Source: Brevinematales bacterium | Lineage (GTDB): Bacteria; Spirochaetota; Brevinematia; Brevinematales; Thermospiraceae | Direction of reading: 5' to 3' | DNA length: 64,000 nt | Assembly (NCBI GenBank): GCA_013177995.1 | Contig: JABLXN010000006.1 | Span: 62,001-126,000, forward strand | In this document: positions 1 through 64,000 of the stretch, in pieces | Position numbering within the stretch: the first letter of the stretch is position 1 | Layout: every line of letters starts with the position of its first letter | Position numbers and translations under genes: made by a program | Notes under the pieces: generated by a model | What the model saw: the letters and a program-made list of their open reading frames with translations, nothing else | What the model was told of the DNA's origin: nothing | Databases searched by the model: none

Positions 1-1
1 A

Positions 2-406
2 AAATTTTTAGCCTTGGCAGAGACCAACCCTACGAATCTCAAGGTGCATGAGATGCTCACCTATGTATATCTCCAACTCGGGGAATATGAAAAGGCAGAT
101 GAAGAGTATCAGATATATCTCAAGCTTCTTTTTGAACAGTATCCAGAGATGCGCAGACCGCGAACCTTTGAGGAGATTGTTCAGGATGCGGGAGAATACG
201 AGGAGGCAAAAAAATCCTATGAAAATATGATAGCCCACCCTATGAACTATGACATGTTTGAGGGGATGGCCATTGCGAGTCGTTTATCTATCCATCATAT
301 GGCCCGTGGGGAATATGAAAAAGCAGAGGAGGTTCTCCTTGCCTATCAACAGATCTTCTATCCAGAAACAGTGGAAACCCCGGTGGGTGCTTATCACGGG
401 GAGTAG
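2..406 (+). CDS. TPR-repeat protein, C-terminal part (5' end outside window)
   Basis: The frame is open to the left edge of the window, so this is the end of a longer gene; a TTG at 14 is only an internal codon. About 130 residues are visible, with tetratricopeptide-type helix pairs such as LGEYEKADEEYQIYL and RGEYEKAEEVLLAYQ. This points to a protein-protein interaction scaffold, but the partner cannot be inferred. Its 3' end overlaps the start of the next gene by roughly 68 bp, so the two are probably co-transcribed. No catalytic motif is seen. Confidence 0.75.
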   Translation, partial: KFLALAETNPTNLKVHEMLTYVYLQLGEYEKADEEYQIYLKLLFEQYPEMRRPRTFEEIVQDAGEYEEAKKSYENMIAHPMNYDMFEGMAIASRLSIHHMARGEYEKAEEVLLAYQQIFYPETVETPVGAYHGE

Positions 407-1166
407 TCAGGGACTTGGCAAGGCCCTAGCTTTTGAGTGTGCAAAAAGAGGGCTTTCCCTTGTTCTTGCCGCAAGACGCAAAGAGATTTTAGATGAGATG
501 GCCCATTCTCTTCGAGAGACCTACCAGGTGGATGTTCATACGATTGCCGTGGATCTCTCTAAGCCTGAAGGAGTTGATACTCTCTGGCAATGGTGCAAGA
601 GAGAACAACTCTGGCCGGACATTCTTATCAATAATGCAGGGAGAGGACTTTTTGGGTGTTTTGAGCATCAGTCTGAAATGGATATTCATCATCTTCTCTA
701 TCTGAATATAGAAGCGCTCACCCTTCTCTGTCATCGCTTTGGACCAAAAATGCAGCAGGGGATCATTGTAAATGTGAGCTCCCTTGTTGGTATGATACCC
801 ACCCCCTATTTTTCCGTTTATAGTGCCACCAAGAGTTATGTGCTCCACTTTTCAAGGGCTCTCTTTCGAGAGTGGAAACACAAGGGAATCACGGTGATTT
901 GCCTTCTTCCTGGCTATATGCGAACAGGCTTTGATACAGGAGCGGGGATAGGGAATGAACGCTACCTCAAGATTTCTGCCTCTCTTGGGCTTGAGGTGGA
1001 GAAGGTGGCTTCGTATGTGCTTCCCCGTATCTTGAAACGGAAGCCTATTATCTATGCGAGTAGTGGAAATAGCTTTTTGGCCTTTCTTCTTGGACTTGTG
1101 CCAGCGGGTTGGCGGTCAGGGATAGCCAAACTCTTTTTGAAGCCTTTTGCAGAGCAGAACCCATGA
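339..1166 (+). CDS. Short-chain dehydrogenase/reductase (SDR)
   Basis: Classical SDR of about 275 residues. The cofactor motif TGSSQGLG lies near the N-terminus, followed by NNAG, a catalytic serine in NVSSLVG and the YSATK active-site pair. It should be a cytosolic NAD(P)-dependent oxidoreductase; the substrate is unknown. I chose TTG at 339 as the start because AGGAGG at 327-332 sits 6 bases upstream and the protein then begins just before the Rossmann strand. An ATG at 315 is in frame but has a poorer ribosome site. Either start lies inside the upstream TPR gene, suggesting translational coupling. The stop overlaps the next start (ATGA). Confidence 0.85.
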   Translation: MPINRSSIQKQWKPRWVLITGSSQGLGKALAFECAKRGLSLVLAARRKEILDEMAHSLRETYQVDVHTIAVDLSKPEGVDTLWQWCKREQLWPDILINNAGRGLFGCFEHQSEMDIHHLLYLNIEALTLLCHRFGPKMQQGIIVNVSSLVGMIPTPYFSVYSATKSYVLHFSRALFREWKHKGITVICLLPGYMRTGFDTGAGIGNERYLKISASLGLEVEKVASYVLPRILKRKPIIYASSGNSFLAFLLGLVPAGWRSGIAKLFLKPFAEQNP

Positions 1167-2419
1167 GCCTTTTCTGGTGGTTTTTTTTGGGCTGGCTTGG
1201 ACAGGGTGCCAGTGTAGCCTTGTGTGTGCTTTTCGGCTTGATAAGCCCCCTGGCTTTTTTGGTTCTGATACTTATCCAGACACTCTGGACGGCTGGATTT
1301 TTCTTTTTGTTTCGGTCGGTTTTGAAAGAAGGATCAGGAAAAAAAGAAGGCTGGCTTCGTGAGTTTGATGAAGAGATTTTTGCCTGGAAAAATCTTCTTC
1401 GAGAGGCGGCAAGAACCCAGGCTTCTCTTCAAAAAGAACTTGAAAAGTGGCATGAGATTATTGAGGCTCTTCCTTTTCCTGTGATGCTCACCGATACTCA
1501 TGGGAAACTTTTCTTCACCAATACGGCGTTTCAGAAAAATTTTGAGGCCAAGGGATTTTGCTGGGAGATTCCATCCTATCCTTTGATGAGAGCGTTGGAA
1601 CATCTTTTGCAACAGGGAGAGGGACAGAGTGAGCCAATTCCTATTCGGGAGAGGTACTATAGCCTTTTTGTTTCCCCCCTGATGGAAAATCGGTTCTTGG
1701 TCATGTTTCTTGAGAGGACAGAGGAAATCAAAAGAGAAGAGAGAGAGAAAGAGTTTATTGCCTATGCGGCCCATGAACTCAAAACGCCTCTTACGGCCAT
1801 TCAAGGGTATTTAGAACTCATGGAGCCTACTCTTACGGAGAAACAGAGAAGAGGCTTTGAGATTATTGCTCAGCATGTTTCCCGTTTAGTGAGGCTTTCT
1901 CAGGATCTGCTTTCTCTCAATCGTTTTGAGCTGGGGCCTCTCTCTTTGGAAAAATGCCATGTGAAGGATATCGTGAGAAGGATTCAGGCTATTTTTTCTC
2001 CCCGTTTTGAGGAAAAGGGTCTTCGTTTTGCGGTAGAAGTCTCAAAGGATATCCCCCTGATTGAGGCTGATCCTGTGGCCCTTGAGGAGATTCTTGTTAA
2101 CTTAGTGGAAAATGCTCTTCGTTATACGGATGTCGGTGAGGTGATTCTTTCTGTTTCTGCAAAGGATGGGTGGCTGTCTATGAGCTGTCAGGATACAGGT
2201 ATCGGGATCGGGGAGAAGGATCTTCCGTACCTTTTTGACAGGTTTTATGTAGTAGATAAATCCCGCTCTCGACAGACAGGGGGAACAGGTCTTGGCTTGG
2301 CCATTGTGAAAAGCTTGGTTCTTCGTCATGGGGGGAAAATCTCTGTCCAAAGTGAAAAAGGCAAGGGGAGTACCTTTACCGTCGAACTTCCTCTCGAACA
2401 GAAAGAAAAAACCGTTTGA
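1163..2419 (+). CDS. Membrane sensor histidine kinase (PhoR/BaeS-like)
   Basis: 418 residues starting at ATG 1163, which overlaps the SDR stop by 4 bp. Order of parts: two hydrophobic segments (about residues 3-55), a short coiled linker, a PAS-like domain (about 95-190), HisKA with the phospho-acceptor in AAHELKTPLTAI, then the ATPase domain with N box (NLVENALRY), G1 (DTGIGIG), F box (LFDRFY) and G2 (GTGLGLAI). All kinase motifs look intact. No response regulator follows; the next gene is convergent and overlaps its 3' end by 44 bp, so the partner must be elsewhere. The ligand is unknown. A longer reading frame from 1109 exists but lacks a good ribosome site. Confidence 0.88.
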   Translation: MSLFWWFFLGWLGQGASVALCVLFGLISPLAFLVLILIQTLWTAGFFFLFRSVLKEGSGKKEGWLREFDEEIFAWKNLLREAARTQASLQKELEKWHEIIEALPFPVMLTDTHGKLFFTNTAFQKNFEAKGFCWEIPSYPLMRALEHLLQQGEGQSEPIPIRERYYSLFVSPLMENRFLVMFLERTEEIKREEREKEFIAYAAHELKTPLTAIQGYLELMEPTLTEKQRRGFEIIAQHVSRLVRLSQDLLSLNRFELGPLSLEKCHVKDIVRRIQAIFSPRFEEKGLRFAVEVSKDIPLIEADPVALEEILVNLVENALRYTDVGEVILSVSAKDGWLSMSCQDTGIGIGEKDLPYLFDRFYVVDKSRSRQTGGTGLGLAIVKSLVLRHGGKISVQSEKGKGSTFTVELPLEQKEKTV

Positions 2420-3500
2420 AATAGTTCATATCCTTTGGCGAGGCCACGGTAATTCGAACAAAATGAGGCTCAAAACCAAAGGAACCGAGTGATCGCACGG
2501 TTATCCCATGGGATTCTAACCCTTCTAAGAGAGAGTGGTAGGAGGGTCCGAAGTCACAGAAGACAAAATTCCCACCCGCCGGCAGGACAAAAAGCCCCTG
2601 TTCCCTCAGAAAAGCCACAAGTTTTTCTCGCTCTCTCTGGATAATCGAAACACTTTTCCAGACCGCTTCTGGATGGGAGAGCCGGTAGAAAGCCCCTTGT
2701 TGGGGAAGAAGTCCAAGGTTGAAAGGGAGTCTTGTTTTTTCCATTTCAAGAGCAAGTTCTCTGTGAGAGACTGTATATCCTACCCGAAGAGCCGCCAGTC
2801 CAAAAGCCTTGGAGAGGGTGTGCATCACGATGAGATTGGGATAACGGGAAAGAAGAGAAAGTGCGCTCTGTTTCCAGTCAAAAAAGTGCATATAGGCCTC
2901 ATCAAGAAGCACAAGGGTCTCTTCAGGAAGAGAAGAAAGAAAACGCTCTATAGAACTGAGAGAATGGGTAGTGGAAGTGGGATTGTCTGGATTGGAAAAG
3001 ACCACAAGCTTGGCCCGAGAGCCACAAACGGCATCCACAAGAGCCTCAAGATTGACAGCAAACTCCTTTCTTGGAACTTCTATGACCTTGGCTCCGGCAA
3101 GAAGCGCCCTGGTTTTATAGAGACTGAAACTTTTCTCAGGGATGACGACCGTGTCCCCGGGAGAGAGACAAGAGTTCATCACCATCTGAATAGATTCGCC
3201 GGATCCATCCCCAAATACCACCTGATCTTCGGAAATAACAAAGCCGCTCTGAGAGAGAAACTGCACCAGGGCCTCTTTGAGCCTGTGCTGATGGGAATCA
3301 GGATAATAGGCAAGAGATGAAGGGGACTGCAGGACTCTCTTGAGATAGCGATTCACCTCGCGGTTATCTATGACGAGGTTTTCGTTTGAGGCTAATTTGA
3401 GGGTACGACCTTTTCTTTTAGCCGGGGTTTTGCCCGCCACATAGGGAGAAAGAGACAAAACCTCAGGCCGCAAAAGCTTTTTTAGACGCTCTGGATCCAT
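2376..3500 (-). CDS. hisC: Class I/II aminotransferase, histidinol-phosphate aminotransferase-like
   Basis: PLP-dependent fold-type I aminotransferase of 374 residues. Visible motifs include LASNEN near the N-terminus, the PLP-phosphate region GDGSGESIQ, NPDNPTS, DEAY and the Schiff-base lysine in HTLSKAFGLAALRVGY. These match HisC, which makes histidinol phosphate from imidazole acetol phosphate, but HisC-like enzymes also act on aromatic amino acids and no other his gene is nearby. It overlaps purQ by 19 bp and converges on the kinase gene, overlapping its end. The symbol is given at family level only. Confidence 0.8.
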   Translation of the reverse strand: MDPERLKKLLRPEVLSLSPYVAGKTPAKRKGRTLKLASNENLVIDNREVNRYLKRVLQSPSSLAYYPDSHQHRLKEALVQFLSQSGFVISEDQVVFGDGSGESIQMVMNSCLSPGDTVVIPEKSFSLYKTRALLAGAKVIEVPRKEFAVNLEALVDAVCGSRAKLVVFSNPDNPTSTTHSLSSIERFLSSLPEETLVLLDEAYMHFFDWKQSALSLLSRYPNLIVMHTLSKAFGLAALRVGYTVSHRELALEMEKTRLPFNLGLLPQQGAFYRLSHPEAVWKSVSIIQREREKLVAFLREQGLFVLPAGGNFVFCDFGPSYHSLLEGLESHGITVRSLGSFGFEPHFVRITVASPKDMNYFKRFFLSVREEVRR

Positions 3501-4186
3501 TGGAGAATCCCTTCAAAGATTTTTTTGCCATCCGTGGAGCCCATTTCCACTTCGCTACTTCGTTCAGGGTGAGGCATCATGCCTAAGACGTTTTTTTGTC
3601 TGTTGAGAATACCGGCAATGCTTGCTGTGGACCCATTGGGATTGGTCTCTTCGTTTACCACCCCCTGTTTATCACAGTACTGGAAGGCAATAAGATCATA
3701 AGTGAGAGCCTCGTCTAAATCAGCCTGAGGAAGATAATAATTCCCTTCTCCATGAGCGATGGGTATCTGGATTACCTCATCCCTTGCATACTTCATGGTG
3801 AAGGGAGAATCGGTGGTGGCTACCTTGAGATACTGTTTTTGACAGAGAAAGTGCTGCGTTTTGTTGTGGAGAAAGGCCCCTTTCAGGAGATGACTCTCTA
3901 CCAGTATCTGAAAGCCATTGCATATCCCGAGGACAAGTTTGCCCCTATCGGCGTGTTCTTTTACCGCTTTCATCACAGGCGAATAATGGGCAATAGCCCC
4001 ACTCCGAAGGTAATCCCCGTAGGAAAATCCCCCTGCGAGTATCACCACATCAAGATCAGAAATATCTGTTTCCGTATGCCATACATAACGCACCTCACTC
4101 TTGCATACGGATTGAATCACCCAGGAGGTATCCCTATCACAGTTTGTTCCCGGGAAAACGACCACTCCAAATTTCACCGTCTTCAT
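3482..4186 (-). CDS. purQ: Phosphoribosylformylglycinamidine synthase, glutaminase subunit
   Basis: 234 residues, usual PurQ length. The N-terminal FPGTNCDRD motif, the oxyanion region GGFSYGDYLR and the nucleophile cysteine in LGICNGFQ are present, with the His/Glu of the triad in MMPHPERSSE near the C-terminus. It supplies ammonia from glutamine to PurL in purine synthesis, and would act with PurS and PurL encoded elsewhere. It overlaps the DedA gene by 4 bp upstream and the aminotransferase by 19 bp downstream, so these minus-strand genes form one transcription unit. Confidence 0.95.
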   Translation of the reverse strand: MKTVKFGVVVFPGTNCDRDTSWVIQSVCKSEVRYVWHTETDISDLDVVILAGGFSYGDYLRSGAIAHYSPVMKAVKEHADRGKLVLGICNGFQILVESHLLKGAFLHNKTQHFLCQKQYLKVATTDSPFTMKYARDEVIQIPIAHGEGNYYLPQADLDEALTYDLIAFQYCDKQGVVNEETNPNGSTASIAGILNRQKNVLGMMPHPERSSEVEMGSTDGKKIFEGILQWIQSV

Positions 4187-4821
4187 GCCTTTTCTCCCTC
4201 TTTTTTAGTTGGTTTCAGGCCATTATACACAAGCCATGCCACAAAGAGAATAGCCCCTCCAATAACGGCATACGTCAGGAGATGATAATACTTTTCGAAG
4301 AAGGCTTTTTGCTGATAGAAGAGATAACCCAACACAAAAAGTACCGCGTTCCAGAGTCCGGCCCCTAAGAAAGTATAAAAGAGAAAAGGAACCAGGGGCA
4401 TTTTCGCAAGACCGGCAGGAACGGAAATGAGTTGTCTTATAGCCGGCACAAAGCGCCCAATAAAAGTGGAGAGATTGCCATATTTGACAAAAAATTTCTC
4501 CGCTTTTTCTACATTTTCTCTTGTGATGAGAAGAAAATGGAGCCATCTTGTATCAGCCAAAGCATAGAGAATTGGTCTTCCAATGATAATCGCAAGGACA
4601 TAGTTGATGAGAGCCCCGGCCAGTGCCCCGAGTGTACCGGAGAGCATGACCCCCCATCCATTCAGTGTCCCTTTGGCGACAAGATAGGCAGCCGGTGGGA
4701 TAACCACCTCGGAAGGGAAGGGGATAAAGGAACTCTCAATAGTCATCAGAAGAAACACGGACCAGTAATTGATGTGGTCCATATACCAGGAGACAATCTC
4801 AGATACCCAGGGCATGCGCAC
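4183..4821 (-). CDS. DedA/VTT family inner-membrane protein
   Basis: 212 residues with several long hydrophobic segments and the DedA hallmark region: an acidic residue in SFIPFPSEVV and the GRFVPAIRQLISVPAG motif. DedA proteins act in the inner membrane and are linked to lipid carrier recycling and proton-motive force. Length and motif order are normal. It overlaps purQ by 4 bp and follows the SlyD gene after 15 bases, so it shares their promoter. The lipid substrate cannot be told from the sequence. Confidence 0.88.
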   Translation of the reverse strand: MRMPWVSEIVSWYMDHINYWSVFLLMTIESSFIPFPSEVVIPPAAYLVAKGTLNGWGVMLSGTLGALAGALINYVLAIIIGRPILYALADTRWLHFLLITRENVEKAEKFFVKYGNLSTFIGRFVPAIRQLISVPAGLAKMPLVPFLFYTFLGAGLWNAVLFVLGYLFYQQKAFFEKYYHLLTYAVIGGAILFVAWLVYNGLKPTKKEGEKA

Positions 4822-4836
4822 CTCGTGTGTCTATGC

Positions 4837-5334
4837 TTAGTGGCAATCGCAGGAGTCGTCGTCGCAGTTGCACCCCTCACAACTATCATGGCCCATGAGT
4901 TCATCAAAGTCTTCTTTTGTGGCATCTCTCACCTTGAGAATTTTGATCTCATAGACCAGATCCATACCGGCAAGGGGATGGTTGCCGTCAAGAGTGATTG
5001 TGGATGGACCAATGGCCACCACACGAAAGATATGATAATGTTCGCCATCCTGGCCGTACACAAACATGCCTTCTTCAAATCGATCAGCCCCTTCTATCTG
5101 GGATTTTTCAACCTCAAAGCGAAACTCCGGGTTGTAATCCCCATAGGCCTCTGCGGCAGGAATGGTAACGGTGAGTTCATCACCCTCATTTTTGCCATCA
5201 AGGTATTTTTCAAGACCGGGGATGATGAGTCCCTGTCCGTGAATGTAGGCATAATTAGGAGAAGAATCTATCACAACACCCTTTGTATCCTTCAGCGTGT
5301 AGGCCATTTCGACGTATTTGTTTTCCTGGATCAT
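4837..5334 (-). CDS. slyD: FKBP-type peptidyl-prolyl isomerase, SlyD-like
   Basis: 165 residues. The N-terminus (YVEMAYTLKDTKGVVIDSS) is the FKBP strand, followed by an inserted flap domain and FDGNHPLAG-like closing strand (LDGNHPLAGMDLVYEI). The C-terminus ends in a Cys/His/Asp-rich metal-binding tail (positions about 150-165, six cysteines and two histidines), as in SlyD. It should be a cytosolic chaperone and prolyl isomerase able to bind nickel or other metals. It is the first gene of the minus-strand block and has a near-consensus promoter directly upstream. Confidence 0.92.
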   Translation of the reverse strand: MIQENKYVEMAYTLKDTKGVVIDSSPNYAYIHGQGLIIPGLEKYLDGKNEGDELTVTIPAAEAYGDYNPEFRFEVEKSQIEGADRFEEGMFVYGQDGEHYHIFRVVAIGPSTITLDGNHPLAGMDLVYEIKILKVRDATKEDFDELMGHDSCEGCNCDDDSCDCH

Positions 5335-5363
5335 ATCTCTTACCTCTTCTTTTAAGATAAATT

Positions 5364-5392
5364 ATTGTAAAGGTAGAAAAAAGATGTGTCAA
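5364..5392 (-). promoter_or_regulatory. Sigma70-type promoter for slyD-dedA-purQ-aminotransferase block
   Basis: On the minus strand TTGACA (5392-5387) is followed after exactly 17 bases by TACAAT (5369-5364). Transcription would start near 5357, about 23 bases before the slyD ATG, with an AAGAGG-type ribosome site between. Confidence 0.8.
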
Positions 5393-5451
5393 TTAAAACA
5401 AAGCCTTTTGGAGAAAAATCCCCCTTTTTCTTTTCTTTTTTTCTTAAAAAA

Positions 5452-5460
5452 TGCTATAAT
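5452..5460 (+). promoter_or_regulatory. Extended -10 box (TGCTATAAT) touching the S55-gene start codon
   Basis: TGCTATAAT ends at 5460 and the ATG of the next gene begins at 5461, with a second in-frame ATG at 5467. No good -35 or ribosome site is visible in the T/C-rich stretch upstream. If the box is used, transcription would begin at about 5466-5468, giving a leaderless message starting at the second ATG. Confidence 0.45.
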
Positions 5461-6636
5461 ATGAGTATGAAAAAGTGGATATGGGTTTTGTTTCTCCTCT
5501 GGAATGTGATGGCTGCACTGGATGTTTTGCCCCTTTCGGAGATTCGTCCCGGCATGAAGGGAACGGGGTATTCGGTTTTTTCGGGCTGGGATCCTGTTCC
5601 TTTTGAGGTTGAGGTGATAGATGTGATGCAGGGAACGACAGTGGAGGAGACGCTTATTTTAGCCCGTCTCTCAGGCCAGAAGTTAGAACAGAGTGGTGTG
5701 GTGGCGGGCATGAGTGGAAGCCCTGTGTATATAGAGGGGAAACTGATAGGGGCTGTGGCTTACGCCTGGTCTTTTTCCAAAGAGGCTCTCTGCGGGATTA
5801 CCCCTATTCAGGCCATGATAGGAAGAACTTCAGAGAATACCTCCCCCTCTTCAAAACCATCCCAGCCGGGGAAAAAACGAAACACCCTCTTTTCTCCCTC
5901 ACTCTACCTCTGGTCAGAGGGTAGGGAAGCGATAGAAATGTTTTCAAACAAAGTTTCCTTTCCTGTACAGGTTTTCCCCTTGCAGGCAGCGGGAAGCGCG
6001 AAAAAGGACGGCCCCAGGGAGATACGTCCAGGGGATGCAGTAGCCATCCACTTGGTGGATGGGGATGTGCGTATCCAGGCCATTGGAACGGTAACCGCTG
6101 TTTCCCAGGGTAGTGTCTGGATGTTTGGACACCCCCTTTTTCAGGCCGGGGCATGGGAGGCTCCATTTTCCAGGGCTTATATTTACACGGTCATGCCGGC
6201 CTATACCGTGTCCTTCAAATTGGGGACCTCCGGCGAGGAAGTGGGGAGTGTCGTGTATGATGGGGCGTTTGCCGTCGAGGGGAAGATAGGCAAAAAAGCA
6301 GACATGATAGAAGTGGTAACGACGCTGACAGAACCGACGAGGACTCAAACCTATCGCTATCGCGTCGTGAGAAGTCCGCTTTATCAAAATTATTTTCTTC
6401 TCTCGGGGCTTTTTGCCCTTCTTCAGAATTCACTGGGAGGAGAGGAAAGACATGTCCTTGATGTGTCCGCCAAGGTATCTGTTCTCTACCAGGGCAAAAC
6501 CAATACGGTTCTCTCTCAGTTTGCCCTTTTTTGGGAAAGAGATGCCACTACCTTCTCCAGGCTTGTGGGTGATCTCTGGGACTTTTTCCAGAACGTGGGG
6601 GTATGGGGGGAGAGACCATTCGTATGGAAAGGGTAG
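5461..6636 (+). CDS. SpoIVB/S55-type peptidase-domain protein, N-terminal part (frameshifted)
   Basis: Starts with a hydrophobic signal segment (MKKWIWVLFLLW), then the S55 domain: SEIRPGMKGTGYSVF, GMSGSPVYIEGKLIGAV with the serine of the GxSGSP motif near residues 85-87, and the ITPIQAM element. Later a conserved FGHPLF segment follows (MFGHPLFQAG). The family includes SpoIVB and related exported proteins of spirochaetes. The frame stops at 6636, but the overlapping -1 frame from 6603 continues with sequence expected of the same protein. The break lies at the six-G run 6605-6610; one extra G would join both into a protein of about 576 residues ending at 7190. Confidence 0.75.
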   Translation: MSMKKWIWVLFLLWNVMAALDVLPLSEIRPGMKGTGYSVFSGWDPVPFEVEVIDVMQGTTVEETLILARLSGQKLEQSGVVAGMSGSPVYIEGKLIGAVAYAWSFSKEALCGITPIQAMIGRTSENTSPSSKPSQPGKKRNTLFSPSLYLWSEGREAIEMFSNKVSFPVQVFPLQAAGSAKKDGPREIRPGDAVAIHLVDGDVRIQAIGTVTAVSQGSVWMFGHPLFQAGAWEAPFSRAYIYTVMPAYTVSFKLGTSGEEVGSVVYDGAFAVEGKIGKKADMIEVVTTLTEPTRTQTYRYRVVRSPLYQNYFLLSGLFALLQNSLGGEERHVLDVSAKVSVLYQGKTNTVLSQFALFWERDATTFSRLVGDLWDFFQNVGVWGERPFVWKG

Positions 6637-7190
6637 AACTTACCATCAAAAAGTCAATTCCCTCTCGAGTTGGCTTTGTGGAACGGGCCTGGGTTGACAA
6701 AGCCGCCTATCAGGTAGGAGAGACCATCAGGGTTTCTCTTCAGATGAGAGACGATCTTTCTCGTGTGTACAGGCAGACCATTCAGATCCCTATTCCTCTC
6801 TACCTCAGCAGTGGAAAGTACTCACTTGTTATTGGTGATGTCCAGGGAGTTTCTCGGTATGTAGAGAATGAATCAAAGGTGTTTTCTGATATCCTGAGCT
6901 ATGAAGAACTTCTTCGTTATTACAGGGCAAAGGAGAGAATTTCCCCCAATCCCTCAGAGCTCTGGTGTGGTCTTTTGATTCCTTCTTCTTCCCTTCGCAC
7001 AGAGAGGGGAGAATTGCCCGCTTTCCCAAAACGTTACTGGGAGTGGGTAGAAACAGGACCAAATGTGGGTCGGGAGTCAAGGCGTTTTTCGTTTTCTCCT
7101 GTGAAGGTAGATCTCCCTTTTCTCCTCTTCTATGATGTCACGGTTCTCTCGGTGACCATTCAGACAAATAACCCAAGGAGTTCCTCATGA
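6603..7190 (+). CDS. C-terminal part of the S55-domain protein (separate frame)
   Basis: About 195 residues without signal peptide or known catalytic motif. The first residues (GGETIRMERVELTI) continue the logic of the upstream frame, and the block AYQVGETIRVSLQM followed by IPIPLYLSSGKYSL looks like the beta-rich C-terminal region that follows S55 domains. I therefore read it as the distal half of one gene split at 6605-6610, not as an independent gene. The ATG at 6603 could permit re-initiation, but no ribosome site precedes it. It overlaps pgsA by 4 bp (ATGA). Confidence 0.6.
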   Translation: MGGETIRMERVELTIKKSIPSRVGFVERAWVDKAAYQVGETIRVSLQMRDDLSRVYRQTIQIPIPLYLSSGKYSLVIGDVQGVSRYVENESKVFSDILSYEELLRYYRAKERISPNPSELWCGLLIPSSSLRTERGELPAFPKRYWEWVETGPNVGRESRRFSFSPVKVDLPFLLFYDVTVLSVTIQTNNPRSSS

Positions 7191-7774
7191 GCGAAACAAA
7201 ACTCTCTGAAAAATTCTGGACAGTTCCCAATGTGTTATCTCTTCTTCGGATTTTTCTTGTCTTTCCGATTCTGTATCTTTTTCGTTTTCCCTCAATGAGA
7301 GTCTATGTCTTTCTTCTTACGGTGATAGCTTATGCCACTGATTTTTTAGATGGGATGATTGCCCGTGTGTTTCATTGTCAGAGTCGGGTTGGTACTATCC
7401 TTGATCCCATTGGGGATAAGCTTTTAGCCATTACCTTGGCAGCGGTGCTTTATATTCGACAGGAGGTGCCTTTTCTCTTTTTTGCAGTGGTGGCGGCCAG
7501 GGATATTATTATCGCGGTGGGGGCTATCTATGCCATCAATATGTACCGATATGTTTTTTTGCCTCTTGTGGTCGGAAAACTCACCACCTTTGTCCTGGGA
7601 CTTTTTTATTGTAGTATTCTCTTTGAGAAAACCTCCTGGGCAAATACCTTGGCCTGGTTGGGGCCTGTAAATCACTCTCTCATGATAGGGGTTATAGGGC
7701 TTCTTCTCTTTTCCGGGTTGGCCTATGTGGTGAATTATATTCGGTATTTTGTGGAATCGAAAAAATCATCATAA
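7187..7774 (+). CDS. pgsA: CDP-diacylglycerol-glycerol-3-phosphate 3-phosphatidyltransferase
   Basis: 195 residues, several membrane segments. The CDP-alcohol phosphotransferase signature D-x2-DG-x2-AR-x8-G-x3-D-x3-D is fully present, from DFLDGMIAR to GTILDPIGDK. The N-terminal WTVPNVLSLLRI is typical of PgsA. It makes phosphatidylglycerol phosphate from CDP-diacylglycerol and glycerol-3-phosphate in the inner membrane. It overlaps the preceding frame by 4 bp and precedes apgM by 10 bases, so it is within an operon. Confidence 0.92.
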   Translation: MSETKLSEKFWTVPNVLSLLRIFLVFPILYLFRFPSMRVYVFLLTVIAYATDFLDGMIARVFHCQSRVGTILDPIGDKLLAITLAAVLYIRQEVPFLFFAVVAARDIIIAVGAIYAINMYRYVFLPLVVGKLTTFVLGLFYCSILFEKTSWANTLAWLGPVNHSLMIGVIGLLLFSGLAYVVNYIRYFVESKKSS

Positions 7775-7784
7775 GGGAGTAGCG

Positions 7785-9002
7785 ATGAAGTATGTCGTAT
7801 TTCTTCTTGACGGTATGGCTGATGAGGTGCTTCCTGAATTGGGGGGAATGACGCCGTTAGAATATGCGCGCACCCCTGTGATTGACGAGTTGGCGAGACA
7901 AGCCGAATTTGGTACCTTTCTCACCCTTCCTGAGGGGTTTCCCACCTCATCGGATGTGGCCAATATGTCTGTGCTTGGCTGGGATCTTGCCAGAAGTTAT
8001 ACGGGGCGTGGGCCTATTGAGAGTTATGGGATGGGGATTCCTTTAGATGAAGAGACCATAGCCTTTCGCCTGAATCTGATCACGGTCAAGGATGGGATAC
8101 TGGAGGATTATTCGGCCGGTCATATTGAGGATGAGGATGCCACTGAGATTATCGCCTTTCTTCAGAAAGAATTGGGCAGTGAAAAGATACAGTTTCAGAA
8201 AGGGGTGAGTTATCGCCATATCCTCTATTTCAAGGGAAAGGAGTTTTCTGCTGATATTCTCTATGAGAAACCGGATTCTTCTCATGGGATGAGGTGGCAG
8301 GAGATTCTTCCTCGGGCAAAAAATGAAAGGGCGAAGTACACAGAAGAGATTCTTCTTTCTCTGATTCACAGGTCTTTTGAGATTCTTGCCGACCACCCGG
8401 TGAATAAACGCCGGCGGGCGCAGGGCAAAAATGAAGCCAACCTTATCTGGCCATGGTCCGGGGGAGGAAAACCTGATGTGCCTTCTTTTGAGGAAATGTA
8501 TGGCAAAAAGGGAGCCATGGTGGCGGCTGTGGATGTGATCCTTGGACTGGGACGGTTGGGGAAGATGACGGTTTGCCGCCCGGAGGGGGCTACGGGATGG
8601 ATAGATACCAACTATGAAAACAAGGCAAAAGCCGCTGTGGAGCTTTTGAAAACCCATGATTTTGTCTATCTCCATCTTGAGGCTATTGATGAATGTGGGC
8701 ATCTTGGAGACCTTGAACTCAAGATAAAAGCCATCGAAGAGGCTGATGCGAGACTTTTGGGTACTTTCCTCCGAGTTTATCAAAAGGAATTTGGCAGTGA
8801 ACCGTGGCGAGGGCTTCTTTTGCCCGATCATCCTGTTCCTGTGAAACTGCGAAAACATACAAGGACCCCTGTGCCATTTATGATATGGGGAGAAAACATC
8901 CAGCCCAACCCTGTGATGAAACAATACAGTGAACGAACCGCTCCTCAGGGGAAATACGTTGGCCTCAAAGGAAACGAATTGATGAAACTTCTCTTTGGAT
9001 AA
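7785..9002 (+). CDS. apgM: 2,3-bisphosphoglycerate-independent phosphoglycerate mutase, archaeal-type
   Basis: 405 residues from ATG 7785 (ribosome site AAGGGAG). The alkaline-phosphatase-superfamily start LLDGMADEVLPELGG, the serine region FPTSSDVANMSVLG, IWPWSGGGKP, the metal-site EAIDECGHLGD and LLPDHPVPV identify the ApgM branch. It interconverts 3- and 2-phosphoglycerate in glycolysis, matching the phosphofructokinase and glucose-6-phosphate isomerase further along. Some members have been described as cofactor-independent PGM/phosphonopyruvate decarboxylase-like; the motif set here fits the mutase. It lies 10 bases after pgsA. Confidence 0.92.
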   Translation: MKYVVFLLDGMADEVLPELGGMTPLEYARTPVIDELARQAEFGTFLTLPEGFPTSSDVANMSVLGWDLARSYTGRGPIESYGMGIPLDEETIAFRLNLITVKDGILEDYSAGHIEDEDATEIIAFLQKELGSEKIQFQKGVSYRHILYFKGKEFSADILYEKPDSSHGMRWQEILPRAKNERAKYTEEILLSLIHRSFEILADHPVNKRRRAQGKNEANLIWPWSGGGKPDVPSFEEMYGKKGAMVAAVDVILGLGRLGKMTVCRPEGATGWIDTNYENKAKAAVELLKTHDFVYLHLEAIDECGHLGDLELKIKAIEEADARLLGTFLRVYQKEFGSEPWRGLLLPDHPVPVKLRKHTRTPVPFMIWGENIQPNPVMKQYSERTAPQGKYVGLKGNELMKLLFG

Positions 9003-9053
9003 GAAAAATACCAAGGAAGGCGGAGGTGCAAAATTTCGAGTTAAGGAGGAGAT

Positions 9054-10709
9054 ATGAAAACGCCTTCCCATCTTCGGTGCGAGGTTAACTTTGTTGAGCG
9101 TCTTGAGAAGACCCTCAAAGAAAACTGGGATCGTATGGCTGTTTCGGATTATGGAGGAAAAACAGCCTATACCTATGGAGAATGCGCTCGCATGTTTTTG
9201 GCTATTCACCACTTTTTTTCCGACTATCGTCTCAAAAAAGGGGAGAGAGTGGCCATTCTCGGGAGAAATGCCGCCAACTGGGCAGTGAGTTACCTTGCCA
9301 CTATTTCCTATGGGGCAGTCACTGTTCCCCTTCTTCCCGATTTTCATCCGGAGGATATTGTCCACCTTTTGAATCATTCGGAGAGTAAAATTCTCTTTGT
9401 GTTGCCTTCTCTTTTTGAGGGGCTCGATACCGAAAGCCTTTCCTCTCTTGAAGTGGCTGTTTCTCTTCTTGATATGGAGATTCTCTGGCAGAAAAAAGAG
9501 AAAAAAATCACCTCTATCCCCCATCACTATTCCCAGCTCAGTCTGAGAAAAGAATCCTTTGCTCTTCCCAAAGTAGGTACCCATGAATGGGCCTCTTTAG
9601 TCTATACTTCGGGAACCACGGGCTTCTCTAAGGGAGTTTGTCTTTCCTGCTCTAACCTGATGTCCAATATTGTCTATGCCCAGGATACGATGCCTCTTTT
9701 TGCTGGAGAGACCATCCTTTCCTTTTTGCCCATTGCCCACTCTTTTGGCTGTGCTTTTGAGTTTCTTTTTCCTTTTTTCACGGGATGTCATATCCATTTT
9801 CTTTCCAAAACCCCAACCCCTACCGTTCTCCTTGAAGCCTTTGCACAGGTGAGACCATCGCTTATCCTTTCCGTTCCCCTCATCATTGAGAAAATGTACT
9901 ATAAAAAAATCAAGCCTTCCCTTGAAAAGGTGATCATCAAAATTCTGCGGGCTTTGCCAGGGGTGAATCGCGCCATCAAAAAGAAAATCAGAAACCAGTT
10001 AGTGGCAGCCTTTGGAGGGAACTTTCGAGAGGTGGTTATTGGAGGGGCGGCCTTCAGTCAGGAGGTTGAGGATTTTCTCCGGAGTATTGAATTTCCCTTT
10101 ACCGTAGGGTATGGAATGACAGAGTGTGCGCCTCTTATTTCCTATAGCCGCTGGACGGAGTATGCCCCCCGATCGGTTGGTCGTGTGGTGGATAGAATGG
10201 AGGTGAAGATTGTTCCTCTCCACGAGGGAGATACCAGCGGAGAGATCCTTGTCCGTGGGGCTAATGTTATGTCAGGCTACTACAAAAATCCTGAGGCAAC
10301 AAAAGAGACCATAGACAAAGATGGGTGGCTTCATACCGGGGATATGGGCTATATGGACAAAAATGGCTTTCTCTATATCAATGGACGATGCAAGACCATG
10401 CTCCTTGGGCCCTCAGGACAGAATATCTATCCCGAAGAGATTGAAGCCAAGCTCAATGTGATGCCGTATGTTCAAGAATCCCTTGTGGTTTCTCGCGATC
10501 ACCAGCTTGTCGGCCTTGTGTACCCTGATATGGAACGGGTGGACAGGGAAAAACTCTCTGAATCCCAGCTGAGAGAGATCATGGAACAGAATCGAAAAAT
10601 GCTCAACGAAAAACTCCCCGCCTATGCGAAGGTGGTGAGGATAGAGATCATGCCCGAAGAGTTTGAGAAAACACCCAAGAAGAGTATCAAGAGATTTTTG
10701 TATTCGTAG
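9054..10709 (+). CDS. AMP-forming acyl-CoA (or acyl-ACP) synthetase
   Basis: 551 residues, with a strong ribosome site (AAGGAGGAG) before ATG 9054. Adenylate-forming motifs are in order: VYTSGTTGFSKGV (P-loop, about residue 183), YGMTECAPLIS, WLHTGDMGYMD and NGRCKTMLLGPSGQNIYPEEIE, with a catalytic lysine near the C-terminus (TPKKSIKRF). It activates a fatty acid with ATP and probably loads CoA. In organisms with a compact lipid pathway such enzymes can also act on ACP; the sequence does not decide. It ends just before a strong intrinsic terminator. Confidence 0.88.
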   Translation: MKTPSHLRCEVNFVERLEKTLKENWDRMAVSDYGGKTAYTYGECARMFLAIHHFFSDYRLKKGERVAILGRNAANWAVSYLATISYGAVTVPLLPDFHPEDIVHLLNHSESKILFVLPSLFEGLDTESLSSLEVAVSLLDMEILWQKKEKKITSIPHHYSQLSLRKESFALPKVGTHEWASLVYTSGTTGFSKGVCLSCSNLMSNIVYAQDTMPLFAGETILSFLPIAHSFGCAFEFLFPFFTGCHIHFLSKTPTPTVLLEAFAQVRPSLILSVPLIIEKMYYKKIKPSLEKVIIKILRALPGVNRAIKKKIRNQLVAAFGGNFREVVIGGAAFSQEVEDFLRSIEFPFTVGYGMTECAPLISYSRWTEYAPRSVGRVVDRMEVKIVPLHEGDTSGEILVRGANVMSGYYKNPEATKETIDKDGWLHTGDMGYMDKNGFLYINGRCKTMLLGPSGQNIYPEEIEAKLNVMPYVQESLVVSRDHQLVGLVYPDMERVDREKLSESQLREIMEQNRKMLNEKLPAYAKVVRIEIMPEEFEKTPKKSIKRFLYS

Positions 10710-10731
10710 GAGAAAACATTCTTTTGATCTC

Positions 10732-10766
10732 AAAGGCGTTTCCTGAAAGGAAACGCCTTTTTCTTT
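10732..10766 (+). terminator. Intrinsic terminator after the acyl-CoA synthetase gene
   Basis: A 12-bp perfect stem (10732-10743 with 10749-10760, AAAGGCGTTTCC) with a five-base loop is followed by TTCTTTT. Confidence 0.9.
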
Positions 10767-10783
10767 TGGTTTTTTCATATTTC

Positions 10784-10985
10784 GAGACCTTTGCACGAAT
10801 GTGCGAAGGTCTCAAAAAAGTGGTAAAAAACAAAAAATAGTATAAAAATGTTCCTTAACGTAATAAATAAAACTATTCCTTTGAACAAAAAAAGACAAAT
10901 AAGCCCTTGTAAATGGAAAAAACGGGGTTTCAGGGGCGTAGCCCCTGACCCAGATAGGGGAAGAAAACACCCGTGCAAGGGTCTC
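10784..10985 (-). mobile_element. 202-bp MITE-like element, copy A, flanked by ATTTC duplication
   Basis: The ends are GAGACCTTTGCACG and CGTGCAAGGGTCTC, an inverted repeat. The five bases ATTTC stand immediately outside both ends (10779-10783 and 10986-10990), the mark of a 5-bp target duplication. Inside are the hairpin GAGACCTTTGCACG/CGAAGGTCTC at 10784-10813 and the palindrome CAGGGGCGTAGCCCCTG. No coding capacity. It is the reverse complement of the copy at 24965-25166, same length. Confidence 0.85.
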
Positions 10986-10990
10986 ATTTC

Positions 10991-11680
10991 TGAATTAAAA
11001 ACCAACCCGTGGCTTGTCTTTTCTCCTGTTTTTTATTCCAAAATTTAATAAATTATAACAAAATAAAATTTTATATAATAAAAAAGCCATGAAAAGAAAA
11101 ATTTTTTGAAAAAGGCTCTCCGAAAAAAATCCATTTTCACACCAGATTGTTGAAAAGGTTATTTAAGTTAAAAATAAATACTTCTTTTCTATTTTCAAAA
11201 TTCCTGCTTTTTTCATTTCACTTTTCTTATCAAAAAATATTTTTTCTAAAAATAGGACAAAAATCAAATTTTCACAAGTTATTCAAAAGCAAAGAGTTAT
11301 AAAAAAAGCCTTTCTTTCATTACCACGCTTATTTTGTTTTTCTATGCTCAGCACTCCTTATATAGATAAACAAGGAAAATTTTTCTCACTCATTTTACGG
11401 CTATTTTTCTGGTTTAACAAGAGAAAAAAGTGAAAAAAACTTCTTTATTAAGTGAAAAAATAAACCTTTTTGTAAAAAACACAAAGAAAATAAAGATTTT
11501 CAAAAAACAAAATATATTATCTTAGCCCTTGTGGTAGAGGGTTTAGGTAAAACTTATTTGAGTGTAAAAAAACTTTTTTTATCAAAAATAAGAGATCTCA
11601 GAAATAAAAAAATTTTTTCTAAATTTTTAAACTACGAAAAAAAACGTTTTAAGTGTATGAAAAAAAAGAAAATACCTTTT
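10991..11680. other. Very AT-rich non-coding stretch
   Basis: About 690 bases rich in A and T runs. A 65-codon frame at 11531-11728 is lysine-rich, lacks a ribosome site and resembles no family I know, so I do not call it. I see no convincing promoter, RNA or repeat here. The composition differs sharply from the flanking metabolic genes and fits imported DNA. Confidence 0.6.
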
Positions 11681-11709
11681 TTGCATACCGGGCATAATTT
11701 TTGTATATG
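11681..11709 (+). promoter_or_regulatory. Weak candidate promoter before the island's first genes
   Basis: TTGCAT (11681-11686), 17 bases, TATATG (11704-11709). Matches are partial (3/6 and 4/6), but the spacing is ideal and it lies 38 bases before the first RBS-equipped start at 11747. Confidence 0.35.
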
Positions 11710-11746
11710 GAGTGGGAAAAGGGTATAACAAAAGGAGGAAAGAGAT

Positions 11747-11905
11747 ATGCAGGTTTGTAAACGACGGCTAATTCAGCAAATAGTGAATCTAACTAATGGG
11801 CATATACTGAATCTTAAAAGTGGGCATAAAAAGTATTATATAGCTGAGAGTGTTTTGTTTATAAAAGAAAAATGTATAATACACAATAGGAGGCAAGAAT
11901 TATGA
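11747..11905 (+). CDS. Small protein, 52 residues, unknown
   Basis: ATG 11747 is preceded by a strong AAAGGAGG ribosome site (11731-11738). The product begins MQVCKRRLIQQIVNLTNG, is basic, and shows no membrane segment or known motif. Its stop overlaps the next tiny frame's ATG (11902), so the two would be translationally coupled. It could be a real small protein or a leader peptide for the AAA+ genes that follow. No homologue is recognised. Confidence 0.5.
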   Translation: MQVCKRRLIQQIVNLTNGHILNLKSGHKKYYIAESVLFIKEKCIIHNRRQEL

Positions 11906-11970
11906 GGATAAAGGATAGCCCCATGCTGAAAAGAACACAAATGAACCGTAGTCCACCAACCCTCTCTTGA
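11902..11970 (+). CDS. Tiny RBS-equipped frame, 22 residues, possible leader peptide
   Basis: ATG 11902 overlaps the TGA of the previous small frame and has AGGAGG at 11888-11893. The product starts MRIKDSPMLKRTQMNRSP. Nothing more can be said from its sequence; it ends 77 bases before the first AAA+ gene. Confidence 0.35.
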   Translation: MRIKDSPMLKRTQMNRSPPTLS

Positions 11971-12047
11971 ATTCAAGGGTTGGAAGAAGGCCGGACCCAC
12001 GGGTCCATGGTGTTGTTAAAAAAAGATATGAAGAAAAGGAGGAAGCT

Positions 12048-13211
12048 ATGAAAGAGCTTATTTTTCCTTTTGTGATTGATGGATTTTCTGGTGAAAGAAC
12101 AGGCAATCACAGAGGGTATAGTTATCTTATCCCTTTTTACCAGTTGCCCTTGCCACTCCCTCAGGCGGAATTGCCATTAGAAGATGGAGAAAAACAAGCC
12201 AAGGAGTTTCTTATGCAGAAGAACTTTTTTGAAGAGAGTGATTCTTCAACTATCCAAACACCTGAAACCCCAACCAAAAAAGGTCGCCGCTCTCGAAAAA
12301 CAAAGCTTTTTGTGGATAAAGTCTCTGTTTATCTTGTGGATCTTGTTCAACAGTATACGGTGAAAGATGGTGAAACGGTTATTTTCTCACCTCCTCGGCC
12401 TCGAGAACCAAAGGCTACACCAAAAGAACTTCTGTATCCTGAATTTCCTCGGCTGTTAGCCCAATTTAGAGATGCAGAGAAAAAACGAAAAACTCTTCAA
12501 AAGTGGGGTGTGAAAACCATCCACACAAGAACTAACGTCTCACCTTCTGTGACGGCTATTTTCTATGGCCCTCCGGGAACAGGAAAAAGCATGCTGATAG
12601 AAGCCTTGGCTTACGCCTGTGAAGCCGATATTCTCGAGGTAAAAGCGAGCGATATCTTCCACCGATGGGTGGGAGAAACCCCAAAAAACATTCAGAGGCT
12701 TTTTGATTATTACCAGGACTTGTTTAATGTTTACAACCTTTTTGGCCAAAAAGTCTTTTTGGTTATCAACGAAGCCGACCAACTTCTCAGTGTACGACGC
12801 CCTGTTGTTCACACCTGGGATCAGGAGTCCAATAGCGTTCAAGATTTACTGCTTCAGCAATTGGAGAGTTTTCGAGGATACTTTTTGGTTACCACAAACC
12901 TGGTGGACAACATTGATTTCGCCTTCTGGCGTCGTTTTCTTGTCAAACAAGAGATAGCCCTGCCAGATAGGGAGGCAAGAAAACAATTGTGGTATTTCTA
13001 TTTTCCTCGTTCTGAATATCTTGATCCCTCTGTGAATGTGGATGAACTTGTTTCTTTTGAACTCAGCCCTGGACAGATTGCCAATATTGTAGAAGTCGCT
13101 TGCTTAAGGGCTATAGGCGAAAACAGAAAACTCTCCCAAATGGACTTATTGTACTTTATCCAAAAAGAACTGCTCCTTACTGCCAGAAAAACAAAGAATA
13201 TAGGATTCTAA
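12048..13211 (+). CDS. AAA+ ATPase 1 of the island (NEAD-type Walker B)
   Basis: 387 residues from ATG 12048 (ribosome site AAAGGAGGAAG). The first 165 residues are an N-terminal domain I do not recognise, with a Lys/Arg-rich patch at about 77-86. The AAA module follows: Walker A GPPGTGKS (174-181), a pore-loop-like segment SDIFHRWVGE, Walker B VFLVINEADQL with Asn in place of the first Asp (residue 241), sensor 1 in VTTNLVDN, paired arginines in FAFWRRF (295-296) and the C-terminal helical segment SPGQIANIVEVACLRA. This is a CDC48/FtsH-like classical AAA module, normally a hexameric unfoldase or remodeller. An 11-base gap links it to a second, related ATPase with the same Walker B change. 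Confidence 0.85.
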   Translation: MKELIFPFVIDGFSGERTGNHRGYSYLIPFYQLPLPLPQAELPLEDGEKQAKEFLMQKNFFEESDSSTIQTPETPTKKGRRSRKTKLFVDKVSVYLVDLVQQYTVKDGETVIFSPPRPREPKATPKELLYPEFPRLLAQFRDAEKKRKTLQKWGVKTIHTRTNVSPSVTAIFYGPPGTGKSMLIEALAYACEADILEVKASDIFHRWVGETPKNIQRLFDYYQDLFNVYNLFGQKVFLVINEADQLLSVRRPVVHTWDQESNSVQDLLLQQLESFRGYFLVTTNLVDNIDFAFWRRFLVKQEIALPDREARKQLWYFYFPRSEYLDPSVNVDELVSFELSPGQIANIVEVACLRAIGENRKLSQMDLLYFIQKELLLTARKTKNIGF

Positions 13212-13221
13212 GGAGGAACCT

Positions 13222-14781
13222 ATGAAAACAAAAACAGAAAATTTCAAAGGACAAATGGAGGTATCTATGATTCCGTATTTTACAAATACCACTTTTTCAA
13301 GTGGTAGCACGGTTTTCCCTGTAACCAAAAAACAGGGATGCTTCAAAAAGGTGTTGCAGGCCATGAAGCCTTCAAGGTTTTTTAGGCGCTTCTTGCTCAA
13401 AACATTGAACGTATTACTTGAGTCGCCTGACTTCCAAGAGAGTGTAAAAAGACTGGTGGCTCTCATCTGGCCGCCAGTCTCCACTCATCCCACGCTCAAT
13501 GAGACTATCCCGTGGCCAACGACCCCACCAGAGGATATTGACTTGGAAGAAGACGGATTTTCTCTTGCTTATTCTTCTGCGAATGTTTATAGGTGGTATT
13601 CTCAAAAAACTCTGATCCTCTCGGAGTATCTCAAGGAAGAGAGAAAAGAGGAAGAGTTTGATGAGAGTTATTGGAATGATCATGAAGATACAGATGAGGA
13701 TGAAGACATAACCAACGAAGAGGATACGTACGATGATGAAGATGAGACAGACAATGATACTATTGAGAACGAAAGCCAAAAAGATTTTTCCTTAGCTACA
13801 ACGACTATAAACACCACGGATATGGATATTTTTGGTAGTCCAAACCCACCTTCTGATTCTGAAGATCAAATCAATGTTGAAGAGTTATATGCCATTGTTC
13901 AACCCAAAGTCAAGTGGGATGATGTGATTATCAATGAAGAGGAGAAGGATCAAATTCTTGAAGCTTTTGACTATGAGAGTATTGCTCCCGATCTTCGCCA
14001 ATGGGGGATTAAGCCTAATTTAAGTATGGATCTTTGTCAGAGTGTTAAAATTCTACTATATGGTCCTTCAGGTACCGGCAAAACCCTTTTGGCTGAGGCC
14101 ATTGCCTCTTATTTAAATGCAGAAATTTTTATTCTCAAAATAGAACAACTCTTTAATAAATATGTGGGCGGAACTGAAAAGAGGGTGGAGGCTGTTTTTG
14201 ACAAATATTATCAACTTCTCAAGCAAGCAAAAGAACAGAATAAAAAAATTATCTTTTTTATAAACGAAGCCGACCAACTTTTCTCTGTCCGAACAGATAT
14301 AGACAGATCTATAGACAAGTTTTACAACGAAATCCAAAATATGCTTCTTGAGAAATTGGAGAACTTTGAGGGTATTCTTGTAGCTACCACAAACCTTCTT
14401 CAGAATTTTGACCAAGCCTGGCACAGACGATTTACTCATATTATTAAAATTGACATACCTGACGCAAACAATCGAAAACTCATATGGAAAAAACACTTGG
14501 CGCAAGCCCCCCTTGCGAAAGACGTTGATCTTGAAAATATAGCCAAAAATTTTTCTCTCACCGGTGGCCAGATTGCTAATATCGTATTCAAAGCTGCCTC
14601 ACGAGCTGCCCACCGCCAACAAAAGATTATTACCCACGATGATCTACGCTTTTTTATTGAGGAGACCTTGAAGGCAATTCGGCAGGCTACCGATCACCGT
14701 CCCATGGGCTTTCATACCTCGCCCTACCTTCCTCTTCGTGATAACCCCATAAACCAAAAACTATCTGATTCAGCAAAGTAA
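13222..14781 (+). CDS. AAA+ ATPase 2 of the island, with acidic linker
   Basis: 519 residues, ribosome site AAGGAGG before ATG 13222. The N-terminal 130 residues are unrecognised. Residues about 138-185 form an extremely Asp/Glu-rich linker. The AAA module has Walker A GPSGTGKT (281-288), pore-like FNKYVGGTEK, Walker B IIFFINEADQL (Asn 348), sensor 1 ATTNLLQN, arginines in AWHRRF (402-403) and LTGGQIANIVFKAASRAA. It resembles the preceding ATPase throughout the module, so the pair probably arose by duplication and may form a mixed ring. It ends just before a strong terminator, so genes 1 and 2 form their own transcription unit. Confidence 0.85.
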   Translation: MKTKTENFKGQMEVSMIPYFTNTTFSSGSTVFPVTKKQGCFKKVLQAMKPSRFFRRFLLKTLNVLLESPDFQESVKRLVALIWPPVSTHPTLNETIPWPTTPPEDIDLEEDGFSLAYSSANVYRWYSQKTLILSEYLKEERKEEEFDESYWNDHEDTDEDEDITNEEDTYDDEDETDNDTIENESQKDFSLATTTINTTDMDIFGSPNPPSDSEDQINVEELYAIVQPKVKWDDVIINEEEKDQILEAFDYESIAPDLRQWGIKPNLSMDLCQSVKILLYGPSGTGKTLLAEAIASYLNAEIFILKIEQLFNKYVGGTEKRVEAVFDKYYQLLKQAKEQNKKIIFFINEADQLFSVRTDIDRSIDKFYNEIQNMLLEKLENFEGILVATTNLLQNFDQAWHRRFTHIIKIDIPDANNRKLIWKKHLAQAPLAKDVDLENIAKNFSLTGGQIANIVFKAASRAAHRQQKIITHDDLRFFIEETLKAIRQATDHRPMGFHTSPYLPLRDNPINQKLSDSAK

Positions 14782-14794
14782 CTTCTTTTTCGTC

Positions 14795-14829
14795 AAGGCT
14801 GTCCTTTTAAGGACAGCCTTTTTTCTTCT
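14795..14829 (+). terminator. Intrinsic terminator after AAA+ ATPase 2
   Basis: Perfect 12-bp stem AAGGCTGTCCTT (14795-14806) with AAGGACAGCCTT (14809-14820), followed by TTTTCTTCT. Confidence 0.9.
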
Positions 14830-14993
14830 AAAAAAATTTTTTAAAAATTTTCTTTTTTCTCTTAAATTCTTCGTCATTTTTTCCGATAAACCGCAGGGGG
14901 AGGGCGAGATGATATAGCTTCATTGCGGCATAACCTTCTATGTTGGGGGGAATTCTCTTTTCAGCCAAAAAGTTTCTGCGAAACCTTTTTCTT

Positions 14994-15025
14994 TTTTGTC
15001 CTTCTCCCTATGGAGAAGGACAAAA
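14994..15025. repeat. Perfect 14-bp hairpin
   Basis: TTTTGTCCTTCTCC (14994-15007) pairs with GGAGAAGGACAAAA (15012-15025) around the loop CTAT. No T-run follows on the plus strand. It lies in the gene-free leader after the AAA+ pair. Confidence 0.75.
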
Positions 15026-15350
15026 GCCTTCTTTACTGAAAAATGAGAGCACTTAACCGTGAGGGGGGAAGATACTTACTCTCTTTCTTTCCCTTACTTC
15101 ACCACCTTATTTTCTGTGAAAAATAAGAAAAATTTTTTTATAAAAAATAAGGAAAAATACAAAATAAAAGCGTATATATTGTAATAGACTCTCTTGATAA
15201 AATTCTTGAAAAGAAAAAAAGAAAAAAATTTGAAAAATTTTTGTTGAGTTATTATCTTTTTTATACATATAAGAAGTACAAGAAAAAAAGAAAAAAGGAG
15301 GGGATAGCGAAAGGATTCTTACATGAACGCAAAACTTCACAAAAGGGAAA

Positions 15351-15380
15351 GACTTTGTCAGATTTCTCTCTGACAAAGTC
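15351..15380. repeat. Perfect 12-bp hairpin overlapping a tiny frame
   Basis: GACTTTGTCAGA (15351-15362) pairs with TCTGACAAAGTC (15369-15380), six-base loop. The TGA of the 16-codon frame starting at ATG 15323 (upstream AAAGGA) is inside the right arm, so a ribosome finishing that frame would melt the hairpin. Confidence 0.7.
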
Positions 15381-15437
15381 TCGGTGTCGTCTTTGACACT
15401 CTCCTGTGTGGCCCCAAAAAACACAAGGAGGTTTTCC

Positions 15438-15581
15438 TTGAAAAAGCCACAACAAAAAATGATGTGGTGGTCTATTTCCGTTCTTCTTTTTCAGGTGATT
15501 CATTTCACCTTCTCTTTCTTTTTTGCCTGCTCTTTCCTCTCTTTCCTTATTTTACGCGTTCGTGTTCCTCCGCCGTGTTAA
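15438..15581 (+). CDS. Small membrane peptide, 47 residues, TTG start
   Basis: TTG 15438 stands 6-7 bases after AAGGAGG (15425-15431). The product begins MKKPQQKMMWWSISVLLF and is almost wholly hydrophobic, with one long or two short membrane spans. The ribosome site and start codon lie in a small stem, CAAGGA pairing with TCCTTG (15424-15440), so translation may be gated. It could be a toxin-like peptide, a leader peptide or chance. No antitoxin gene is visible. Confidence 0.4.
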   Translation: MKKPQQKMMWWSISVLLFQVIHFTFSFFFACSFLSFLILRVRVPPPC

Positions 15582-15590
15582 TGGCTATGT

Positions 15591-15610
15591 ATTCCCCTTC
15601 GTAGGGGAAT
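15591..15610. repeat. 8-bp hairpin with TCGT loop
   Basis: ATTCCCCT (15591-15598), loop TCGT, AGGGGAAT (15603-15610). It follows the small membrane frame by 9 bases and has no T-run. Confidence 0.55.
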
Positions 15611-15671
15611 TGGACCGTCTTCTCACGTGTTGACTTGTTGTGTGTCATTTGTAGGAAAAAGGTGTTTTGGG

Positions 15672-15705
15672 TTCTTCTGAAAATCCTTTGTGGTTTTCAG
15701 AAGAA
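15672..15705. repeat. Perfect 12-bp hairpin
   Basis: TTCTTCTGAAAA (15672-15683) pairs with TTTTCAGAAGAA (15694-15705) around a ten-base loop. Confidence 0.65.
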
Positions 15706-15726
15706 GAGGTGTCGGATTTCTTCCTA

Positions 15727-15753
15727 AAAAGGCCAGAAAAAAAATGGCCTTTT
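15727..15753. repeat. 9-bp hairpin, terminator-like
   Basis: AAAAGGCCA (15727-15735) pairs with TGGCCTTTT (15745-15753). The right arm ends in four Ts and could terminate weakly on the plus strand; the next gene starts 140 bases downstream. Confidence 0.55.
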
Positions 15754-15803
15754 GGGGAAATCTTTTGACATGTACCGAAAACCAAACACAAAAGGAGGCT
15801 TGT

Positions 15804-15866
15804 ATGCAGAGCCCTCTCGAGTTTTTTATTGGATTCCCCCCAGAGCCAGAAAAGGCTCTGGGGTAG
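15804..15866 (+). CDS. Tiny RBS-equipped frame, 20 residues, possible leader peptide
   Basis: ATG 15804 has AAAGGAGG 5 bases upstream. The frame encodes a short peptide starting MQSPLEFFIGF and stops with TAG at 15864-15866, directly after a perfect 10-bp hairpin (15838-15847 with 15854-15863, CCCCAGAGCC). The ribosome would traverse the hairpin just before the ribosome site of the metallopeptidase gene. This geometry suits a translational attenuator, though no regulatory codon run is visible. Confidence 0.35.
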   Translation: MQSPLEFFIGFPPEPEKALG

Positions 15867-15892
15867 TGAAAAAACACATAAGGAGGTCCCCT

Positions 15893-17080
15893 ATGGCCAG
15901 AAGAAAAAGGCTTTCTTCTCTTCAGATGAGTGAAAGGATCAACAAGGCAAAATACAATCTCATTGCCAAGGATCCCTTTTTCTCCATGTACTTGTCTTTC
16001 TTGGAATTCAGGGAATCAAAAGATATTGAAACCTTTGCTACCGACGGAAGAAGGATTTATTACAATAGAGAGTTTGGTTCCAGACTTACCCTCGCTGAGA
16101 TAGAGGGAGTGCTTGCCCATGAGGTTTTGCATGTGGCTTTCCAGCACCCTCAGAGAATGCAGGATCGTCAGCCTCTTCTCTGGAATATAGCCTGCGATAT
16201 GGTGATCAATAGTTTACTTCAAAAACATGGCTATACGCTTCCAGAGGCAGGAACCTTCGATCCCCAGAAGAGAGATGCCTCAGCCGAAGAGATATACGAA
16301 CAGGAAAGAAAAAAACTGATTGAAAGATGGAAAAGACAAAAAAAGTTTGGTTCTTTTGATGATTTTATAAAGGATTGGGGGAAAAACACTATCAATATTG
16401 GGGAAATCCTTCGCCCGGAAGATGGCATTGACCCGAAGGAGTTGGGAGTTCCATCCCTCAATGAGAGAGATGGGGACCCTTTAGGAAAATCTTTTGGAAT
16501 GGATTCTTTGGGAGCAAGGCGAGACGTTGAGGAAGAAGAAATTTCTCCCCCACCCCCACCCTCATGGCAAACTATTCTTCGAAATGCTCTCCAACTGGTA
16601 AGGGGAAAAGATACCTATACTTATCATAAACTTCACAAAGCCTACCTTCCTCATCGAATTATTATCCCTACGGCAAATGGTTATAGAGTGCCATCCGTCT
16701 TTGTTTCGATTGACACCTCCGGGAGTATAGGACGAAGAGACTTGAAAACCTTCTTGAATGAACTGGAAAACCTTCTCAAAAAGATAGTGGATAAGGTGTG
16801 TGTTCTTTGGCATGATTCCGAGGTATATCCGGAGGAAAAACCAGTAACCACCCTCTCTCAGGCCAAAAGACTTCGACCAAGGGGCGGAGGAGGGACAGAC
16901 TTTTGCCCTGTATTTGAGTATGTCAATAAACAAAAAACTTCCAAAAAAATCCTCATCCTTTTTACTGATGGGATGGGAAGAATGCCAGAAAAAGCCCCTC
17001 CCTATCCTGTGATTTGGGTATCAACCGAGAGAAAGGATTTCCCGTTTGGGAAAGTGGTGCCATTTCATATAAAAAGATAA
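15893..17080 (+). CDS. Predicted zinc metallopeptidase with C-terminal VWA-like domain (DUF2201 type)
   Basis: 395 residues from ATG 15893 (ribosome site AAGGAGG). The N-terminal part carries a zincin motif, AHEVLHVAFQH (HEVLH at 76-80, further His 85). A linker with a proline run (residues about 218-223) leads to a VWA-like domain with the MIDAS motif SIDTSGSIG (274-278) and a second metal-loop segment GGGGTDF. This matches the COG3864 / DUF2201 family of predicted metal-dependent peptidases with a VWA-like fold. Such proteins are normally encoded beside a MoxR-type ATPase, as here. The VWA domain probably binds the ATPase or a substrate. In-frame sequence extends upstream to 15752 without a better start. 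Confidence 0.85.
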   Translation: MARRKRLSSLQMSERINKAKYNLIAKDPFFSMYLSFLEFRESKDIETFATDGRRIYYNREFGSRLTLAEIEGVLAHEVLHVAFQHPQRMQDRQPLLWNIACDMVINSLLQKHGYTLPEAGTFDPQKRDASAEEIYEQERKKLIERWKRQKKFGSFDDFIKDWGKNTINIGEILRPEDGIDPKELGVPSLNERDGDPLGKSFGMDSLGARRDVEEEEISPPPPPSWQTILRNALQLVRGKDTYTYHKLHKAYLPHRIIIPTANGYRVPSVFVSIDTSGSIGRRDLKTFLNELENLLKKIVDKVCVLWHDSEVYPEEKPVTTLSQAKRLRPRGGGGTDFCPVFEYVNKQKTSKKILILFTDGMGRMPEKAPPYPVIWVSTERKDFPFGKVVPFHIKR

Positions 17081-17100
17081 AAAGAAAAAAGGAGGCCCCT

Positions 17101-17421
17101 ATGTCCAAGAAAAATGCCTACGTCATTCTTCCTGCAGGTACTTCTTCCCAGAGAGGGAGAAAAGTCTCCCCAAAAAACACTTCTTCCACTGGACAAAATA
17201 CAACCATAAGGAGGAATACCATGCCTCAAAAACAGAACAAAATTCCATTTGAGAGAAGTATGCCGGTGGTGAAAGCCTCAGAACTCCTTGGCTATATAGA
17301 ATATTTCTACCCCACAATGCCCCTCTTTCTGTGGGGAAAACCCGGCATAGGAAAATCTTCGATAGTGAAACAGTTTGCTCAGAAAAAGGGTTGCCTCTTC
17401 TGGATATTCGAGCTTCATTGA
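17101..17421 (+). CDS. MoxR-type AAA+ ATPase, N-terminal part (frameshifted)
   Basis: Two in-frame starts each have a full ribosome site: ATG 17101 (AAGGAGG) and ATG 17221 (AAGGAGG at 17213-17219 region). The product from 17221 looks like the family start, and the extra 40 residues from 17101 are Ser/Thr/Lys-rich and unrecognised. Walker A is WGKPGIGKSSIV. The frame then runs into a stop at 17421 after an abrupt loss of similarity at the A5G3 run (17383-17390). Adding one A there would read KKGLPLLDIRASLMDP and join the frame ending at 18350. Confidence 0.7.
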   Translation: MSKKNAYVILPAGTSSQRGRKVSPKNTSSTGQNTTIRRNTMPQKQNKIPFERSMPVVKASELLGYIEYFYPTMPLFLWGKPGIGKSSIVKQFAQKKGCLFWIFELH

Positions 17422-18350
17422 TGGATCCGACGGATCTCAAGGGGATACCAACGTATGATAAGGATGAAAAACATACGGTGTGGTTGCCAAATGACTTTTG
17501 GCCAAGGGAGGGGACACAGGGTATTCTCTTTCTTGATGAACTGAATCGGGCACCTGAATCCGTCCAAAACGCCCTGTTGCAACTCATCTTAGATAGAAGA
17601 CTGCTCAACTATCAACTCCCAGAAGGGTGGTATATCATAGCCGCAGGAAATAGTGAAGATGATGATATAGGAGTGTCAAACCTGAGTTATGCCTTTGCTA
17701 ATCGCTTTGCCCATCTACGACTTCAAGCCGACATCCACTCGTGGCTTGGCTGGGCAGCAGACAATGGTATTCACCCTGCTATTTGTAATTATCTTGAAAT
17801 TTCTCCCCAAAACCTGTGTACGCTTGATATGATAAAGGAGAATAATTCTTCTACCTACGTTTTTGCGACTCCTCGTAGTTGGGAAAATTTCTCAAAACAA
17901 TTGTATGCCATTGAGGAAACATTTTCCTCCAAAGAAGAGGCAGAGACTTCCATCCTTGTTATAGGAGGAGCATTGATTGGGACAGTGGTGGCAGATTTCC
18001 TTCATTTCTACAAGCAGCAGGAGGAGTTTATAAGTATAGAGGCCATCCAAAAGAACCCAGAAAAGTACCCATTGCCAAGACAAATCTCCTATTTGCACAA
18101 GTTGATACCCTACTTGGCAGAGAATACCAACGAAATGAATGCAGAGGCATTGGTAACGTATGTCTTGAGATTTCCTCAAGAGCTTCAAATGCTCTACCTG
18201 AAGACAGCCTCCGAGAAAATAGATATCATAAAACAAACGGAAGCAGGCAAAAAACTTCTCGAAATTCACGAGAAGTATATCCTCCAATTGGGGGAAGGAA
18301 CAGGCTCTTCTTTTGACAGGATTCAAAAAACAGAAGGGAGGAGAAAATAA
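17331..18350 (+). CDS. MoxR-type AAA+ ATPase, C-terminal part (separate frame)
   Basis: Meaningful sequence begins near 17385; the GTG at 17331 is only where the frame opens. Visible MoxR features are ASLMDPTDLKGIP, Walker B GILFLDELNRAP with normal Asp-Glu, sensor 1 IIAAGNSEDD and the arginine-containing ANRFAHLRL. The remaining 180 residues are helical. MoxR ATPases act as chaperone-like partners of VWA proteins, here the gene just upstream. Together with the 17101-17421 frame this gives an ATPase of about 375-415 residues. The next gene starts two bases after the stop, with its ribosome site inside this gene. Confidence 0.75.
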   Translation: MGKTRHRKIFDSETVCSEKGLPLLDIRASLMDPTDLKGIPTYDKDEKHTVWLPNDFWPREGTQGILFLDELNRAPESVQNALLQLILDRRLLNYQLPEGWYIIAAGNSEDDDIGVSNLSYAFANRFAHLRLQADIHSWLGWAADNGIHPAICNYLEISPQNLCTLDMIKENNSSTYVFATPRSWENFSKQLYAIEETFSSKEEAETSILVIGGALIGTVVADFLHFYKQQEEFISIEAIQKNPEKYPLPRQISYLHKLIPYLAENTNEMNAEALVTYVLRFPQELQMLYLKTASEKIDIIKQTEAGKKLLEIHEKYILQLGEGTGSSFDRIQKTEGRRK

Positions 18351-18351
18351 T

Positions 18352-21300
18352 ATGAGGACAGCAAAAGAAATATTCGTTTTGTTAGAAGGGGCTATAGCCA
18401 AAGGGGAGCTTGAGATGTTTCTCTCCGATTACCCTGATCAAGAACTCATCCTGCGATTGGCAGACGGAGAGAGAACTCAACAAATGGTGAATGATGCGCT
18501 CGTCCTTGCCTTTTTCTTGGGGCAAAGAAACGCGATGGAACAACTCATCACGGAGTATAAGGCTGATTCTCATTGTCTTTTGACACCTATTCTTTCGTTT
18601 ATCTCTTGCCCTTTTTGGGATCAGGATGTTCAGTGGCTTACCACCACATTCGGAACCCCTCAAGATCCACACTCTCCATCTCTTCGCTTGAGACTTCTTC
18701 TTGTTCGCTATATGATTTTTTTGGGGGCTTCGTTGAATCATTTGTTCTTAGACCACTACGGGAGAAAAGCGACAGCCATTCTCAAAATCTTGTCTTCTCC
18801 TTATGCAAAACTGATTTTTTATCTTCCTCCTGATACATTTGATCCTCTTGAAGTGGGCTTTTCAGAAGAAGGCCAACCCCTTACGCTTCTGGATGTGGTA
18901 TTGGACAAAAATCTCTATGCCTTTCTCCCTTTTTTGCCTCGAATTGGGTATGAGTACACCCGTTTGACCAAGCAAACGCAAGAGAGTATTCTTTTTTATC
19001 TTTTACAAATTCCAGAGATCAATATCGACGATAGACGATTGAGAGAAGGGAATGAAGTTTTCTTTCTCAACAGGAGATACCGTCATCTGAGAAGAAGGGT
19101 GGGGGAAGAGAAAATGTCAACACGTCCTCTGGAAAAAGCTATCCTTCGTCTTTTTCATAGCTATCCACATCTTATTCAATCCAAGGGATATCGACAAAAA
19201 CTCTTTGAAGAAGTGTCGAGGCGGCCCCTTCCTCAGTTAGCCCTTTTCCTTCTTCACCAAGAAGGGGATTCGACATATATCAAAAATAACCTCTTTTCTC
19301 TTTTGTTGTTTTCTATTGCCATGCGAGAGGTTTCTCTCGTAGAGGATCTTATAGACAGAATGTCCGAATTCTCTCAAGAAGAAACCTTTTTTCTTGTTGA
19401 AGTAGCCATTCTCTTTTATGAGGAAAATGTTTTCTCCCTTGTGATGAAGAGAATTCCTTTTCTTCCTGAGTGGCGACATTCTCTTCTGAGAGCCCTGAAC
19501 TACCTAAGCGATATCATAGAAGAAGACCATGAGATGGAGATCACGCACAAGGTAAAAGAGACACTTTCCGCCCTTCTTGTAACCCTCCAGGAAAAGGGTT
19601 TGGATATCAATGACCTGTGGGATAGATTTCGCTACGATGATCTCTATGAGTCTTCGTGGCATCACGTGGTGAGTCTTCTCTATACCCTCGGAGAATACAA
19701 GAGGGCAAAAGAGTTTTTCTCTTTTGTGGTTGGATTTTTGAGACCACACGAGATCTCAAAAGTGGTTGCCTCCTTTTTTGGTATGGGAGCCTATGATATT
19801 CTTGACATAATTTTTGATGCGACTTTGTATCCTGAGAAGAGATTTTTTTCCTATATGATGCGAGGAATCGATGAAGACATAAACTTCTACGAAATCATTG
19901 CTAAACAGGCTGACGAGAGAATCAAAGACCCCTCTTTGACAGAAAAGTTTGTCCGCTGGGTCAATACCCTTGCCCCTCTTTTGCCAAAAGAAAAAAAGAA
20001 AGAACTATTCACCACAATGCTCATACACGAAAAAAATGGTGACCTTGCTTTGGCATCTTTTGACCCATCGTTTCTTTCCCGGTTATTTAGCTCTCATGAT
20101 ATTCCCTCTTTTTTATATGCTTTGCAGATAGCCCATGAGCCTCTGATAGCAACCATGAAAAAGTATAACGCGGATAACTTTGAAATGGGAAGTGGAATTC
20201 TTTTTTATCAAAAGTTCTTTCCGCACTTTTTGGAGAGCCAAAAACACCAGATTTTGAATAACCAACAATACCTGAGTGAAGAACCTTTCCGTAAGGTTTG
20301 GAGAAAACCCTTCCCCCTCTTTTCACTTCAACTTATTGGATGGCTTTTGGAAAATTATCCCCATATTCTTTTCAACCCCTCTATCCAAGAAACAGAAACC
20401 TTTTTCCTTGTGAATATGACACCGGATATTATCTTGCAATGGACACCAGCTTCTTTGGACTTTTTCTCTCAGGTAAGGGAAACAGCCACCATCCTCTTGA
20501 AATTCTGGGATGAGATTTTGTTTTTGGTGCTGATGAGATACCCTTCTCTAGCCCCAAAACTTGCCCGTGTGTTCCCTCATCCACGACTTGAGGTTTTTCG
20601 AAAAGAAACCCTCTCCACTCCTTGCCCTGGAGGCCGTCGTATGCAAACCCTCTGGAAGGCTTGGGGATGGGATGAGCGATGCTTTTTTGTCGCTGTTCAG
20701 TATGAGGACAGGGATTTTCTTCAATTTTGGATGGAAAAGGCAGATTATAGCGAGATAGGGCACAAGGGCCCTCGATATAAAGAAAAACTGATCAGAAAAG
20801 CCGTTTTCTGGGCTACCCTCGAGAAGAAAAATACCTCGCTTGCTTTCTTGTTGGACTTCATCCCTGAGAAGGAATTGTTCTTTGATACGATGAAACCTTA
20901 TGATCCCCGTATGCGAGGGATTGTGAAGTGTTTTTTAGAAGAAGCCCCTCCTCGTTTGGCCAAGCGACACCAGATTTCTCTCTTCTCCCTTGCCTTGCTA
21001 GCCAAAAATGAGACAGCTGCCCACCTCATTGCCCAAAGAGGAGGGAAACTCTTTCTTGAAGATAGTGAGGGAGAATCACCGATAGCCTACGCGGTGATGG
21101 GAAGTTCTCAACAGGCGCACGAAAATATCACCTTACTCCGAATGATATTTGCTCCCACCGTTGGTTGGTGGTACCTCTATGAACATAAAAAACCCTTTTC
21201 TGATCAGGAAAAGATACACTTCTCGGGTTCATGGTTTGTCAAGGAGATGCAAGATCTCTTCCATCGATTGGACTGGGTGCAAAAACAAGGGGTACCCATT

Positions 21301-21777
21301 GGGAAGAATTCAGCGACTTCTGCTCTTGTTTGTGCCATAGCCTCACAAAGTATTTCCTTTGCTTCTCCCACTTTATTTGTTTTAGACTCCTATTATTATA
21401 GACATTCACGAGGTTCTTTTATATCAAGTGGTAAGTATTTTTCTTCTGAAGTTGTGATAGGAACAAAAGTGATTTTCTCCTATCTTCGGAGACATGGGGC
21501 TTCTTTTACAGACCCTAAGAGAACAAAAGAAACCCCTATGCAGAGCCTTTTGTTGTGGGCACTTCAATCAGCAAGCGCAAAGAAGTTTTCAGGCTTTTTC
21601 TTTTTTGTTTTTTCGTTTCTTTGCTCTGAAGGGGCTAGTCCACGTGAAACAATAACTCTTTCTCAAAACAATGGGCAGGAAATACTCAATGTATGGGATA
21701 TTCTTGTGGAAGAAAATCTACAGGAATGGTTGACCTTTGTGTATAAGTATGGAGTGGTGAGAGGAATATCATCATAA
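18352..21777 (+). CDS. Giant helical protein, 1141 residues, unknown (ankyrin-like ends)
   Basis: ATG 18352 with GGGAGGAG upstream. I do not recognise a family. The sequence is a long series of amphipathic helices, as in an alpha-solenoid. Some parts resemble ankyrin repeats, for example AKNETAAHLIAQRGGKLF followed by SEGESPIAYAVM near residue 895-925, and a similar passage near the N-terminus. No signal peptide, membrane segment or catalytic motif is visible. Its position directly after the MoxR gene suggests it is a scaffold or substrate-recognition partner of the MoxR/VWA pair. It may alternatively be an effector; nothing in the sequence proves either. Confidence 0.8.
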   Translation: MRTAKEIFVLLEGAIAKGELEMFLSDYPDQELILRLADGERTQQMVNDALVLAFFLGQRNAMEQLITEYKADSHCLLTPILSFISCPFWDQDVQWLTTTFGTPQDPHSPSLRLRLLLVRYMIFLGASLNHLFLDHYGRKATAILKILSSPYAKLIFYLPPDTFDPLEVGFSEEGQPLTLLDVVLDKNLYAFLPFLPRIGYEYTRLTKQTQESILFYLLQIPEINIDDRRLREGNEVFFLNRRYRHLRRRVGEEKMSTRPLEKAILRLFHSYPHLIQSKGYRQKLFEEVSRRPLPQLALFLLHQEGDSTYIKNNLFSLLLFSIAMREVSLVEDLIDRMSEFSQEETFFLVEVAILFYEENVFSLVMKRIPFLPEWRHSLLRALNYLSDIIEEDHEMEITHKVKETLSALLVTLQEKGLDINDLWDRFRYDDLYESSWHHVVSLLYTLGEYKRAKEFFSFVVGFLRPHEISKVVASFFGMGAYDILDIIFDATLYPEKRFFSYMMRGIDEDINFYEIIAKQADERIKDPSLTEKFVRWVNTLAPLLPKEKKKELFTTMLIHEKNGDLALASFDPSFLSRLFSSHDIPSFLYALQIAHEPLIATMKKYNADNFEMGSGILFYQKFFPHFLESQKHQILNNQQYLSEEPFRKVWRKPFPLFSLQLIGWLLENYPHILFNPSIQETETFFLVNMTPDIILQWTPASLDFFSQVRETATILLKFWDEILFLVLMRYPSLAPKLARVFPHPRLEVFRKETLSTPCPGGRRMQTLWKAWGWDERCFFVAVQYEDRDFLQFWMEKADYSEIGHKGPRYKEKLIRKAVFWATLEKKNTSLAFLLDFIPEKELFFDTMKPYDPRMRGIVKCFLEEAPPRLAKRHQISLFSLALLAKNETAAHLIAQRGGKLFLEDSEGESPIAYAVMGSSQQAHENITLLRMIFAPTVGWWYLYEHKKPFSDQEKIHFSGSWFVKEMQDLFHRLDWVQKQGVPIGKNSATSALVCAIASQSISFASPTLFVLDSYYYRHSRGSFISSGKYFSSEVVIGTKVIFSYLRRHGASFTDPKRTKETPMQSLLLWALQSASAKKFSGFFFFVFSFLCSEGASPRETITLSQNNGQEILNVWDILVEENLQEWLTFVYKYGVVRGISS

Positions 21778-21799
21778 AATATCTCAAAAGGAGGAAAGT

Positions 21800-22465
21800 A
21801 TGAGAGAACAAATCCACGACTTTATCCAAAAATCCCCCACAAACGAGAAACGCAGGCAAAACCTGATCTTGGAGCTACAAAAGAGAAACCTTCACGTGGA
21901 ACATGAACTCATAGCCGATGTCCACAATGTTTTTGTTTGGGGGAAAAGCCATCTATGGCTTTCCGCTCATTACGACACGATTGATCCTCTCCATAGTTAT
22001 ATAGATAATACCACGGGAGTTTTTCTTGCTATGGAACTCAAAACTCAACTCCCAGAAATCAATGTCATGTTTTTTGACAAAGAAGAACCACCCTTCCTTG
22101 GAAAGGGGGCAAGCCTTACTCAGGTGATAGATACTCATAATATTGTGTTTAACCTTGATGTGGTGGGAATTGGGGATGCCATTATTTATGATGCTCAGAG
22201 AGAAATAGAGGAACTGAATCGTTGGGGGCTTGTCTGGATGCGTACCCCTCCCTGCGATACCCAATCCCTTTGGAGAAGGGGTATTGAGGCTATCACAATC
22301 TCCAACGCTGAGAAAAGTCCACGAGGGGGTATCAATTGTGAAAAATGGAGATATTGTCATTCGTCTTATGATACTCTGGATATGATTAGCGACTCTTCTA
22401 TAGAAAAAACAAAAGAAGTTCTTTTGGCCGTCTTGAAGGAAAAGTGGTTGCACAAAAGAAAATAG
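21800..22465 (+). CDS. Small M28-family zinc aminopeptidase-like protein
   Basis: 221 residues, ribosome site AAGGAGG. The five metal ligands of the M28 fold can be placed: His57 and Asp59 region in SAHYDT, Asp69 in SYIDNTTG, Glu95-Glu96 in DKEEPP, Asp120 in FNLDVVG and His187 in CHSSYDT. The order and spacing fit M28, but the chain is shorter than usual and has no signal peptide, so it would act in the cytoplasm. It follows the giant helical gene by 22 bases and is the last gene of the operon. Substrate unknown. Confidence 0.8.
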   Translation: MREQIHDFIQKSPTNEKRRQNLILELQKRNLHVEHELIADVHNVFVWGKSHLWLSAHYDTIDPLHSYIDNTTGVFLAMELKTQLPEINVMFFDKEEPPFLGKGASLTQVIDTHNIVFNLDVVGIGDAIIYDAQREIEELNRWGLVWMRTPPCDTQSLWRRGIEAITISNAEKSPRGGINCEKWRYCHSSYDTLDMISDSSIEKTKEVLLAVLKEKWLHKRK

Positions 22466-22511
22466 TCAAAAAAGTATGTTTTCTTTTTGGCTGAGAAGAC
22501 TTTTTTCTAAA

Positions 22512-22539
22512 AAAGGGGTAGGTGTAAACCTACCCCTTT
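22512..22539. terminator. Bidirectional terminator between M28 gene and aspartic protease gene
   Basis: Perfect 12-bp stem AAAGGGGTAGGT (22512-22523) with ACCTACCCCTTT (22528-22539). It sits between convergent genes; on the minus strand it is followed by TTTTAG. Confidence 0.75.
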
Positions 22540-22543
22540 AGGC

Positions 22544-23476
22544 TTATTCGAAAAAGGAAACAGGCGTGTATTCACCCTCTTTGCCATTGATAGCCATACG
22601 AACGGGATTCCCATCTGTTTTGAAAACCAATCGTTCATAGACGGTGTTCATGATTTCAGGGTCTTCCATGTCTATTCCGGGTAATGTGATGATATCCCCT
22701 TTCTTTACATCCAGAGGACACCCATTCAACACATGGGAAACCACAATCTGATGATCTACCATCTCCACTTGTATCCGAAACGAATGGGTAGGATTCGTGG
22801 GGAAAATTTGAGGCTTTGTGGATTCTTTGAGGAAAAGCTTTTTGTTTTCCTTGTCCCAGAGGCATTCATACTTTTCTAAAAAACTTGCTCCGAGAATATG
22901 GAGTCCTGGGTCTCCAAAGTTTTTCGGTAGCCCAGTGAATACCTCACCATAAAAATGTCCATCTATTTCAAGCCCCATCATGGCATAATTGATATGGAGA
23001 TCACGACCAACAGAGGGCATGATAAATTCGGCAGAACGAGGTCCATGATAATTCTGGTGGGAAAAATTCATACACGCAAAAGATCCGGTATCAATAGCAA
23101 TCCTTCTTTGCTCTCCTCCCTCTTTGAAAGAAGCCATGGCACCAAAAGGAATAGAGGAAGTGGCGTCAAAAGAGGAGACATTGAAACGCACTTCTCTTCC
23201 TCTTCCGTGAAGCAGAATATTCTCAAAAAGATCAAAAAACTCTCTCCCCAAGAAACCTACAATAGGTATGCCAAAAAAACGACTTGCAAGACGAAGATCA
23301 ACCAACCATGAAGAATTAAGCGACAGAGAAAAATCTACTTCTGCTCCAATGTCATCTGAGGTGATACGAGAAAACTCTGGAGAAAAAGACCTCCCTCCAC
23401 TATCAAGGAGAAAATACTTTGGCTCTTCCTTTTGCACTCGAACAAAAAGGGCATTGCAAATAGTGTACACCTTCAT
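22544..23476 (-). CDS. Bilobal retropepsin-like aspartic protease with C-terminal PDZ-like domain
   Basis: 310 residues from the ATG at 23476, with AAAAGGAGG upstream; a longer frame to 23536 lacks a good site. There are two retropepsin-like lobes: DSG at residues 25-27 (YFLLDSGG) closing with PIVGFLGREFF, and DTGS at 129-132 (IAIDTGS) closing with LHILGASFLEKY. Retropepsins usually have one lobe per chain and dimerise, so this chain looks like a fused dimer. Residues about 232-310 resemble a PDZ-like domain. No signal peptide or membrane segment is seen. It converges on the M28 gene and has its own strong promoter, beside which the IS element has inserted. Confidence 0.75.
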   Translation of the reverse strand: MKVYTICNALFVRVQKEEPKYFLLDSGGRSFSPEFSRITSDDIGAEVDFSLSLNSSWLVDLRLASRFFGIPIVGFLGREFFDLFENILLHGRGREVRFNVSSFDATSSIPFGAMASFKEGGEQRRIAIDTGSFACMNFSHQNYHGPRSAEFIMPSVGRDLHINYAMMGLEIDGHFYGEVFTGLPKNFGDPGLHILGASFLEKYECLWDKENKKLFLKESTKPQIFPTNPTHSFRIQVEMVDHQIVVSHVLNGCPLDVKKGDIITLPGIDMEDPEIMNTVYERLVFKTDGNPVRMAINGKEGEYTPVSFFE

Positions 23477-23507
23477 AGATAACCTCCTTTTAACTTTTTG
23501 CTTTTTG

Positions 23508-23536
23508 ATTATACGATAAAATGAAAAGAAATGCAA
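23508..23536 (-). promoter_or_regulatory. Promoter of the aspartic protease gene
   Basis: Minus strand: TTGCAT (23536-23531), 17 bases, TATAAT (23513-23508). The end of the IS element is only 6 bases upstream of the -35 box, so the insertion may have replaced upstream control sequence. Confidence 0.75.
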
Positions 23537-23581
23537 CTTTGTTGTCGTTCCACATATGAAACTGAATACCTATTTTCACAT

Positions 23582-23610
23582 TTGACAAAGAAGGGGGGAT
23601 AATGGATAAT
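23582..23610 (+). promoter_or_regulatory. Transposase promoter inside IS left end
   Basis: TTGACA (23582-23587), 17 bases, GATAAT (23605-23610), 15 bases before the transposase start codon. Because TSS and ATG are close, the message has a very short leader that still contains AAGGAGG. Confidence 0.65.
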
Positions 23611-23624
23611 ACAAGGAGGAAAAT

Positions 23625-24839
23625 ATGAAGAGGAGGAAGAAGCGTATGGTTAAATCGAAGATAAAGAGATTACAAGGATTCTTTGTTCAAGTTCAGGAAA
23701 GAGAAATATCTTTAGGTTGGGTGGCAAGAAAACTTGATATAAGCCGATCCTGGGTTACCGTTTTGTATCAAAGGTTCTGTCGAGGAGAAAGTCTCATTCG
23801 GCCAAGAACATCCAGAAAGTCAAAGCTTGAGCAAAAGCATATAGCCCTTATTCTTGAAACATACGAAGATCTGGCCATTGAAAAAGAGAATAAACAGAAA
23901 GAATACCCTTCGGTAAGAATTCTTTCCAACACCTTATATGAGCTTTACAAGGATTTTCCTGAGGTTTCAGATGAAACTATTCGGAGAGTGCTAAAAAAAT
24001 TCTTTGTTCATTATCCTGAGCGAGCAAGGCATCACTATCGCAAAAGGTGGCAGGCAGAAGCCATAGGCGAGATTGTCCAGGGAGATGTTTCCACGCATCA
24101 ATGGGTAGAAAAGAAGCCTCCTTTTCCCCTTCTCCTGATTATGGATGACCATTCTCGCTATGTCCTTGCGGCTAAATTCTTACCAGAAGACACAATAGAA
24201 AACCATAGAATGGTGTGGCAGGAGGTCTTCCAAGAGTATGGTCTGCCCTACAAGGTGTATTATGACAATGACCAGAAGTATTCTAAAAAGAATAACGGCC
24301 TTATAGCTAAGGCTTTTGAGGAAATTGGTATTTGTGTGATTAACTCTCGTCCCTATCAACCCCAGGGCAAGGGAAAAATTGAGCGCAAAATCCAGACATT
24401 CCAGAAACAAGTTACTTTCTATATCAAGAAAGCTTTGAAAAATAAGCGAATCGAGACCTTAGAACAGTTAAACTGGATTTTGAGAGAGTACGTTATAGAG
24501 CACAATAATACGCCTTCTCGAGCGCTTGGTGGACGAACACCCGAGGAAGTGTTTTTAGAGGCCCGCAGAAAGCCCCAGAAAGACCTTTTTAAGCCCTTTA
24601 CACTCTCTTCGGAAGAGTTTGAGAAGGCATTCGCTTTGAGAGACTTTCGCAAGCTTGATAAGACCTATGAGGTTTCGTATAACGGCCATAGATATCGAAT
24701 TCCCAGAGAAAATGCTTTTCATGTGTTTCCTGGCGTCAACATCGAGGTAAGGGAATTTCCCGGGAAATGGGTGAAACTGTTTTACAAAGGCCATGAGTTA
24801 GCTCATTATCCTTTCCGAGAAACAAAAATTGACAAATAA
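23625..24839 (+). CDS. IS transposase, integrase-core (rve), IS481/IS3-like
   Basis: 404 residues, ribosome site AAGGAGG. An N-terminal helix-turn-helix (LGWVARKLDISRSWVTVLYQ) is followed by a second HTH-like region and the integrase core. The catalytic triad can be placed: Asp in IVQGDVSTHQW, Asp in YYDNDQKYS and Glu in GKGKIERKIQTF. The C-terminal segment YNGHRYRIPRENA is typical of the small beta-domain after rve cores. The gene is intact in one frame, so it is probably active and may move the related transposase-less elements in this window. Family placement between IS481 and other rve groups is uncertain. Confidence 0.88.
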   Translation: MKRRKKRMVKSKIKRLQGFFVQVQEREISLGWVARKLDISRSWVTVLYQRFCRGESLIRPRTSRKSKLEQKHIALILETYEDLAIEKENKQKEYPSVRILSNTLYELYKDFPEVSDETIRRVLKKFFVHYPERARHHYRKRWQAEAIGEIVQGDVSTHQWVEKKPPFPLLLIMDDHSRYVLAAKFLPEDTIENHRMVWQEVFQEYGLPYKVYYDNDQKYSKKNNGLIAKAFEEIGICVINSRPYQPQGKGKIERKIQTFQKQVTFYIKKALKNKRIETLEQLNWILREYVIEHNNTPSRALGGRTPEEVFLEARRKPQKDLFKPFTLSSEEFEKAFALRDFRKLDKTYEVSYNGHRYRIPRENAFHVFPGVNIEVREFPGKWVKLFYKGHELAHYPFRETKIDK

Positions 24840-24964
24840 GTTTTAGGGAGGTATACTTATGAGGTATTCAGTTTTTATGTGGAAATACCCCTTCTGTCAA
24901 TGTGTGGAACGACATTTTCATGAATAAAAAGCTCAAACTGTACATCTTCATCAAAAAAAATACC

Positions 24965-25166
24965 GAGACCCTTGCACGGGTGCTTTCTTGCCCTCTTTGG
25001 GTCAGGGGCTACGCCCCTGAAACCCCACTTTTTCTGCTTACAAGGGATTATTTATCTTTTTTATTCAAAAAAAACAAGATTATTGATTACGTAAAGAAAT
25101 ATTTTTATACTAATTTTTGTTTTTAATTACTTTTTTGAGACCTTCGCACATTCGTGCAAAGGTCTC
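24965..25166 (+). mobile_element. 202-bp MITE-like element, copy B, flanked by ATACC duplication
   Basis: Same ends as copy A in the opposite orientation (GAGACCCTTGCACG ... CGTGCAAAGGTCTC). ATACC is found directly outside both ends (24960-24964 and 25167-25171). Internal sequence matches the reverse complement of 10784-10985 over its whole length with scattered differences. No coding capacity. Confidence 0.85.
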
Positions 25167-25198
25167 ATACCATGATTTCTTCTCCTCGCTCCATAAAT

Positions 25199-25227
25199 TT
25201 GCAAGAGTGAAAAAGATGAGATACAAT
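25199..25227 (+). promoter_or_regulatory. Promoter of the phosphofructokinase gene
   Basis: TTGCAA (25199-25204), 17 bases, TACAAT (25222-25227). MITE copy B ends 33 bases upstream of the -35 box. Confidence 0.7.
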
Positions 25228-25255
25228 AAAAACGAAAAAAATCAGGAGGAAAAAC

Positions 25256-26608
25256 ATGCCACTCCCTTTTGATGCTCCTCAATGGGTACAGGAACTTATG
25301 GAGGAAGATCTTTCCATTGACAGACTTGGTCCCTGTCGTTATACCTCCCCCTTTGAAAGTATGATACAGGATTCTGGTTTTATTCCTGATGATGAGAGGG
25401 TGATAGCTATCACTGATAGGGGATTGGTGGAGAAGTTCATTGAACACAAGATTCCCCTTCCTTCTTTTGAAAAGGCGGGTCCACGTCGAAAGGTCTTTTT
25501 TGAACCAGGAGAAACGGTTTCAGGCATTGTGACCTGTGGGGGGATATGCCCTGGGCTCAATTCGGTGATTCGCTCTATTGTGATGATGAACTATTATCGT
25601 TATAACAATAAACGCACCTATGGTTTTCGCTACGGTTATGCAGGTCTTGTGAAAGAAAACGGCTATGACGTGCAACTCCTCACCCCGGAGATCGTGGAAA
25701 CTATCCATACCGCTGGTGGTACCATCCTTGGAACATCAAGAGGGAATCAGGATCCCGTCAAAATGGTGGATAGACTCCAGGAGTTGGGCATCAATATTCT
25801 CTATGCGATTGGGGGGGATGGCACTCTTCGTGGGGCCAAACAAATTGCTGAGGAGATTGCCAGAAGAGGGCTCCAGATTGCGGTGGTTGGGATCCCCAAA
25901 ACCATTGATAACGATATCAGTTATATTGACCGTTCCTTTGGATTTGAGACGGCCTTTTCTGAGGCCTGTGATGCCATCTATGCGGCTCATACAGAGGCCA
26001 AGGCCCATGACAACGGGATAGGCATTGTGAAGGTGATGGGGAGGGATTCGGGATTTATCGCGGCTCATGCCACCATTGCCACCAATGAACCCAACTTTTG
26101 TCTTATCCCTGAGGTGGATTTTGACCTTGATGGACCCAATGGATTTCTCTCTCATCTCACCCGACGGCTTCTCAAACGTCGTCATGCCGTGATTATTGTG
26201 GCGGAAGGGGCAGGGCAGAAATTCTTTGCGGGAGAGAAAGAGGAGTATGATGCCTCCGGAAATAAAAAACTTCGGGATATCGGGCTTTTCCTCAAGCAAA
26301 AGATCAGTGAACACCTCACCAAACACCATATCCCCCATTCTATCAAGTATATCGATCCCAGTTATACCATTCGTAGCCGTCCCCCCACACCAAATGATTC
26401 GATTTTCTGTTCTCAACTTGCTCAGGCAGCGGTGCATGCTGGGATGAGTGGCCGTACGAACGTGTTAGTAGGGTATTATCAAGGCAATTTCACGTATATT
26501 CCCATCGACATTGCTACCCGACGGAGAAAGAAAATTGATACCAACTCCTCTCTCTGGACCTCTGTTCTGGAAACCACAGGCCAACCTGTTTCTATGGTGA
26601 ATCCCTGA
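25256..26608 (+). CDS. 6-phosphofructokinase (ATP-type residues, PPi-clade architecture)
   Basis: 450 residues, ribosome site GGAGG. Motifs: GGICPGLNSVIRS, GTILGTSRGNQDP, IGGDGTLRGA, PKTIDNDI, and VMGRDSGFIAAHA. The second Gly in GGDGT favours ATP over pyrophosphate as phosphoryl donor, while Lys in PKTIDND and the long N-terminus belong to the clade that also contains PPi enzymes. It commits fructose-6-phosphate to glycolysis. Start is ATG 25256. It stands alone behind its own promoter, next to MITE copy B. Confidence 0.9.
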   Translation: MPLPFDAPQWVQELMEEDLSIDRLGPCRYTSPFESMIQDSGFIPDDERVIAITDRGLVEKFIEHKIPLPSFEKAGPRRKVFFEPGETVSGIVTCGGICPGLNSVIRSIVMMNYYRYNNKRTYGFRYGYAGLVKENGYDVQLLTPEIVETIHTAGGTILGTSRGNQDPVKMVDRLQELGINILYAIGGDGTLRGAKQIAEEIARRGLQIAVVGIPKTIDNDISYIDRSFGFETAFSEACDAIYAAHTEAKAHDNGIGIVKVMGRDSGFIAAHATIATNEPNFCLIPEVDFDLDGPNGFLSHLTRRLLKRRHAVIIVAEGAGQKFFAGEKEEYDASGNKKLRDIGLFLKQKISEHLTKHHIPHSIKYIDPSYTIRSRPPTPNDSIFCSQLAQAAVHAGMSGRTNVLVGYYQGNFTYIPIDIATRRRKKIDTNSSLWTSVLETTGQPVSMVNP

Positions 26609-26631
26609 GGTTTTCTACCCCGGAGGTTTAA

Positions 26632-26660
26632 TTGACTTTTTTGGTGGCTAACGTTATACT
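26632..26660 (+). promoter_or_regulatory. Promoter of the ParB-like/lipoprotein pair
   Basis: TTGACT (26632-26637), 17 bases, TATACT (26655-26660). Start of the ParB-like gene is 32 bases downstream. Confidence 0.75.
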
Positions 26661-26691
26661 AATAGGTAAGATCCAGCGGAGGGTGTGAGAA

Positions 26692-27093
26692 ATGAAGGTG
26701 AAGATAAACGAGATTGTGGTCAAGGAGAGAATACGAAAAGATCTTGGGGACATTGAGTCCCTCAAACATAGTATTCAGAAGCATGGGCTTCTTTCCCCTA
26801 TTATTGTGACGCCAAAAAACGAACTTCTTGCCGGGTATCGTCGTCTTACAGTAGCCAAGATGCTTGGTTGGCAGGAGATAGAGGCCATTGTCTATTCACC
26901 GCGAGACAAGGTGGATGAACTGGAGATAGAGATTGAAGAAAACATGACTCGAAAGGATTTTACTCCCGAAGAGGTGATGAAAGCCATCGAGAAAAAGCAG
27001 ATGCTCCTTGAGAAAAACCCCTTTGTTCGTTTCTGGAACTGGCTCAAAAGCCTCTGGAAAAAACTTTTTGGCAAGGAGACAAAAACCGCTTGA
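26692..27093 (+). CDS. Small ParB/sulfiredoxin-fold domain protein
   Basis: 133 residues. The N-terminal 85 residues show the ParB nuclease-like fold: MKVKINEIVVKERIRKD, then SIQKHGLLSPIIVT and LLAGYRRLTVAKMLG, followed by IEENMTRKDFTPEE. There is no helix-turn-helix or dimerisation domain after it, so it is not a full chromosome-partition ParB. The C-terminus is a basic aromatic stretch (FVRFWNWLKSLWKKLFG) that may form an amphipathic membrane-binding helix. Its TGA overlaps the TTG start of the next gene. Function unknown. Confidence 0.8.
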   Translation: MKVKINEIVVKERIRKDLGDIESLKHSIQKHGLLSPIIVTPKNELLAGYRRLTVAKMLGWQEIEAIVYSPRDKVDELEIEIEENMTRKDFTPEEVMKAIEKKQMLLEKNPFVRFWNWLKSLWKKLFGKETKTA

Positions 27094-28973
27094 GACGAAA
27101 CCTGCTTTTTCTCTTCATTCTTCTTCTCGCAGGGTGCGATGAGTTTGCTCTTAAGAAAACCGCTACCATTCGAAAGGTTTCAGGGACTATTCGCTTTGAC
27201 CCTTCTTCTCCTCAGCTTTTTCTTTCTCTGGTGTACGATATGATGAATTATAGGGAGAAGACTCTGAGAGAGGTGTATTTCTATTGTCATGAAGCGGTGA
27301 CTATTGATGCCATCTATGATGGCAATACCCCCCTTCGTATGGAACAGGGGGTGGGGATTGGTATGTCCATCAAGGTATATAGGGTGCGTGTGGCTGATTG
27401 GCTTCCCGGCACCCGTCGACTTTTCCGTATGGAAGCCCGTATCACCGGTCAGGAAAAAAGCGCTGGGTTTTTTCTTTCCAGAGAAGGGGTTTTCTTAGAG
27501 AGTAGTCGGGTCTGGATACCGGTAAGTTTTGATGAGATACCGGCTTTTTCCTATTCGCTGAATGTTGAGGTGCCGCTTGGTTATCAGGCCATCCTTGGGG
27601 CCAGTCTTGTAGAGGAAAAAACTTCTTCTCAAACAGTTTTTTCTCGCTGGGAATCAGAGTCCACCAATCTGCTTTTTACAGGGAGGCTTGTCATCGGGCG
27701 TTTTCAGAAGATAGAAGAAGGAGGATTGGCTTTCTACCTTCCGGAACGTTATGAGGCAATCCCGGAAAAAAGACTTTCTACTCTCTTTTCTCTTCTTCGA
27801 GACGGAAAGGATATTCTTCAGCGGTATGTTGGGTCTTATCCCTTTCGAGATGTGAGAATTGTTTTTGTGCCTCGAGAGGTGGCCTCACTTGAAGAATGGA
27901 CAGATGGGCTTTTTTCTGCCAACATGCTTTTGCTGGAGGAATCCTTGGTTTCAGCTTTGACCAATCAAAAACGGTTTCTCTTAGATGGAGTTCTTTTAGG
28001 TGAGGATAACTGGCTCTATGTCCTGAAGGTTATACTCCATGAAATGAGTCATGCTTACATAGGTTATGATCTTCGCTGGGAGAAGGAGGACGTGTTGTCG
28101 CTTGAAAGCCTGACGGAAGTGACAGGTCTCAAACTTCTTGAATGGCTCAGCCCCGAGACATATCGTTTAGCTATCAACAGGTTGCAGTATGACTGGCAGG
28201 TGGTTTCTCTTTTTGGAGAAAGTCGGTTGAAAACCTACCTGTATAGAAATCTTCTTCTTTCATCAACCCTTACTCCCCGACAGTATCTACGCCTTCTTCG
28301 GGGTCTTCGAGGGCGTTATCTCTATACCCTGATAGATGAAAATTCCCTTCTTCAGACCCTTGCCGATCAGGGAGAAACCAATACCCTCTCTTCGTTGGTT
28401 TCCCTCTGGAATACTCCTCCGAGGTGGCAGATGGGACTCTCTCTTACCAATGGTGGGGTGGTGGTTTTTTCCTCTGCACCTTCTCATCCCATGACCCTTG
28501 TGGTGGAAACCTCGAGTTTTTCCACCAACCTCTCCATTGAGGTTAGTGGTTCTCTTTTTGTCCCTCTCCCCTGGAAGAGGACGACAACCATTTCTTTGAT
28601 GAGTGATATTCAGTGGGCCGATGAAACCATTGGAGATGATATTGTTTCGGATAGTTGGAAGACCATTCTCTCCAATCTTACTCTGTACTATAGGGGAGAG
28701 ACCAATGTGGTATTTCTTCTTTCGGAAAGTAGCCAGGATAAAAAACTCCGTATTCCCCGGGAAGACAGGTTTCTTTCCCTTGTGGTGATGCCTTCCCTCG
28801 AGGTTGTGTATCACCGCCACGAAAGAAAAGACAATATTCTCTATCTTTACGCGTATAAAAAAGGAAGTAATACCAGAAGCACCTATGGGCTTTTTGTATT
28901 TCGAGAAGAAAACAATCGTTGGTTGTGGGAAGGTGTTTACGACCCTTCTCTGGATTATCAGGTGTCTTTTTAA
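27090..28973 (+). CDS. Lipoprotein with M1-like (gluzincin) peptidase domain
   Basis: 627 residues, TTG start overlapping the previous TGA. A lipobox LLAGC stands at residues 12-16, so the protein should be anchored to a membrane on the periplasmic side. Residues about 30-210 form a beta-rich domain. The peptidase centre is VILHEMSHAYIGYDL with a second glutamate helix LSLESLTEVTG; the spacing between them is one residue shorter than the HExxH-x18-E rule of M1 enzymes. The rest is helical then beta-rich. It may be an aminopeptidase of family M1 or a degenerate relative. The ParB-like gene upstream gives no hint about substrate. Confidence 0.78.
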   Translation: MRRNLLFLFILLLAGCDEFALKKTATIRKVSGTIRFDPSSPQLFLSLVYDMMNYREKTLREVYFYCHEAVTIDAIYDGNTPLRMEQGVGIGMSIKVYRVRVADWLPGTRRLFRMEARITGQEKSAGFFLSREGVFLESSRVWIPVSFDEIPAFSYSLNVEVPLGYQAILGASLVEEKTSSQTVFSRWESESTNLLFTGRLVIGRFQKIEEGGLAFYLPERYEAIPEKRLSTLFSLLRDGKDILQRYVGSYPFRDVRIVFVPREVASLEEWTDGLFSANMLLLEESLVSALTNQKRFLLDGVLLGEDNWLYVLKVILHEMSHAYIGYDLRWEKEDVLSLESLTEVTGLKLLEWLSPETYRLAINRLQYDWQVVSLFGESRLKTYLYRNLLLSSTLTPRQYLRLLRGLRGRYLYTLIDENSLLQTLADQGETNTLSSLVSLWNTPPRWQMGLSLTNGGVVVFSSAPSHPMTLVVETSSFSTNLSIEVSGSLFVPLPWKRTTTISLMSDIQWADETIGDDIVSDSWKTILSNLTLYYRGETNVVFLLSESSQDKKLRIPREDRFLSLVVMPSLEVVYHRHERKDNILYLYAYKKGSNTRSTYGLFVFREENNRWLWEGVYDPSLDYQVSF

Positions 28974-29016
28974 CGTGAATACGTTATAGTGCTATACGTA
29001 CATAAGGAAGGTACAC

Positions 29017-30567
29017 ATGACATTTCATGAACTCAAGGTTTCAGAACCCATTCTCAAGGCCATTGACGCCATGGGGTTTGTGGAGCCATCGCCTATCCAG
29101 CGAGAGGCTATTCCCTATCTGCTGCAGGGGGAAAACGTGGTAGGTCAGGCTCAAACAGGCACAGGAAAAACAGCCGCTTTTGGTATTCCCATGGTGGAGA
29201 AGACAGAAAACCAGAGATTTACTCAGGGGCTGATTCTTGTTCCTACACGGGAGTTGGCCATTCAGGTCGCAGGAGAACTCCAGAAAATTGCCTCACACAA
29301 AAAGGGGCTGGTGATTCTTCCTATCTATGGGGGACAGTCCATCGAGAGACAGATACGAAGTTTAAGTCGAGGTGTCCATATCGTGGTGGGAACCCCGGGG
29401 AGAATCTTAGATCACCTTGAAAGAAGAACACTCCATCTTGACCATGTTATTTTCTGCACCCTTGACGAGGCCGATGTGATGCTTGATATGGGATTTATTG
29501 ATGATGTGAGGGCTATCCTTTCCCGGGTTCCAGAGAAGGCCCAGAAAGCCCTCTTTTCCGCTACTCTCTCCCCCGAGATTAAAAGACTTGTCCAGGATTT
29601 TGTCGAAAACCCCCGCTTCATCACCATCCCTCACAAGGAACTTACCGTTCCTAATATCTCTCAGTTCTACTACGAGGTGAGGGAGTCCGAAAAACCCCAG
29701 GCTCTCACCCGAATCATTGACTATTATAACCCCAATCAGACGGTGGTTTTTGTGAACACCAAGGTGGGGGTAGAAGAACTCAAGGAAAAACTTCATGCGG
29801 CTGGGTATGAGGTAGAGGCTCTTCATGGGGATATGAAACAAACCCAGCGAGAATTTGTGATGAAGCGATTCCGGGCCCAGCATTTTGATATTCTTTTGGC
29901 GACGGATGTGGCAGCCCGTGGACTTGATATTGAAAACATCGACCTGGTCGTGAACTATGATCTCCCTCAGGATGAGGAGTATTATGTCCATCGTATTGGG
30001 AGAACAGCCCGTGCTGGTCGTGAAGGGACAGCGGTGACCTTTGTTACCCTCCGGGAGATCAAACGACTCAAGGAGATTGAACGCTACATCAAAACCAGGA
30101 TCGAGAGACGGCGACTCCCGACCCTTCAGGATATTGAAAAGATCCAGACCCAGGCTATTCTGGACGAGATTGCTTCCGTCATCGAAGAAGGGGGACTTGA
30201 AAAATATATCGATATCCTCACAGAAGGGCTCTCTACCTACGATTCGGTCGATATTGCGGCCGCTCTCCTGAAAATGGTGATGGGGGAACAACCTGAGGAA
30301 GAACTATCCCCTGTAGAAGAGAATAGTCCGACAGTACGGCTTTTTCTCACCATTGGCCGTGAGACAGTTGATATCAGGGGACTTCTGGCCTGGATTTCTG
30401 ATCTCACCGGCATCAGGAGTCAGGAACTTGGGCGAATTACCATGCGGGAGGGATTTTCGTTTGTCGATGTCCCCAGAGAGAAGCTTGATGACTTTCTTTC
30501 CCGACTGGATCGTCAGAAGTACAAGGGGAAAACGGTCAGGGTGGAGATAGCAAGGGAAAGAAAATAG
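29017..30567 (+). CDS. deaD: DEAD-box RNA helicase with DbpA-type RNA-binding domain
   Basis: 516 residues. Motifs in order: Q motif (PSPIQREAIP), Walker A AQTGTGKTA, PTRELAIQ, TPGRILDHL, LDEADVMLDMG, SATLS, and helicase C-terminal ATDVAARGLDI with HRIGRTARAGREG. Residues about 440-515 form a DbpA/CsdA-like RNA-binding domain (LRITMREGFSFVDV region). It would remodel RNA in ribosome assembly, mRNA decay or cold growth. ATG 29017 has AAGGAAGG before it. No clear promoter was identified in the 43-base gap. The symbol is family level; CshA or DbpA are alternatives. Confidence 0.9.
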   Translation: MTFHELKVSEPILKAIDAMGFVEPSPIQREAIPYLLQGENVVGQAQTGTGKTAAFGIPMVEKTENQRFTQGLILVPTRELAIQVAGELQKIASHKKGLVILPIYGGQSIERQIRSLSRGVHIVVGTPGRILDHLERRTLHLDHVIFCTLDEADVMLDMGFIDDVRAILSRVPEKAQKALFSATLSPEIKRLVQDFVENPRFITIPHKELTVPNISQFYYEVRESEKPQALTRIIDYYNPNQTVVFVNTKVGVEELKEKLHAAGYEVEALHGDMKQTQREFVMKRFRAQHFDILLATDVAARGLDIENIDLVVNYDLPQDEEYYVHRIGRTARAGREGTAVTFVTLREIKRLKEIERYIKTRIERRRLPTLQDIEKIQTQAILDEIASVIEEGGLEKYIDILTEGLSTYDSVDIAAALLKMVMGEQPEEELSPVEENSPTVRLFLTIGRETVDIRGLLAWISDLTGIRSQELGRITMREGFSFVDVPREKLDDFLSRLDRQKYKGKTVRVEIARERK

Positions 30568-30577
30568 AGGTTCCTCT

Positions 30578-30606
30578 CACAGAGGAGGAGTTTCTCCTCT
30601 CCTGTG
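30578..30606 (+). terminator. Hairpin after the helicase gene, probable terminator
   Basis: CACAG and GGAGGAG pair with CTCCTC and CTGTG (30578-30606) with one bulge; a T-rich stretch follows at 30621-30631 after 15 bases, so termination there is likely but not textbook. Confidence 0.5.
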
Positions 30607-30684
30607 AAAGGAGAAAAGGCTTTTTTCTTTTCACCCTGAGAAGCCGTCTTCCGTTTCGTGGAGGGGTTCTGGAAATTCACAACA

Positions 30685-32960
<2,276 letters not shown>

Positions 32961-32974
<14 letters not shown>

Positions 32975-33752
32975 AACGTCCACTGGTTTCAGGCTGGTAA
33001 AGGTAATTCAAAAGGTACTCGGTATCCGGTCGTCGAAAGGCCTCAAAGAGGTTTCGCCGGAAGTGAGGGATCTCATCAGAGAGCTTTTTGATGAGTTCTC
33101 TGACCTGGAGGCGTTTGTGATCCCGACGGAGAATAGAATTGGGGCATACCTCGGAAAAGATCGGCATTTCTTCCTCACGGGTATAGACAAACTCTTCGAT
33201 CATGGCTTTTTCTACATAGGCAAGGGGGCGAATGAATTCCATCTCTCCATCGAATATCTTGAGACGGGGGACCATAGAGGAGAGTTCCCTTTTGAAAAAG
33301 AGATTCATGAGAGAGGTTTCCAGAATATCATCCATGTGATGACCAAGGGCTATCTTGTTGGCCTTCTGGCTTGCGGCATAATGAATGAGTTCTGTGCGTC
33401 TTTTCTGGGCGCAGAGATAACAGGTATTTCTTGGCTTATAGTTTCCAGAAGTGAGTTCTGCAATACTATTGACCCGGATGACGTGGAGGTCCAGACCGGT
33501 ATGTCTTTTGATATAATCCGCAAGTTTTTCGATACGTTTGTTGTGACCTTCATTCTGGCCGTTGAAGTTATCCACAAAGGCGGGGTAGAGGGGGATGTTT
33601 CTGTTTTTTCGCTTGTTGCCCGCTGAAAGCATGAGAAGAAGGACGAGCGAATCCATCCCTCCAGAAATACCAACGACAATACCGGTGGTGTTCTCAAGCA
33701 TTCCGTAGTGTTCGATGGCTTTTTCAAAGAGGGCGTAGAGTCGTGATTCCAT
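32961..33752 (-). CDS. ttcA: PP-loop tRNA thiolation enzyme, TtcA-like
   Basis: 263 residues. PP-loop GISGGMDSLVLL near residue 30, CxxC in TCYLCAQKRR, the ALGHHMDDILET motif and a further cysteine in SEVCPNSIL match the TtcA/TtuA group that binds an iron-sulfur cluster and thiolates tRNA. The expected target in TtcA is cytidine 32. Whether it is TtcA proper or a related 2-thiolation enzyme is uncertain. It begins three bases after the gltX stop and would be co-transcribed with it, placing two tRNA genes together. Confidence 0.8.
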
Positions 33753-33755
33753 AGC

Positions 33756-35144
33756 TTACAGTTTTTTGGAAAGCCTTTGTTTCAAAACTGGGGAGAGGAG
33801 TCGCATCACCGAAAGGATATCAGGGCTTACCGTTCTCCCTGTGAGCTGGATACGAATACGCTGGATGAGATCCTTGAAGGCTACGGTGTGTTTTTCGGCC
33901 ACCTGTCTGAGAGCTGCTTCGAGGGTGGCATCATAGGAACTGGTTTCTAAGATAAAGTGAACCGCTTCCTGATAGGCCTTTTCAAGGGTGTCGGTACAAA
34001 GAGAAGGGAGAAGTTCTCTTGCTTTCTCATCAAGTTCATACTCTTCTGTGGCATAGGGAATCATGTCTCGATAAAGGTCAGCAAGCGTGTCGCTTCGGCT
34101 TCGAAGAAGATCCACCGCCTGAGAGAGCCAGGCATTGTCCTGCATACGACCGACTTTGACCTGGCCTGTGTCCTCAAGGTATATCTCAAAGGCTTTCAAA
34201 ACCTTGTGGAGGGGTTCAAGCTTCATGTGTTTGCTATTCACCCAGATCATCTTTTTCTCATCATAGACAGCATTGGATTTGTTGAGGTGAGTGATATCGA
34301 ACACCTTGATGAGATCTTCAAGCATGAAGATTTCATCATTTCCATGGGACCATCCAAGCCGTGCAATATAATTCAAGAGGGCTTCAGGGAGAATACCCTG
34401 TTTTCGATAGTATTCAATATTGGTGGAACCCTTTCGCTTGGAGAGGGGGGTTCTATCTGTGTCAAAGACCATAGGAAGATGCCCGAAGGTGGGGATAGGA
34501 AAACCAAGGTATTCATAAAGAATTATTTGCTTGGCGGTATTGGAAATATGGTCCTCTCCCCGGAGAATAGTGGTAATTCCCATGAGAGAGTCATCAATGA
34601 CCACAGCAAAGTTATAGGTGGGAGAGCCATCACTTTTCCAGAGGACAAAATCATCAAGTTCTTTGGTGTTGATAGCAATGCGACCCTTGACCACGTCTTT
34701 GAAGATAATATCACGTTCTGGACCTATATTGACGCGCACCACCGTGCCTGGTCCTGGCTGGAGATTTTTATCCCTACAATGACCATCGTATTTTGTCACT
34801 TCGTCATAGATGCCACGGGATTGGTTTCTTTTGATGAGGTCATCCTTGGTGCATTGACAGTGGTAGGCCTTGCCTTCAGCGACAAGTTTGTCTATGTATG
34901 ACTTGTAGATGGGGAAGCGTTCACTCTGTTTGTAAAACTCATCATAGTCCATGCCCATCCACTGCATATCCTTGATAATAGAAGCGGTATATTCCTCCTG
35001 CGAACGGGAGAGATCGGTGTCCTCAATGCGCAGAACAAACTTTCCCCCCGTGTGTTTGGCATAAAGCCAGTTGAAAATGGCCGTTCTGGCACTTCCAAGA
35101 TGAAGTTGTCCTGTTGGAGAAGGGGCGAAGCGAAGTTTTTGCAT
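33756..35144 (-). CDS. gltX: Glutamyl-tRNA synthetase
   Basis: 462 residues. The class I signatures are present: HIGH-like FAPSPTGQLHLGSARTA at the N-terminus and KMSKS-like PLSKRKGSTNIEYY near residue 240. The cysteine/histidine zinc-binding region YHCQCTKDDL lies between. Length and motif order are normal for bacterial GltX. It charges tRNA-Glu (and possibly tRNA-Gln). It is transcribed from a clear promoter just outside the large insertion at 35241. Confidence 0.96.
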   Translation of the reverse strand: MQKLRFAPSPTGQLHLGSARTAIFNWLYAKHTGGKFVLRIEDTDLSRSQEEYTASIIKDMQWMGMDYDEFYKQSERFPIYKSYIDKLVAEGKAYHCQCTKDDLIKRNQSRGIYDEVTKYDGHCRDKNLQPGPGTVVRVNIGPERDIIFKDVVKGRIAINTKELDDFVLWKSDGSPTYNFAVVIDDSLMGITTILRGEDHISNTAKQIILYEYLGFPIPTFGHLPMVFDTDRTPLSKRKGSTNIEYYRKQGILPEALLNYIARLGWSHGNDEIFMLEDLIKVFDITHLNKSNAVYDEKKMIWVNSKHMKLEPLHKVLKAFEIYLEDTGQVKVGRMQDNAWLSQAVDLLRSRSDTLADLYRDMIPYATEEYELDEKARELLPSLCTDTLEKAYQEAVHFILETSSYDATLEAALRQVAEKHTVAFKDLIQRIRIQLTGRTVSPDILSVMRLLSPVLKQRLSKKL

Positions 35145-35172
35145 GATCTACCTCACCAAAAATGTAGTACAT

Positions 35173-35201
35173 ATTATGAAGCAAAAGAGAAAATCTTGCA
35201 A
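35173..35201 (-). promoter_or_regulatory. Promoter of gltX-ttcA
   Basis: Minus strand: TTGCAA (35201-35196), 17 bases, CATAAT (35178-35173), 29 bases before the gltX start. The mobile element begins 40 bases upstream of the -35 box. Confidence 0.7.
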
Positions 35202-35240
35202 ATAGAGGACATTGAGAGAAGGGGTAGGTCTTATTTGCCG

Positions 35241-36063
35241 TGTCGTTCCACATATGAAACTGAATACCTATTTTTACATTTCCTGTGAACAGGGAAATAA
35301 AACGAGAAAGCTCTGTTCTTTCACTCCCTTTTTTGTACCCCACTTCGACTTCGCTCAGGAGCCTCACCGAGTCGCTTTGGCGGTTGTGCACCCTTTGCCG
35401 CAAGGGGGAAACCCTTCTGAAGTGAGGGTGCAGGAGGCACCTGGGGCGCCCCCTTGTGTTGCTTTTGCCCGCAAGGCCACCGAAGCGGAGCCGCGGAGGC
35501 TTTGCTGAGACATGGGAATAGCCAAAGGCGTGTGGGGTGTATAGAGAAAGGTTAAACGTTTAACCAATGAGGCGGTTGGCTGAAACAGGGTAATAGCCCC
35601 GGGCCTTTTGGTCTCAGAAAGCCCTCTTCTTGCTAACCCGTCGCCATGCCCCCGTCCCTGCCTGCGGTGTCACCTGAGAGAAGCCCCTGCAGGGAACACG
35701 TGCCCCGCGGGCTGGTAATGGAAGCCATCGTCTTTTCACCACTGGCCGAGCCACAGGAGGTGGCGAGGAAGCCCGGGGTCAGACAAGGAGGGCTGTCTCC
35801 GGGCGGCTACAGAAGAGAGCGGGGTTACAGGTTTTTGTTCCAGCCCGCACCACGGGAGACAGGTCGGTGGCTACAAAAACCGCCGCAGGGGCGGGGACGG
35901 GGTTTTCAAAAGGGGCGAAGCCCCTTTTGTCCTGCGCGGAAGCGCTTCGTAGAAGAAAGAAGACAGGCAACAAAAATAGCTCAAAACTGAAAGAAAAGAG
36001 ATGGTTGAACAAGTATTCAGTTTTTGTGTGAAGATAACCATTCTGTATGAATGTGGAACAACA
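35241..36063 (+). mobile_element. Transposase-less element, 823 bp, with IS-type ends
   Basis: Left end TGTCGTTCCACATATGAAAC matches the IS at 23543; the right end (minus strand from 36063, TGTTGTTCCACATTC...) matches the IS right-end pattern with ACTGAATAC at its inner edge. 18-bp blocks flanking it (35223-35240 and 36064-36081) agree at 14 of 18 positions, an old target duplication. The interior is GC-rich, unlike neighbours, and shares about 270 bases at the left and 120 at the right with the element at 53834-54398, while the middle differs. It contains two direct-repeat 20-mers (35504-35523, 35579-35598). No convincing gene. Confidence 0.75.
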
Positions 36064-36071
36064 GAAAGGCC

Positions 36072-36557
36072 TTATTTCCCGGCAATCATGAGTTTGAAAT
36101 CATTATGAGCCTTGTCGTAGACTATCTGGGTGGAGAATTTGAGCATCTTCATTTCACGGAGATGCCTATCAATATTGAACTGTTTTGCCCAGAGGGCAAC
36201 GGTGGAGATGATTTCTTTGTTTTCCTTTGGGATAGGCTGGGAGGAGAGCTTTTCACATTCAGCAAGGATTTTTTTGATCCTGTCTTCAATGAGGGCACGG
36301 TTTTCTGAAACAGAGACTTCGATCATATAGTTGACGATCTTTTGCCCTAATTTGTCTGTCATGGAAGAGCCTTTTTTGGGTTTGTTCAGGATAGGTGCCT
36401 GATTGGAAAAGAGAGTGGAGGGGGCTTCATGGGTTTCTTCTCTCTTTCTTCTGAAGATACCCACATACACAAAGGCGATCACAACGCCTGCCGAGAGAAT
36501 AACCACGAGAACCACCATGAGCTGGGTGAAAAAGATCTCATGGGGATAGGGTGTCAC
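36072..36557 (-). CDS. Membrane-anchored protein of the flagellar cluster, unknown
   Basis: 161 residues. One N-terminal membrane segment (LMVVLVVILSAGVVIAFVYVG) is followed by a charged linker and a C-terminal cytosolic or periplasmic domain of about 100 residues (VNYMIEVSVSENRALIEDRI onward) that I do not recognise. It is the last gene of the fliJ-flbB run, 10 bases after flbB, so a role at the flagellar motor or its assembly is a reasonable inference. The stop codon lies within the repeat that flanks the 35241 element. Confidence 0.7.
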   Translation of the reverse strand: MTPYPHEIFFTQLMVVLVVILSAGVVIAFVYVGIFRRKREETHEAPSTLFSNQAPILNKPKKGSSMTDKLGQKIVNYMIEVSVSENRALIEDRIKKILAECEKLSSQPIPKENKEIISTVALWAKQFNIDRHLREMKMLKFSTQIVYDKAHNDFKLMIAGK

Positions 36558-36567
36558 AACTTCCCCC

Positions 36568-37149
36568 TTATTCTAACATTTTTCGCTGAATGCGGGCGGA
36601 TTGTTCCGGGTCCATGAGCGAGAGAAGATAAGGAACAAGGGATCGTTTCCCCGCTGCCTGAGCCCGCTTTTCCATCATCCGGAGTATGTCAATGAGCATC
36701 TCATCTTCTTGTTTCTCGAGGATTTTGACGGCACTTTGAGGGGGCATGTTTTCGATCTGGGTAGCAATTTCTTCGACTCGTTTTTCGTAGGTGGCCTGAT
36801 TTTGTTTGGCAAGTTCAAACTGGGCGATCATATTCTGGATGTTTTCTTTCTCCTGGGCAAGTTCTTCCTGTTTCTGGGTAATCATGAGAAAGGCCTTTTC
36901 CATTTCTCGTTTGGCATCGTCGAGGTTTCGTTGCTTTTCTTCTAAAAGAAGCCATTTCTTTTCGAGTTCTAACTTTTCCAGAAGAAAAGGGTTTTCAATC
37001 TTTACGACAAAACTTTCCCTGAGAAAGGGGATCTGGGAGAATATCTGTCGATAGTCTAAGATCTCCAACATATCAAGAAAATAGATCGAGAGAATAACCA
37101 GTCCGAGGTTTATCAAGAGGAGAAACAGAATTCGCTTACTTCGACTCAT
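36568..37149 (-). CDS. flbB: FlbB/MotE-type flagellar coiled-coil protein
   Basis: About 193 residues from ATG 37149; an ATG at 37155 and a GTG at 37158 are also in frame, but the AAAGG site fits 37149 best. It has an N-terminal membrane anchor (ILFLLLINLGLVILSIYF), a long coiled coil (about residues 60-130) and a C-terminal MotE-like domain with ENMPPQSAVKILEKQEDEM and LSLMDPEQSARIQRKM. In spirochaetes FlbB is the base of the periplasmic collar around the motor, while MotE in other bacteria is a chaperone for MotC. It follows the lytic transglycosylase gene after 3-12 bases. Confidence 0.8.
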   Translation of the reverse strand: MSRSKRILFLLLINLGLVILSIYFLDMLEILDYRQIFSQIPFLRESFVVKIENPFLLEKLELEKKWLLLEEKQRNLDDAKREMEKAFLMITQKQEELAQEKENIQNMIAQFELAKQNQATYEKRVEEIATQIENMPPQSAVKILEKQEDEMLIDILRMMEKRAQAAGKRSLVPYLLSLMDPEQSARIQRKMLE

Positions 37150-37161
37150 GGGCATCACCTT

Positions 37162-37860
37162 TTAGAGATTTTTGTAGGCATCATAATAGGCAAGCACCTT
37201 TTTGACATAATCCTGGGTTTCCTGATAAGGAGGAATACCACCAAATCGTTCAACAGCAGAAGGTCCGGCATTGTAAGCGGCGAGGGAGAGAGCAAGATTG
37301 CCATTGAATTTGTCTAACATGAGTCTGAGATAACGGGTGCCTCCCATGATGTTTTCTCGTGGGTCAAAGGGGTTCTCCACAGAGAGGGCTGAGGCGGTGT
37401 CTGGCATGAGTTGCATAAGCCCCATCGCTCCCTTGGGGGAAACAGCCTGGGGGTTGAACTGGGACTCCTGCTGGATAACTGCCTTGATAAGGGCGGGGTC
37501 TACACGGTACTTCTCCGCAGCTTCCTGGATGATATTTTCTACCTGTGAAGAGGTGGGTTTCTGGTTTATCTTGTAGAGGGCATTGAGGAGGGCGTTTTTC
37601 TCCTGGTTACTACCCACCAGCTGATTGATACTCTGGCCCAAGCCATCCTCAAAAAGCCCTGTGGGGTTATTTGATTCCTGGAGCATTTCTTTCAAGATCT
37701 CAGAGAAGCTCTGCGTAGATGCGGTACTACTTGTTTTGGAAGAGGGGGGTGTTTCAGAGAGCGATTCTATGGGCTGGATACGACCAAGGCTTTGGATTTC
37801 CCGCATTCTACTCTGGATTTCTGTGATACGCTGGTAAACTGATTGAATACCTTCTATCAT
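37162..37860 (-). CDS. Lytic transglycosylase (SLT domain)
   Basis: 232 residues. The first 115 residues are low-complexity and Ser/Thr-rich, possibly a flagellum-targeting region. The SLT domain follows: catalytic Glu in [21 protein letters not shown], then [11 protein letters not shown] and [21 protein letters not shown]. It should cleave peptidoglycan so the flagellar rod or filament can pass. No classical signal peptide is visible, so export would be through the flagellar or another route. It overlaps fliJ by 4 bp. Confidence 0.87.
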
Positions 37861-38354
37861 AGCTTATCCCCTCCTTTGACCTCTCTGTCTTTATCGGCAT
37901 ATTCTCTATTTTTGTTAGTTATTGTCTGGGAGAGTTCATCGAGAATCTGTTGCTCTTCTTTGAGGGTGGCCTCTTGATGGGCCTGCCAGGCCTTTTCTTT
38001 GAGAATCTCCACGGCTCGTTTTTCCTGACGGAATTTGGTGTACAGGGCGAGTTCTTTTTCCATAGCCTGCCGTTTTTTGTCAATTTCTCTCAGGATATCC
38101 CCTTCAATCTTTTTGGATTGCCAGCCATAGTAGTCTAACCATTTGAGTTTACCAAGGTCAAGAGACTTGGGGTTTTGTTTGATTTCTTCCTTCACTTTTT
38201 CTCTGAGGTTATGTTCGTTTTCCTGAATGGTTTGATGTTTACGGAGTTCTTTCTGGTATTCTCCGCTTGCCTTCGCCAGGACAATCTTTTGTTGGTCTTC
38301 TTTTTTTTGTCGGATTTCAAGAAGTTTCTGGAGACGAAAGGTAAAACGTTTCAT
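37857..38354 (-). CDS. fliJ: Flagellar export protein FliJ
   Basis: 165 residues, almost fully coiled coil, starting [20 protein letters not shown], the typical FliJ start. FliJ is the stalk-like subunit of the flagellar export ATPase, working with FliI and FliH, which are not in this window. It overlaps the cyclase gene by 4 bp and the transglycosylase gene by 4 bp, so all three are in one transcript. The sequence is poorly conserved in general; the call rests on the start, the length and the context. Confidence 0.85.
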
Positions 38355-40255
38355 ACTTTCCTCCAGAGAATCCGTCTGACGGCAAAGGGTTCTTTTTTCC
38401 CTTTGAGGGTGAGAGGGGGAATCTCCTCCGTGGGATAGGGGCGTTTTGCTTCAGAGAGAATATCGAGAGAAGCAAGGATTTCCCCGCTCTGAGCCTGAGA
38501 GCAAAGCCGGGAGGTGGTATTAACCGCATCCCCTATGCAGGCAAAGTCCATACGAAATTGACTGCCAATATTTCCTACCACCACATTCCCCATATGGACA
38601 CCAATGCCAATCTCAAAGACGGGAAGCCCCTGTTTTTTTCGCTGTTGGTTAAAGGTTTCAATATCCTGCATGATTTCGATGGCGACCTGGAGAGCGGTGT
38701 CGGCTCTTTTTTCTCCCCCAAAATGAGCCATAATCTGATCTCCGACGAAATCATCGATATCGCCTCTATATCGACGGATGATTTTTGTCTGTCTGTCAAA
38801 GTAGGCGTTCAGGATGGTAATGACCTCTTCGGGATCGTTTTCTTCTGAAAAGGCGGTAAATCCTCTCACATCACTGAAAAGAAAGGCAAAGTTTTTCCTG
38901 TCATGAGTGCCAAGGTCAAGGGTCTCATCGGCTTTTTGTTCTATCATGGATTTTGTGGAGCGAGAAACAAATTTTTCTAAGTGATACTTGGAGATAAGTT
39001 CTTCAAGCATGATCTGAAAGATGTCTGCCAGTCGTCCAATCTCGTGTCCACCTTTGATGTCCACGGAGACGGAAAGGTTTCCTTCACTTACCTCGAGAGC
39101 CCATTTTTCCAGGAGCTTGATCTGACGAACCATAATGCCTGAGAGCCAGTATACCGCTAACATGCTGAAAAGGTAAATGATGATGGCAAGAAGAAAGGCA
39201 ATAGAAACATTTTGCTGGATGTTAGCCTGGATCTGGTCAAGATCATACACCACTATCACATTTCCAAGAAAACGGAAACGCTCTCCGTATTCTCGAAGGA
39301 TCGAAAGTCGCTGAAAGATCTTCTCATCGGCGGATTTGATGGCCCCCACATTGCGGCGCTGAAGGGCGTCCTGGAGGTCTCGCAGGGCTCCGGGTAGCCA
39401 GGTATCTCGCAAAAGCCATCGGTCATCTCTGTCAAGGGTATAGCCTTTTTTGGTAAAGATGGCTTTGTAAGATTCCAAGAAGAGGTTGTCAAGACTCCAG
39501 GCGATAACATCATCGCTTGCGGTAAAATTGGAGGGATGGAGATAGGAAGGTAGCCATTCTTCATAGCGTTTGTAGAGGTCTTTGTAGGTTTTTTTTCTTT
39601 GTTCGTCGGAAAGTCCATTTTTATGATAGGGGACAAGAATGGTGTCAAAGTCCCTGTTGACAGTCATGAGTTCTCCAAATTGAGCACGTACAGGAGAGGA
39701 GAGAAGGCGGTATCGTTTTTTGATGATTCTTTTCTCACTTTTGTTCGTGGAGATGGCGACATAATCTCGACTTGAGGTTTCATTGGTTCCTGTCATGCGA
39801 GGCAAAAGGGAGAGATAAGGAGGTCTCTTTTCTCGTATTTTTTGATGAGAGAAGACTATTTTCTGGTCGCGATTGTACACGTACACGGCGATAACATCGG
39901 GATTGATGTCCATAAAGCGGGTAATTTCATTGGAGATAAAACTGTGCTTCAAAGCCTGTTCTGTGGGAGAGATTTGTTTTTCACTATCGAGATACCACTG
40001 GAGGGTTGTACTCAGGCTTTCGGTGAGAGCACGTGCCTTTTGTTGTTTTTCCTGAGCGATGATGCTACTCTGAGAGAGATACACGAGAAGGGTGAAAATC
40101 CCTATGGTAACAAAAAGAAGAAGCCCTAAGAGAAAGAGCCATCTTGCCCTGATACCAAAAAAGACCCGCCGAATGGGGTTTTTCTTTTTCTTTTTGGTGC
40201 CAAAGGGGAGGAGTTGCAGGATTTTTTTGAACCAGGATTTTTTTTGCTTTGCCAT
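38351..40255 (-). CDS. Membrane adenylate/guanylate cyclase with extracytoplasmic sensor and HAMP
   Basis: 634 residues from ATG 40255 (ribosome site AAGGAAAG). A basic N-terminus leads to a membrane segment (ARWLFLLGLLLFVTIGIFTLL), a periplasmic sensor of about 280 residues, a second membrane segment, a HAMP linker and a class III cyclase domain. Catalytic parts are FLFSDVRGFTAFSE (metal Asp), DDFVGDQIMAHFGG (second Asp) and IGDAVNTTSRL with the transition-state Asn/Arg. So it probably makes cAMP or cGMP. It directly precedes and overlaps fliJ, which is unusual and suggests a link between a sensed signal and motility. Confidence 0.88.
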   Translation of the reverse strand: MAKQKKSWFKKILQLLPFGTKKKKKNPIRRVFFGIRARWLFLLGLLLFVTIGIFTLLVYLSQSSIIAQEKQQKARALTESLSTTLQWYLDSEKQISPTEQALKHSFISNEITRFMDINPDVIAVYVYNRDQKIVFSHQKIREKRPPYLSLLPRMTGTNETSSRDYVAISTNKSEKRIIKKRYRLLSSPVRAQFGELMTVNRDFDTILVPYHKNGLSDEQRKKTYKDLYKRYEEWLPSYLHPSNFTASDDVIAWSLDNLFLESYKAIFTKKGYTLDRDDRWLLRDTWLPGALRDLQDALQRRNVGAIKSADEKIFQRLSILREYGERFRFLGNVIVVYDLDQIQANIQQNVSIAFLLAIIIYLFSMLAVYWLSGIMVRQIKLLEKWALEVSEGNLSVSVDIKGGHEIGRLADIFQIMLEELISKYHLEKFVSRSTKSMIEQKADETLDLGTHDRKNFAFLFSDVRGFTAFSEENDPEEVITILNAYFDRQTKIIRRYRGDIDDFVGDQIMAHFGGEKRADTALQVAIEIMQDIETFNQQRKKQGLPVFEIGIGVHMGNVVVGNIGSQFRMDFACIGDAVNTTSRLCSQAQSGEILASLDILSEAKRPYPTEEIPPLTLKGKKEPFAVRRILWRKV

Positions 40256-40265
40256 GGTGCTTTCC

Positions 40266-41060
40266 TTACCGAATTGGTTTGAGGTGTTTGAGACGATCGG
40301 AAAGAGGTGGTAGGGATATACGAGGGTCAATCATTCGCTGGTCATAGACAAAACTTTCGTCGGGCAGAATAGTCCATTTTTTTTTGAGGAGTTTTTTGAG
40401 GGCCGTGGCTATTTCATAAAAATTCCAACCACGGTTGGAGTCTAAAAGATAGATGGCGGGTGGATGGTGAGAGATTATCTCCCAGAGGGCTTTGACCGTA
40501 TCATCGAGAAAAGAGGCGGCCGGGAGCCATCGTGTACTGGCGAAAATTTTGCCTTCTGTATTATGTTTCTTCTCTAAATACGCTGCCATCTGATTGCCAC
40601 TTGTGTTGGTGTCAATCTGCCAGCCAAGTCTGGCTATATAGGCCTGGGGGTTTTGGTAGAGAATACGCTGTTCAGCCATTCGTTTTTCAAAGCCATATCC
40701 GTAATCATTGTCCGGGTGGGACTGCGGGGTGAAAGGACCCTTCGCCGTATCAGAGAAGACCTGGACCGTACTGGTAAAAAGAAACTTGATCCCGCATTTG
40801 TGGGTGATCCACGCCAGTTCGCTACTCCATTCATAATGGACAAGCCAGTTTTCGTTTGGTCTTCCTGTAGGTTGAGAGGGAGCGGCAAGATGAAAGAGGA
40901 TATCAGGGGCTATCTCCTGGATAAAACTCTCCATGGCCATATAGTTGTCAATGGGGATTTCCTGCCTGTTCCATCCATAAACCTCATGCCCCATCTTCTC
41001 AAGGAAGTTTTTGAGGTGCTGTCCTATGGTTCCGCTTATACCGGTGATGAGTATTCTCAT
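40266..41060 (-). CDS. NAD-dependent epimerase/dehydratase, RmlD-like
   Basis: 264 residues from ATG 41060 (ribosome site GGAGGGGG). The dinucleotide motif GISGTIGQHL is at the N-terminus, with FHLAAPSQPTG and the serine/threonine FTSTVQVFSD; the YxxxK motif is YGYGFEKRM, where Tyr and Lys can be aligned. It resembles dTDP-4-dehydrorhamnose reductases and other extended SDR sugar-nucleotide enzymes. It lies between the cyclase and a TPR protein and may act on a surface sugar. Substrate cannot be told. Confidence 0.75.
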   Translation of the reverse strand: MRILITGISGTIGQHLKNFLEKMGHEVYGWNRQEIPIDNYMAMESFIQEIAPDILFHLAAPSQPTGRPNENWLVHYEWSSELAWITHKCGIKFLFTSTVQVFSDTAKGPFTPQSHPDNDYGYGFEKRMAEQRILYQNPQAYIARLGWQIDTNTSGNQMAAYLEKKHNTEGKIFASTRWLPAASFLDDTVKALWEIISHHPPAIYLLDSNRGWNFYEIATALKKLLKKKWTILPDESFVYDQRMIDPRISLPPLSDRLKHLKPIR

Positions 41061-41068
41061 GCCCCCTC

Positions 41069-41941
41069 CTACCATCCAAAGAGAAGTTGTTGTTCTATGA
41101 CACCGAGATCACGCTTCCATGGGTAGAGTTTTCTTGCTTTTTGTACGAGAGAGTTGGCTTTTTGGTATTCTTTTGTTTCTACGTACAATCGACAGAGTTC
41201 GAGAAGACCATCAGCATGCCAGGAAGGGTTGGCCTGGAGAGCACGTTCATAGTACCTGATGGCTTCGTCCACGCGTTTTCTCTCAAGGGATCCCATGCCA
41301 GCTATCCTGAGGATCTCGGGGTGTTTTGGGAAGAGTTTGAGAGAGGAGGCAAGGGTACTATCAAAGGCTTCCCAGTTTCTTTGTTTGAGAAGGAAAAAGA
41401 GCCGATAGTAGTGGAGAATGGGAAACCGTGGATATCTTGCCATGAGATCAGAGAGTTTGTCTAGAGCTGCCACGTAATCTCTGTTGCGATTGACATGTTC
41501 TTTGATAATTTCGAGGCGAACTAACCAGTTGACATACTTGAGCTGGGATTCCATTTCGATCAAGGTGGCCAAGCGATCTTTGGGATTTTCTATGTAGCGA
41601 GAGAGAAAATCGGCTAACGGAAGATTGGAAGAAAGGACTCGTTTTGTATAAAGGGTGAGGTTTCGGGAAAGTCCATATTCAAGGGCTTCTACACCAAAGC
41701 CCTCCTGTTGAGAAAGAAAATGGTAGGTTAGAAGGACGACGGTATTGGAAGGGTTCTTCTGAAAGAGACGGAAGAGAATTTTTTCAGATGAGATGAAATC
41801 CATCTCCTGATAGGCTTTCAGAAAACGACTATATTCCGGGCGAGAAGAGGAGTCGAGAAGATTTTCCCATTCTGTTTCCTGAGCGCCTACTCCAGAAAAA
41901 AACAAAAGACTCGTGAAAAAAAGAAGAAGATATCGTGGCAT
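41069..41941 (-). CDS. Exported TPR protein
   Basis: 290 residues from ATG 41941, with GAGGG upstream. A signal peptide (PRYLLLFFTSLLFFSGVGAQ) is followed by about 260 residues of helical repeats, including the TPR pair ERKRVDEAIRYYERALQANPSW and VETKEYQKANSLVQKARKL. It should act in the periplasm as a scaffold. It is the first gene of the minus-strand run that leads through the cyclase to fliJ and flbB, with gaps below 20 bases, so a link to motility is possible but unproven. Confidence 0.78.
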   Translation of the reverse strand: MPRYLLLFFTSLLFFSGVGAQETEWENLLDSSSRPEYSRFLKAYQEMDFISSEKILFRLFQKNPSNTVVLLTYHFLSQQEGFGVEALEYGLSRNLTLYTKRVLSSNLPLADFLSRYIENPKDRLATLIEMESQLKYVNWLVRLEIIKEHVNRNRDYVAALDKLSDLMARYPRFPILHYYRLFFLLKQRNWEAFDSTLASSLKLFPKHPEILRIAGMGSLERKRVDEAIRYYERALQANPSWHADGLLELCRLYVETKEYQKANSLVQKARKLYPWKRDLGVIEQQLLFGW

Positions 41942-42041
41942 AATTCCCTCTTTTTGAGTTTTTTCCCCTACCATTATACCAGGAAACCTCCAAAACCGCA
42001 ACCTTTTTTACTCCCAAAAAGAAACTTCCCTTATAAAGAGA

Positions 42042-42063
42042 GGGGCTGCCTTGCGACAGCCCC
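42042..42063 (-). terminator. Terminator after the zinc-ribbon gene
   Basis: GGGGCTG (42042-42048) pairs with CAGCCCC (42057-42063). On the minus strand it is followed by TCTCTTTATAA, a weak T-run. Confidence 0.6.
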
Positions 42064-42089
42064 GTTATCATGTCGAGGATAACAGGAGG

Positions 42090-42410
42090 CTATTCCTGGG
42101 TAACGTTTGAGGATCCACACATAGGACAGGAAACATCGACAAAGTCGTTTTCATCGTCCACCTCGGAGATATAGTCTGTCCACTTGTGGCCACAATCTTC
42201 GCAGATAAAGGTTGCCTCAACCTCTCCCGACTCGTCAGAGAACTCATCCTCATCATCGGCATACATGTCTTCAAGTTCGTCATATTCGTCGGCAAACTCA
42301 TCCAGTTCTTCTTCGTCCTCTTCTGTCAGGAAATCGTCCATGTAGTCGAGGTCATCGAAGTCTTCAAACTCTGCGTCATCCGAGTAGGATCGATCCAAGT
42401 AGTCTCTCAT
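42090..42410 (-). CDS. Acidic protein with C-terminal zinc ribbon, unknown
   Basis: 106 residues. Residues 7-68 are extremely rich in Asp and Glu. The C-terminus carries two CxxC knuckles, CEDCGHKW and CPMCGSSN, forming a zinc ribbon. The combination might bind basic proteins or mimic nucleic acid while the ribbon contacts a partner, but no known family comes to mind. It is monocistronic, with its own promoter and terminator. Confidence 0.75.
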   Translation of the reverse strand: MRDYLDRSYSDDAEFEDFDDLDYMDDFLTEEDEEELDEFADEYDELEDMYADDEDEFSDESGEVEATFICEDCGHKWTDYISEVDDENDFVDVSCPMCGSSNVTQE

Positions 42411-42441
42411 AACAGAAAATCCTCCCCTAAATTGGTTATCT

Positions 42442-42471
42442 ATATTATTACTAAAGATTCTATTCTGTCAA
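42442..42471 (-). promoter_or_regulatory. Promoter of the zinc-ribbon gene
   Basis: Minus strand: perfect TTGACA (42471-42466), 18 bases, TAATAT (42447-42442). Confidence 0.6.
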
Positions 42472-42713
42472 GTAAAAAAGCCCTTTTTTTGAAAAAAATT
42501 TTTCGATGAGGAGTGAGTGATGGGGTGCGCTTTCGGCGAAGGAGAGACGTGAAAAAAGGCTTACGAGGATAAAGGTTATGGAGAGGGCTCATCAAAAAGA
42601 GAAGATTTTTCTAGAGAATAGGCTTTGCTTTTTGGATGTTCTTGGGGATAGCTTGCGATTTTCTTTCAGCTTGGTATGGTCTTTTGCTGAGACATGGGAA
42701 TTGAAAATATATC

Positions 42714-42742
42714 TTGAAAAATTTGATAAATGGAGGTATGAT
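42714..42742 (+). promoter_or_regulatory. Promoter of the envelope (Lol-like) operon
   Basis: TTGAAA (42714-42719), 17 bases, TATGAT (42737-42742), 37 bases before ATG 42780. The 300-base gap upstream holds only an 86-codon frame (42578-42838) without a ribosome site, and a 16-base match (42686-42701) to a repeat in the element at 35241. Confidence 0.65.
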
Positions 42743-42779
42743 ATTGTCAAGAAAAAGAGAGGTACTCAGGAGGAGAGAG

Positions 42780-43685
42780 ATGAGAATAGGGTATGTGTTT
42801 TTAGCAATGGTTATGATGGTCATGGTCTTTTTTGGTAGTGAACGTCCGATGAAAATGAACTGGGAGCAGATACCTTCAAAGTGGTATATACGCTATTCGG
42901 TATGGGAAGGCAAAAAGCAGGTGGGTTACATGCATGTGGTTTACATCGTAGAAAAAGAGGATCAGAGGGTTTTTCTCAAAAGTTATATGAGGATGTGGTA
43001 TCCGGACAAAAAGCAGGGAGAAAAATATCTTCCTTCAGAGATACGGGCTTTTCGGGATACTGAGGTCTTTGATATGACGAGATCTCAGGTTCTTGAGTCG
43101 TGGTATGTGGCTCCTGAGAGGGGAAAAGAGGCTATTCCTGCGGGAAGCTGGCTTACCAATAGGGGATTTCTGGATGTGACCAATGGCATATTTTTTGAGG
43201 AGGTTGTTACCTGGAATGGCTATGAGGGTCGGGTGAGTCGTGGGAGGTGTCGGGTGGATACCAATGTAGGAGTTCTGAATTATAAGTTTCTGGTCTATCA
43301 TTGTCCTGTTGGTTTTTTTGACTTTGAGGGTGGTGGGACACTTCAAATGGCCATGGATGTGTTGAAAACGGCGATTAAAGGGGAAGCTCGTTTGAAAGAG
43401 GGGGGAAAGATAGACACTCCATCGGGGAGTTATGATACCTGGAGGGTAGAATGGGTGGTCAAGGATCCTTTGATGAAGATTTTGTGGGGGCGCTGGATGT
43501 ATGTGATGGGATCCTATTGGGTTGATAAAAAGACTCGAATGACGGTAAAACGAGTTCATGAGACCGGTATGGTGTATTTGCTTGATGAGTATGCCGAGTT
43601 TGATGATTATTCTGCTCTTGCCCGGCGTGTGAACAGCTGGATGGAGAGAGAAGGGGGTCAAAGATTGGCTCCAAAAGAACGTTAG
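42780..43685 (+). CDS. Exported DUF3108-like protein
   Basis: 301 residues from ATG 42780 (AGGAGG at 42768-42773). A signal peptide (YVFLAMVMMVMVFFG) is followed by a beta-rich domain without membrane segments. Features such as GKIDTPSGSYDTWRVEW and YWVDKKTRMTVKRVHE recall DUF3108/LolA-like periplasmic proteins with a half-barrel for lipids. It is the first gene of an eight-gene operon with outer-membrane proteins and a LolCDE-like transporter, so a periplasmic carrier role is plausible. Confidence 0.65.
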   Translation: MRIGYVFLAMVMMVMVFFGSERPMKMNWEQIPSKWYIRYSVWEGKKQVGYMHVVYIVEKEDQRVFLKSYMRMWYPDKKQGEKYLPSEIRAFRDTEVFDMTRSQVLESWYVAPERGKEAIPAGSWLTNRGFLDVTNGIFFEEVVTWNGYEGRVSRGRCRVDTNVGVLNYKFLVYHCPVGFFDFEGGGTLQMAMDVLKTAIKGEARLKEGGKIDTPSGSYDTWRVEWVVKDPLMKILWGRWMYVMGSYWVDKKTRMTVKRVHETGMVYLLDEYAEFDDYSALARRVNSWMEREGGQRLAPKER

Positions 43686-43703
43686 TGAAGAAGGAAGGTT
43701 TTT

Positions 43704-44774
43704 ATGAAAAGATGGGCAAAGGGGATACTCTTCTGGCTTTTTTGTATGGTGGTCTGGGCACAGGAGGAACCACTGGAATCTTCTCGTGTGCCTTTGAGTA
43801 CCTTGTCTGCTTCCTATTTTCCTTCATTGTCCACGGAAAGTTTTTTGAGGTATCATGCCCAGTTTGGGGTGAGAGGAGGCTTTTACAATTTGTTTTCTGA
43901 GGGACCATCTCTTCATCTCCTGTATGCGATGCAACACTGGTATGGGGATGGGGTTTTGCTTCGAGAGACAAGGGGAGAGGGAGTTTATACGAATGCTTTG
44001 CAGAGTTATGATGTGGCTTCTGTTTCGCTTCTTTCTACGGTAGGCAAGTATTATCGTATGGAAACAGGGGTGGAATATGTGCAGAATCGGTTGCTTCAGC
44101 CTGTGGAAGGGTATGATGAGTATTCTTTTGATCTTCTCAAGGGGAAAGTGGCGCTTGGATGGTCTACGCTGCGCTCCAGAATGGAACCATGGGTGGAGGG
44201 ATATCTTCCCCTTTATCCCCAGAGGGGAAGTTATGGGAATATAGGGCTTGGCTATAATCTTTCTGGAACAAATCAATTCCTGACGATGGAAGGGAAGCTC
44301 CAGGTGGTGTTTCCACTTTTTTCGTGGTGGACCTTGTCTTTTGTGACTACAGCGGAGGGAGGGCTTTCTTCTCTTTTGCGGCCTTATAAACGGAGTGTGT
44401 ATTGTATTGGTGGAAAGCCAATGGTGGGTGATTATGTGGTATGGACGGGTGTGGAAGGGCGGTATTATTCTCCCTTTGGGGGCTGGACATTTTCCACACC
44501 AGAATTCTGGTATTTTGCTTCCTATCCTGTGCGGTTGAAAGCTGGTTTTCTTGCTGGAGTCAATGGGGCTCTTGCTGGTCATTATGATCATTTTCTGGCA
44601 AGTCAATATGGTGTGTATGTTGGGCCCACGATAGCGATTTATGTGATGGAACAGCTGTGGGGATTTTTACGCTTTGATGTGGGCATGGTGATGAGTGGAG
44701 AACAGAAAATTCGTCTCTCTTTTTCCATAGGAGGGATAAATGAGAAGCCTGTTCCTTTTATTGATATTTTGTGA
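43704..44774 (+). CDS. Outer-membrane beta-barrel protein 1, unknown
   Basis: 356 residues. A signal peptide (MKRWAKGILFWLFCMVVWAQ) precedes alternating aromatic and polar residues with Gly/Tyr-rich strands (GVRGGFYNLF, LGWSTLRSRMEPWVEGYLP, GGINEKPVPF), the look of a transmembrane beta-barrel. I recognise no family. It lies 18 bases after the DUF3108-like gene and before a second barrel gene, so several barrels are produced together with the transporter downstream. Confidence 0.7.
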   Translation: MKRWAKGILFWLFCMVVWAQEEPLESSRVPLSTLSASYFPSLSTESFLRYHAQFGVRGGFYNLFSEGPSLHLLYAMQHWYGDGVLLRETRGEGVYTNALQSYDVASVSLLSTVGKYYRMETGVEYVQNRLLQPVEGYDEYSFDLLKGKVALGWSTLRSRMEPWVEGYLPLYPQRGSYGNIGLGYNLSGTNQFLTMEGKLQVVFPLFSWWTLSFVTTAEGGLSSLLRPYKRSVYCIGGKPMVGDYVVWTGVEGRYYSPFGGWTFSTPEFWYFASYPVRLKAGFLAGVNGALAGHYDHFLASQYGVYVGPTIAIYVMEQLWGFLRFDVGMVMSGEQKIRLSFSIGGINEKPVPFIDIL

Positions 44775-44789
44775 AGTGGAGAGGAAAAG

Positions 44790-45650
44790 ATGAAAAAAAG
44801 AGGGTATGTTTGTTTAGGTATTTTTTGGATCGTTTTGACGATGTGGGGTGTAACGACGGAGGAAGTGAGAGAGGAAGCCTCCCGGTTTGTGAGGTTTCAG
44901 CAAAGGGTGGTAGGAGATACCGTGGGCGTGGTCCTGACAACGAAACGGGATGCCTCTCTGTATCGTGTGGGCGAAGAGTCTTTTGCTTTTTCCGGGAGTC
45001 TTTCGTATGGAGTAGCGCTTTCTCCGCTTTTTTCTGTGTATCGGGAGGATTTTGGGGTATTGGTACCATCGGATTGGTATGGTGAGATGGGGGTAGCTCT
45101 GCCTATGCTCTCTTCTCATGTGGCGCTTTTTTCTCCTTCTCGCTGGATGATTTCGGTGGGGATGAAAGGGTGGAAGGGGACAGAGGATAGTTCTCCCACA
45201 CTTTTTGGGGGAAGTTTCTCCTGTCTCTATGAAGTGATCACAGAGACACCACAAATAGCGGCGATCAAGATAGGAGGGGGATATAGTGGGATACAGGTGT
45301 CCGACAAGAGGTTTCATACACTCATGGTGGATGGGGAAGAAACGTCGGGGATTTTTTCTCTCTCCTCATTTTTTCATGGGGTCTCTTTAGAATGTCTTGT
45401 GGAGAAGTCTTTCTTCTTTTTGAATAATTACCTGAGGCTTCATTATCTCTCTCTTATGGGGAACACAGAAGGGTTTTTTTCGATAGCTTCTGTGAATGAG
45501 AATGTTCGGCAAGAAATGAATGTACATAGTTTTGTAGTCTCTGGTGGGTTTGAGGTGATGATTGGGTTTCTCAGTCTTTCCCTCGAATTTGGAAGAGATA
45601 TGGTGTCTTCTGCTACGTATGTTGATGCGGGTTTGCGTTTTACTTTTTAG
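44790..45650 (+). CDS. Outer-membrane beta-barrel-like protein 2, unknown
   Basis: 286 residues. A hydrophobic start (GYVCLGIFWIVLTMWGVTT) is followed by amphipathic strands with a final aromatic strand ending YVDAGLRFTF; a C-terminal phenylalanine is typical of outer-membrane barrels. No family recognised. It is 15 bases after barrel 1 and 9 bases before the first permease gene. Confidence 0.65.
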   Translation: MKKRGYVCLGIFWIVLTMWGVTTEEVREEASRFVRFQQRVVGDTVGVVLTTKRDASLYRVGEESFAFSGSLSYGVALSPLFSVYREDFGVLVPSDWYGEMGVALPMLSSHVALFSPSRWMISVGMKGWKGTEDSSPTLFGGSFSCLYEVITETPQIAAIKIGGGYSGIQVSDKRFHTLMVDGEETSGIFSLSSFFHGVSLECLVEKSFFFLNNYLRLHYLSLMGNTEGFFSIASVNENVRQEMNVHSFVVSGGFEVMIGFLSLSLEFGRDMVSSATYVDAGLRFTF

Positions 45651-45659
45651 GGGCTGGCT

Positions 45660-46892
45660 ATGTGGAGAATGCTTCTCTTTAATATCAGGAAGCACTGGGT
45701 GATGTTTTCTCTTCTGGGTGTTCTGGTGATGATTTTGATGTTTTATCTTCTGGTTGGGCTGAATGTGATGTTTTCTCTTTCTCAGTCTCTTTTTTTCTCT
45801 TCTCGGGAGAGTTTGGTTCCGGATATGATTATTGTTTCTGCTGAAAAGAGATCGCTTGACATTTTTACTCTGGAGGGGGAACAGGGATTTTTCCCTCTCC
45901 CGGCTGGAGAGAAACTTCTTCTTTTTCTGGATACCAATGGACTGGTGGAGAAAGCGGTTCCACGTATCAGGAAGTGGGCGTGGGTGTCATCTCCTCGAAA
46001 TGAGGGGTATATTGTGCTTACAGGGGTTGATCCCCAAAGAGAAAAAGCCTTTTTTCCGGAGAGAAGATTGCAAAGAGGAGTGTGGTGGGGTTCTTCTCAG
46101 GATCTTCTTCTTTATTATCGGCATGCGGATTTTCTTGCTATGGAAGAAAAAGAAGAGGCCGGTGTGGGGATAATGAATACGAATGGGTATATTGTGTATG
46201 ATACGGTTCGTTTAGCCGGACTTCTGGATTATGGCACTATGGATGTGTATGCTGAGTTTGCTTTGTATGGGTTTCTGCCAATTGAAACCATGAGAAGACT
46301 TCTTGGAGTAGACCCTGAGGCTATGGAAGAAATATGGGTGAGATTACATCAACCAGAAAAATGGAAGGTTCTCTCTCAGATGATACAGAAGGAATTTGGT
46401 TCAGGGTATCGGATTATTCCTTTGAAACAGGCATCATCTCTTCTTTCGGGGGTTTTTCAACTTATTCGTGTGATGATGGGAAGTGTGATGCTGGTCCTGT
46501 TGGTACTTGTGTATGTGTGTAGTTCGTTTTTAGTTCGGGTATTTGTCAATCACCGTTTGAAGGAAGTGGCTATTTATCATGCCATGGGTATTCCTCAATG
46601 GAGAGTGGTACTTCTTTTTGGATGGGAGTTTCTCACAGTCATTCTTTTTTGGGGTGGGATAGGGTACTGGAGTGGGTATCAGGTGATGAAAAGGCTTTTT
46701 TCTACGCCTATAGAGGCGTCACTTCTTCCTTTGCAATTTTTGGCCGGAAGGAATGTGTTAAGGTTTGATTTTTTCCCCTTGAGTGGATGGATGGCTTTTT
46801 TTCTTTTTGTTTGTGTGATTGTTTCGCATCTCTGGCTCATTGGCCGGTTTTTGCATCAACTGGATCCTCTTGATCTTTTGAGAGAAGTATAG
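45660..46892 (+). CDS. FtsX-like ABC permease 1 (LolC/E-like)
   Basis: 410 residues. One membrane segment near the N-terminus (MFSLLGVLVMILMFYLLVGL region), a large periplasmic domain of about 230 residues, then three more segments near the C-terminus with the FtsX element VNHRLKEVAIYHAMGIPQWR. This is the MacB/LolC/E topology. Such permeases work with a LolD-type ATPase to release lipoproteins or other envelope cargo from the inner membrane. It is paired with a second permease and with the ATPase at 50118. Confidence 0.83.
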   Translation: MWRMLLFNIRKHWVMFSLLGVLVMILMFYLLVGLNVMFSLSQSLFFSSRESLVPDMIIVSAEKRSLDIFTLEGEQGFFPLPAGEKLLLFLDTNGLVEKAVPRIRKWAWVSSPRNEGYIVLTGVDPQREKAFFPERRLQRGVWWGSSQDLLLYYRHADFLAMEEKEEAGVGIMNTNGYIVYDTVRLAGLLDYGTMDVYAEFALYGFLPIETMRRLLGVDPEAMEEIWVRLHQPEKWKVLSQMIQKEFGSGYRIIPLKQASSLLSGVFQLIRVMMGSVMLVLLVLVYVCSSFLVRVFVNHRLKEVAIYHAMGIPQWRVVLLFGWEFLTVILFWGGIGYWSGYQVMKRLFSTPIEASLLPLQFLAGRNVLRFDFFPLSGWMAFFLFVCVIVSHLWLIGRFLHQLDPLDLLREV

Positions 46893-46900
46893 GGGGAGTT

Positions 46901-48127
46901 ATGTGGCAATGGATTGTCGCTTCGCTTCGGCATGGATTTTACCGGGAGAAGAAGTTGTATGTTACCAATACCTTCGCTATGGTGATAATTCTTTTTTTGC
47001 TTGGGTATAGGGAGGGGGCGGTCCGTCAAATGTATACTTCTACCACGGTTTTTTCTGGCCATGTGGTGGTGAGGATTCTTGAGGAAGCTACTGACCTACC
47101 TCCTCAAGAGGTGATACGCCGTCTTTCCGGTATTCCCGGGGTTTTCCAGGTTTCTCAAAAGATTCGGACAAGGGGTGAGTACTATCTCCCTCTTCTTCAA
47201 GCAAGGGGAAATGTGGAAGTGATCGGGATGGCTCTGGAGAATGATCATATAGCAAAGCGGTACCTTTCGTTAAAAGAGGGACGTTTTCCTCGCAAAGGGA
47301 GAGAAGCTCTGGTCCCATCTTCCTTTTTGCAAACGGGGAAGGTCAGGATAGGTGATGTGATTAAATTAACAGGGAAAACATCAGACGATCTCTATACGAT
47401 GACATCCTGCAAGATTGTGGGTATTTATGAGACCTCAAAACTGTCTCTTTTTCAGATTCCTCGTGTTATTCTGCCTCTGGAAGAGATGGAAAATTTTGTT
47501 CAGCCAGGTGAGAAAGACAGGGAGTATGGATTGTTTTTGAAAGATTATCAGCGTTTTGAGACACATACGGATATAGCGGAATATGTCTATGGGGAAGTGG
47601 AAAAGGCATTAGGGACAACGGCATTTGCTGTGGATATTCCTCTTGTGTCTATACTCAATCCTTCAGATATTTCCGTTCAATTCAACTTTTTTTTCCAGAT
47701 TTTGTTGGTCATGCTTTTTCTGGTTGTTCTCTCGTTAGTGATGGTGGTGAATTTCAATATCTTGATGGTGCTTTCCTGGGAGAAACGTCCCCTGCTGGGG
47801 GCTATGGATGCGTTGGGGGTTGGGAGGTGGAAATTGGTGGGTCTTGTTTATCTGCAAAGTTTGGTGCAGTTAGGGATATGTTTTCTTGTGGCTTTGGGGA
47901 TTGTTGGGGGGCTTTCCTGGCTTCTTTCCGGGAAAAGTATGGGAGGCGTGTATGAGGTTCTTTCAGTACTTTTGGCTGGTACCAATCGTGTGGATATAGT
48001 GCTGCGGTTATCCCATATAGGACTGGGACTTGTGATGATGGCAGGTGTGGTTACGGTAGCTCATATTCCGGTACTCTGGCGTCTTTTTACGCTTTCTTCC
48101 TGTGAAATGATGAAACGATTTTCATAA
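46901..48127 (+). CDS. FtsX-like ABC permease 2 (LolC/E-like)
   Basis: 408 residues. Same four-segment topology: an N-terminal segment (TFAMVIILFLLGY), a periplasmic domain of about 220 residues, and three C-terminal segments with the loop VLSWEKRPLLGAMDALGVGRWKL. With permease 1 it could form a LolCE-type heterodimer. It starts 9 bases after permease 1. Sequence identity between the two is low by eye, which is also true of LolC and LolE. Confidence 0.83.
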   Translation: MWQWIVASLRHGFYREKKLYVTNTFAMVIILFLLGYREGAVRQMYTSTTVFSGHVVVRILEEATDLPPQEVIRRLSGIPGVFQVSQKIRTRGEYYLPLLQARGNVEVIGMALENDHIAKRYLSLKEGRFPRKGREALVPSSFLQTGKVRIGDVIKLTGKTSDDLYTMTSCKIVGIYETSKLSLFQIPRVILPLEEMENFVQPGEKDREYGLFLKDYQRFETHTDIAEYVYGEVEKALGTTAFAVDIPLVSILNPSDISVQFNFFFQILLVMLFLVVLSLVMVVNFNILMVLSWEKRPLLGAMDALGVGRWKLVGLVYLQSLVQLGICFLVALGIVGGLSWLLSGKSMGGVYEVLSVLLAGTNRVDIVLRLSHIGLGLVMMAGVVTVAHIPVLWRLFTLSSCEMMKRFS

Positions 48128-48140
48128 AAAGGGGAGAGAT

Positions 48141-48896
48141 ATGAGAGAGAAACTTTTTTGGGTAATGATCTTGTGGACAGGATTGGTTTTGTTTGGTTTC
48201 AGTCAAACAGTGGCAGAAAGAGGCAAGGGTATGCTTGAACGTTCTGATGCTCTTCTCTATCCTTTTGAGGGTAGTTTTGTGCTTCTTATTCAGAGTCAGG
48301 AGAAGGGAGGTCCTTTGATAACCTATGAACTTGAGGGGTATAAGAAAGGGAAAAAATATCAAACCGTTATCTGGCGTTCTCCTGCGGTGAATCTCAATGA
48401 TGTGGGACTCAGAAGTGGTGAGGTGATCTATTATAAACCTGCCAAGTGGCCAAAAGCGGATATGATGAGTTATCTGTCGCTTTTTATGGGGACGGGATTT
48501 TCCTGGGGGGATGTACTGGTATCTGATATTGCAGAAGATTATGAGGTAACAGAAATCAGAGAAGAAATGTATCACAATCAACCAGCGTATTATCTTCGTT
48601 TGAAACCGCTTAAGAAAGGTCTCTATGCTCGACTTGATACCTGGCTCCATCGAGAGAGCTTCATTCCTCTGGAAAGAGTCTATTATACACCTTCTGGTGA
48701 AGTACTCAAGAAGGCGGTGTATAGTGGTTTTATTCTTCAGGGTGGGAAAGCTACAGGTTTTACGGTGGATATGGTTGACATGGTCACAGAGACGACCAGC
48801 AAAGCCATTGTTTCCGCTATTCGAGAAGAAAAGGTTCCCCAATCCTTGTTTGATCCACAGAATATTCACCGAATTCGGGTCCGAGGAGGGCGTTAA
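48141..48896 (+). CDS. Periplasmic outer-membrane lipoprotein-sorting (LolA-like) protein
   Basis: 251 residues with a signal peptide (FWVMILWTGLVLFGFSQ). The fold signals are LDTWLHRESFIPLERVYY and EVIYYKPAKWPKADMMSYLS with FMGTGFSWGDV, as in the LolA_like group of lipoprotein-sorting proteins. It would shuttle a lipid-modified cargo across the periplasm. It lies between the two permeases and a third barrel, the place expected of the soluble carrier in a transporter system. Confidence 0.8.
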   Translation: MREKLFWVMILWTGLVLFGFSQTVAERGKGMLERSDALLYPFEGSFVLLIQSQEKGGPLITYELEGYKKGKKYQTVIWRSPAVNLNDVGLRSGEVIYYKPAKWPKADMMSYLSLFMGTGFSWGDVLVSDIAEDYEVTEIREEMYHNQPAYYLRLKPLKKGLYARLDTWLHRESFIPLERVYYTPSGEVLKKAVYSGFILQGGKATGFTVDMVDMVTETTSKAIVSAIREEKVPQSLFDPQNIHRIRVRGGR

Positions 48897-48899
48897 CCC

Positions 48900-50114
48900 A
48901 TGAAAAGGTTGGGTGTTTTGTGGGTATTTGTTCCCTGGGTAGTATGGGGGATGCAGGTTTCAGCAACGCTTTATCAGGTAGGGGGATATCAGCGATATGT
49001 TTCTAATCGTTTTTTCTCCTCTGCTTATGATGAACTTGATGGAGAGGTGGGGGGAAGATGGATGGTATCTCCGGATTTTAGCCTATCGGAGGGGGTCATG
49101 TTTGATGCCAAGGTAGATCTCTATCTTTCGCGTCGTTATTGGACCAATGCTATAGAAACAGTGGTTAAGGAAGCGTATAGTGATCTTCTCCTGTGGGATA
49201 TTTTTTCTCTACGGATGGGGTATGTGGCTATTGATTATGGATACAATGGACTTTTTCATCCTCTTCGGCTGATGGATCTCTCTCCAGTGATTTCTCAGAA
49301 AACCTCAGAGATTTTGAGTGGAACAGAGAGATCAGGGTATCGTGGACTTCCTCTTTTTCGAGTGAGAATGGCGCCCTGGATAGGTGACGTGAATGTGAGT
49401 GTGGAACAAAATCTTCTGTTTTTGGAAGCCACCAATATTTTTTCTAACTATCTTCTTTCCTCGACGAAGGTAAGCTCTCAGGGGACAGAAGGTGGGATTT
49501 TTGCGGGTTATTTCCCCTGGAAGAAGAAAGAGGATATGGCTTCAGGGGTGGTGGGATGGTTTTTGGCTTTCCCATTGCCAGGCCATATTCTCGTGATGCA
49601 TGAGGGACTTTATCGGGAAAAAAGTTTCTGGGTGTTTTATGATGGGGGAAATGTGGTATCCAACCGAACGGGGGAATTTGTGAATGTTTCTCTTGAAGTG
49701 AAACAAACCTGTATGGAGTCTTTTTTTCATGGGAAAATCACATGGACTCTTGAGTATTGTTTTTTGGGGGAAGGACTTTCTTTTGAACTTGTTGCTCATA
49801 CCCTGGATTTTCTGACGAATTCCCTCAATCAGGCAATATATGGGAAGGAAATGCTTCCTTCCTATCGGTTGTTTCGTCATTGGTACCGTGGGGAGATAGG
49901 ATATGAAATTCCCTCCAGAAGAATTGGTTTTTCCTATCGGCTCGTTTTCCCGGAGAGTTTGGCTATGGTTTCTCACCTGGCCACTTTTTCTCTTAACTTT
50001 GACCAGGCCAGAATCTCGCTGTTTTCTGGCTGGAATACTTCAGAAGAGAGATATGCCCTTTTGTATGGCAATATACCCTTGTCTATAGGTACTTACCTTG
50101 AATTACCTCTTTAG
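48900..50114 (+). CDS. Outer-membrane beta-barrel-like protein 3, unknown
   Basis: 404 residues. A signal peptide (LGVLWVFVPWVVWGMQVSA) is followed by long alternating strands rich in Tyr, Trp and Ser (WMVSPDFSLSEGVMFDAK, LRMGYVAIDYGYNGLF) and a weakly amphipathic C-terminus. The layout suits a barrel or a large exported beta protein. It could be the outer-membrane acceptor for the LolA-like carrier encoded 4 bases upstream; this is inference. Confidence 0.65.
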   Translation: MKRLGVLWVFVPWVVWGMQVSATLYQVGGYQRYVSNRFFSSAYDELDGEVGGRWMVSPDFSLSEGVMFDAKVDLYLSRRYWTNAIETVVKEAYSDLLLWDIFSLRMGYVAIDYGYNGLFHPLRLMDLSPVISQKTSEILSGTERSGYRGLPLFRVRMAPWIGDVNVSVEQNLLFLEATNIFSNYLLSSTKVSSQGTEGGIFAGYFPWKKKEDMASGVVGWFLAFPLPGHILVMHEGLYREKSFWVFYDGGNVVSNRTGEFVNVSLEVKQTCMESFFHGKITWTLEYCFLGEGLSFELVAHTLDFLTNSLNQAIYGKEMLPSYRLFRHWYRGEIGYEIPSRRIGFSYRLVFPESLAMVSHLATFSLNFDQARISLFSGWNTSEERYALLYGNIPLSIGTYLELPL

Positions 50115-50117
50115 GAG

Positions 50118-50780
50118 ATGACGATGATTGAAGTAAAAGATGTTATCAAACATTATCGTATAGGGAAAACAATAGTAGAGGCCCTCAGGGGTGTTTCTCT
50201 CACCATTCACCAGGGAGAGATGGTGGCCTTGGCGGGTGTGTCGGGGAGTGGAAAATCCACTCTTCTTCATCTCATCGGGGGGATGGATAGACCTACTCAT
50301 GGGGAAATATGGGTGGATGGAGAGAAGATAACGGCTTATACTCCACGAGAGCTTACCCGATATAGGGGAAAGAAAATAGGTTTTGTCTTTCAAAATTTTC
50401 ATCTTATTCCTGCTCTTAACGTGTATGAAAACGTGGTGGTTCCTTTGAAACTCAAAGGAGAAAGATATGAAAGAAAGGATATTCTTGCTCTGTTGGAAAG
50501 GGTTGGGCTTCACCACCATCTTCTTCATCGACCTGATGAACTCTCAGGGGGACAGAAACAACGTGTGGCTATTGCCAGGGCTCTGGCGAGTCGCCCTTCC
50601 TATGTGCTTGCTGATGAACCAACGGCTAATTTAGATAGGAAAACGGGGATGGAGATTCTTGCTCTTTTGCAGGAACTGAATAAGGAGTTGGGTACAACGA
50701 TTATCCTTGCTTCTCATGATCAGGGGGTGTTATCGTCGTTTGGCCGGGTGATGTATCTTCAGGATGGCCTTCTGGTGTGA
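50118..50780 (+). CDS. ABC transporter ATPase, LolD/MacB-like
   Basis: 220 residues. Walker A GVSGSGKSTLLH (about residue 40), Q-loop VFQNFHLIPAL, signature LSGGQKQRVAIARALA and Walker B VLADEPTANLD with the H-loop LASHD. It belongs to the LolD/MacB/FtsE group and should energise the two FtsX-like permeases. It is the last gene of the operon, 3 bases after barrel 3. MacB-type efflux is a less likely alternative because no membrane-fusion protein is present. Confidence 0.88.
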   Translation: MTMIEVKDVIKHYRIGKTIVEALRGVSLTIHQGEMVALAGVSGSGKSTLLHLIGGMDRPTHGEIWVDGEKITAYTPRELTRYRGKKIGFVFQNFHLIPALNVYENVVVPLKLKGERYERKDILALLERVGLHHHLLHRPDELSGGQKQRVAIARALASRPSYVLADEPTANLDRKTGMEILALLQELNKELGTTIILASHDQGVLSSFGRVMYLQDGLLV

Positions 50781-50820
50781 GAAGATAGCGTTTTCTGAAC
50801 CGTAAGAAGCCAGGAAAGCC

Positions 50821-50864
50821 ACAATATTGCAAAATGTGGATTTTTTTTCTACAATATAGCAAGG
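50821..50864 (+). promoter_or_regulatory. Promoter with 30-bp-spaced direct repeats before the PAS/LuxR gene
   Basis: TTGCAA (50827-50832), 17 bases, TACAAT (50850-50855). Direct repeats ACAATATtGCAA (50821-50832) and ACAATATaGCAA (50851-50862) cover the -35 and -10/+1 regions with a spacing of exactly 30 bp, three helical turns. This looks like a two-site operator, perhaps for the product of the gene itself. Confidence 0.6.
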
Positions 50865-50871
50865 AGAAAGC

Positions 50872-52080
50872 ATGAATATACCTTCTACTTTGTTTTCTGC
50901 TTGTGTGATTGAACAAGAGAATTTTGTTCTTAAGGAGATTAATGAGACGTTTAGTGTAGTACTGGGTTATGACCAAAGTATCATTGGACAGGAATATTTA
51001 GCGTTAGTGGTTTCTGAAGAATTTTCGGTGGCTCTTCAGGCCCTGGATTCGGTGTCTCAGACACCGCTTTATGTGGCTTTTTCTCTTCTTGACAAGGAGG
51101 GGCAACCTCATCGGTTTTTTCATACTCTTGTCCAGGAAGGGGAGAGCATTCTTGATGTGATGATGCCGGTCCCTCTTCAAGAGGATCAACGGTGGGAACA
51201 TGCCATTCTGAAACATCTCACAAAACCGGTTTTTTGTCTCTCGGAAGAAGGAGTGATTTCCTGTGCCAATGAATCGGCCAAACAACACCTCTTTGATGGT
51301 GTTCCGCAATCCTTTCTCTCTCATCCTCTCTGGGGTTTTCTTCAGTCGCGTTTGGCTACGGGAAAATCCTTCTCTGAATGGTTATCCATAGGACAAAAGG
51401 AGGGATTTTTCTTCTTTCATCCGGTGGAGAATGGGCACTGGTTGGTGGAGTATCAATGGGGCCGGGAGGAGATTTTTCAACGTTTATCCGACATCATCTT
51501 GGATTGGGAATTTCCGGCGGCTGTGATGGATCTTCGACAGGAAATACCCAAAGGTTCTCTCTGGAATGGGGGATTTTCTTCCCTTGATGGGGCTCCTGAT
51601 GAGATCCTCTCACGGATCAAGGGACTTCAAAAGGGAGAAAAATACCTGAGTATCCCACGAAAGAATGGCCAGCTCTCCTACTACAGACCCCTTTTTTTCC
51701 CCTTTCATCCTCGTGTGGAAATAGTTCTTGTGGTTCTTTTGGAGGAAACGGAACATGTAAGAAAAACCTTCATGGTGGAAAGAGTCCAGCAGTCTTTGTC
51801 TGAGATGATTCGTCTGTCTGAGGAGATTCAGCAGCGGCTTTCGGGGGGTCTTGAATCATTTTTTGAACAATACCAGCTTTCTGAAAGGGAGAGAAAACTG
51901 GTAAAGCTGATTCAGCAAGGTCTTTCCAATGAGGAGATTGCTTCTGCTCTCTACGTTTCTGTGGATACGGTGAAGAAGGGTATTTCTCAGCTTTATCGAA
52001 AGCTGGAAGTGAATAGTCGATTGGAACTCCTGCAAAAGATCTTTTTCCCCTTTCCCAAGAAGATACCACCAAAGGGTTAG
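50872..52080 (+). CDS. PAS-domain transcription regulator with LuxR-type HTH
   Basis: 402 residues. Two PAS-like regions (about residues 1-95 and 105-200) are followed by a third sensory stretch and a C-terminal LuxR/GerE helix-turn-helix: LSERERKLVKLIQQGLSNEEIASALYVSVDTVKKGISQLYRK-type order, seen in pieces at about residues 340-385. No receiver domain and no membrane segment, so it is a soluble sensor that binds DNA directly. It lies after the envelope operon and before a probable small RNA. Ribosome site AAGGAG. Confidence 0.83.
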   Translation: MNIPSTLFSACVIEQENFVLKEINETFSVVLGYDQSIIGQEYLALVVSEEFSVALQALDSVSQTPLYVAFSLLDKEGQPHRFFHTLVQEGESILDVMMPVPLQEDQRWEHAILKHLTKPVFCLSEEGVISCANESAKQHLFDGVPQSFLSHPLWGFLQSRLATGKSFSEWLSIGQKEGFFFFHPVENGHWLVEYQWGREEIFQRLSDIILDWEFPAAVMDLRQEIPKGSLWNGGFSSLDGAPDEILSRIKGLQKGEKYLSIPRKNGQLSYYRPLFFPFHPRVEIVLVVLLEETEHVRKTFMVERVQQSLSEMIRLSEEIQQRLSGGLESFFEQYQLSERERKLVKLIQQGLSNEEIASALYVSVDTVKKGISQLYRKLEVNSRLELLQKIFFPFPKKIPPKG

Positions 52081-52121
52081 AAAATACCCCAAAGTGCTGA
52101 AAATTTTACTCCTCAGTGGGC

Positions 52122-52150
52122 TTGTTTCTTTGAAGAGAAATGGGTATACT
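52122..52150 (+). promoter_or_regulatory. Promoter of the candidate small RNA
   Basis: TTGTTT (52122-52127), 17 bases, TATACT (52145-52150). No RBS-equipped reading frame follows before the terminator at 52293-52329. Confidence 0.55.
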
Positions 52151-52156
52151 GTGTAT

Positions 52157-52329
52157 GTCAATAAAAGAGAAATTTTCGAGTAGAAAGATTTTTTCCATAA
52201 CAAGACCGTTAAGTCAATACTTTTTCTTAATAAAGAGATACCTCTCATCAAGAACCATACCTACTGACTTAACAGATCTCCTTTATTCAGCCACGGGGAG
52301 AAGACCCACCACTTCTCCCCGTTTTTTTT
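52157..52329 (+). ncRNA. Candidate structured small RNA, about 170 nt
   Basis: It has a promoter (TSS near 52157) and ends in a strong terminator: ACGGGGAGAAG pairs with CTTCTCCCCGT and TTTTTTT follows. Within it, AATAAAAGAG (52160-52169) can pair with CTCCTTTATT (52278-52287), and GTTAAGTCA (52209-52217) with TGACTTAAC (52264-52272), giving a long rod-like outer hairpin. Length and layout recall 6S-like RNAs, but I cannot confirm any family. It is not coding. Confidence 0.55.
52293..52329 (+). terminator. Intrinsic terminator of the small RNA
   Basis: ACGGGGAGAAG (52293-52303) pairs with CTTCTCCCCGT (52312-52322), followed by seven Ts. Confidence 0.9.
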
Positions 52330-52359
52330 GAAGGTCCTGCTTTGGGCAGGGTCTTTCTG

Positions 52360-53751
52360 TTATCTCTCTTGCTCTGTGGGTTTTTGTGGCGAGGAAATAA
52401 TAGCCAAAATCTCCTTCTCTTTATACAGAAGGAAAAAAACAAGCCCTAAAAGGCAGAAGACAAAAGCCACCACACCGGTGAGTCTTACCCCGACATCGTT
52501 TTCTGTACTTCGACCAAGATTGATGATAGAGGGAAACATGAGGTTGGTGAACGCAATGCCCATCTTCATCATAAAGGTTCGAGCCCCGAAAAAGACAGCG
52601 GCTTTGTAGTTTCCTTTTTGTTTTCCATCGGCGTCAGCGATATCAGCCACAATCGCATTGGGAAGGATACCGAAGATGGCAATGGGGAGTGAGGCAAGCA
52701 CCACTAACATGATGCCCTGCCAGAAGGGAGAGAGGGGGAATTTTCCGAGCCAGAACACAAGGACAAAGACCAGGGAGAAGAGAACAAAGGCAATGGAGAG
52801 CATGAGTTTCTTGCCAATGGCTTTGGCTATCAGGTTGATGGGTACATAGAATACGAAACTCAGGACAAACATCACCGTCATAAAGGTAGTGGCATGGGCT
52901 TTTTCTAATCCAAGAAGAACGGTGGTGTAATACACAATCCCCGATTGGATGAAGGTGAGCGCCACCCAGTAGGCAAAATCAGAGAGGGTAAAATAGAAAA
53001 AGTTTTTGTTTTTGAAGGCAGAGACAACGGCTTCAAAAGAACCTTCTGTGGAGACATGTCGTTCGCAATAACGATTTTCATCGATGGTGATGATGGGAAG
53101 AGCCATAAGAATAAGGGCGATAACTCCATAAATCACAAGAGCCAGTTGAAAACTATGAAGAGAGGAGAAACCGGATTTTTCAAATATGCCCTGAACGAGA
53201 TAGACAGTATTTCCAAGGGCAAAGCCCAGTGCCCAGGTGATAGAAATCCAGGTGGCTAAATTGAGTCTCTCTTCAGGGGTATGGCCGAGTTCACTCAGCC
53301 AGGCATTATAGGGGGTACAGAAAAGCGTAAAAAACCAGTAATAGAGAAGAATCATCACGGTGAGCCAGACGACATTGATGGGACTCTGATAGGGCACAAT
53401 CGGAACAAATACTAAGATAGAGGTGATGACAAAGGGGACAAAACTGATGATGAGAAAAGTACGTCTTCGCCCCAAGCGAAAACGAGATCTATCGCTGAGA
53501 CCCGCCACGATAGGATCTGTGACCGCATCAAAAATCCGGCTGAAGGCATTGATGAGACCAATGATGGTGAGCGAACCAAAGATATATCCCTGATAGATGA
53601 AAGCAGGAAAAAGACTTTGCCCCTGACCTTCGGGGGGGAGATAAAAATAGGCTATGAGATTGGCTACACTATAGGAGGCGAGCGACCAGCCCATCTGGCC
53701 CAACGCAAACATTCCCTGCTTCCAGAAGGGAAGTTTTTCGACCTTGTTCAT
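52360..53751 (-). CDS. GPH-family sugar:cation symporter (MelB-like)
   Basis: 463 residues from ATG 53751 (AAGGAG upstream). About twelve membrane segments. Family marks include the N-terminal FALGQMGWSLASYSVANLIAYFY, DAVTDPIVAGLSDRSRFRLGRRR and FVPFVITS, the DxxxDP and SRxRxGRRR-type motif of the glycoside-pentoside-hexuronide group. It would take up a sugar or glycoside with a cation. It stands alone with a near-perfect promoter. The GH13 lipoprotein 3.5 kb away could supply its substrate, but they are not in one operon. Confidence 0.88.
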   Translation of the reverse strand: MNKVEKLPFWKQGMFALGQMGWSLASYSVANLIAYFYLPPEGQGQSLFPAFIYQGYIFGSLTIIGLINAFSRIFDAVTDPIVAGLSDRSRFRLGRRRTFLIISFVPFVITSILVFVPIVPYQSPINVVWLTVMILLYYWFFTLFCTPYNAWLSELGHTPEERLNLATWISITWALGFALGNTVYLVQGIFEKSGFSSLHSFQLALVIYGVIALILMALPIITIDENRYCERHVSTEGSFEAVVSAFKNKNFFYFTLSDFAYWVALTFIQSGIVYYTTVLLGLEKAHATTFMTVMFVLSFVFYVPINLIAKAIGKKLMLSIAFVLFSLVFVLVFWLGKFPLSPFWQGIMLVVLASLPIAIFGILPNAIVADIADADGKQKGNYKAAVFFGARTFMMKMGIAFTNLMFPSIINLGRSTENDVGVRLTGVVAFVFCLLGLVFFLLYKEKEILAIISSPQKPTEQER

Positions 53752-53785
53752 CGTTTTCTCCTTGCGTGTGGTTTTTAGCGCTTTT

Positions 53786-53813
53786 ATTATAGTGAAAATT
53801 TTCTCTTTGTCAA
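53786..53813 (-). promoter_or_regulatory. Promoter of the sugar symporter gene
   Basis: Minus strand: TTGACA (53813-53808), 16 bases, TATAAT (53791-53786); both boxes are perfect. The mobile element starts 20 bases upstream of the -35 box. Confidence 0.8.
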
Positions 53814-53833
53814 TGCCCCGAAGGTACATATTG

Positions 53834-54398
53834 TGTCGTTCCACATTCATACAGAATGGTTATCTTCACACAAAAAGTGAATACTTGTTTGACCATCTTT
53901 TCTTTTTCAGTTTTGGGCTCTTTTTGTTACCCATTTTTCTTTTTCCACGAAGCGCTCCTGCATGGGACAAAAGGAACGTTGTCCTCGTCGCATGCTACGC
54001 ATGCGCCTCGGACGGACAATGGGCCGCTTTTGCGGGCAAGGAGAAAAACATCCTCTCCTTCCAGGGGAAGTCCTTCCTCCGTGGGCGACATCAACTCGTC
54101 CTCCTGACTTCGGAAGTATAGCGCCCACCTTGCTTCGCCGATTCCCCGCTAAAGCGGGGTCCCCGCGGCTACGCTTCGGTGGGCTTTTGGGGAAAAGCAA
54201 CAAAAGATGTCGCCCCGGGTGCCTCCTGCACCCTCACTCCGGAAGGACTTCCCCCTTACGACAAAGGACACACAACCGCAAAAGCGGCCCGGTGGGGTAC
54301 AGAAAAAAAGGGGGTGAAAGAACAGAGCTTTCTCGTGTTATTTCCCTGTTCATTAAGAAATGTGGAAATAGCTATTCAATTTCATATGTGGAATGACA
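53834..54398 (-). mobile_element. Transposase-less element, 565 bp, IS-type ends, 18-bp target duplication
   Basis: Right-type end TGTCGTTCCACATTCATACA starts at 53834; the left-type end (minus strand from 54398, TGTCATTCCACATATG) closes it. 18-bp repeats CCCCGAAGGTACATATTG (53816-53833) and CCCTGAAGGTACATATTG (54399-54416) abut both ends with one mismatch, so the boundaries are firm. It is in opposite orientation to the element at 35241, shares its flanks and differs in the middle. GC-rich interior, no convincing gene. Confidence 0.8.
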
Positions 54399-54548
54399 CC
54401 CTGAAGGTACATATTGTCTCTTTGATGAGAAAAAATAAAATAGGGAGATGACCATACCTTGGATTTGGGTGTGATCGACGGCGTATACAATGGAAATGGT
54501 GGTGTGGGGAAGGAGAAGAGTTTTTGGGGAAGGACGCCTCCCCCTTTT

Positions 54549-55121
54549 TTAGAGTTCATTCATGAGGCGACGCTTTTCGGTTTCGATAATCGTTTGGTTG
54601 GTGATAAGGAAAATGATATTGCTAAGTTCTGCATTCATCTTTTTCATGAGGACATAATCATACACCTTGACAGTCGAAGGGGCCTCAAGTTGGAGCCTTA
54701 CATCGATTTCTCCATTTTCTCCTCGGGTGCCATTGGTGAGAACCCCATACCAGGCAGCGAAGTTGGCTGTTCGTATGGAAGGTTTGCCATAGATATCCTC
54801 TAATTTTTCGGCCAGGGAAAGGTAATCGAAATAGTTGGAGTTATACTCAATCGTAATATGAAAACAGATATTGGAGTAGAATTGCATGTAAAGGTTATTG
54901 ATAAAGGGTTTGTAGGTTGCCTTGAGAATAAAAGGGGTTTGTTCATTGATTTTGCCAAAGAAGCGAGACTCGTCAATCTTGAAATCTTCACTATTGGCGA
55001 TGATATCTTCGGCTTGTTGTTGGGTCTGGCCGAGGGTGAGTCCCATATAGTTGAAGAAGCGTTTCTGTCCCATGAGGAGGAGAGAGACAAGGCAGAACAA
55101 GAGAAGATAATGGCGTTTCAT
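54549..55121 (-). CDS. Exported protein, unknown
   Basis: 190 residues with a signal peptide (MKRHYLLLFCLVSLLLMG). The mature part (MGLTLGQTQQQAEDIIANSE ..., FHITIEYNSNYFDYLSLAEKL ..., LEDIYGKPSIR) resembles small periplasmic proteins that follow a helix with a curved sheet, but no family is recognised. It overlaps the next upstream gene by 4 bp, so it is probably co-expressed from the sigma28-like promoter there. Motility-linked role is inference. Confidence 0.65.
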   Translation of the reverse strand: MKRHYLLLFCLVSLLLMGQKRFFNYMGLTLGQTQQQAEDIIANSEDFKIDESRFFGKINEQTPFILKATYKPFINNLYMQFYSNICFHITIEYNSNYFDYLSLAEKLEDIYGKPSIRTANFAAWYGVLTNGTRGENGEIDVRLQLEAPSTVKVYDYVLMKKMNAELSNIIFLITNQTIIETEKRRLMNEL

Positions 55122-55606
55122 GCACTGAATACCTCTAAATCATGACGAAGATTTTGAATCTTCTGGATGAGGCTTTTGAGTTCCCTGTTTTCTCTTTCAA
55201 GAGATTCCTGCACCACAGGGGAGGGATCCATGTCATTCAGGGCGGTGAGAGATTTCTCAAGATAGGCAATACGTTCTTCGTATTCTTTGATTTGCTTCAG
55301 GATGGCAAGCTTGGTTTCTTCGGAAAGGGTATTTTGTCGGTTCTTGTTCTCGAGAGCCTGGCAGGCGACACGGGCGGTTTCTCTCACATAGGGAGGTTCA
55401 TTCATGTCTTCAGCTAACTGGCGAAAATAAAAGAGAAGAGCCTCTTCGTGTTGTTCAGGGGTGATGACACCATTTCGGAGAAGGATGTAGCCAATCGGTT
55501 CTGTGTAATTGGTGGTCTGAATATTGTATTCTTGTTCTTCGAGAGCCATCTGGAGTTGTTTTTCGGTAATCATCTTGAGATGAAGAAGTACCTCTCCGAA
55601 TTTCAT
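55118..55606 (-). CDS. MshEN/GspE-N-like domain protein with coiled coil
   Basis: 162 residues from ATG 55606 (ribosome site AGGAGG). The first 75 residues show the two-helix pattern of GspE/MshE N-terminal domains: FGEVLLHLKMITEKQLQMALEEQ and IGYILLRNGVITPEQHEEALLF. MshEN domains often bind c-di-GMP, and this window has EAL and PilZ genes. The last 60 residues form a coiled coil. A sigma28-like promoter lies upstream, so a flagellar or motility link is plausible. Frame extends to 55645 without a better start. Confidence 0.7.
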   Translation of the reverse strand: MKFGEVLLHLKMITEKQLQMALEEQEYNIQTTNYTEPIGYILLRNGVITPEQHEEALLFYFRQLAEDMNEPPYVRETARVACQALENKNRQNTLSEETKLAILKQIKEYEERIAYLEKSLTALNDMDPSPVVQESLERENRELKSLIQKIQNLRHDLEVFSA

Positions 55607-55635
55607 AGCGTAGCCTCCTGAATGGGATATACATT

Positions 55636-55662
55636 TTATCGGCAAAATACTTCAAATATTGA
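55636..55662 (-). promoter_or_regulatory. Sigma28 (FliA)-like promoter
   Basis: Minus strand: GCCGATAA (55643-55636), an exact -10 match, preceded after 11 bases by TCAATATT (55662-55655), 5 of 8 bases of the TAAAGTTT -35 consensus. It lies 29 bases before the ATG. Confidence 0.55.
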
Positions 55663-55735
55663 GACTCATAATGAAGGAAGAGGGCTTCTTTGAGGAGGAT
55701 ATCCTGAAAAGAATGTTACCAAAAAATTTCCCCTC

Positions 55736-55763
55736 TTGCTTTTTTTTGATTTTTCGTTATACT
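55736..55763 (+). promoter_or_regulatory. Promoter of the GH13 lipoprotein gene
   Basis: TTGCTT (55736-55741), 16 bases, TATACT (55758-55763), 28 bases before the start codon. Confidence 0.55.
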
Positions 55764-55791
55764 GAAAGGACAAAGAGAGAGGAGGAAACCG

Positions 55792-57675
55792 ATGAAAAGA
55801 CAAGGGTTTTTCTTGATGTTTCTGGTGCTGGTGGCCTGTGGGCCGTCTCTGTCTCTGAAGGATCTGCCACCGGATAGAAATGAGATGGTCTATGTGCCTG
55901 AAACGCGAAAAATCGTTATCTACCAGATGATGACTCGCCTTTTTGCCAACACCAATACCAATCGCGTGTTTTATGGAAGTATGGCCCAGAATGGGGTGTC
56001 TCGTTTTAACGACATTACGGATACGGCGCTGGATGCCTTGAAAGCGTTTGGGGTAGACTACATCTGGTATACGGGAGTGATTGCCCATGCGACGATGGAG
56101 GATTTTCGTCAGTATGGGATACCGTTAGATGACCCTGATGTGGTGAAGGGAAGGGCTGGTTCACCCTATGCTATCAGGGACTATTATGATGTTTCTCCGC
56201 TTCTTGCGTACAACGTCCCGAAAAGGATGGAGGAATTTCAGGCTCTGGTGGAGAGAACCCATAAGCATGGGATGAAGGTCATCATTGACTTTGTGCCCAA
56301 TCATGTGGCTCGTGGGTACAAATCTCTTGCAAGGCCCAAGGGGGTGAAAGACTTAGGTGAGGGGGATAATACCAATGTGGCTTTTGATCCGAATAACAAT
56401 TTCTACTATCTTCCCGGAACGGCTTTTGAGGTTCCCAAAGGGTATGACCCGGCGGGGAAGGATATAACCCTTCTGGGGGAGGATGGTGTTTTCAGGGAGA
56501 TTCCGGCAAAGGTGACAGGAAATGATGTGTTCTCCTCTAAACCCTCCATGGGAGACTGGTTTGAAACCGTGAAATTGAATTATGGAGTGGATATCCAGAA
56601 TAAAAGAAAGACCTATTTTGTTCCTATTCCCAATACCTGGATCAAGATGAGAGATATTCTTCTCTACTGGGCAGGGAAAGGGGTAGATGGTTTCAGGTGT
56701 GATATGGCAGAGATGGTTCCTGTGGAGTTCTGGGGTTGGGTGATTCCTCAGGTGAAGGAGAAATACCCTCAGGTGATATTTATCGCAGAGATTTACAACC
56801 CTTCAGCTTACAAGAAATATCTCAGTGAAGGCAAGTTTGACTACCTCTATGACAAGGTTGGTCTCTATGACTCTGTGAAACCCTTCATGAAGAAAAAGCC
56901 CACCTATGATAGAAAAGGCTTTTATTATGCCTGGCTGAAGGTGAAAGATTTTTCAGATCGTATGCTTGCCTTTCTTGAGAACCATGATGAAGAACGGATT
57001 GCCTCCAAAAATTTTGCTGCTGATCCGTGGATGGGAGTACCAGGGATGACCGTGGTGGCCGGTGTGTACGCTGGTCCTGTGATGATCTATTTTGGGCAGG
57101 AGGTAGGAGAACCTGCGGCGGGCAAGGAAGGATTTGGCGGAGATGATGGTCGGACCACTATTTTTGACTTCTGGGGTGTGCCAGAACATCAGAAATGGGT
57201 GAATGGGGGGCGGTTTGATGGAGGTCTTCTCTCAGAGGACCAGAAAAAACTTCGCTCCTTTTATCAGAAGCTTCTCACCACAGTGAAGACCCATCCGGCG
57301 CTTGCTGGTGGGAGAATGTATGATCTTGCCTTTGCCAATGAACCTGTGCAAATTGGTGAGAAAAAGCTTCCTCAGAGTGAAGGGTTTAGTGATGGGATTA
57401 TTGCCTTTGCGCGCTATACAGAGGGGAAAATGGTTGTGGTTGTGGCGAATTTTGAGAGGGAGGAAAAACGCTTTGTTCTCAAGCTTCCTGAAACTCTCTG
57501 GAAGGCGGCTGGGCTTCCTGTGAAGGGAAGTTATGTACTTCGGGATCTTTTGGGAACTCTTCCTGATGTGTCGTTTGAGGCCGGGAAAACAACCAACAGG
57601 CTTTTGAAAACAGCGGGGGTTCCTCTGGTGCTTCCGCCGGTTTCAGCGGCTCTCTATGAGGTGCAAAAGCCCTGA
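55792..57675 (+). CDS. GH13 (alpha-amylase family) lipoprotein
   Basis: 627 residues. A lipobox (LVLVACG) anchors it on a membrane. The barrel catalytic residues are Asp304 (GFRCDMAEM), Glu333 (IFIAEIYNP) and Asp399 (LENHDEERI), all present, with conserved IDFVPNHVAR. A long insertion (residues about 180-280) precedes the catalytic Asp. It should cleave or rearrange alpha-glucans on the cell surface or in the periplasm. Start ATG 55792 with GAGGAAAC. Substrate range is unknown. Confidence 0.88.
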   Translation: MKRQGFFLMFLVLVACGPSLSLKDLPPDRNEMVYVPETRKIVIYQMMTRLFANTNTNRVFYGSMAQNGVSRFNDITDTALDALKAFGVDYIWYTGVIAHATMEDFRQYGIPLDDPDVVKGRAGSPYAIRDYYDVSPLLAYNVPKRMEEFQALVERTHKHGMKVIIDFVPNHVARGYKSLARPKGVKDLGEGDNTNVAFDPNNNFYYLPGTAFEVPKGYDPAGKDITLLGEDGVFREIPAKVTGNDVFSSKPSMGDWFETVKLNYGVDIQNKRKTYFVPIPNTWIKMRDILLYWAGKGVDGFRCDMAEMVPVEFWGWVIPQVKEKYPQVIFIAEIYNPSAYKKYLSEGKFDYLYDKVGLYDSVKPFMKKKPTYDRKGFYYAWLKVKDFSDRMLAFLENHDEERIASKNFAADPWMGVPGMTVVAGVYAGPVMIYFGQEVGEPAAGKEGFGGDDGRTTIFDFWGVPEHQKWVNGGRFDGGLLSEDQKKLRSFYQKLLTTVKTHPALAGGRMYDLAFANEPVQIGEKKLPQSEGFSDGIIAFARYTEGKMVVVVANFEREEKRFVLKLPETLWKAAGLPVKGSYVLRDLLGTLPDVSFEAGKTTNRLLKTAGVPLVLPPVSAALYEVQKP

Positions 57676-57684
57676 AAAAACAGG

Positions 57685-57713
57685 TTTTGCCCCGGCGATA
57701 TGCCGGGGCAAAA
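57685..57713 (+). terminator. Terminator after the GH13 gene
   Basis: 12-bp stem TTTTGCCCCGGC (57685-57696) with GCCGGGGCAAAA (57702-57713); a short T-run follows after AC (AAATTTTTG). Confidence 0.75.
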
Positions 57714-57752
57714 CAAATTTTTGATAGAAGAGAAAGAGAAGAAAAAAGGATT

Positions 57753-57780
57753 TATCTTTTGCCTCTTGTTGAGCCGATAA
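57753..57780 (+). promoter_or_regulatory. Sigma28 (FliA)-like promoter of the EAL gene
   Basis: TATCTTTT (57753-57760), 12 bases, GCCGATAA (57773-57780), exact -10. Transcription would start near 57787, so the ATG at 57800 with AAGG fits and the ATG at 57785 does not. Confidence 0.55.
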
Positions 57781-57799
57781 TAGTATGAAAGGAAGGGGT

Positions 57800-59944
57800 A
57801 TGAAACTGGAAAGACGGATGGCCCTTTTTACCGGTGTGCTTTTGTTTGTCTCTCTTCTCTTTGTTTTTGTGTTCCTTGATGTCTTTTTTATGTACATTCT
57901 TCGCCGGGAAATGCGCTCGACGACCATGAAAATGTTTGAGATTTTTGTAGAGGATGTCGAGCGTTCGTTTTCTTCTCCTGAGGCAGTTTTTGATAGCAGT
58001 GGCAGGCTTCTTTCGGGGAAGGACCCTGGAATAGGGGAGAAAGTGGGGATGTCGTTTTTTCAGCAGCAAGAGAATCTTTCTGCTGGGGGGCTTCTCTGGA
58101 TCAATGGGGTTCCGTATGTGTGGCTCAGGGAGAAAGAGACACTTTCCCTTGTGCCTATTCGCCCACTTTATCATGCGTCGGCCGCAGAAGAGTGGGGGCT
58201 TTTTTTGGTTTCGTTTCCTAAATACCAGAATGTGGTGCTCACGAAATTTCCCCTTCTTCAGAATAAGTGGCAGGAAGTAGTAAAACAACAGGCGGCAAGG
58301 CTTTTGACGGAAGGGAGTGTTGGGCCACTCTTTGCGTATGATGGGGTATGGTTCATGCGGGTTCTGAGGCCTGGTCTTGTCATCGTGGGGTATCTTGAGG
58401 TGAGGCTTTTTAGTGTGCTTGTACGACACTTTGTGTATATTGGGGTTACCATTCTGGTTCTTGCTTTTCTGGTGTATCTTGTGGTGCAACATCGGGTATT
58501 CGGACGTTTTGCGAAAACGTGGCGTTCTTTTTTAGAGGGGGTGAGTCGCTTTGAGCATCAAGATTATCACTATCGGATTCCTGTAGAAGAGGGTATCGTG
58601 GATGAGATGCGGGAGACAGTTCTTGCTTTCAATCGTTTGGCGGAGACGCTTGAGGCAAGTTATTATGCCAATGACAAACTCTTTCAGCAACTTCGGTACA
58701 ATTACTATCATGATAAATTGACAGGGCTTCCCAATGGGAACAAGTTCTTGGAGGATTTTTCGACGTTTGAACATCCCAATCTCCTTCTCTTTGATATTGA
58801 GAACTTCAGTGAGTGGAACATGTATTTTGGGAGTAGCATGGGGGATAGGGTACTTGTCCAGACGGCCCAGCGGCTTTCAAGCCTTTCCATTTATCCAAGG
58901 ACTTTTCTGTATAAACTCTGGGCGGATAGGTTTTTGTTGGTTATTGATCAGCCGATGGAGAGAAGAGAACTTGAGGTGATGGCCACCTATTTTCTTGAAA
59001 ATCTTTCCAATCTTGCCTATGATGTGGCCGGGCAACAGATTTATCTTTCTTTTATTGCCGGGATACTTGGCGCCAATCTCCTTTCTGCGGGGGTGGAAGG
59101 CAATGCGGTTCTGACGGCGATGGCAGGTCTTCTCAAAAAAGCGAAGGTGATGCATACCTTCTTTTTCATTGCTGAGGACATGAAAGAAATCTCTCACCAG
59201 ACCGAGGAAAATCTCAAAACCCTTGGCAAGGTAAGAGAGGCTATTCAGCATTCGTATTTGGTGAACTTTTATCAACCCATTGTCAATAACCATACGGGGA
59301 AGGTGGAAAAGTATGAGGCGCTTGTTCGGATTCAACTTCCTTCCGGGGAGATGATACCGCCCCTTACTTTTCTCACCTTGGCTAAACAGGCCAAGCTTTA
59401 TTCGTTTATCTCAAGGGCGGTGGTGATGCATGCCTTAGATCATTTTAGGACCATGCCCTATCAGGTGTCTATCAATTTTACCCCCGAGGATTTGGCGGAT
59501 AAAAAACTCAAGCATTTTCTTTTGACGTCTTTTTCCAACTTTGATGATGCTGGTCGTATTGTGATGGAAATTACCGAGTCGGAAAGTATTCAAAACTATG
59601 AGGAGATCAAAGAGGCCCTGCAACCCTTTTTGGCTTTGGGGTGCAAATTGGCCATTGATGACTTTGGGGCAGGGTATTCGAATTTCTACCATGTGTTTTC
59701 ATTGAGACCCCATTTTATCAAAATAGATGGTTCGCTTATCAAAAACCTTGATAAGGACGAGACAGCCTATAGTCTTGTTCGTTCTATATGCCAACTTGCG
59801 AAGGATTTAGGGGCCAAGACGGTGGCAGAATATGTCCACAATGAGGTGGTCTGGCAAAAGGTGAAGGAACTTGGTATTGACTATGCCCAGGGGTTTTATT
59901 TCAGTCCACCTGTGCCCTATGAAAAATTGTTTGGAAAGGAGTAA
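57800..59944 (+). CDS. Membrane c-di-GMP phosphodiesterase with degenerate GGDEF and intact EAL
   Basis: 714 residues from ATG 57800. A membrane segment (LLFVSLLFVFVFLDVFFMYIL), a periplasmic sensor of about 180 residues, a second segment, HAMP-like linker, GGDEF-like domain in which the GGDEF motif reads WADRF, and an EAL domain with YEALVRIQ, SINFTPEDL, EITESES, DDFGAGYSN, IKIDGSLI and QGFYFSPPV. So cyclase activity is likely lost while hydrolysis of c-di-GMP should remain. It precedes a PilZ gene by 4 bases and has a sigma28-like promoter, placing c-di-GMP signalling under flagellar control. Confidence 0.9.
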   Translation: MKLERRMALFTGVLLFVSLLFVFVFLDVFFMYILRREMRSTTMKMFEIFVEDVERSFSSPEAVFDSSGRLLSGKDPGIGEKVGMSFFQQQENLSAGGLLWINGVPYVWLREKETLSLVPIRPLYHASAAEEWGLFLVSFPKYQNVVLTKFPLLQNKWQEVVKQQAARLLTEGSVGPLFAYDGVWFMRVLRPGLVIVGYLEVRLFSVLVRHFVYIGVTILVLAFLVYLVVQHRVFGRFAKTWRSFLEGVSRFEHQDYHYRIPVEEGIVDEMRETVLAFNRLAETLEASYYANDKLFQQLRYNYYHDKLTGLPNGNKFLEDFSTFEHPNLLLFDIENFSEWNMYFGSSMGDRVLVQTAQRLSSLSIYPRTFLYKLWADRFLLVIDQPMERRELEVMATYFLENLSNLAYDVAGQQIYLSFIAGILGANLLSAGVEGNAVLTAMAGLLKKAKVMHTFFFIAEDMKEISHQTEENLKTLGKVREAIQHSYLVNFYQPIVNNHTGKVEKYEALVRIQLPSGEMIPPLTFLTLAKQAKLYSFISRAVVMHALDHFRTMPYQVSINFTPEDLADKKLKHFLLTSFSNFDDAGRIVMEITESESIQNYEEIKEALQPFLALGCKLAIDDFGAGYSNFYHVFSLRPHFIKIDGSLIKNLDKDETAYSLVRSICQLAKDLGAKTVAEYVHNEVVWQKVKELGIDYAQGFYFSPPVPYEKLFGKE

Positions 59945-59947
59945 CGG

Positions 59948-60961
59948 ATGGATGGCAATATCATTCAGATGATTTCGGAGAGTTTTCAGAGAATCAATCG
60001 GGTAGGGTCTCTTGTTGGTTTTCTCATAGGCTTTGCTTTGAGCGGACTTATTTTTGTGTGGTTTCGGGAGGTGATCAAACGATATCGCAAGACGGTGATA
60101 GAGATCCCTGTGATGAAAAAGATCCGTTCTCCATTAGTGGTGAAACCGAAGATTTCTCCGGCTCAATATGAAGCCATTCAGGACCTGATTACTGACTTCA
60201 AAAAGGTAGAAAAGACAGCCCAGGCAGTACCGGCGTATGTTCTTGAGCGTTATAGTGAGTTTTTTCTCCATTCTCTCAAGAGACTCCAGGTGAGCAAGCG
60301 ACATGAAAGGGAACTCAAGCGTATCTATCCCCTTCTGGTTGGCTATCATGTGGAGTGTGAGATTGTCAAGGATGGAAAATTTTATCTCTTTGAAACAGAG
60401 GTAAAAGAACGGGTACCATCTGGTGTGGTTCTTCGCTATGTGCCAACCCTTCAGTTTGTGATTGACAAAGGGGATGAAATGGTGATAGCCTATACGGTGG
60501 AGCGTTTTCATTTCAGGGGCAAGGTGAGGGTGCTCGAAGTGAGGCTTAATGATACCTTTGTGATTTCTCTGCCAAAGGAAATCTATCTGTCTGCGGAGCG
60601 GCGGTATGAGAGGTTGCCCTTTGGGATTACGGTCTTTTTGCGGGATATTCGTCAGCAACAACCGGCCAAGGTGCTTCTGATGGATCTCAGCTGGGAGGGG
60701 TGTCGTATTCGTGGTCCCCGGTTGGATAAAAAGGCGGTGTACTATCTTCTCATTCCGAGGGAGAGAGGAAATATTCAACTGGAGTGTGTGGTGGGGCGAG
60801 AGATTCTCAGACAGGAGGATGAGTATGTGTACAGTCTCTCGTTTCTCTATCTTCCGTATGAGGTTCGTCAGGAACTTATGCATCTTTTGAAAGAAAAGGC
60901 CCTTGAGATTAAGCTTGCCACTACCCATCCTGTTTCTGGGATGGGGACACCCCATGAGTAG
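59948..60961 (+). CDS. Membrane PilZ-domain protein (YcgR-like c-di-GMP receptor)
   Basis: 337 residues. A membrane segment (VGFLIGFALSGLIFVWF), a YcgR-N-like beta domain (about residues 125-215), then PilZ with the RxxxR motif in ERRYERLPF and the DxSxxG motif in MDLSWEGCRI. It should bind c-di-GMP and act on the motor or other targets. It lies directly after the phosphodiesterase gene, so synthesis-decay and reading of the signal are co-expressed. The PilZ motif is intact. Confidence 0.85.
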   Translation: MDGNIIQMISESFQRINRVGSLVGFLIGFALSGLIFVWFREVIKRYRKTVIEIPVMKKIRSPLVVKPKISPAQYEAIQDLITDFKKVEKTAQAVPAYVLERYSEFFLHSLKRLQVSKRHERELKRIYPLLVGYHVECEIVKDGKFYLFETEVKERVPSGVVLRYVPTLQFVIDKGDEMVIAYTVERFHFRGKVRVLEVRLNDTFVISLPKEIYLSAERRYERLPFGITVFLRDIRQQQPAKVLLMDLSWEGCRIRGPRLDKKAVYYLLIPRERGNIQLECVVGREILRQEDEYVYSLSFLYLPYEVRQELMHLLKEKALEIKLATTHPVSGMGTPHE

Positions 60962-60963
60962 CC

Positions 60964-61560
60964 ATGGCGAGGATTTTCCATCGTTATCTAGAGGAGGCTT
61001 TTTTCGCCTGTCGAGGGCGTAGGTACTGGTTTGTGGGGAGTTTTCCTTCGGTGCTGGTAAAGGAAGCTTTTGGCAGGATACACCCGGAGAGGGATGTGGA
61101 TTATTTTTATGGGGGAGAGGGGAATAGATTCTGGCCAACGTTAGCGAGGATTTTTTTTCGTCGGGGACTGGTGGATTCAGAGAGACTCTCTGGGGGATGG
61201 GAAACAAAAGAAGCTATCGAAGAGAGAAAGCGTCTTCTGGACGTGGGAGGGCTGGGGATAACCGATCTCTATAGAGAGATTGAGAGTGAAGGAAAAGCCT
61301 CAGATAGGGATATTGTTCCTCTTCGATGGAATCCGTATTTGGAAGAGATAGTTTTTCAGGCGGAGGTTCTTTTTCTCACCAGTCGTTATGTGGTTTCTCA
61401 TCTTGAAAAAGCATTTGAACATACAGAGAGTGTTCGACAAAAGATAGTCTGTCTTCCTTCTCCCAGTCCCCTGTCTCGCCTTGCTGGCTATACAGATGAA
61501 AAACTTGAGAGAAAGTATGAGGAGATTCTTTCGCTTTTTCTTCCTGTATTCAGAGAATAA
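60964..61560 (+). CDS. Uracil-DNA glycosylase superfamily-like protein
   Basis: 198 residues. RYWFVGSFPSVL, ERDVDYFYGGEGNRFWPTLARIF and later SPSPLSRL resemble the Mug/TDG-type core (the GxxPS, Asn/Asp and FW elements). The usual catalytic Asn in GINPG is not visible, so activity on uracil is uncertain. It starts 3 bases after the PilZ gene. DNA repair is the best guess; an unknown nucleotide-related enzyme is the alternative. Confidence 0.5.
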   Translation: MARIFHRYLEEAFFACRGRRYWFVGSFPSVLVKEAFGRIHPERDVDYFYGGEGNRFWPTLARIFFRRGLVDSERLSGGWETKEAIEERKRLLDVGGLGITDLYREIESEGKASDRDIVPLRWNPYLEEIVFQAEVLFLTSRYVVSHLEKAFEHTESVRQKIVCLPSPSPLSRLAGYTDEKLERKYEEILSLFLPVFRE

Positions 61561-61616
61561 AGACCCTTGCAGGGCTCTTTTCTTCCCCTGTCTGGGCCAG
61601 GGGCTACGCCCCTGAT
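61561..61616. repeat. Decayed fragment of the 202-bp MITE-like repeat
   Basis: AGACCCTTGCAGGGCTCTTT and GCCAGGGGCTACGCCCCTGA match one end of copies A and B, with changes and small gaps. The rest of the element and the terminal duplication are missing. The palindrome CAGGGGCTACGCCCCTG between the convergent genes may also work as a terminator. Confidence 0.6.
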
Positions 61617-61635
61617 AAAATAGTTTGGAGGGAAC

Positions 61636-63978
61636 TTACCAGCGCACCCAGATTCCTCCGTATCCATAAATTCCTAAGGGGGATATATTGGTTTTTCGGC
61701 TGGAGTAATCCTCGGTGTAGCTGTAGTATACCTCTCGGTAGTTGTAGATGTTCATGATTTGAATATATAATCCCCACGGCAGTCCCCACCAGGTTGGGGT
61801 CCATTCGAGTTTTAGGTTTAACTGATGTTTATCTGGGAGTTTTTCCGAGAGAAAAGGACCATACTTTGGAACATAAACGGTATTGGTGCCAATAGAAATG
61901 GCATCTGCTCCTTCAATGGGTGTGATAAAGCCCCTTGATTGGTACTGAAACTCGGCCGTGAGACTCCAGTGCCTTGCAAAGTCCCATATCGCAGTGAGGT
62001 TTGCCCTGTAAGCAGGAATGGAAAACCAGGTGTGGAGGGGAGCCCGGGCGTACTGCCAGGCGGAGGCGACGCTACTCTGGATGTTGCCATTCTCATCGGC
62101 GCTGATAGAAACGCCAGCAAAACTGTTGGGGTCAGTACCCTCTTCAAGGTAGTACCACTCGTTTCGGAAGCTTCCACTTATCCAGCCATAGAGAGGGAAT
62201 CCTCCTTTCAGTTTCCGTACAAAGAGTTCTATACCGGCAATCTCTCTTTTCATACCACCACTCTGGAATTCCATCTGGATATTGGATACCCGACTGACAG
62301 GGTTTTCGTAGTGTTTCACATACGCTTCTGTATTGATTTCCCATACCTCTGAAAGGAGCCATTGGCCTCCAAGGGTGGCATGCCATACACCGGGGATGTT
62401 TCGTTTTTCCTCATTGGTGGTGTAGAAAGCAAAGATGAAGGGCTCTGTTGGCCACTGGGAGAGATGGCCAATACCTACAAAGAGCTTACTCTCTTTGGAA
62501 AAACGCCATTCGGCATTGAAACGGGGATCCAGAGAAAAACGATTGGCCACAGGGAAAGAGTTGATTCGTATCCCGGGAAGAAGCACGAGTTTTTTCTCAA
62601 AAAGCGCCCACTCTATGCCGCCAAATCCCGCAAAAAAGGCGGTGTTCGTAGAAGCCACGGTTTCAGCAAAGTTGGTGTACTCAACCTGCAGGGTGATGAT
62701 GTTGGTGTAGAGTCCTCTCACCACATTGGAATAGGAAATAACCGGGTAGAACATGACCTCTCCCCCTCCAAAAAGAGAGAGGTTTTCCGAAAGAAAGAAT
62801 CGGGGCATGAGGCGATAACGGAGAAAAAGCCACCGGTCCTCGAAGCGTGTGGTCACATTCGTCTGAAATTCAAGTCCTCCGATATTGTCGTTTTGGAGAA
62901 GATTCAATGACTGCTCTATCACGAGGTTTGAACTTACTGAATGTGTCCACTCAAGATTACACCCGAGATAGCGGTACAAAAACCCTCCTTTGATCTCGTT
63001 TCCTGGTTCAAGATTGGTAAAATACCCCGGTTCAAGGGAGATAAGGTAGCTGAAAAGGACTTTGTCAGCGTTGTGTTTATACTGGATTTTGCCGTGGATA
63101 TCGAGATAGTAAGGGATCTGGATGTTGCGGGTGTCGGTACTTTCCTGGAAAAAGAGGGGCAAAACAAGGTCATAGTAGGTTCTTCGTATCCCATTTGCCC
63201 ATTGCCATGTGTCGTCTTCGGTTTTGCCGTAAAGGGTGAGGTAGGTGGAGAGAAGGCCTGTATGGAGTTTTCCATGGAAACCGACGGGTGGGTTTATCTG
63301 TCTCACTGAGAGAAAACCAGAGAGAATTTGACCATATTCCACCGGGGCCACGCCTTTGTAGAGGACCATTTCTTCGAGCATATCATCAATGAAAAGCGAA
63401 TCCGGAATAATTCCCCGATGAAAAAAACTTCTCAAAAAGAGTCCATCAAGATCGGCAGCGGTTTCAAAACCTTCTCCCCCTCGAACACTGAGTTTTGAGC
63501 CTGTTCCCATATCGCTGGAGGAGATGGACTCTACGCCGGGCATTTGTTTGAGGGTATCCACAGGATCGGAGGTGAGGGAGGATGTGGCTTTCTGGATATC
63601 GGTACGATGTACCGTCGTTTTTGCCGTAGCCCGTTGTCTTTCAGCAGTGACCTCAATCTCTCCACCTGAGGCGGTGGGGAGTGGAGTGAGGTAAAGAGGG
63701 AGAAATACCTTCTCTTTGGGGAAGAGAGTAGCCTTTTCGCTGTAAAATCCTGTGACCTTGGTTTCTATCAAGATTTTTTCCTGGGGGATATCTTCAAAAA
63801 CAAAGTATCCCCTTTCGTCACTATAGGCGATAAGAGGGATCTGGTTGGAAGCCTTGAGGACAATAGTGCCATGTTTAATAGGTTCAAGGGTAAACCTGTG
63901 GAGAAGCCTTCCTTCAATGGTGATACCTCTCACAAGAAGAGGGACAAAAATAAACCAAAGAGAAAACAGGTGTTTCAT
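61636..63978 (-). CDS. TonB-dependent outer-membrane receptor
   Basis: 780 residues. A signal peptide (HLFSLWFIFVPLLVRG) precedes a carboxypeptidase-regulatory-like beta domain (about residues 18-95: RGYFVFEDIPQEKILIETKV), a plug domain (ITLTSDPVDTLKQMPGVESI-like region, SKLSVRGGEGFETAADLDG) and a long barrel rich in aromatic strands ending GIYGYGGIWVRW. No clear TonB box is seen. It would import a large nutrient such as a siderophore or glycan across the outer membrane. Its start lies 22 bases before the window end, so its promoter is outside. Confidence 0.88.
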   Translation of the reverse strand: MKHLFSLWFIFVPLLVRGITIEGRLLHRFTLEPIKHGTIVLKASNQIPLIAYSDERGYFVFEDIPQEKILIETKVTGFYSEKATLFPKEKVFLPLYLTPLPTASGGEIEVTAERQRATAKTTVHRTDIQKATSSLTSDPVDTLKQMPGVESISSSDMGTGSKLSVRGGEGFETAADLDGLFLRSFFHRGIIPDSLFIDDMLEEMVLYKGVAPVEYGQILSGFLSVRQINPPVGFHGKLHTGLLSTYLTLYGKTEDDTWQWANGIRRTYYDLVLPLFFQESTDTRNIQIPYYLDIHGKIQYKHNADKVLFSYLISLEPGYFTNLEPGNEIKGGFLYRYLGCNLEWTHSVSSNLVIEQSLNLLQNDNIGGLEFQTNVTTRFEDRWLFLRYRLMPRFFLSENLSLFGGGEVMFYPVISYSNVVRGLYTNIITLQVEYTNFAETVASTNTAFFAGFGGIEWALFEKKLVLLPGIRINSFPVANRFSLDPRFNAEWRFSKESKLFVGIGHLSQWPTEPFIFAFYTTNEEKRNIPGVWHATLGGQWLLSEVWEINTEAYVKHYENPVSRVSNIQMEFQSGGMKREIAGIELFVRKLKGGFPLYGWISGSFRNEWYYLEEGTDPNSFAGVSISADENGNIQSSVASAWQYARAPLHTWFSIPAYRANLTAIWDFARHWSLTAEFQYQSRGFITPIEGADAISIGTNTVYVPKYGPFLSEKLPDKHQLNLKLEWTPTWWGLPWGLYIQIMNIYNYREVYYSYTEDYSSRKTNISPLGIYGYGGIWVRW

Positions 63979-64000
63979 GGGTTTCTCCTTTTCTGTGGCC

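Follow-up and report, generated by a model that had tools for sequence, protein, structure and literature searches.

Peptide capture by vWA proteins and remodelling by MoxR ATPases constitute a general mechanism (PMC7159879). A pair formed by MoxR and a metallopeptidase-vWA protein has been noted in jumbo phages, for which a role in virion assembly, with proteolysis, was proposed (PMC7824862). In addition, ternary conflict systems have been published in which a MoxR-vWA couple is joined by large helical proteins and variable partners, and in which proteolysis takes part (Kaur et al., 2020; PMC7159879). A literature search found nothing experimental on the metallopeptidase-vWA/MoxR couple, despite the hundreds of phages and the many bacteria that carry it.

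The couple considered here is found in a window of 64,000 nt (the whole stretch of DNA analysed), which is part of one of the 57 contigs of the 2.38-Mb genome of a Brevinematales bacterium. Between 10.7 and 25.2 kb, the window harbors two AAA ATPases, a metallopeptidase-vWA protein, a MoxR ATPase, a 1141-aa protein, an M28 peptidase, an antisense orphan and an insertion sequence (IS), arranged as follows.

10775..10985, + strand: dispersed, MITE-like 202-bp element, left copy (arm comparison, genome repeat search)
12048..13211, + strand: AAA1 ATPase, 387 aa, with the Walker B variant INEAD (Pfam AAA; separate module)
13222..14781, + strand: AAA2 ATPase, 519 aa, with an acidic N-terminal half (Pfam AAA; separate module)
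14795..14820, + strand: intrinsic terminator after AAA2, 11-bp stem and T run
14993-15026: second terminator, ahead of the next operon
15893..17080, + strand: metallopeptidase-vWA protein, 395 aa, DUF2201_N and DUF2201 (Pfam, phrog_1314)
17101..17421, + strand: MoxR ATPase, 5' part, Walker A WGKPGIGKSS (open reading frame, aligning to the P-loop of intact homologues)
17383..17392, + strand: site of the -1 frame step in MoxR (comparison of frames with about 25 intact homologues)
17392..18350 (reading frame listed from 17331), + strand: MoxR ATPase, 3' part, LPLLDIRASLMDPTDLKGIP to the C terminus (phrog_1297, 1e-75; AAA_5, 1e-8)
18352..21777, + strand: orphan 1141-aa protein, predicted all-helical, proposed third partner, starting 1 nt past the MoxR stop
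21800..22465, + strand: M28 aminopeptidase-type protein, 221 aa (Pfam PF04389, Peptidase_M28, 9e-10)
22544..23476, - strand: orphan protease-like protein with two D-S/T-G motifs (aa 25 and 129), convergent to the operon
23543..24914, + strand: complete IS, 1372 bp, with terminal repeats TGTCGTTCCACATAT
23625-24839, within the IS: transposase, IS481/ISNCY-like
24965..25175, - strand: dispersed, MITE-like 202-bp element, right copy (arm comparison)

The original prediction, made from the sequence by itself, had proposed all of this as one candidate system in an AT-rich block bracketed by inverted MITEs. The composition holds, with a G+C content of 36-44% in the block versus about 46-48% across most other parts of the window. 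So does most of the gene inventory, in which Pfam and the reading frames support the two AAA ATPases, the HExxH/vWA protein, MoxR, the 1141-aa protein, M28 and the IS; MoxR, however, is split, and the announced bilobal aspartic protease comes down to its two motifs. The unity of the block did not survive: its genes form a mosaic, each part of which was acquired independently, and not a single system.

Regarding the bracketing repeats, the two 211-nt arms are real, inverted to each other and 84% complementary, but there is nothing special about their position. The 202-bp element occurs in the genome at least 43 times in full or nearly so, the right-hand copy of the window included; this is a lower bound, 40 of 236 candidates having been scored, and the true number may be higher. 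At least nine other adjacent pairs of elements occur within about 20 kb, and on one contig 10 of 21 adjacent pairs are less than 15.3 kb apart, several of them in opposite orientation. Because the copies are so numerous and dispersed and neighbouring ones are frequently spaced like these two, the bracketing of the block is a matter of chance and the pair defines no unit; a MITE-borne unit was rejected on these grounds of copy number and spacing. More generally, a genome-wide count of the repeat is needed before repeat-bracketed gene islands are called units. The element is absent from both congeners, bar a 29-base match in G002. Tandem and partial copies can also be found at 10689-11321 of contig C18 in G000, and contigs C44 and C19 begin within copies of the element, so that the repeat breaks the assembly.

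The site of the block is a rearrangement breakpoint, since ACSL, the gene preceding the block, is directly followed by gltX in the congener G001, whereas about 24 kb separate the two genes in the window, where gltX is inverted relative to G001 (10.7-35.2 kb). PFK is located elsewhere in both congeners. With the flanks thus rearranged, no simple empty site was found in the congeners, and the comparison of flanks that the original prediction had proposed lends no support to a mobile unit. A composite element mobilised by flanking MITEs was likewise discarded, as the element is not confined to the bracket and no simple empty site was found.

The AAA1-AAA2 pair is a module separate from the genes that follow it, because a strong terminator stands at 14795 and G001 carries the pair alone. 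Both ATPases match PF00004 (2e-21 and 3e-26), are encoded as separate genes and keep Walker A. Their best relatives are the same ordered pair in G001, AAA1 being 44% identical to its first gene and AAA2 46% to its second; that pair adjoins flagellar genes at another locus, where the rest of the block is missing. A related protein of about 700 aa with the same domain can be found in G000, G001, G002 and much of the order.

The IS and the antisense orphan are further add-ons to the block. For the orphan, neither Pfam nor PDB gave a match and 120 genomes yielded no real relative; its AlphaFold model (pLDDT 32) is too poor for use, so that the aspartic protease assignment is not upheld. Elsewhere in the window, an inverted pair of segments (35240-36066 and 53831-54399) shares the terminal sequence of the IS; these are probably its relics or non-autonomous relatives.

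The four remaining genes, vWA, MoxR, the 1141-aa protein (hereafter the giant) and M28, form an operon at 15893-22465, with gaps of 20, 1 and 22 nt and AGGAGG-type sites ahead of each start; it is missing from both congeners. The vWA protein matches DUF2201_N (5e-31), DUF2201 (2e-24) and phrog_1314 (1e-74). It carries HEVLH at aa 76 and a MIDAS motif, DTSGS, at aa 274, and its catalytic and MIDAS residues are invariant in the alignment with homologues. In the M28 protein, which has no match in 60 relatives, the motifs AHYD, DNTTG, KEE, LDVVG and CHSSYD can be read from the sequence, which we take to be the metal-ligand motifs expected of the family. Apart from the metallopeptidase fusion and M28, no other effector domain was found in the operon with Pfam and PADLOC.

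The MoxR ATPase is present as predicted, but the first reading had overlooked that it is split over two frames: the first closes with Walker A and the second opens with the conserved LLDIRASLMDPTDLKGIP, at a point where the intact homologues run through. The step falls between two conserved motifs, no conserved residues are lost and the Walker motifs are retained across both frames. The vWA-MoxR couple may have been inactivated by mutation, may be recoded, or may owe the step to an assembly error. G AAA AAG at the step is a possible programmed frameshift site; a stimulatory RNA structure was not found there, the surroundings giving no unusual RNA structure (z = +1.1, +0.6, +0.9).

The giant matches nothing in Pfam, PHROG, NCBIfam or PADLOC. 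Among 120 genomes of the phylum no relative was found, nor in two collections, one viral and one of genomes, whose searches use short exact peptides and reach close relatives only. Its predicted helical nature is what an all-alpha AlphaFold model shows, one of low confidence (pLDDT 44) that does not confirm the fold. With Foldseek, the top matches are karyopherins and other solenoids, none of them significant. Comparison by hhalign with an ankyrin consensus, with itself and with betaproteobacterial giants gave nothing, and Pfam detected no similarity to LRV or HEAT repeats. The giant was therefore set aside as an ankyrin (hhalign), HEAT or LRV protein (Pfam) by sequence.

The couple itself is widespread and does not require the AAA pair as a neighbor. 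Homologues are found in 591 (vWA) and 771 (MoxR) phage records and, for the vWA protein, in 89 plasmids, extending over N4-like and jumbo phages, plasmids and bacteria of many phyla. Among 92 homologous loci centred on vWA relatives, MoxR lies at most three genes from the vWA gene in 72 and upstream in 70; the original prediction had rightly singled out the link between MoxR and the DUF2201-type vWA protein. The 80 loci of the genome profile scan, which rests on one peptide pattern, are a biased sample. The order vWA before MoxR is rare, seen in the window and in Allomeiothermus. In the tree of vWA proteins, the window branch is deep and poorly placed (support 0.27). No AAA1/2-type pair was found beside the couple in the 92 loci. 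As to the conservation of gene order, the genes of the block are found separately and no order is kept across it, although the MoxR-vWA link recurs; this is largely the outcome that the original prediction had named as weakening the idea of a system. G059, of the same phylum, has a MoxR-vWA couple with a lone related AAA gene three genes downstream of it (L274, 8151-14596).

Third partners of the couple are varied. An LRV or HEAT repeat protein, supported by Pfam, stands within two genes in 15 of the 92 loci (about one in six), several of these 15 being related cyanobacteria; such reading frames amount to 17 of 267 near the couple versus 10 of 673 farther away (Fisher p = 2.6e-4, kinship uncorrected). 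On an Allomeiothermus plasmid, the arrangement is HEAT-vWA-MoxR, in the vWA-then-MoxR order of the window. In Acidobacteriota, Cloacimonadota and Burkholderia plasmids, the third gene encodes a protein of about 290 aa, DUF3150-like in some. In a betaproteobacterial set (L202, L205, L211, L214, L216 and L225), proteins of about 350 aa and 981-1097 aa precede the couple; the larger has a C-terminal reverse transcriptase, with retron RT_XIII as best PADLOC match in the three scanned. No paper on this reverse transcriptase-couple association was found in the literature search. At another locus (L230, 11144-20764), at least six LRV/HEAT repeat proteins are clustered beside a metallopeptidase-vWA/MoxR couple.

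Taking these observations together, the best explanation, to which we would give somewhat less than an even chance for its two parts jointly, is that dispersed repeats, the IS, the AAA pair and the orphan gene accreted at a rearranged site of lower G+C, and that the functional core is the four-gene operon. The core would encode a MoxR AAA+ ring and a vWA co-chaperone with an N-terminal zinc metallopeptidase domain, to which are added a small aminopeptidase of the M28 type and a large partner that is helical and probably a solenoid. By analogy with characterised MoxR-vWA pairs, the MIDAS site of the vWA protein would capture a peptide of a bound protein, ATP hydrolysis by MoxR would pull or remodel it, the fused metallopeptidase would cut it and M28 would trim the resulting fragments. 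The giant would bind the couple as a dedicated scaffold or sensor selecting what gets processed; from its model and from the analogous loci, we infer a solenoid partner, which fits the variable third-partner position of the couple. The substrate and biological role of the operon are likewise inferred. Because homologous couples often adjoin helical-repeat proteins, the originally suggested MoxR-vWA link and giant helical partner can be retained for the four-gene operon, not for the whole block. Against this explanation, the frame step may mean that the operon is dead, the giant shows no similarity to LRV, HEAT or ankyrin repeats and has a poor model, many couples have no repeat protein nearby, the enrichment of such proteins is uncorrected for kinship, and the vWA-first order is rare. 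It holds only if MoxR is produced whole in spite of the frame step.

Three of the four other explanations seem improbable to much the same degree, and one far more so. That all eight genes belong to a single system, which the inverted elements on either side move together, would account for their common low G+C and their co-location between two inverted copies; it is nevertheless already contradicted by the dispersal of the element in at least 43 copies, the AAA pair of G001 without the rest, the terminators within the block, the lack of an AAA1/2-type pair next to vWA-MoxR in the 92 loci and the orphan status of the antisense gene, to which that of the giant can be added, and we regard it as highly implausible. 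A decaying pseudo-operon, in which MoxR has recently been inactivated and the genes no longer work together, would agree with a -1 frame step lacking a stimulatory RNA structure, with the complete IS adjoining and with the operon missing from both congeners, and function has possibly been lost in this way. Every other long frame is intact, though, 1141 codons included, the step removes no conserved residues, and the same picture would result from an assembly error of one base or from -1 recoding at the A-rich G AAA AAG; decay is an unlikely account.

Equally doubtful is a phage leftover, that is, a stranded fragment without cellular role of a couple serving virion assembly and processing in phages. 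While the close couples in N4-like and jumbo phages, the virion-assembly role proposed for the pair (PMC7824862) and the broken MoxR frame speak for it, the block has no other phage gene and housekeeping flanks, its vWA, 1141-aa and M28 genes are unbroken and stand close together, the couple occurs without evident phage genes at many loci of chromosomes and plasmids, and the vWA protein of the window is poorly placed in the tree. Finally, the operon might be a ternary anti-phage system, with a threshold set by the couple, an invader sensed by the giant and proteolysis as the response. The composition of the published systems (PMC7159879), the retron-like reverse transcriptases adjoining related couples and the absence of the operon from both congeners are compatible with it, and a defence role is possible. 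However, Pfam recognised no VMAP, iSTAND, FtsH or beta-propeller component, PADLOC gave no match for vWA, MoxR, the giant or M28, and the same couple is common within phages and has no defence neighbors here, so that we consider this reading, too, as improbable. With the chaperone-protease operon retained as the preferred explanation, a wider view can be put forward, though it is a speculative one that we think rather unlikely: the couple would be a widespread, phage-shared chaperone-protease core, repeatedly paired in bacteria with lineage-specific helical solenoids (LRV, HEAT, and the giant here) or large reverse-transcriptase proteins, and would make up an undescribed sensing or defence class in which it falls to the partner to select the target of degradation.

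With regard to known systems, the likeness of AAA1 and AAA2 to the anti-phage ATPase of IetAS is a general similarity of AAA domains: they score 72 and 98 bits against a curated cut-off of 510, and the subtilase partner IetS is not among the window proteins scanned. IetAS was thus rejected for the AAA pair. The ternary conflict systems (Kaur et al., 2020; PMC7159879) share with the window a MoxR and vWA core together with an extra large partner and peptidases in the operon. In the window, the metallopeptidase is fused to vWA, a fusion that the paper calls rare, and the giant has no Pfam match to VMAP, iSTAND, double-FtsH or beta-propeller proteins, divergent forms of which could escape; the inactive/active FtsH tandem is also unlike AAA1 and AAA2, which are separate genes with Walker A intact in both. 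The LRV/HEAT-associated couples of cyanobacteria, the Allomeiothermus plasmid and betaproteobacteria adjoin a helical-repeat protein, as proposed for the window; their own partner has recognisable repeats, unlike the giant, and a similarity search did not find M28 beside them. The phage MoxR/metallopeptidase-vWA pair (phrog_1297 and phrog_1314, as in jumbo phages and N4-like phages such as LUZ7) has the same architectures, HExxH, MIDAS and MoxR motifs, with about 28-33% identity to the window proteins. The N-terminal metallopeptidase, HExxH, MIDAS and an adjoining phrog_1297-type MoxR are thus all present in the window, and the phage genome setting is absent: the window pair differs in its location on a bacterial chromosome, in having vWA before MoxR and MoxR in two frames, in lacking the DUF3150-type partner of about 290 aa, and in carrying a giant orphan and M28. 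Loci in which the couple is tied to a further peptidase and to a helical partner of its own suggest that it is a machine for protein processing, driven by ATP, whose specificity parts can be exchanged. The operon joins a protease-carrying, phage-shared MoxR-vWA couple to a previously unseen giant and an M28 peptidase; its kind is known and its combination is new.
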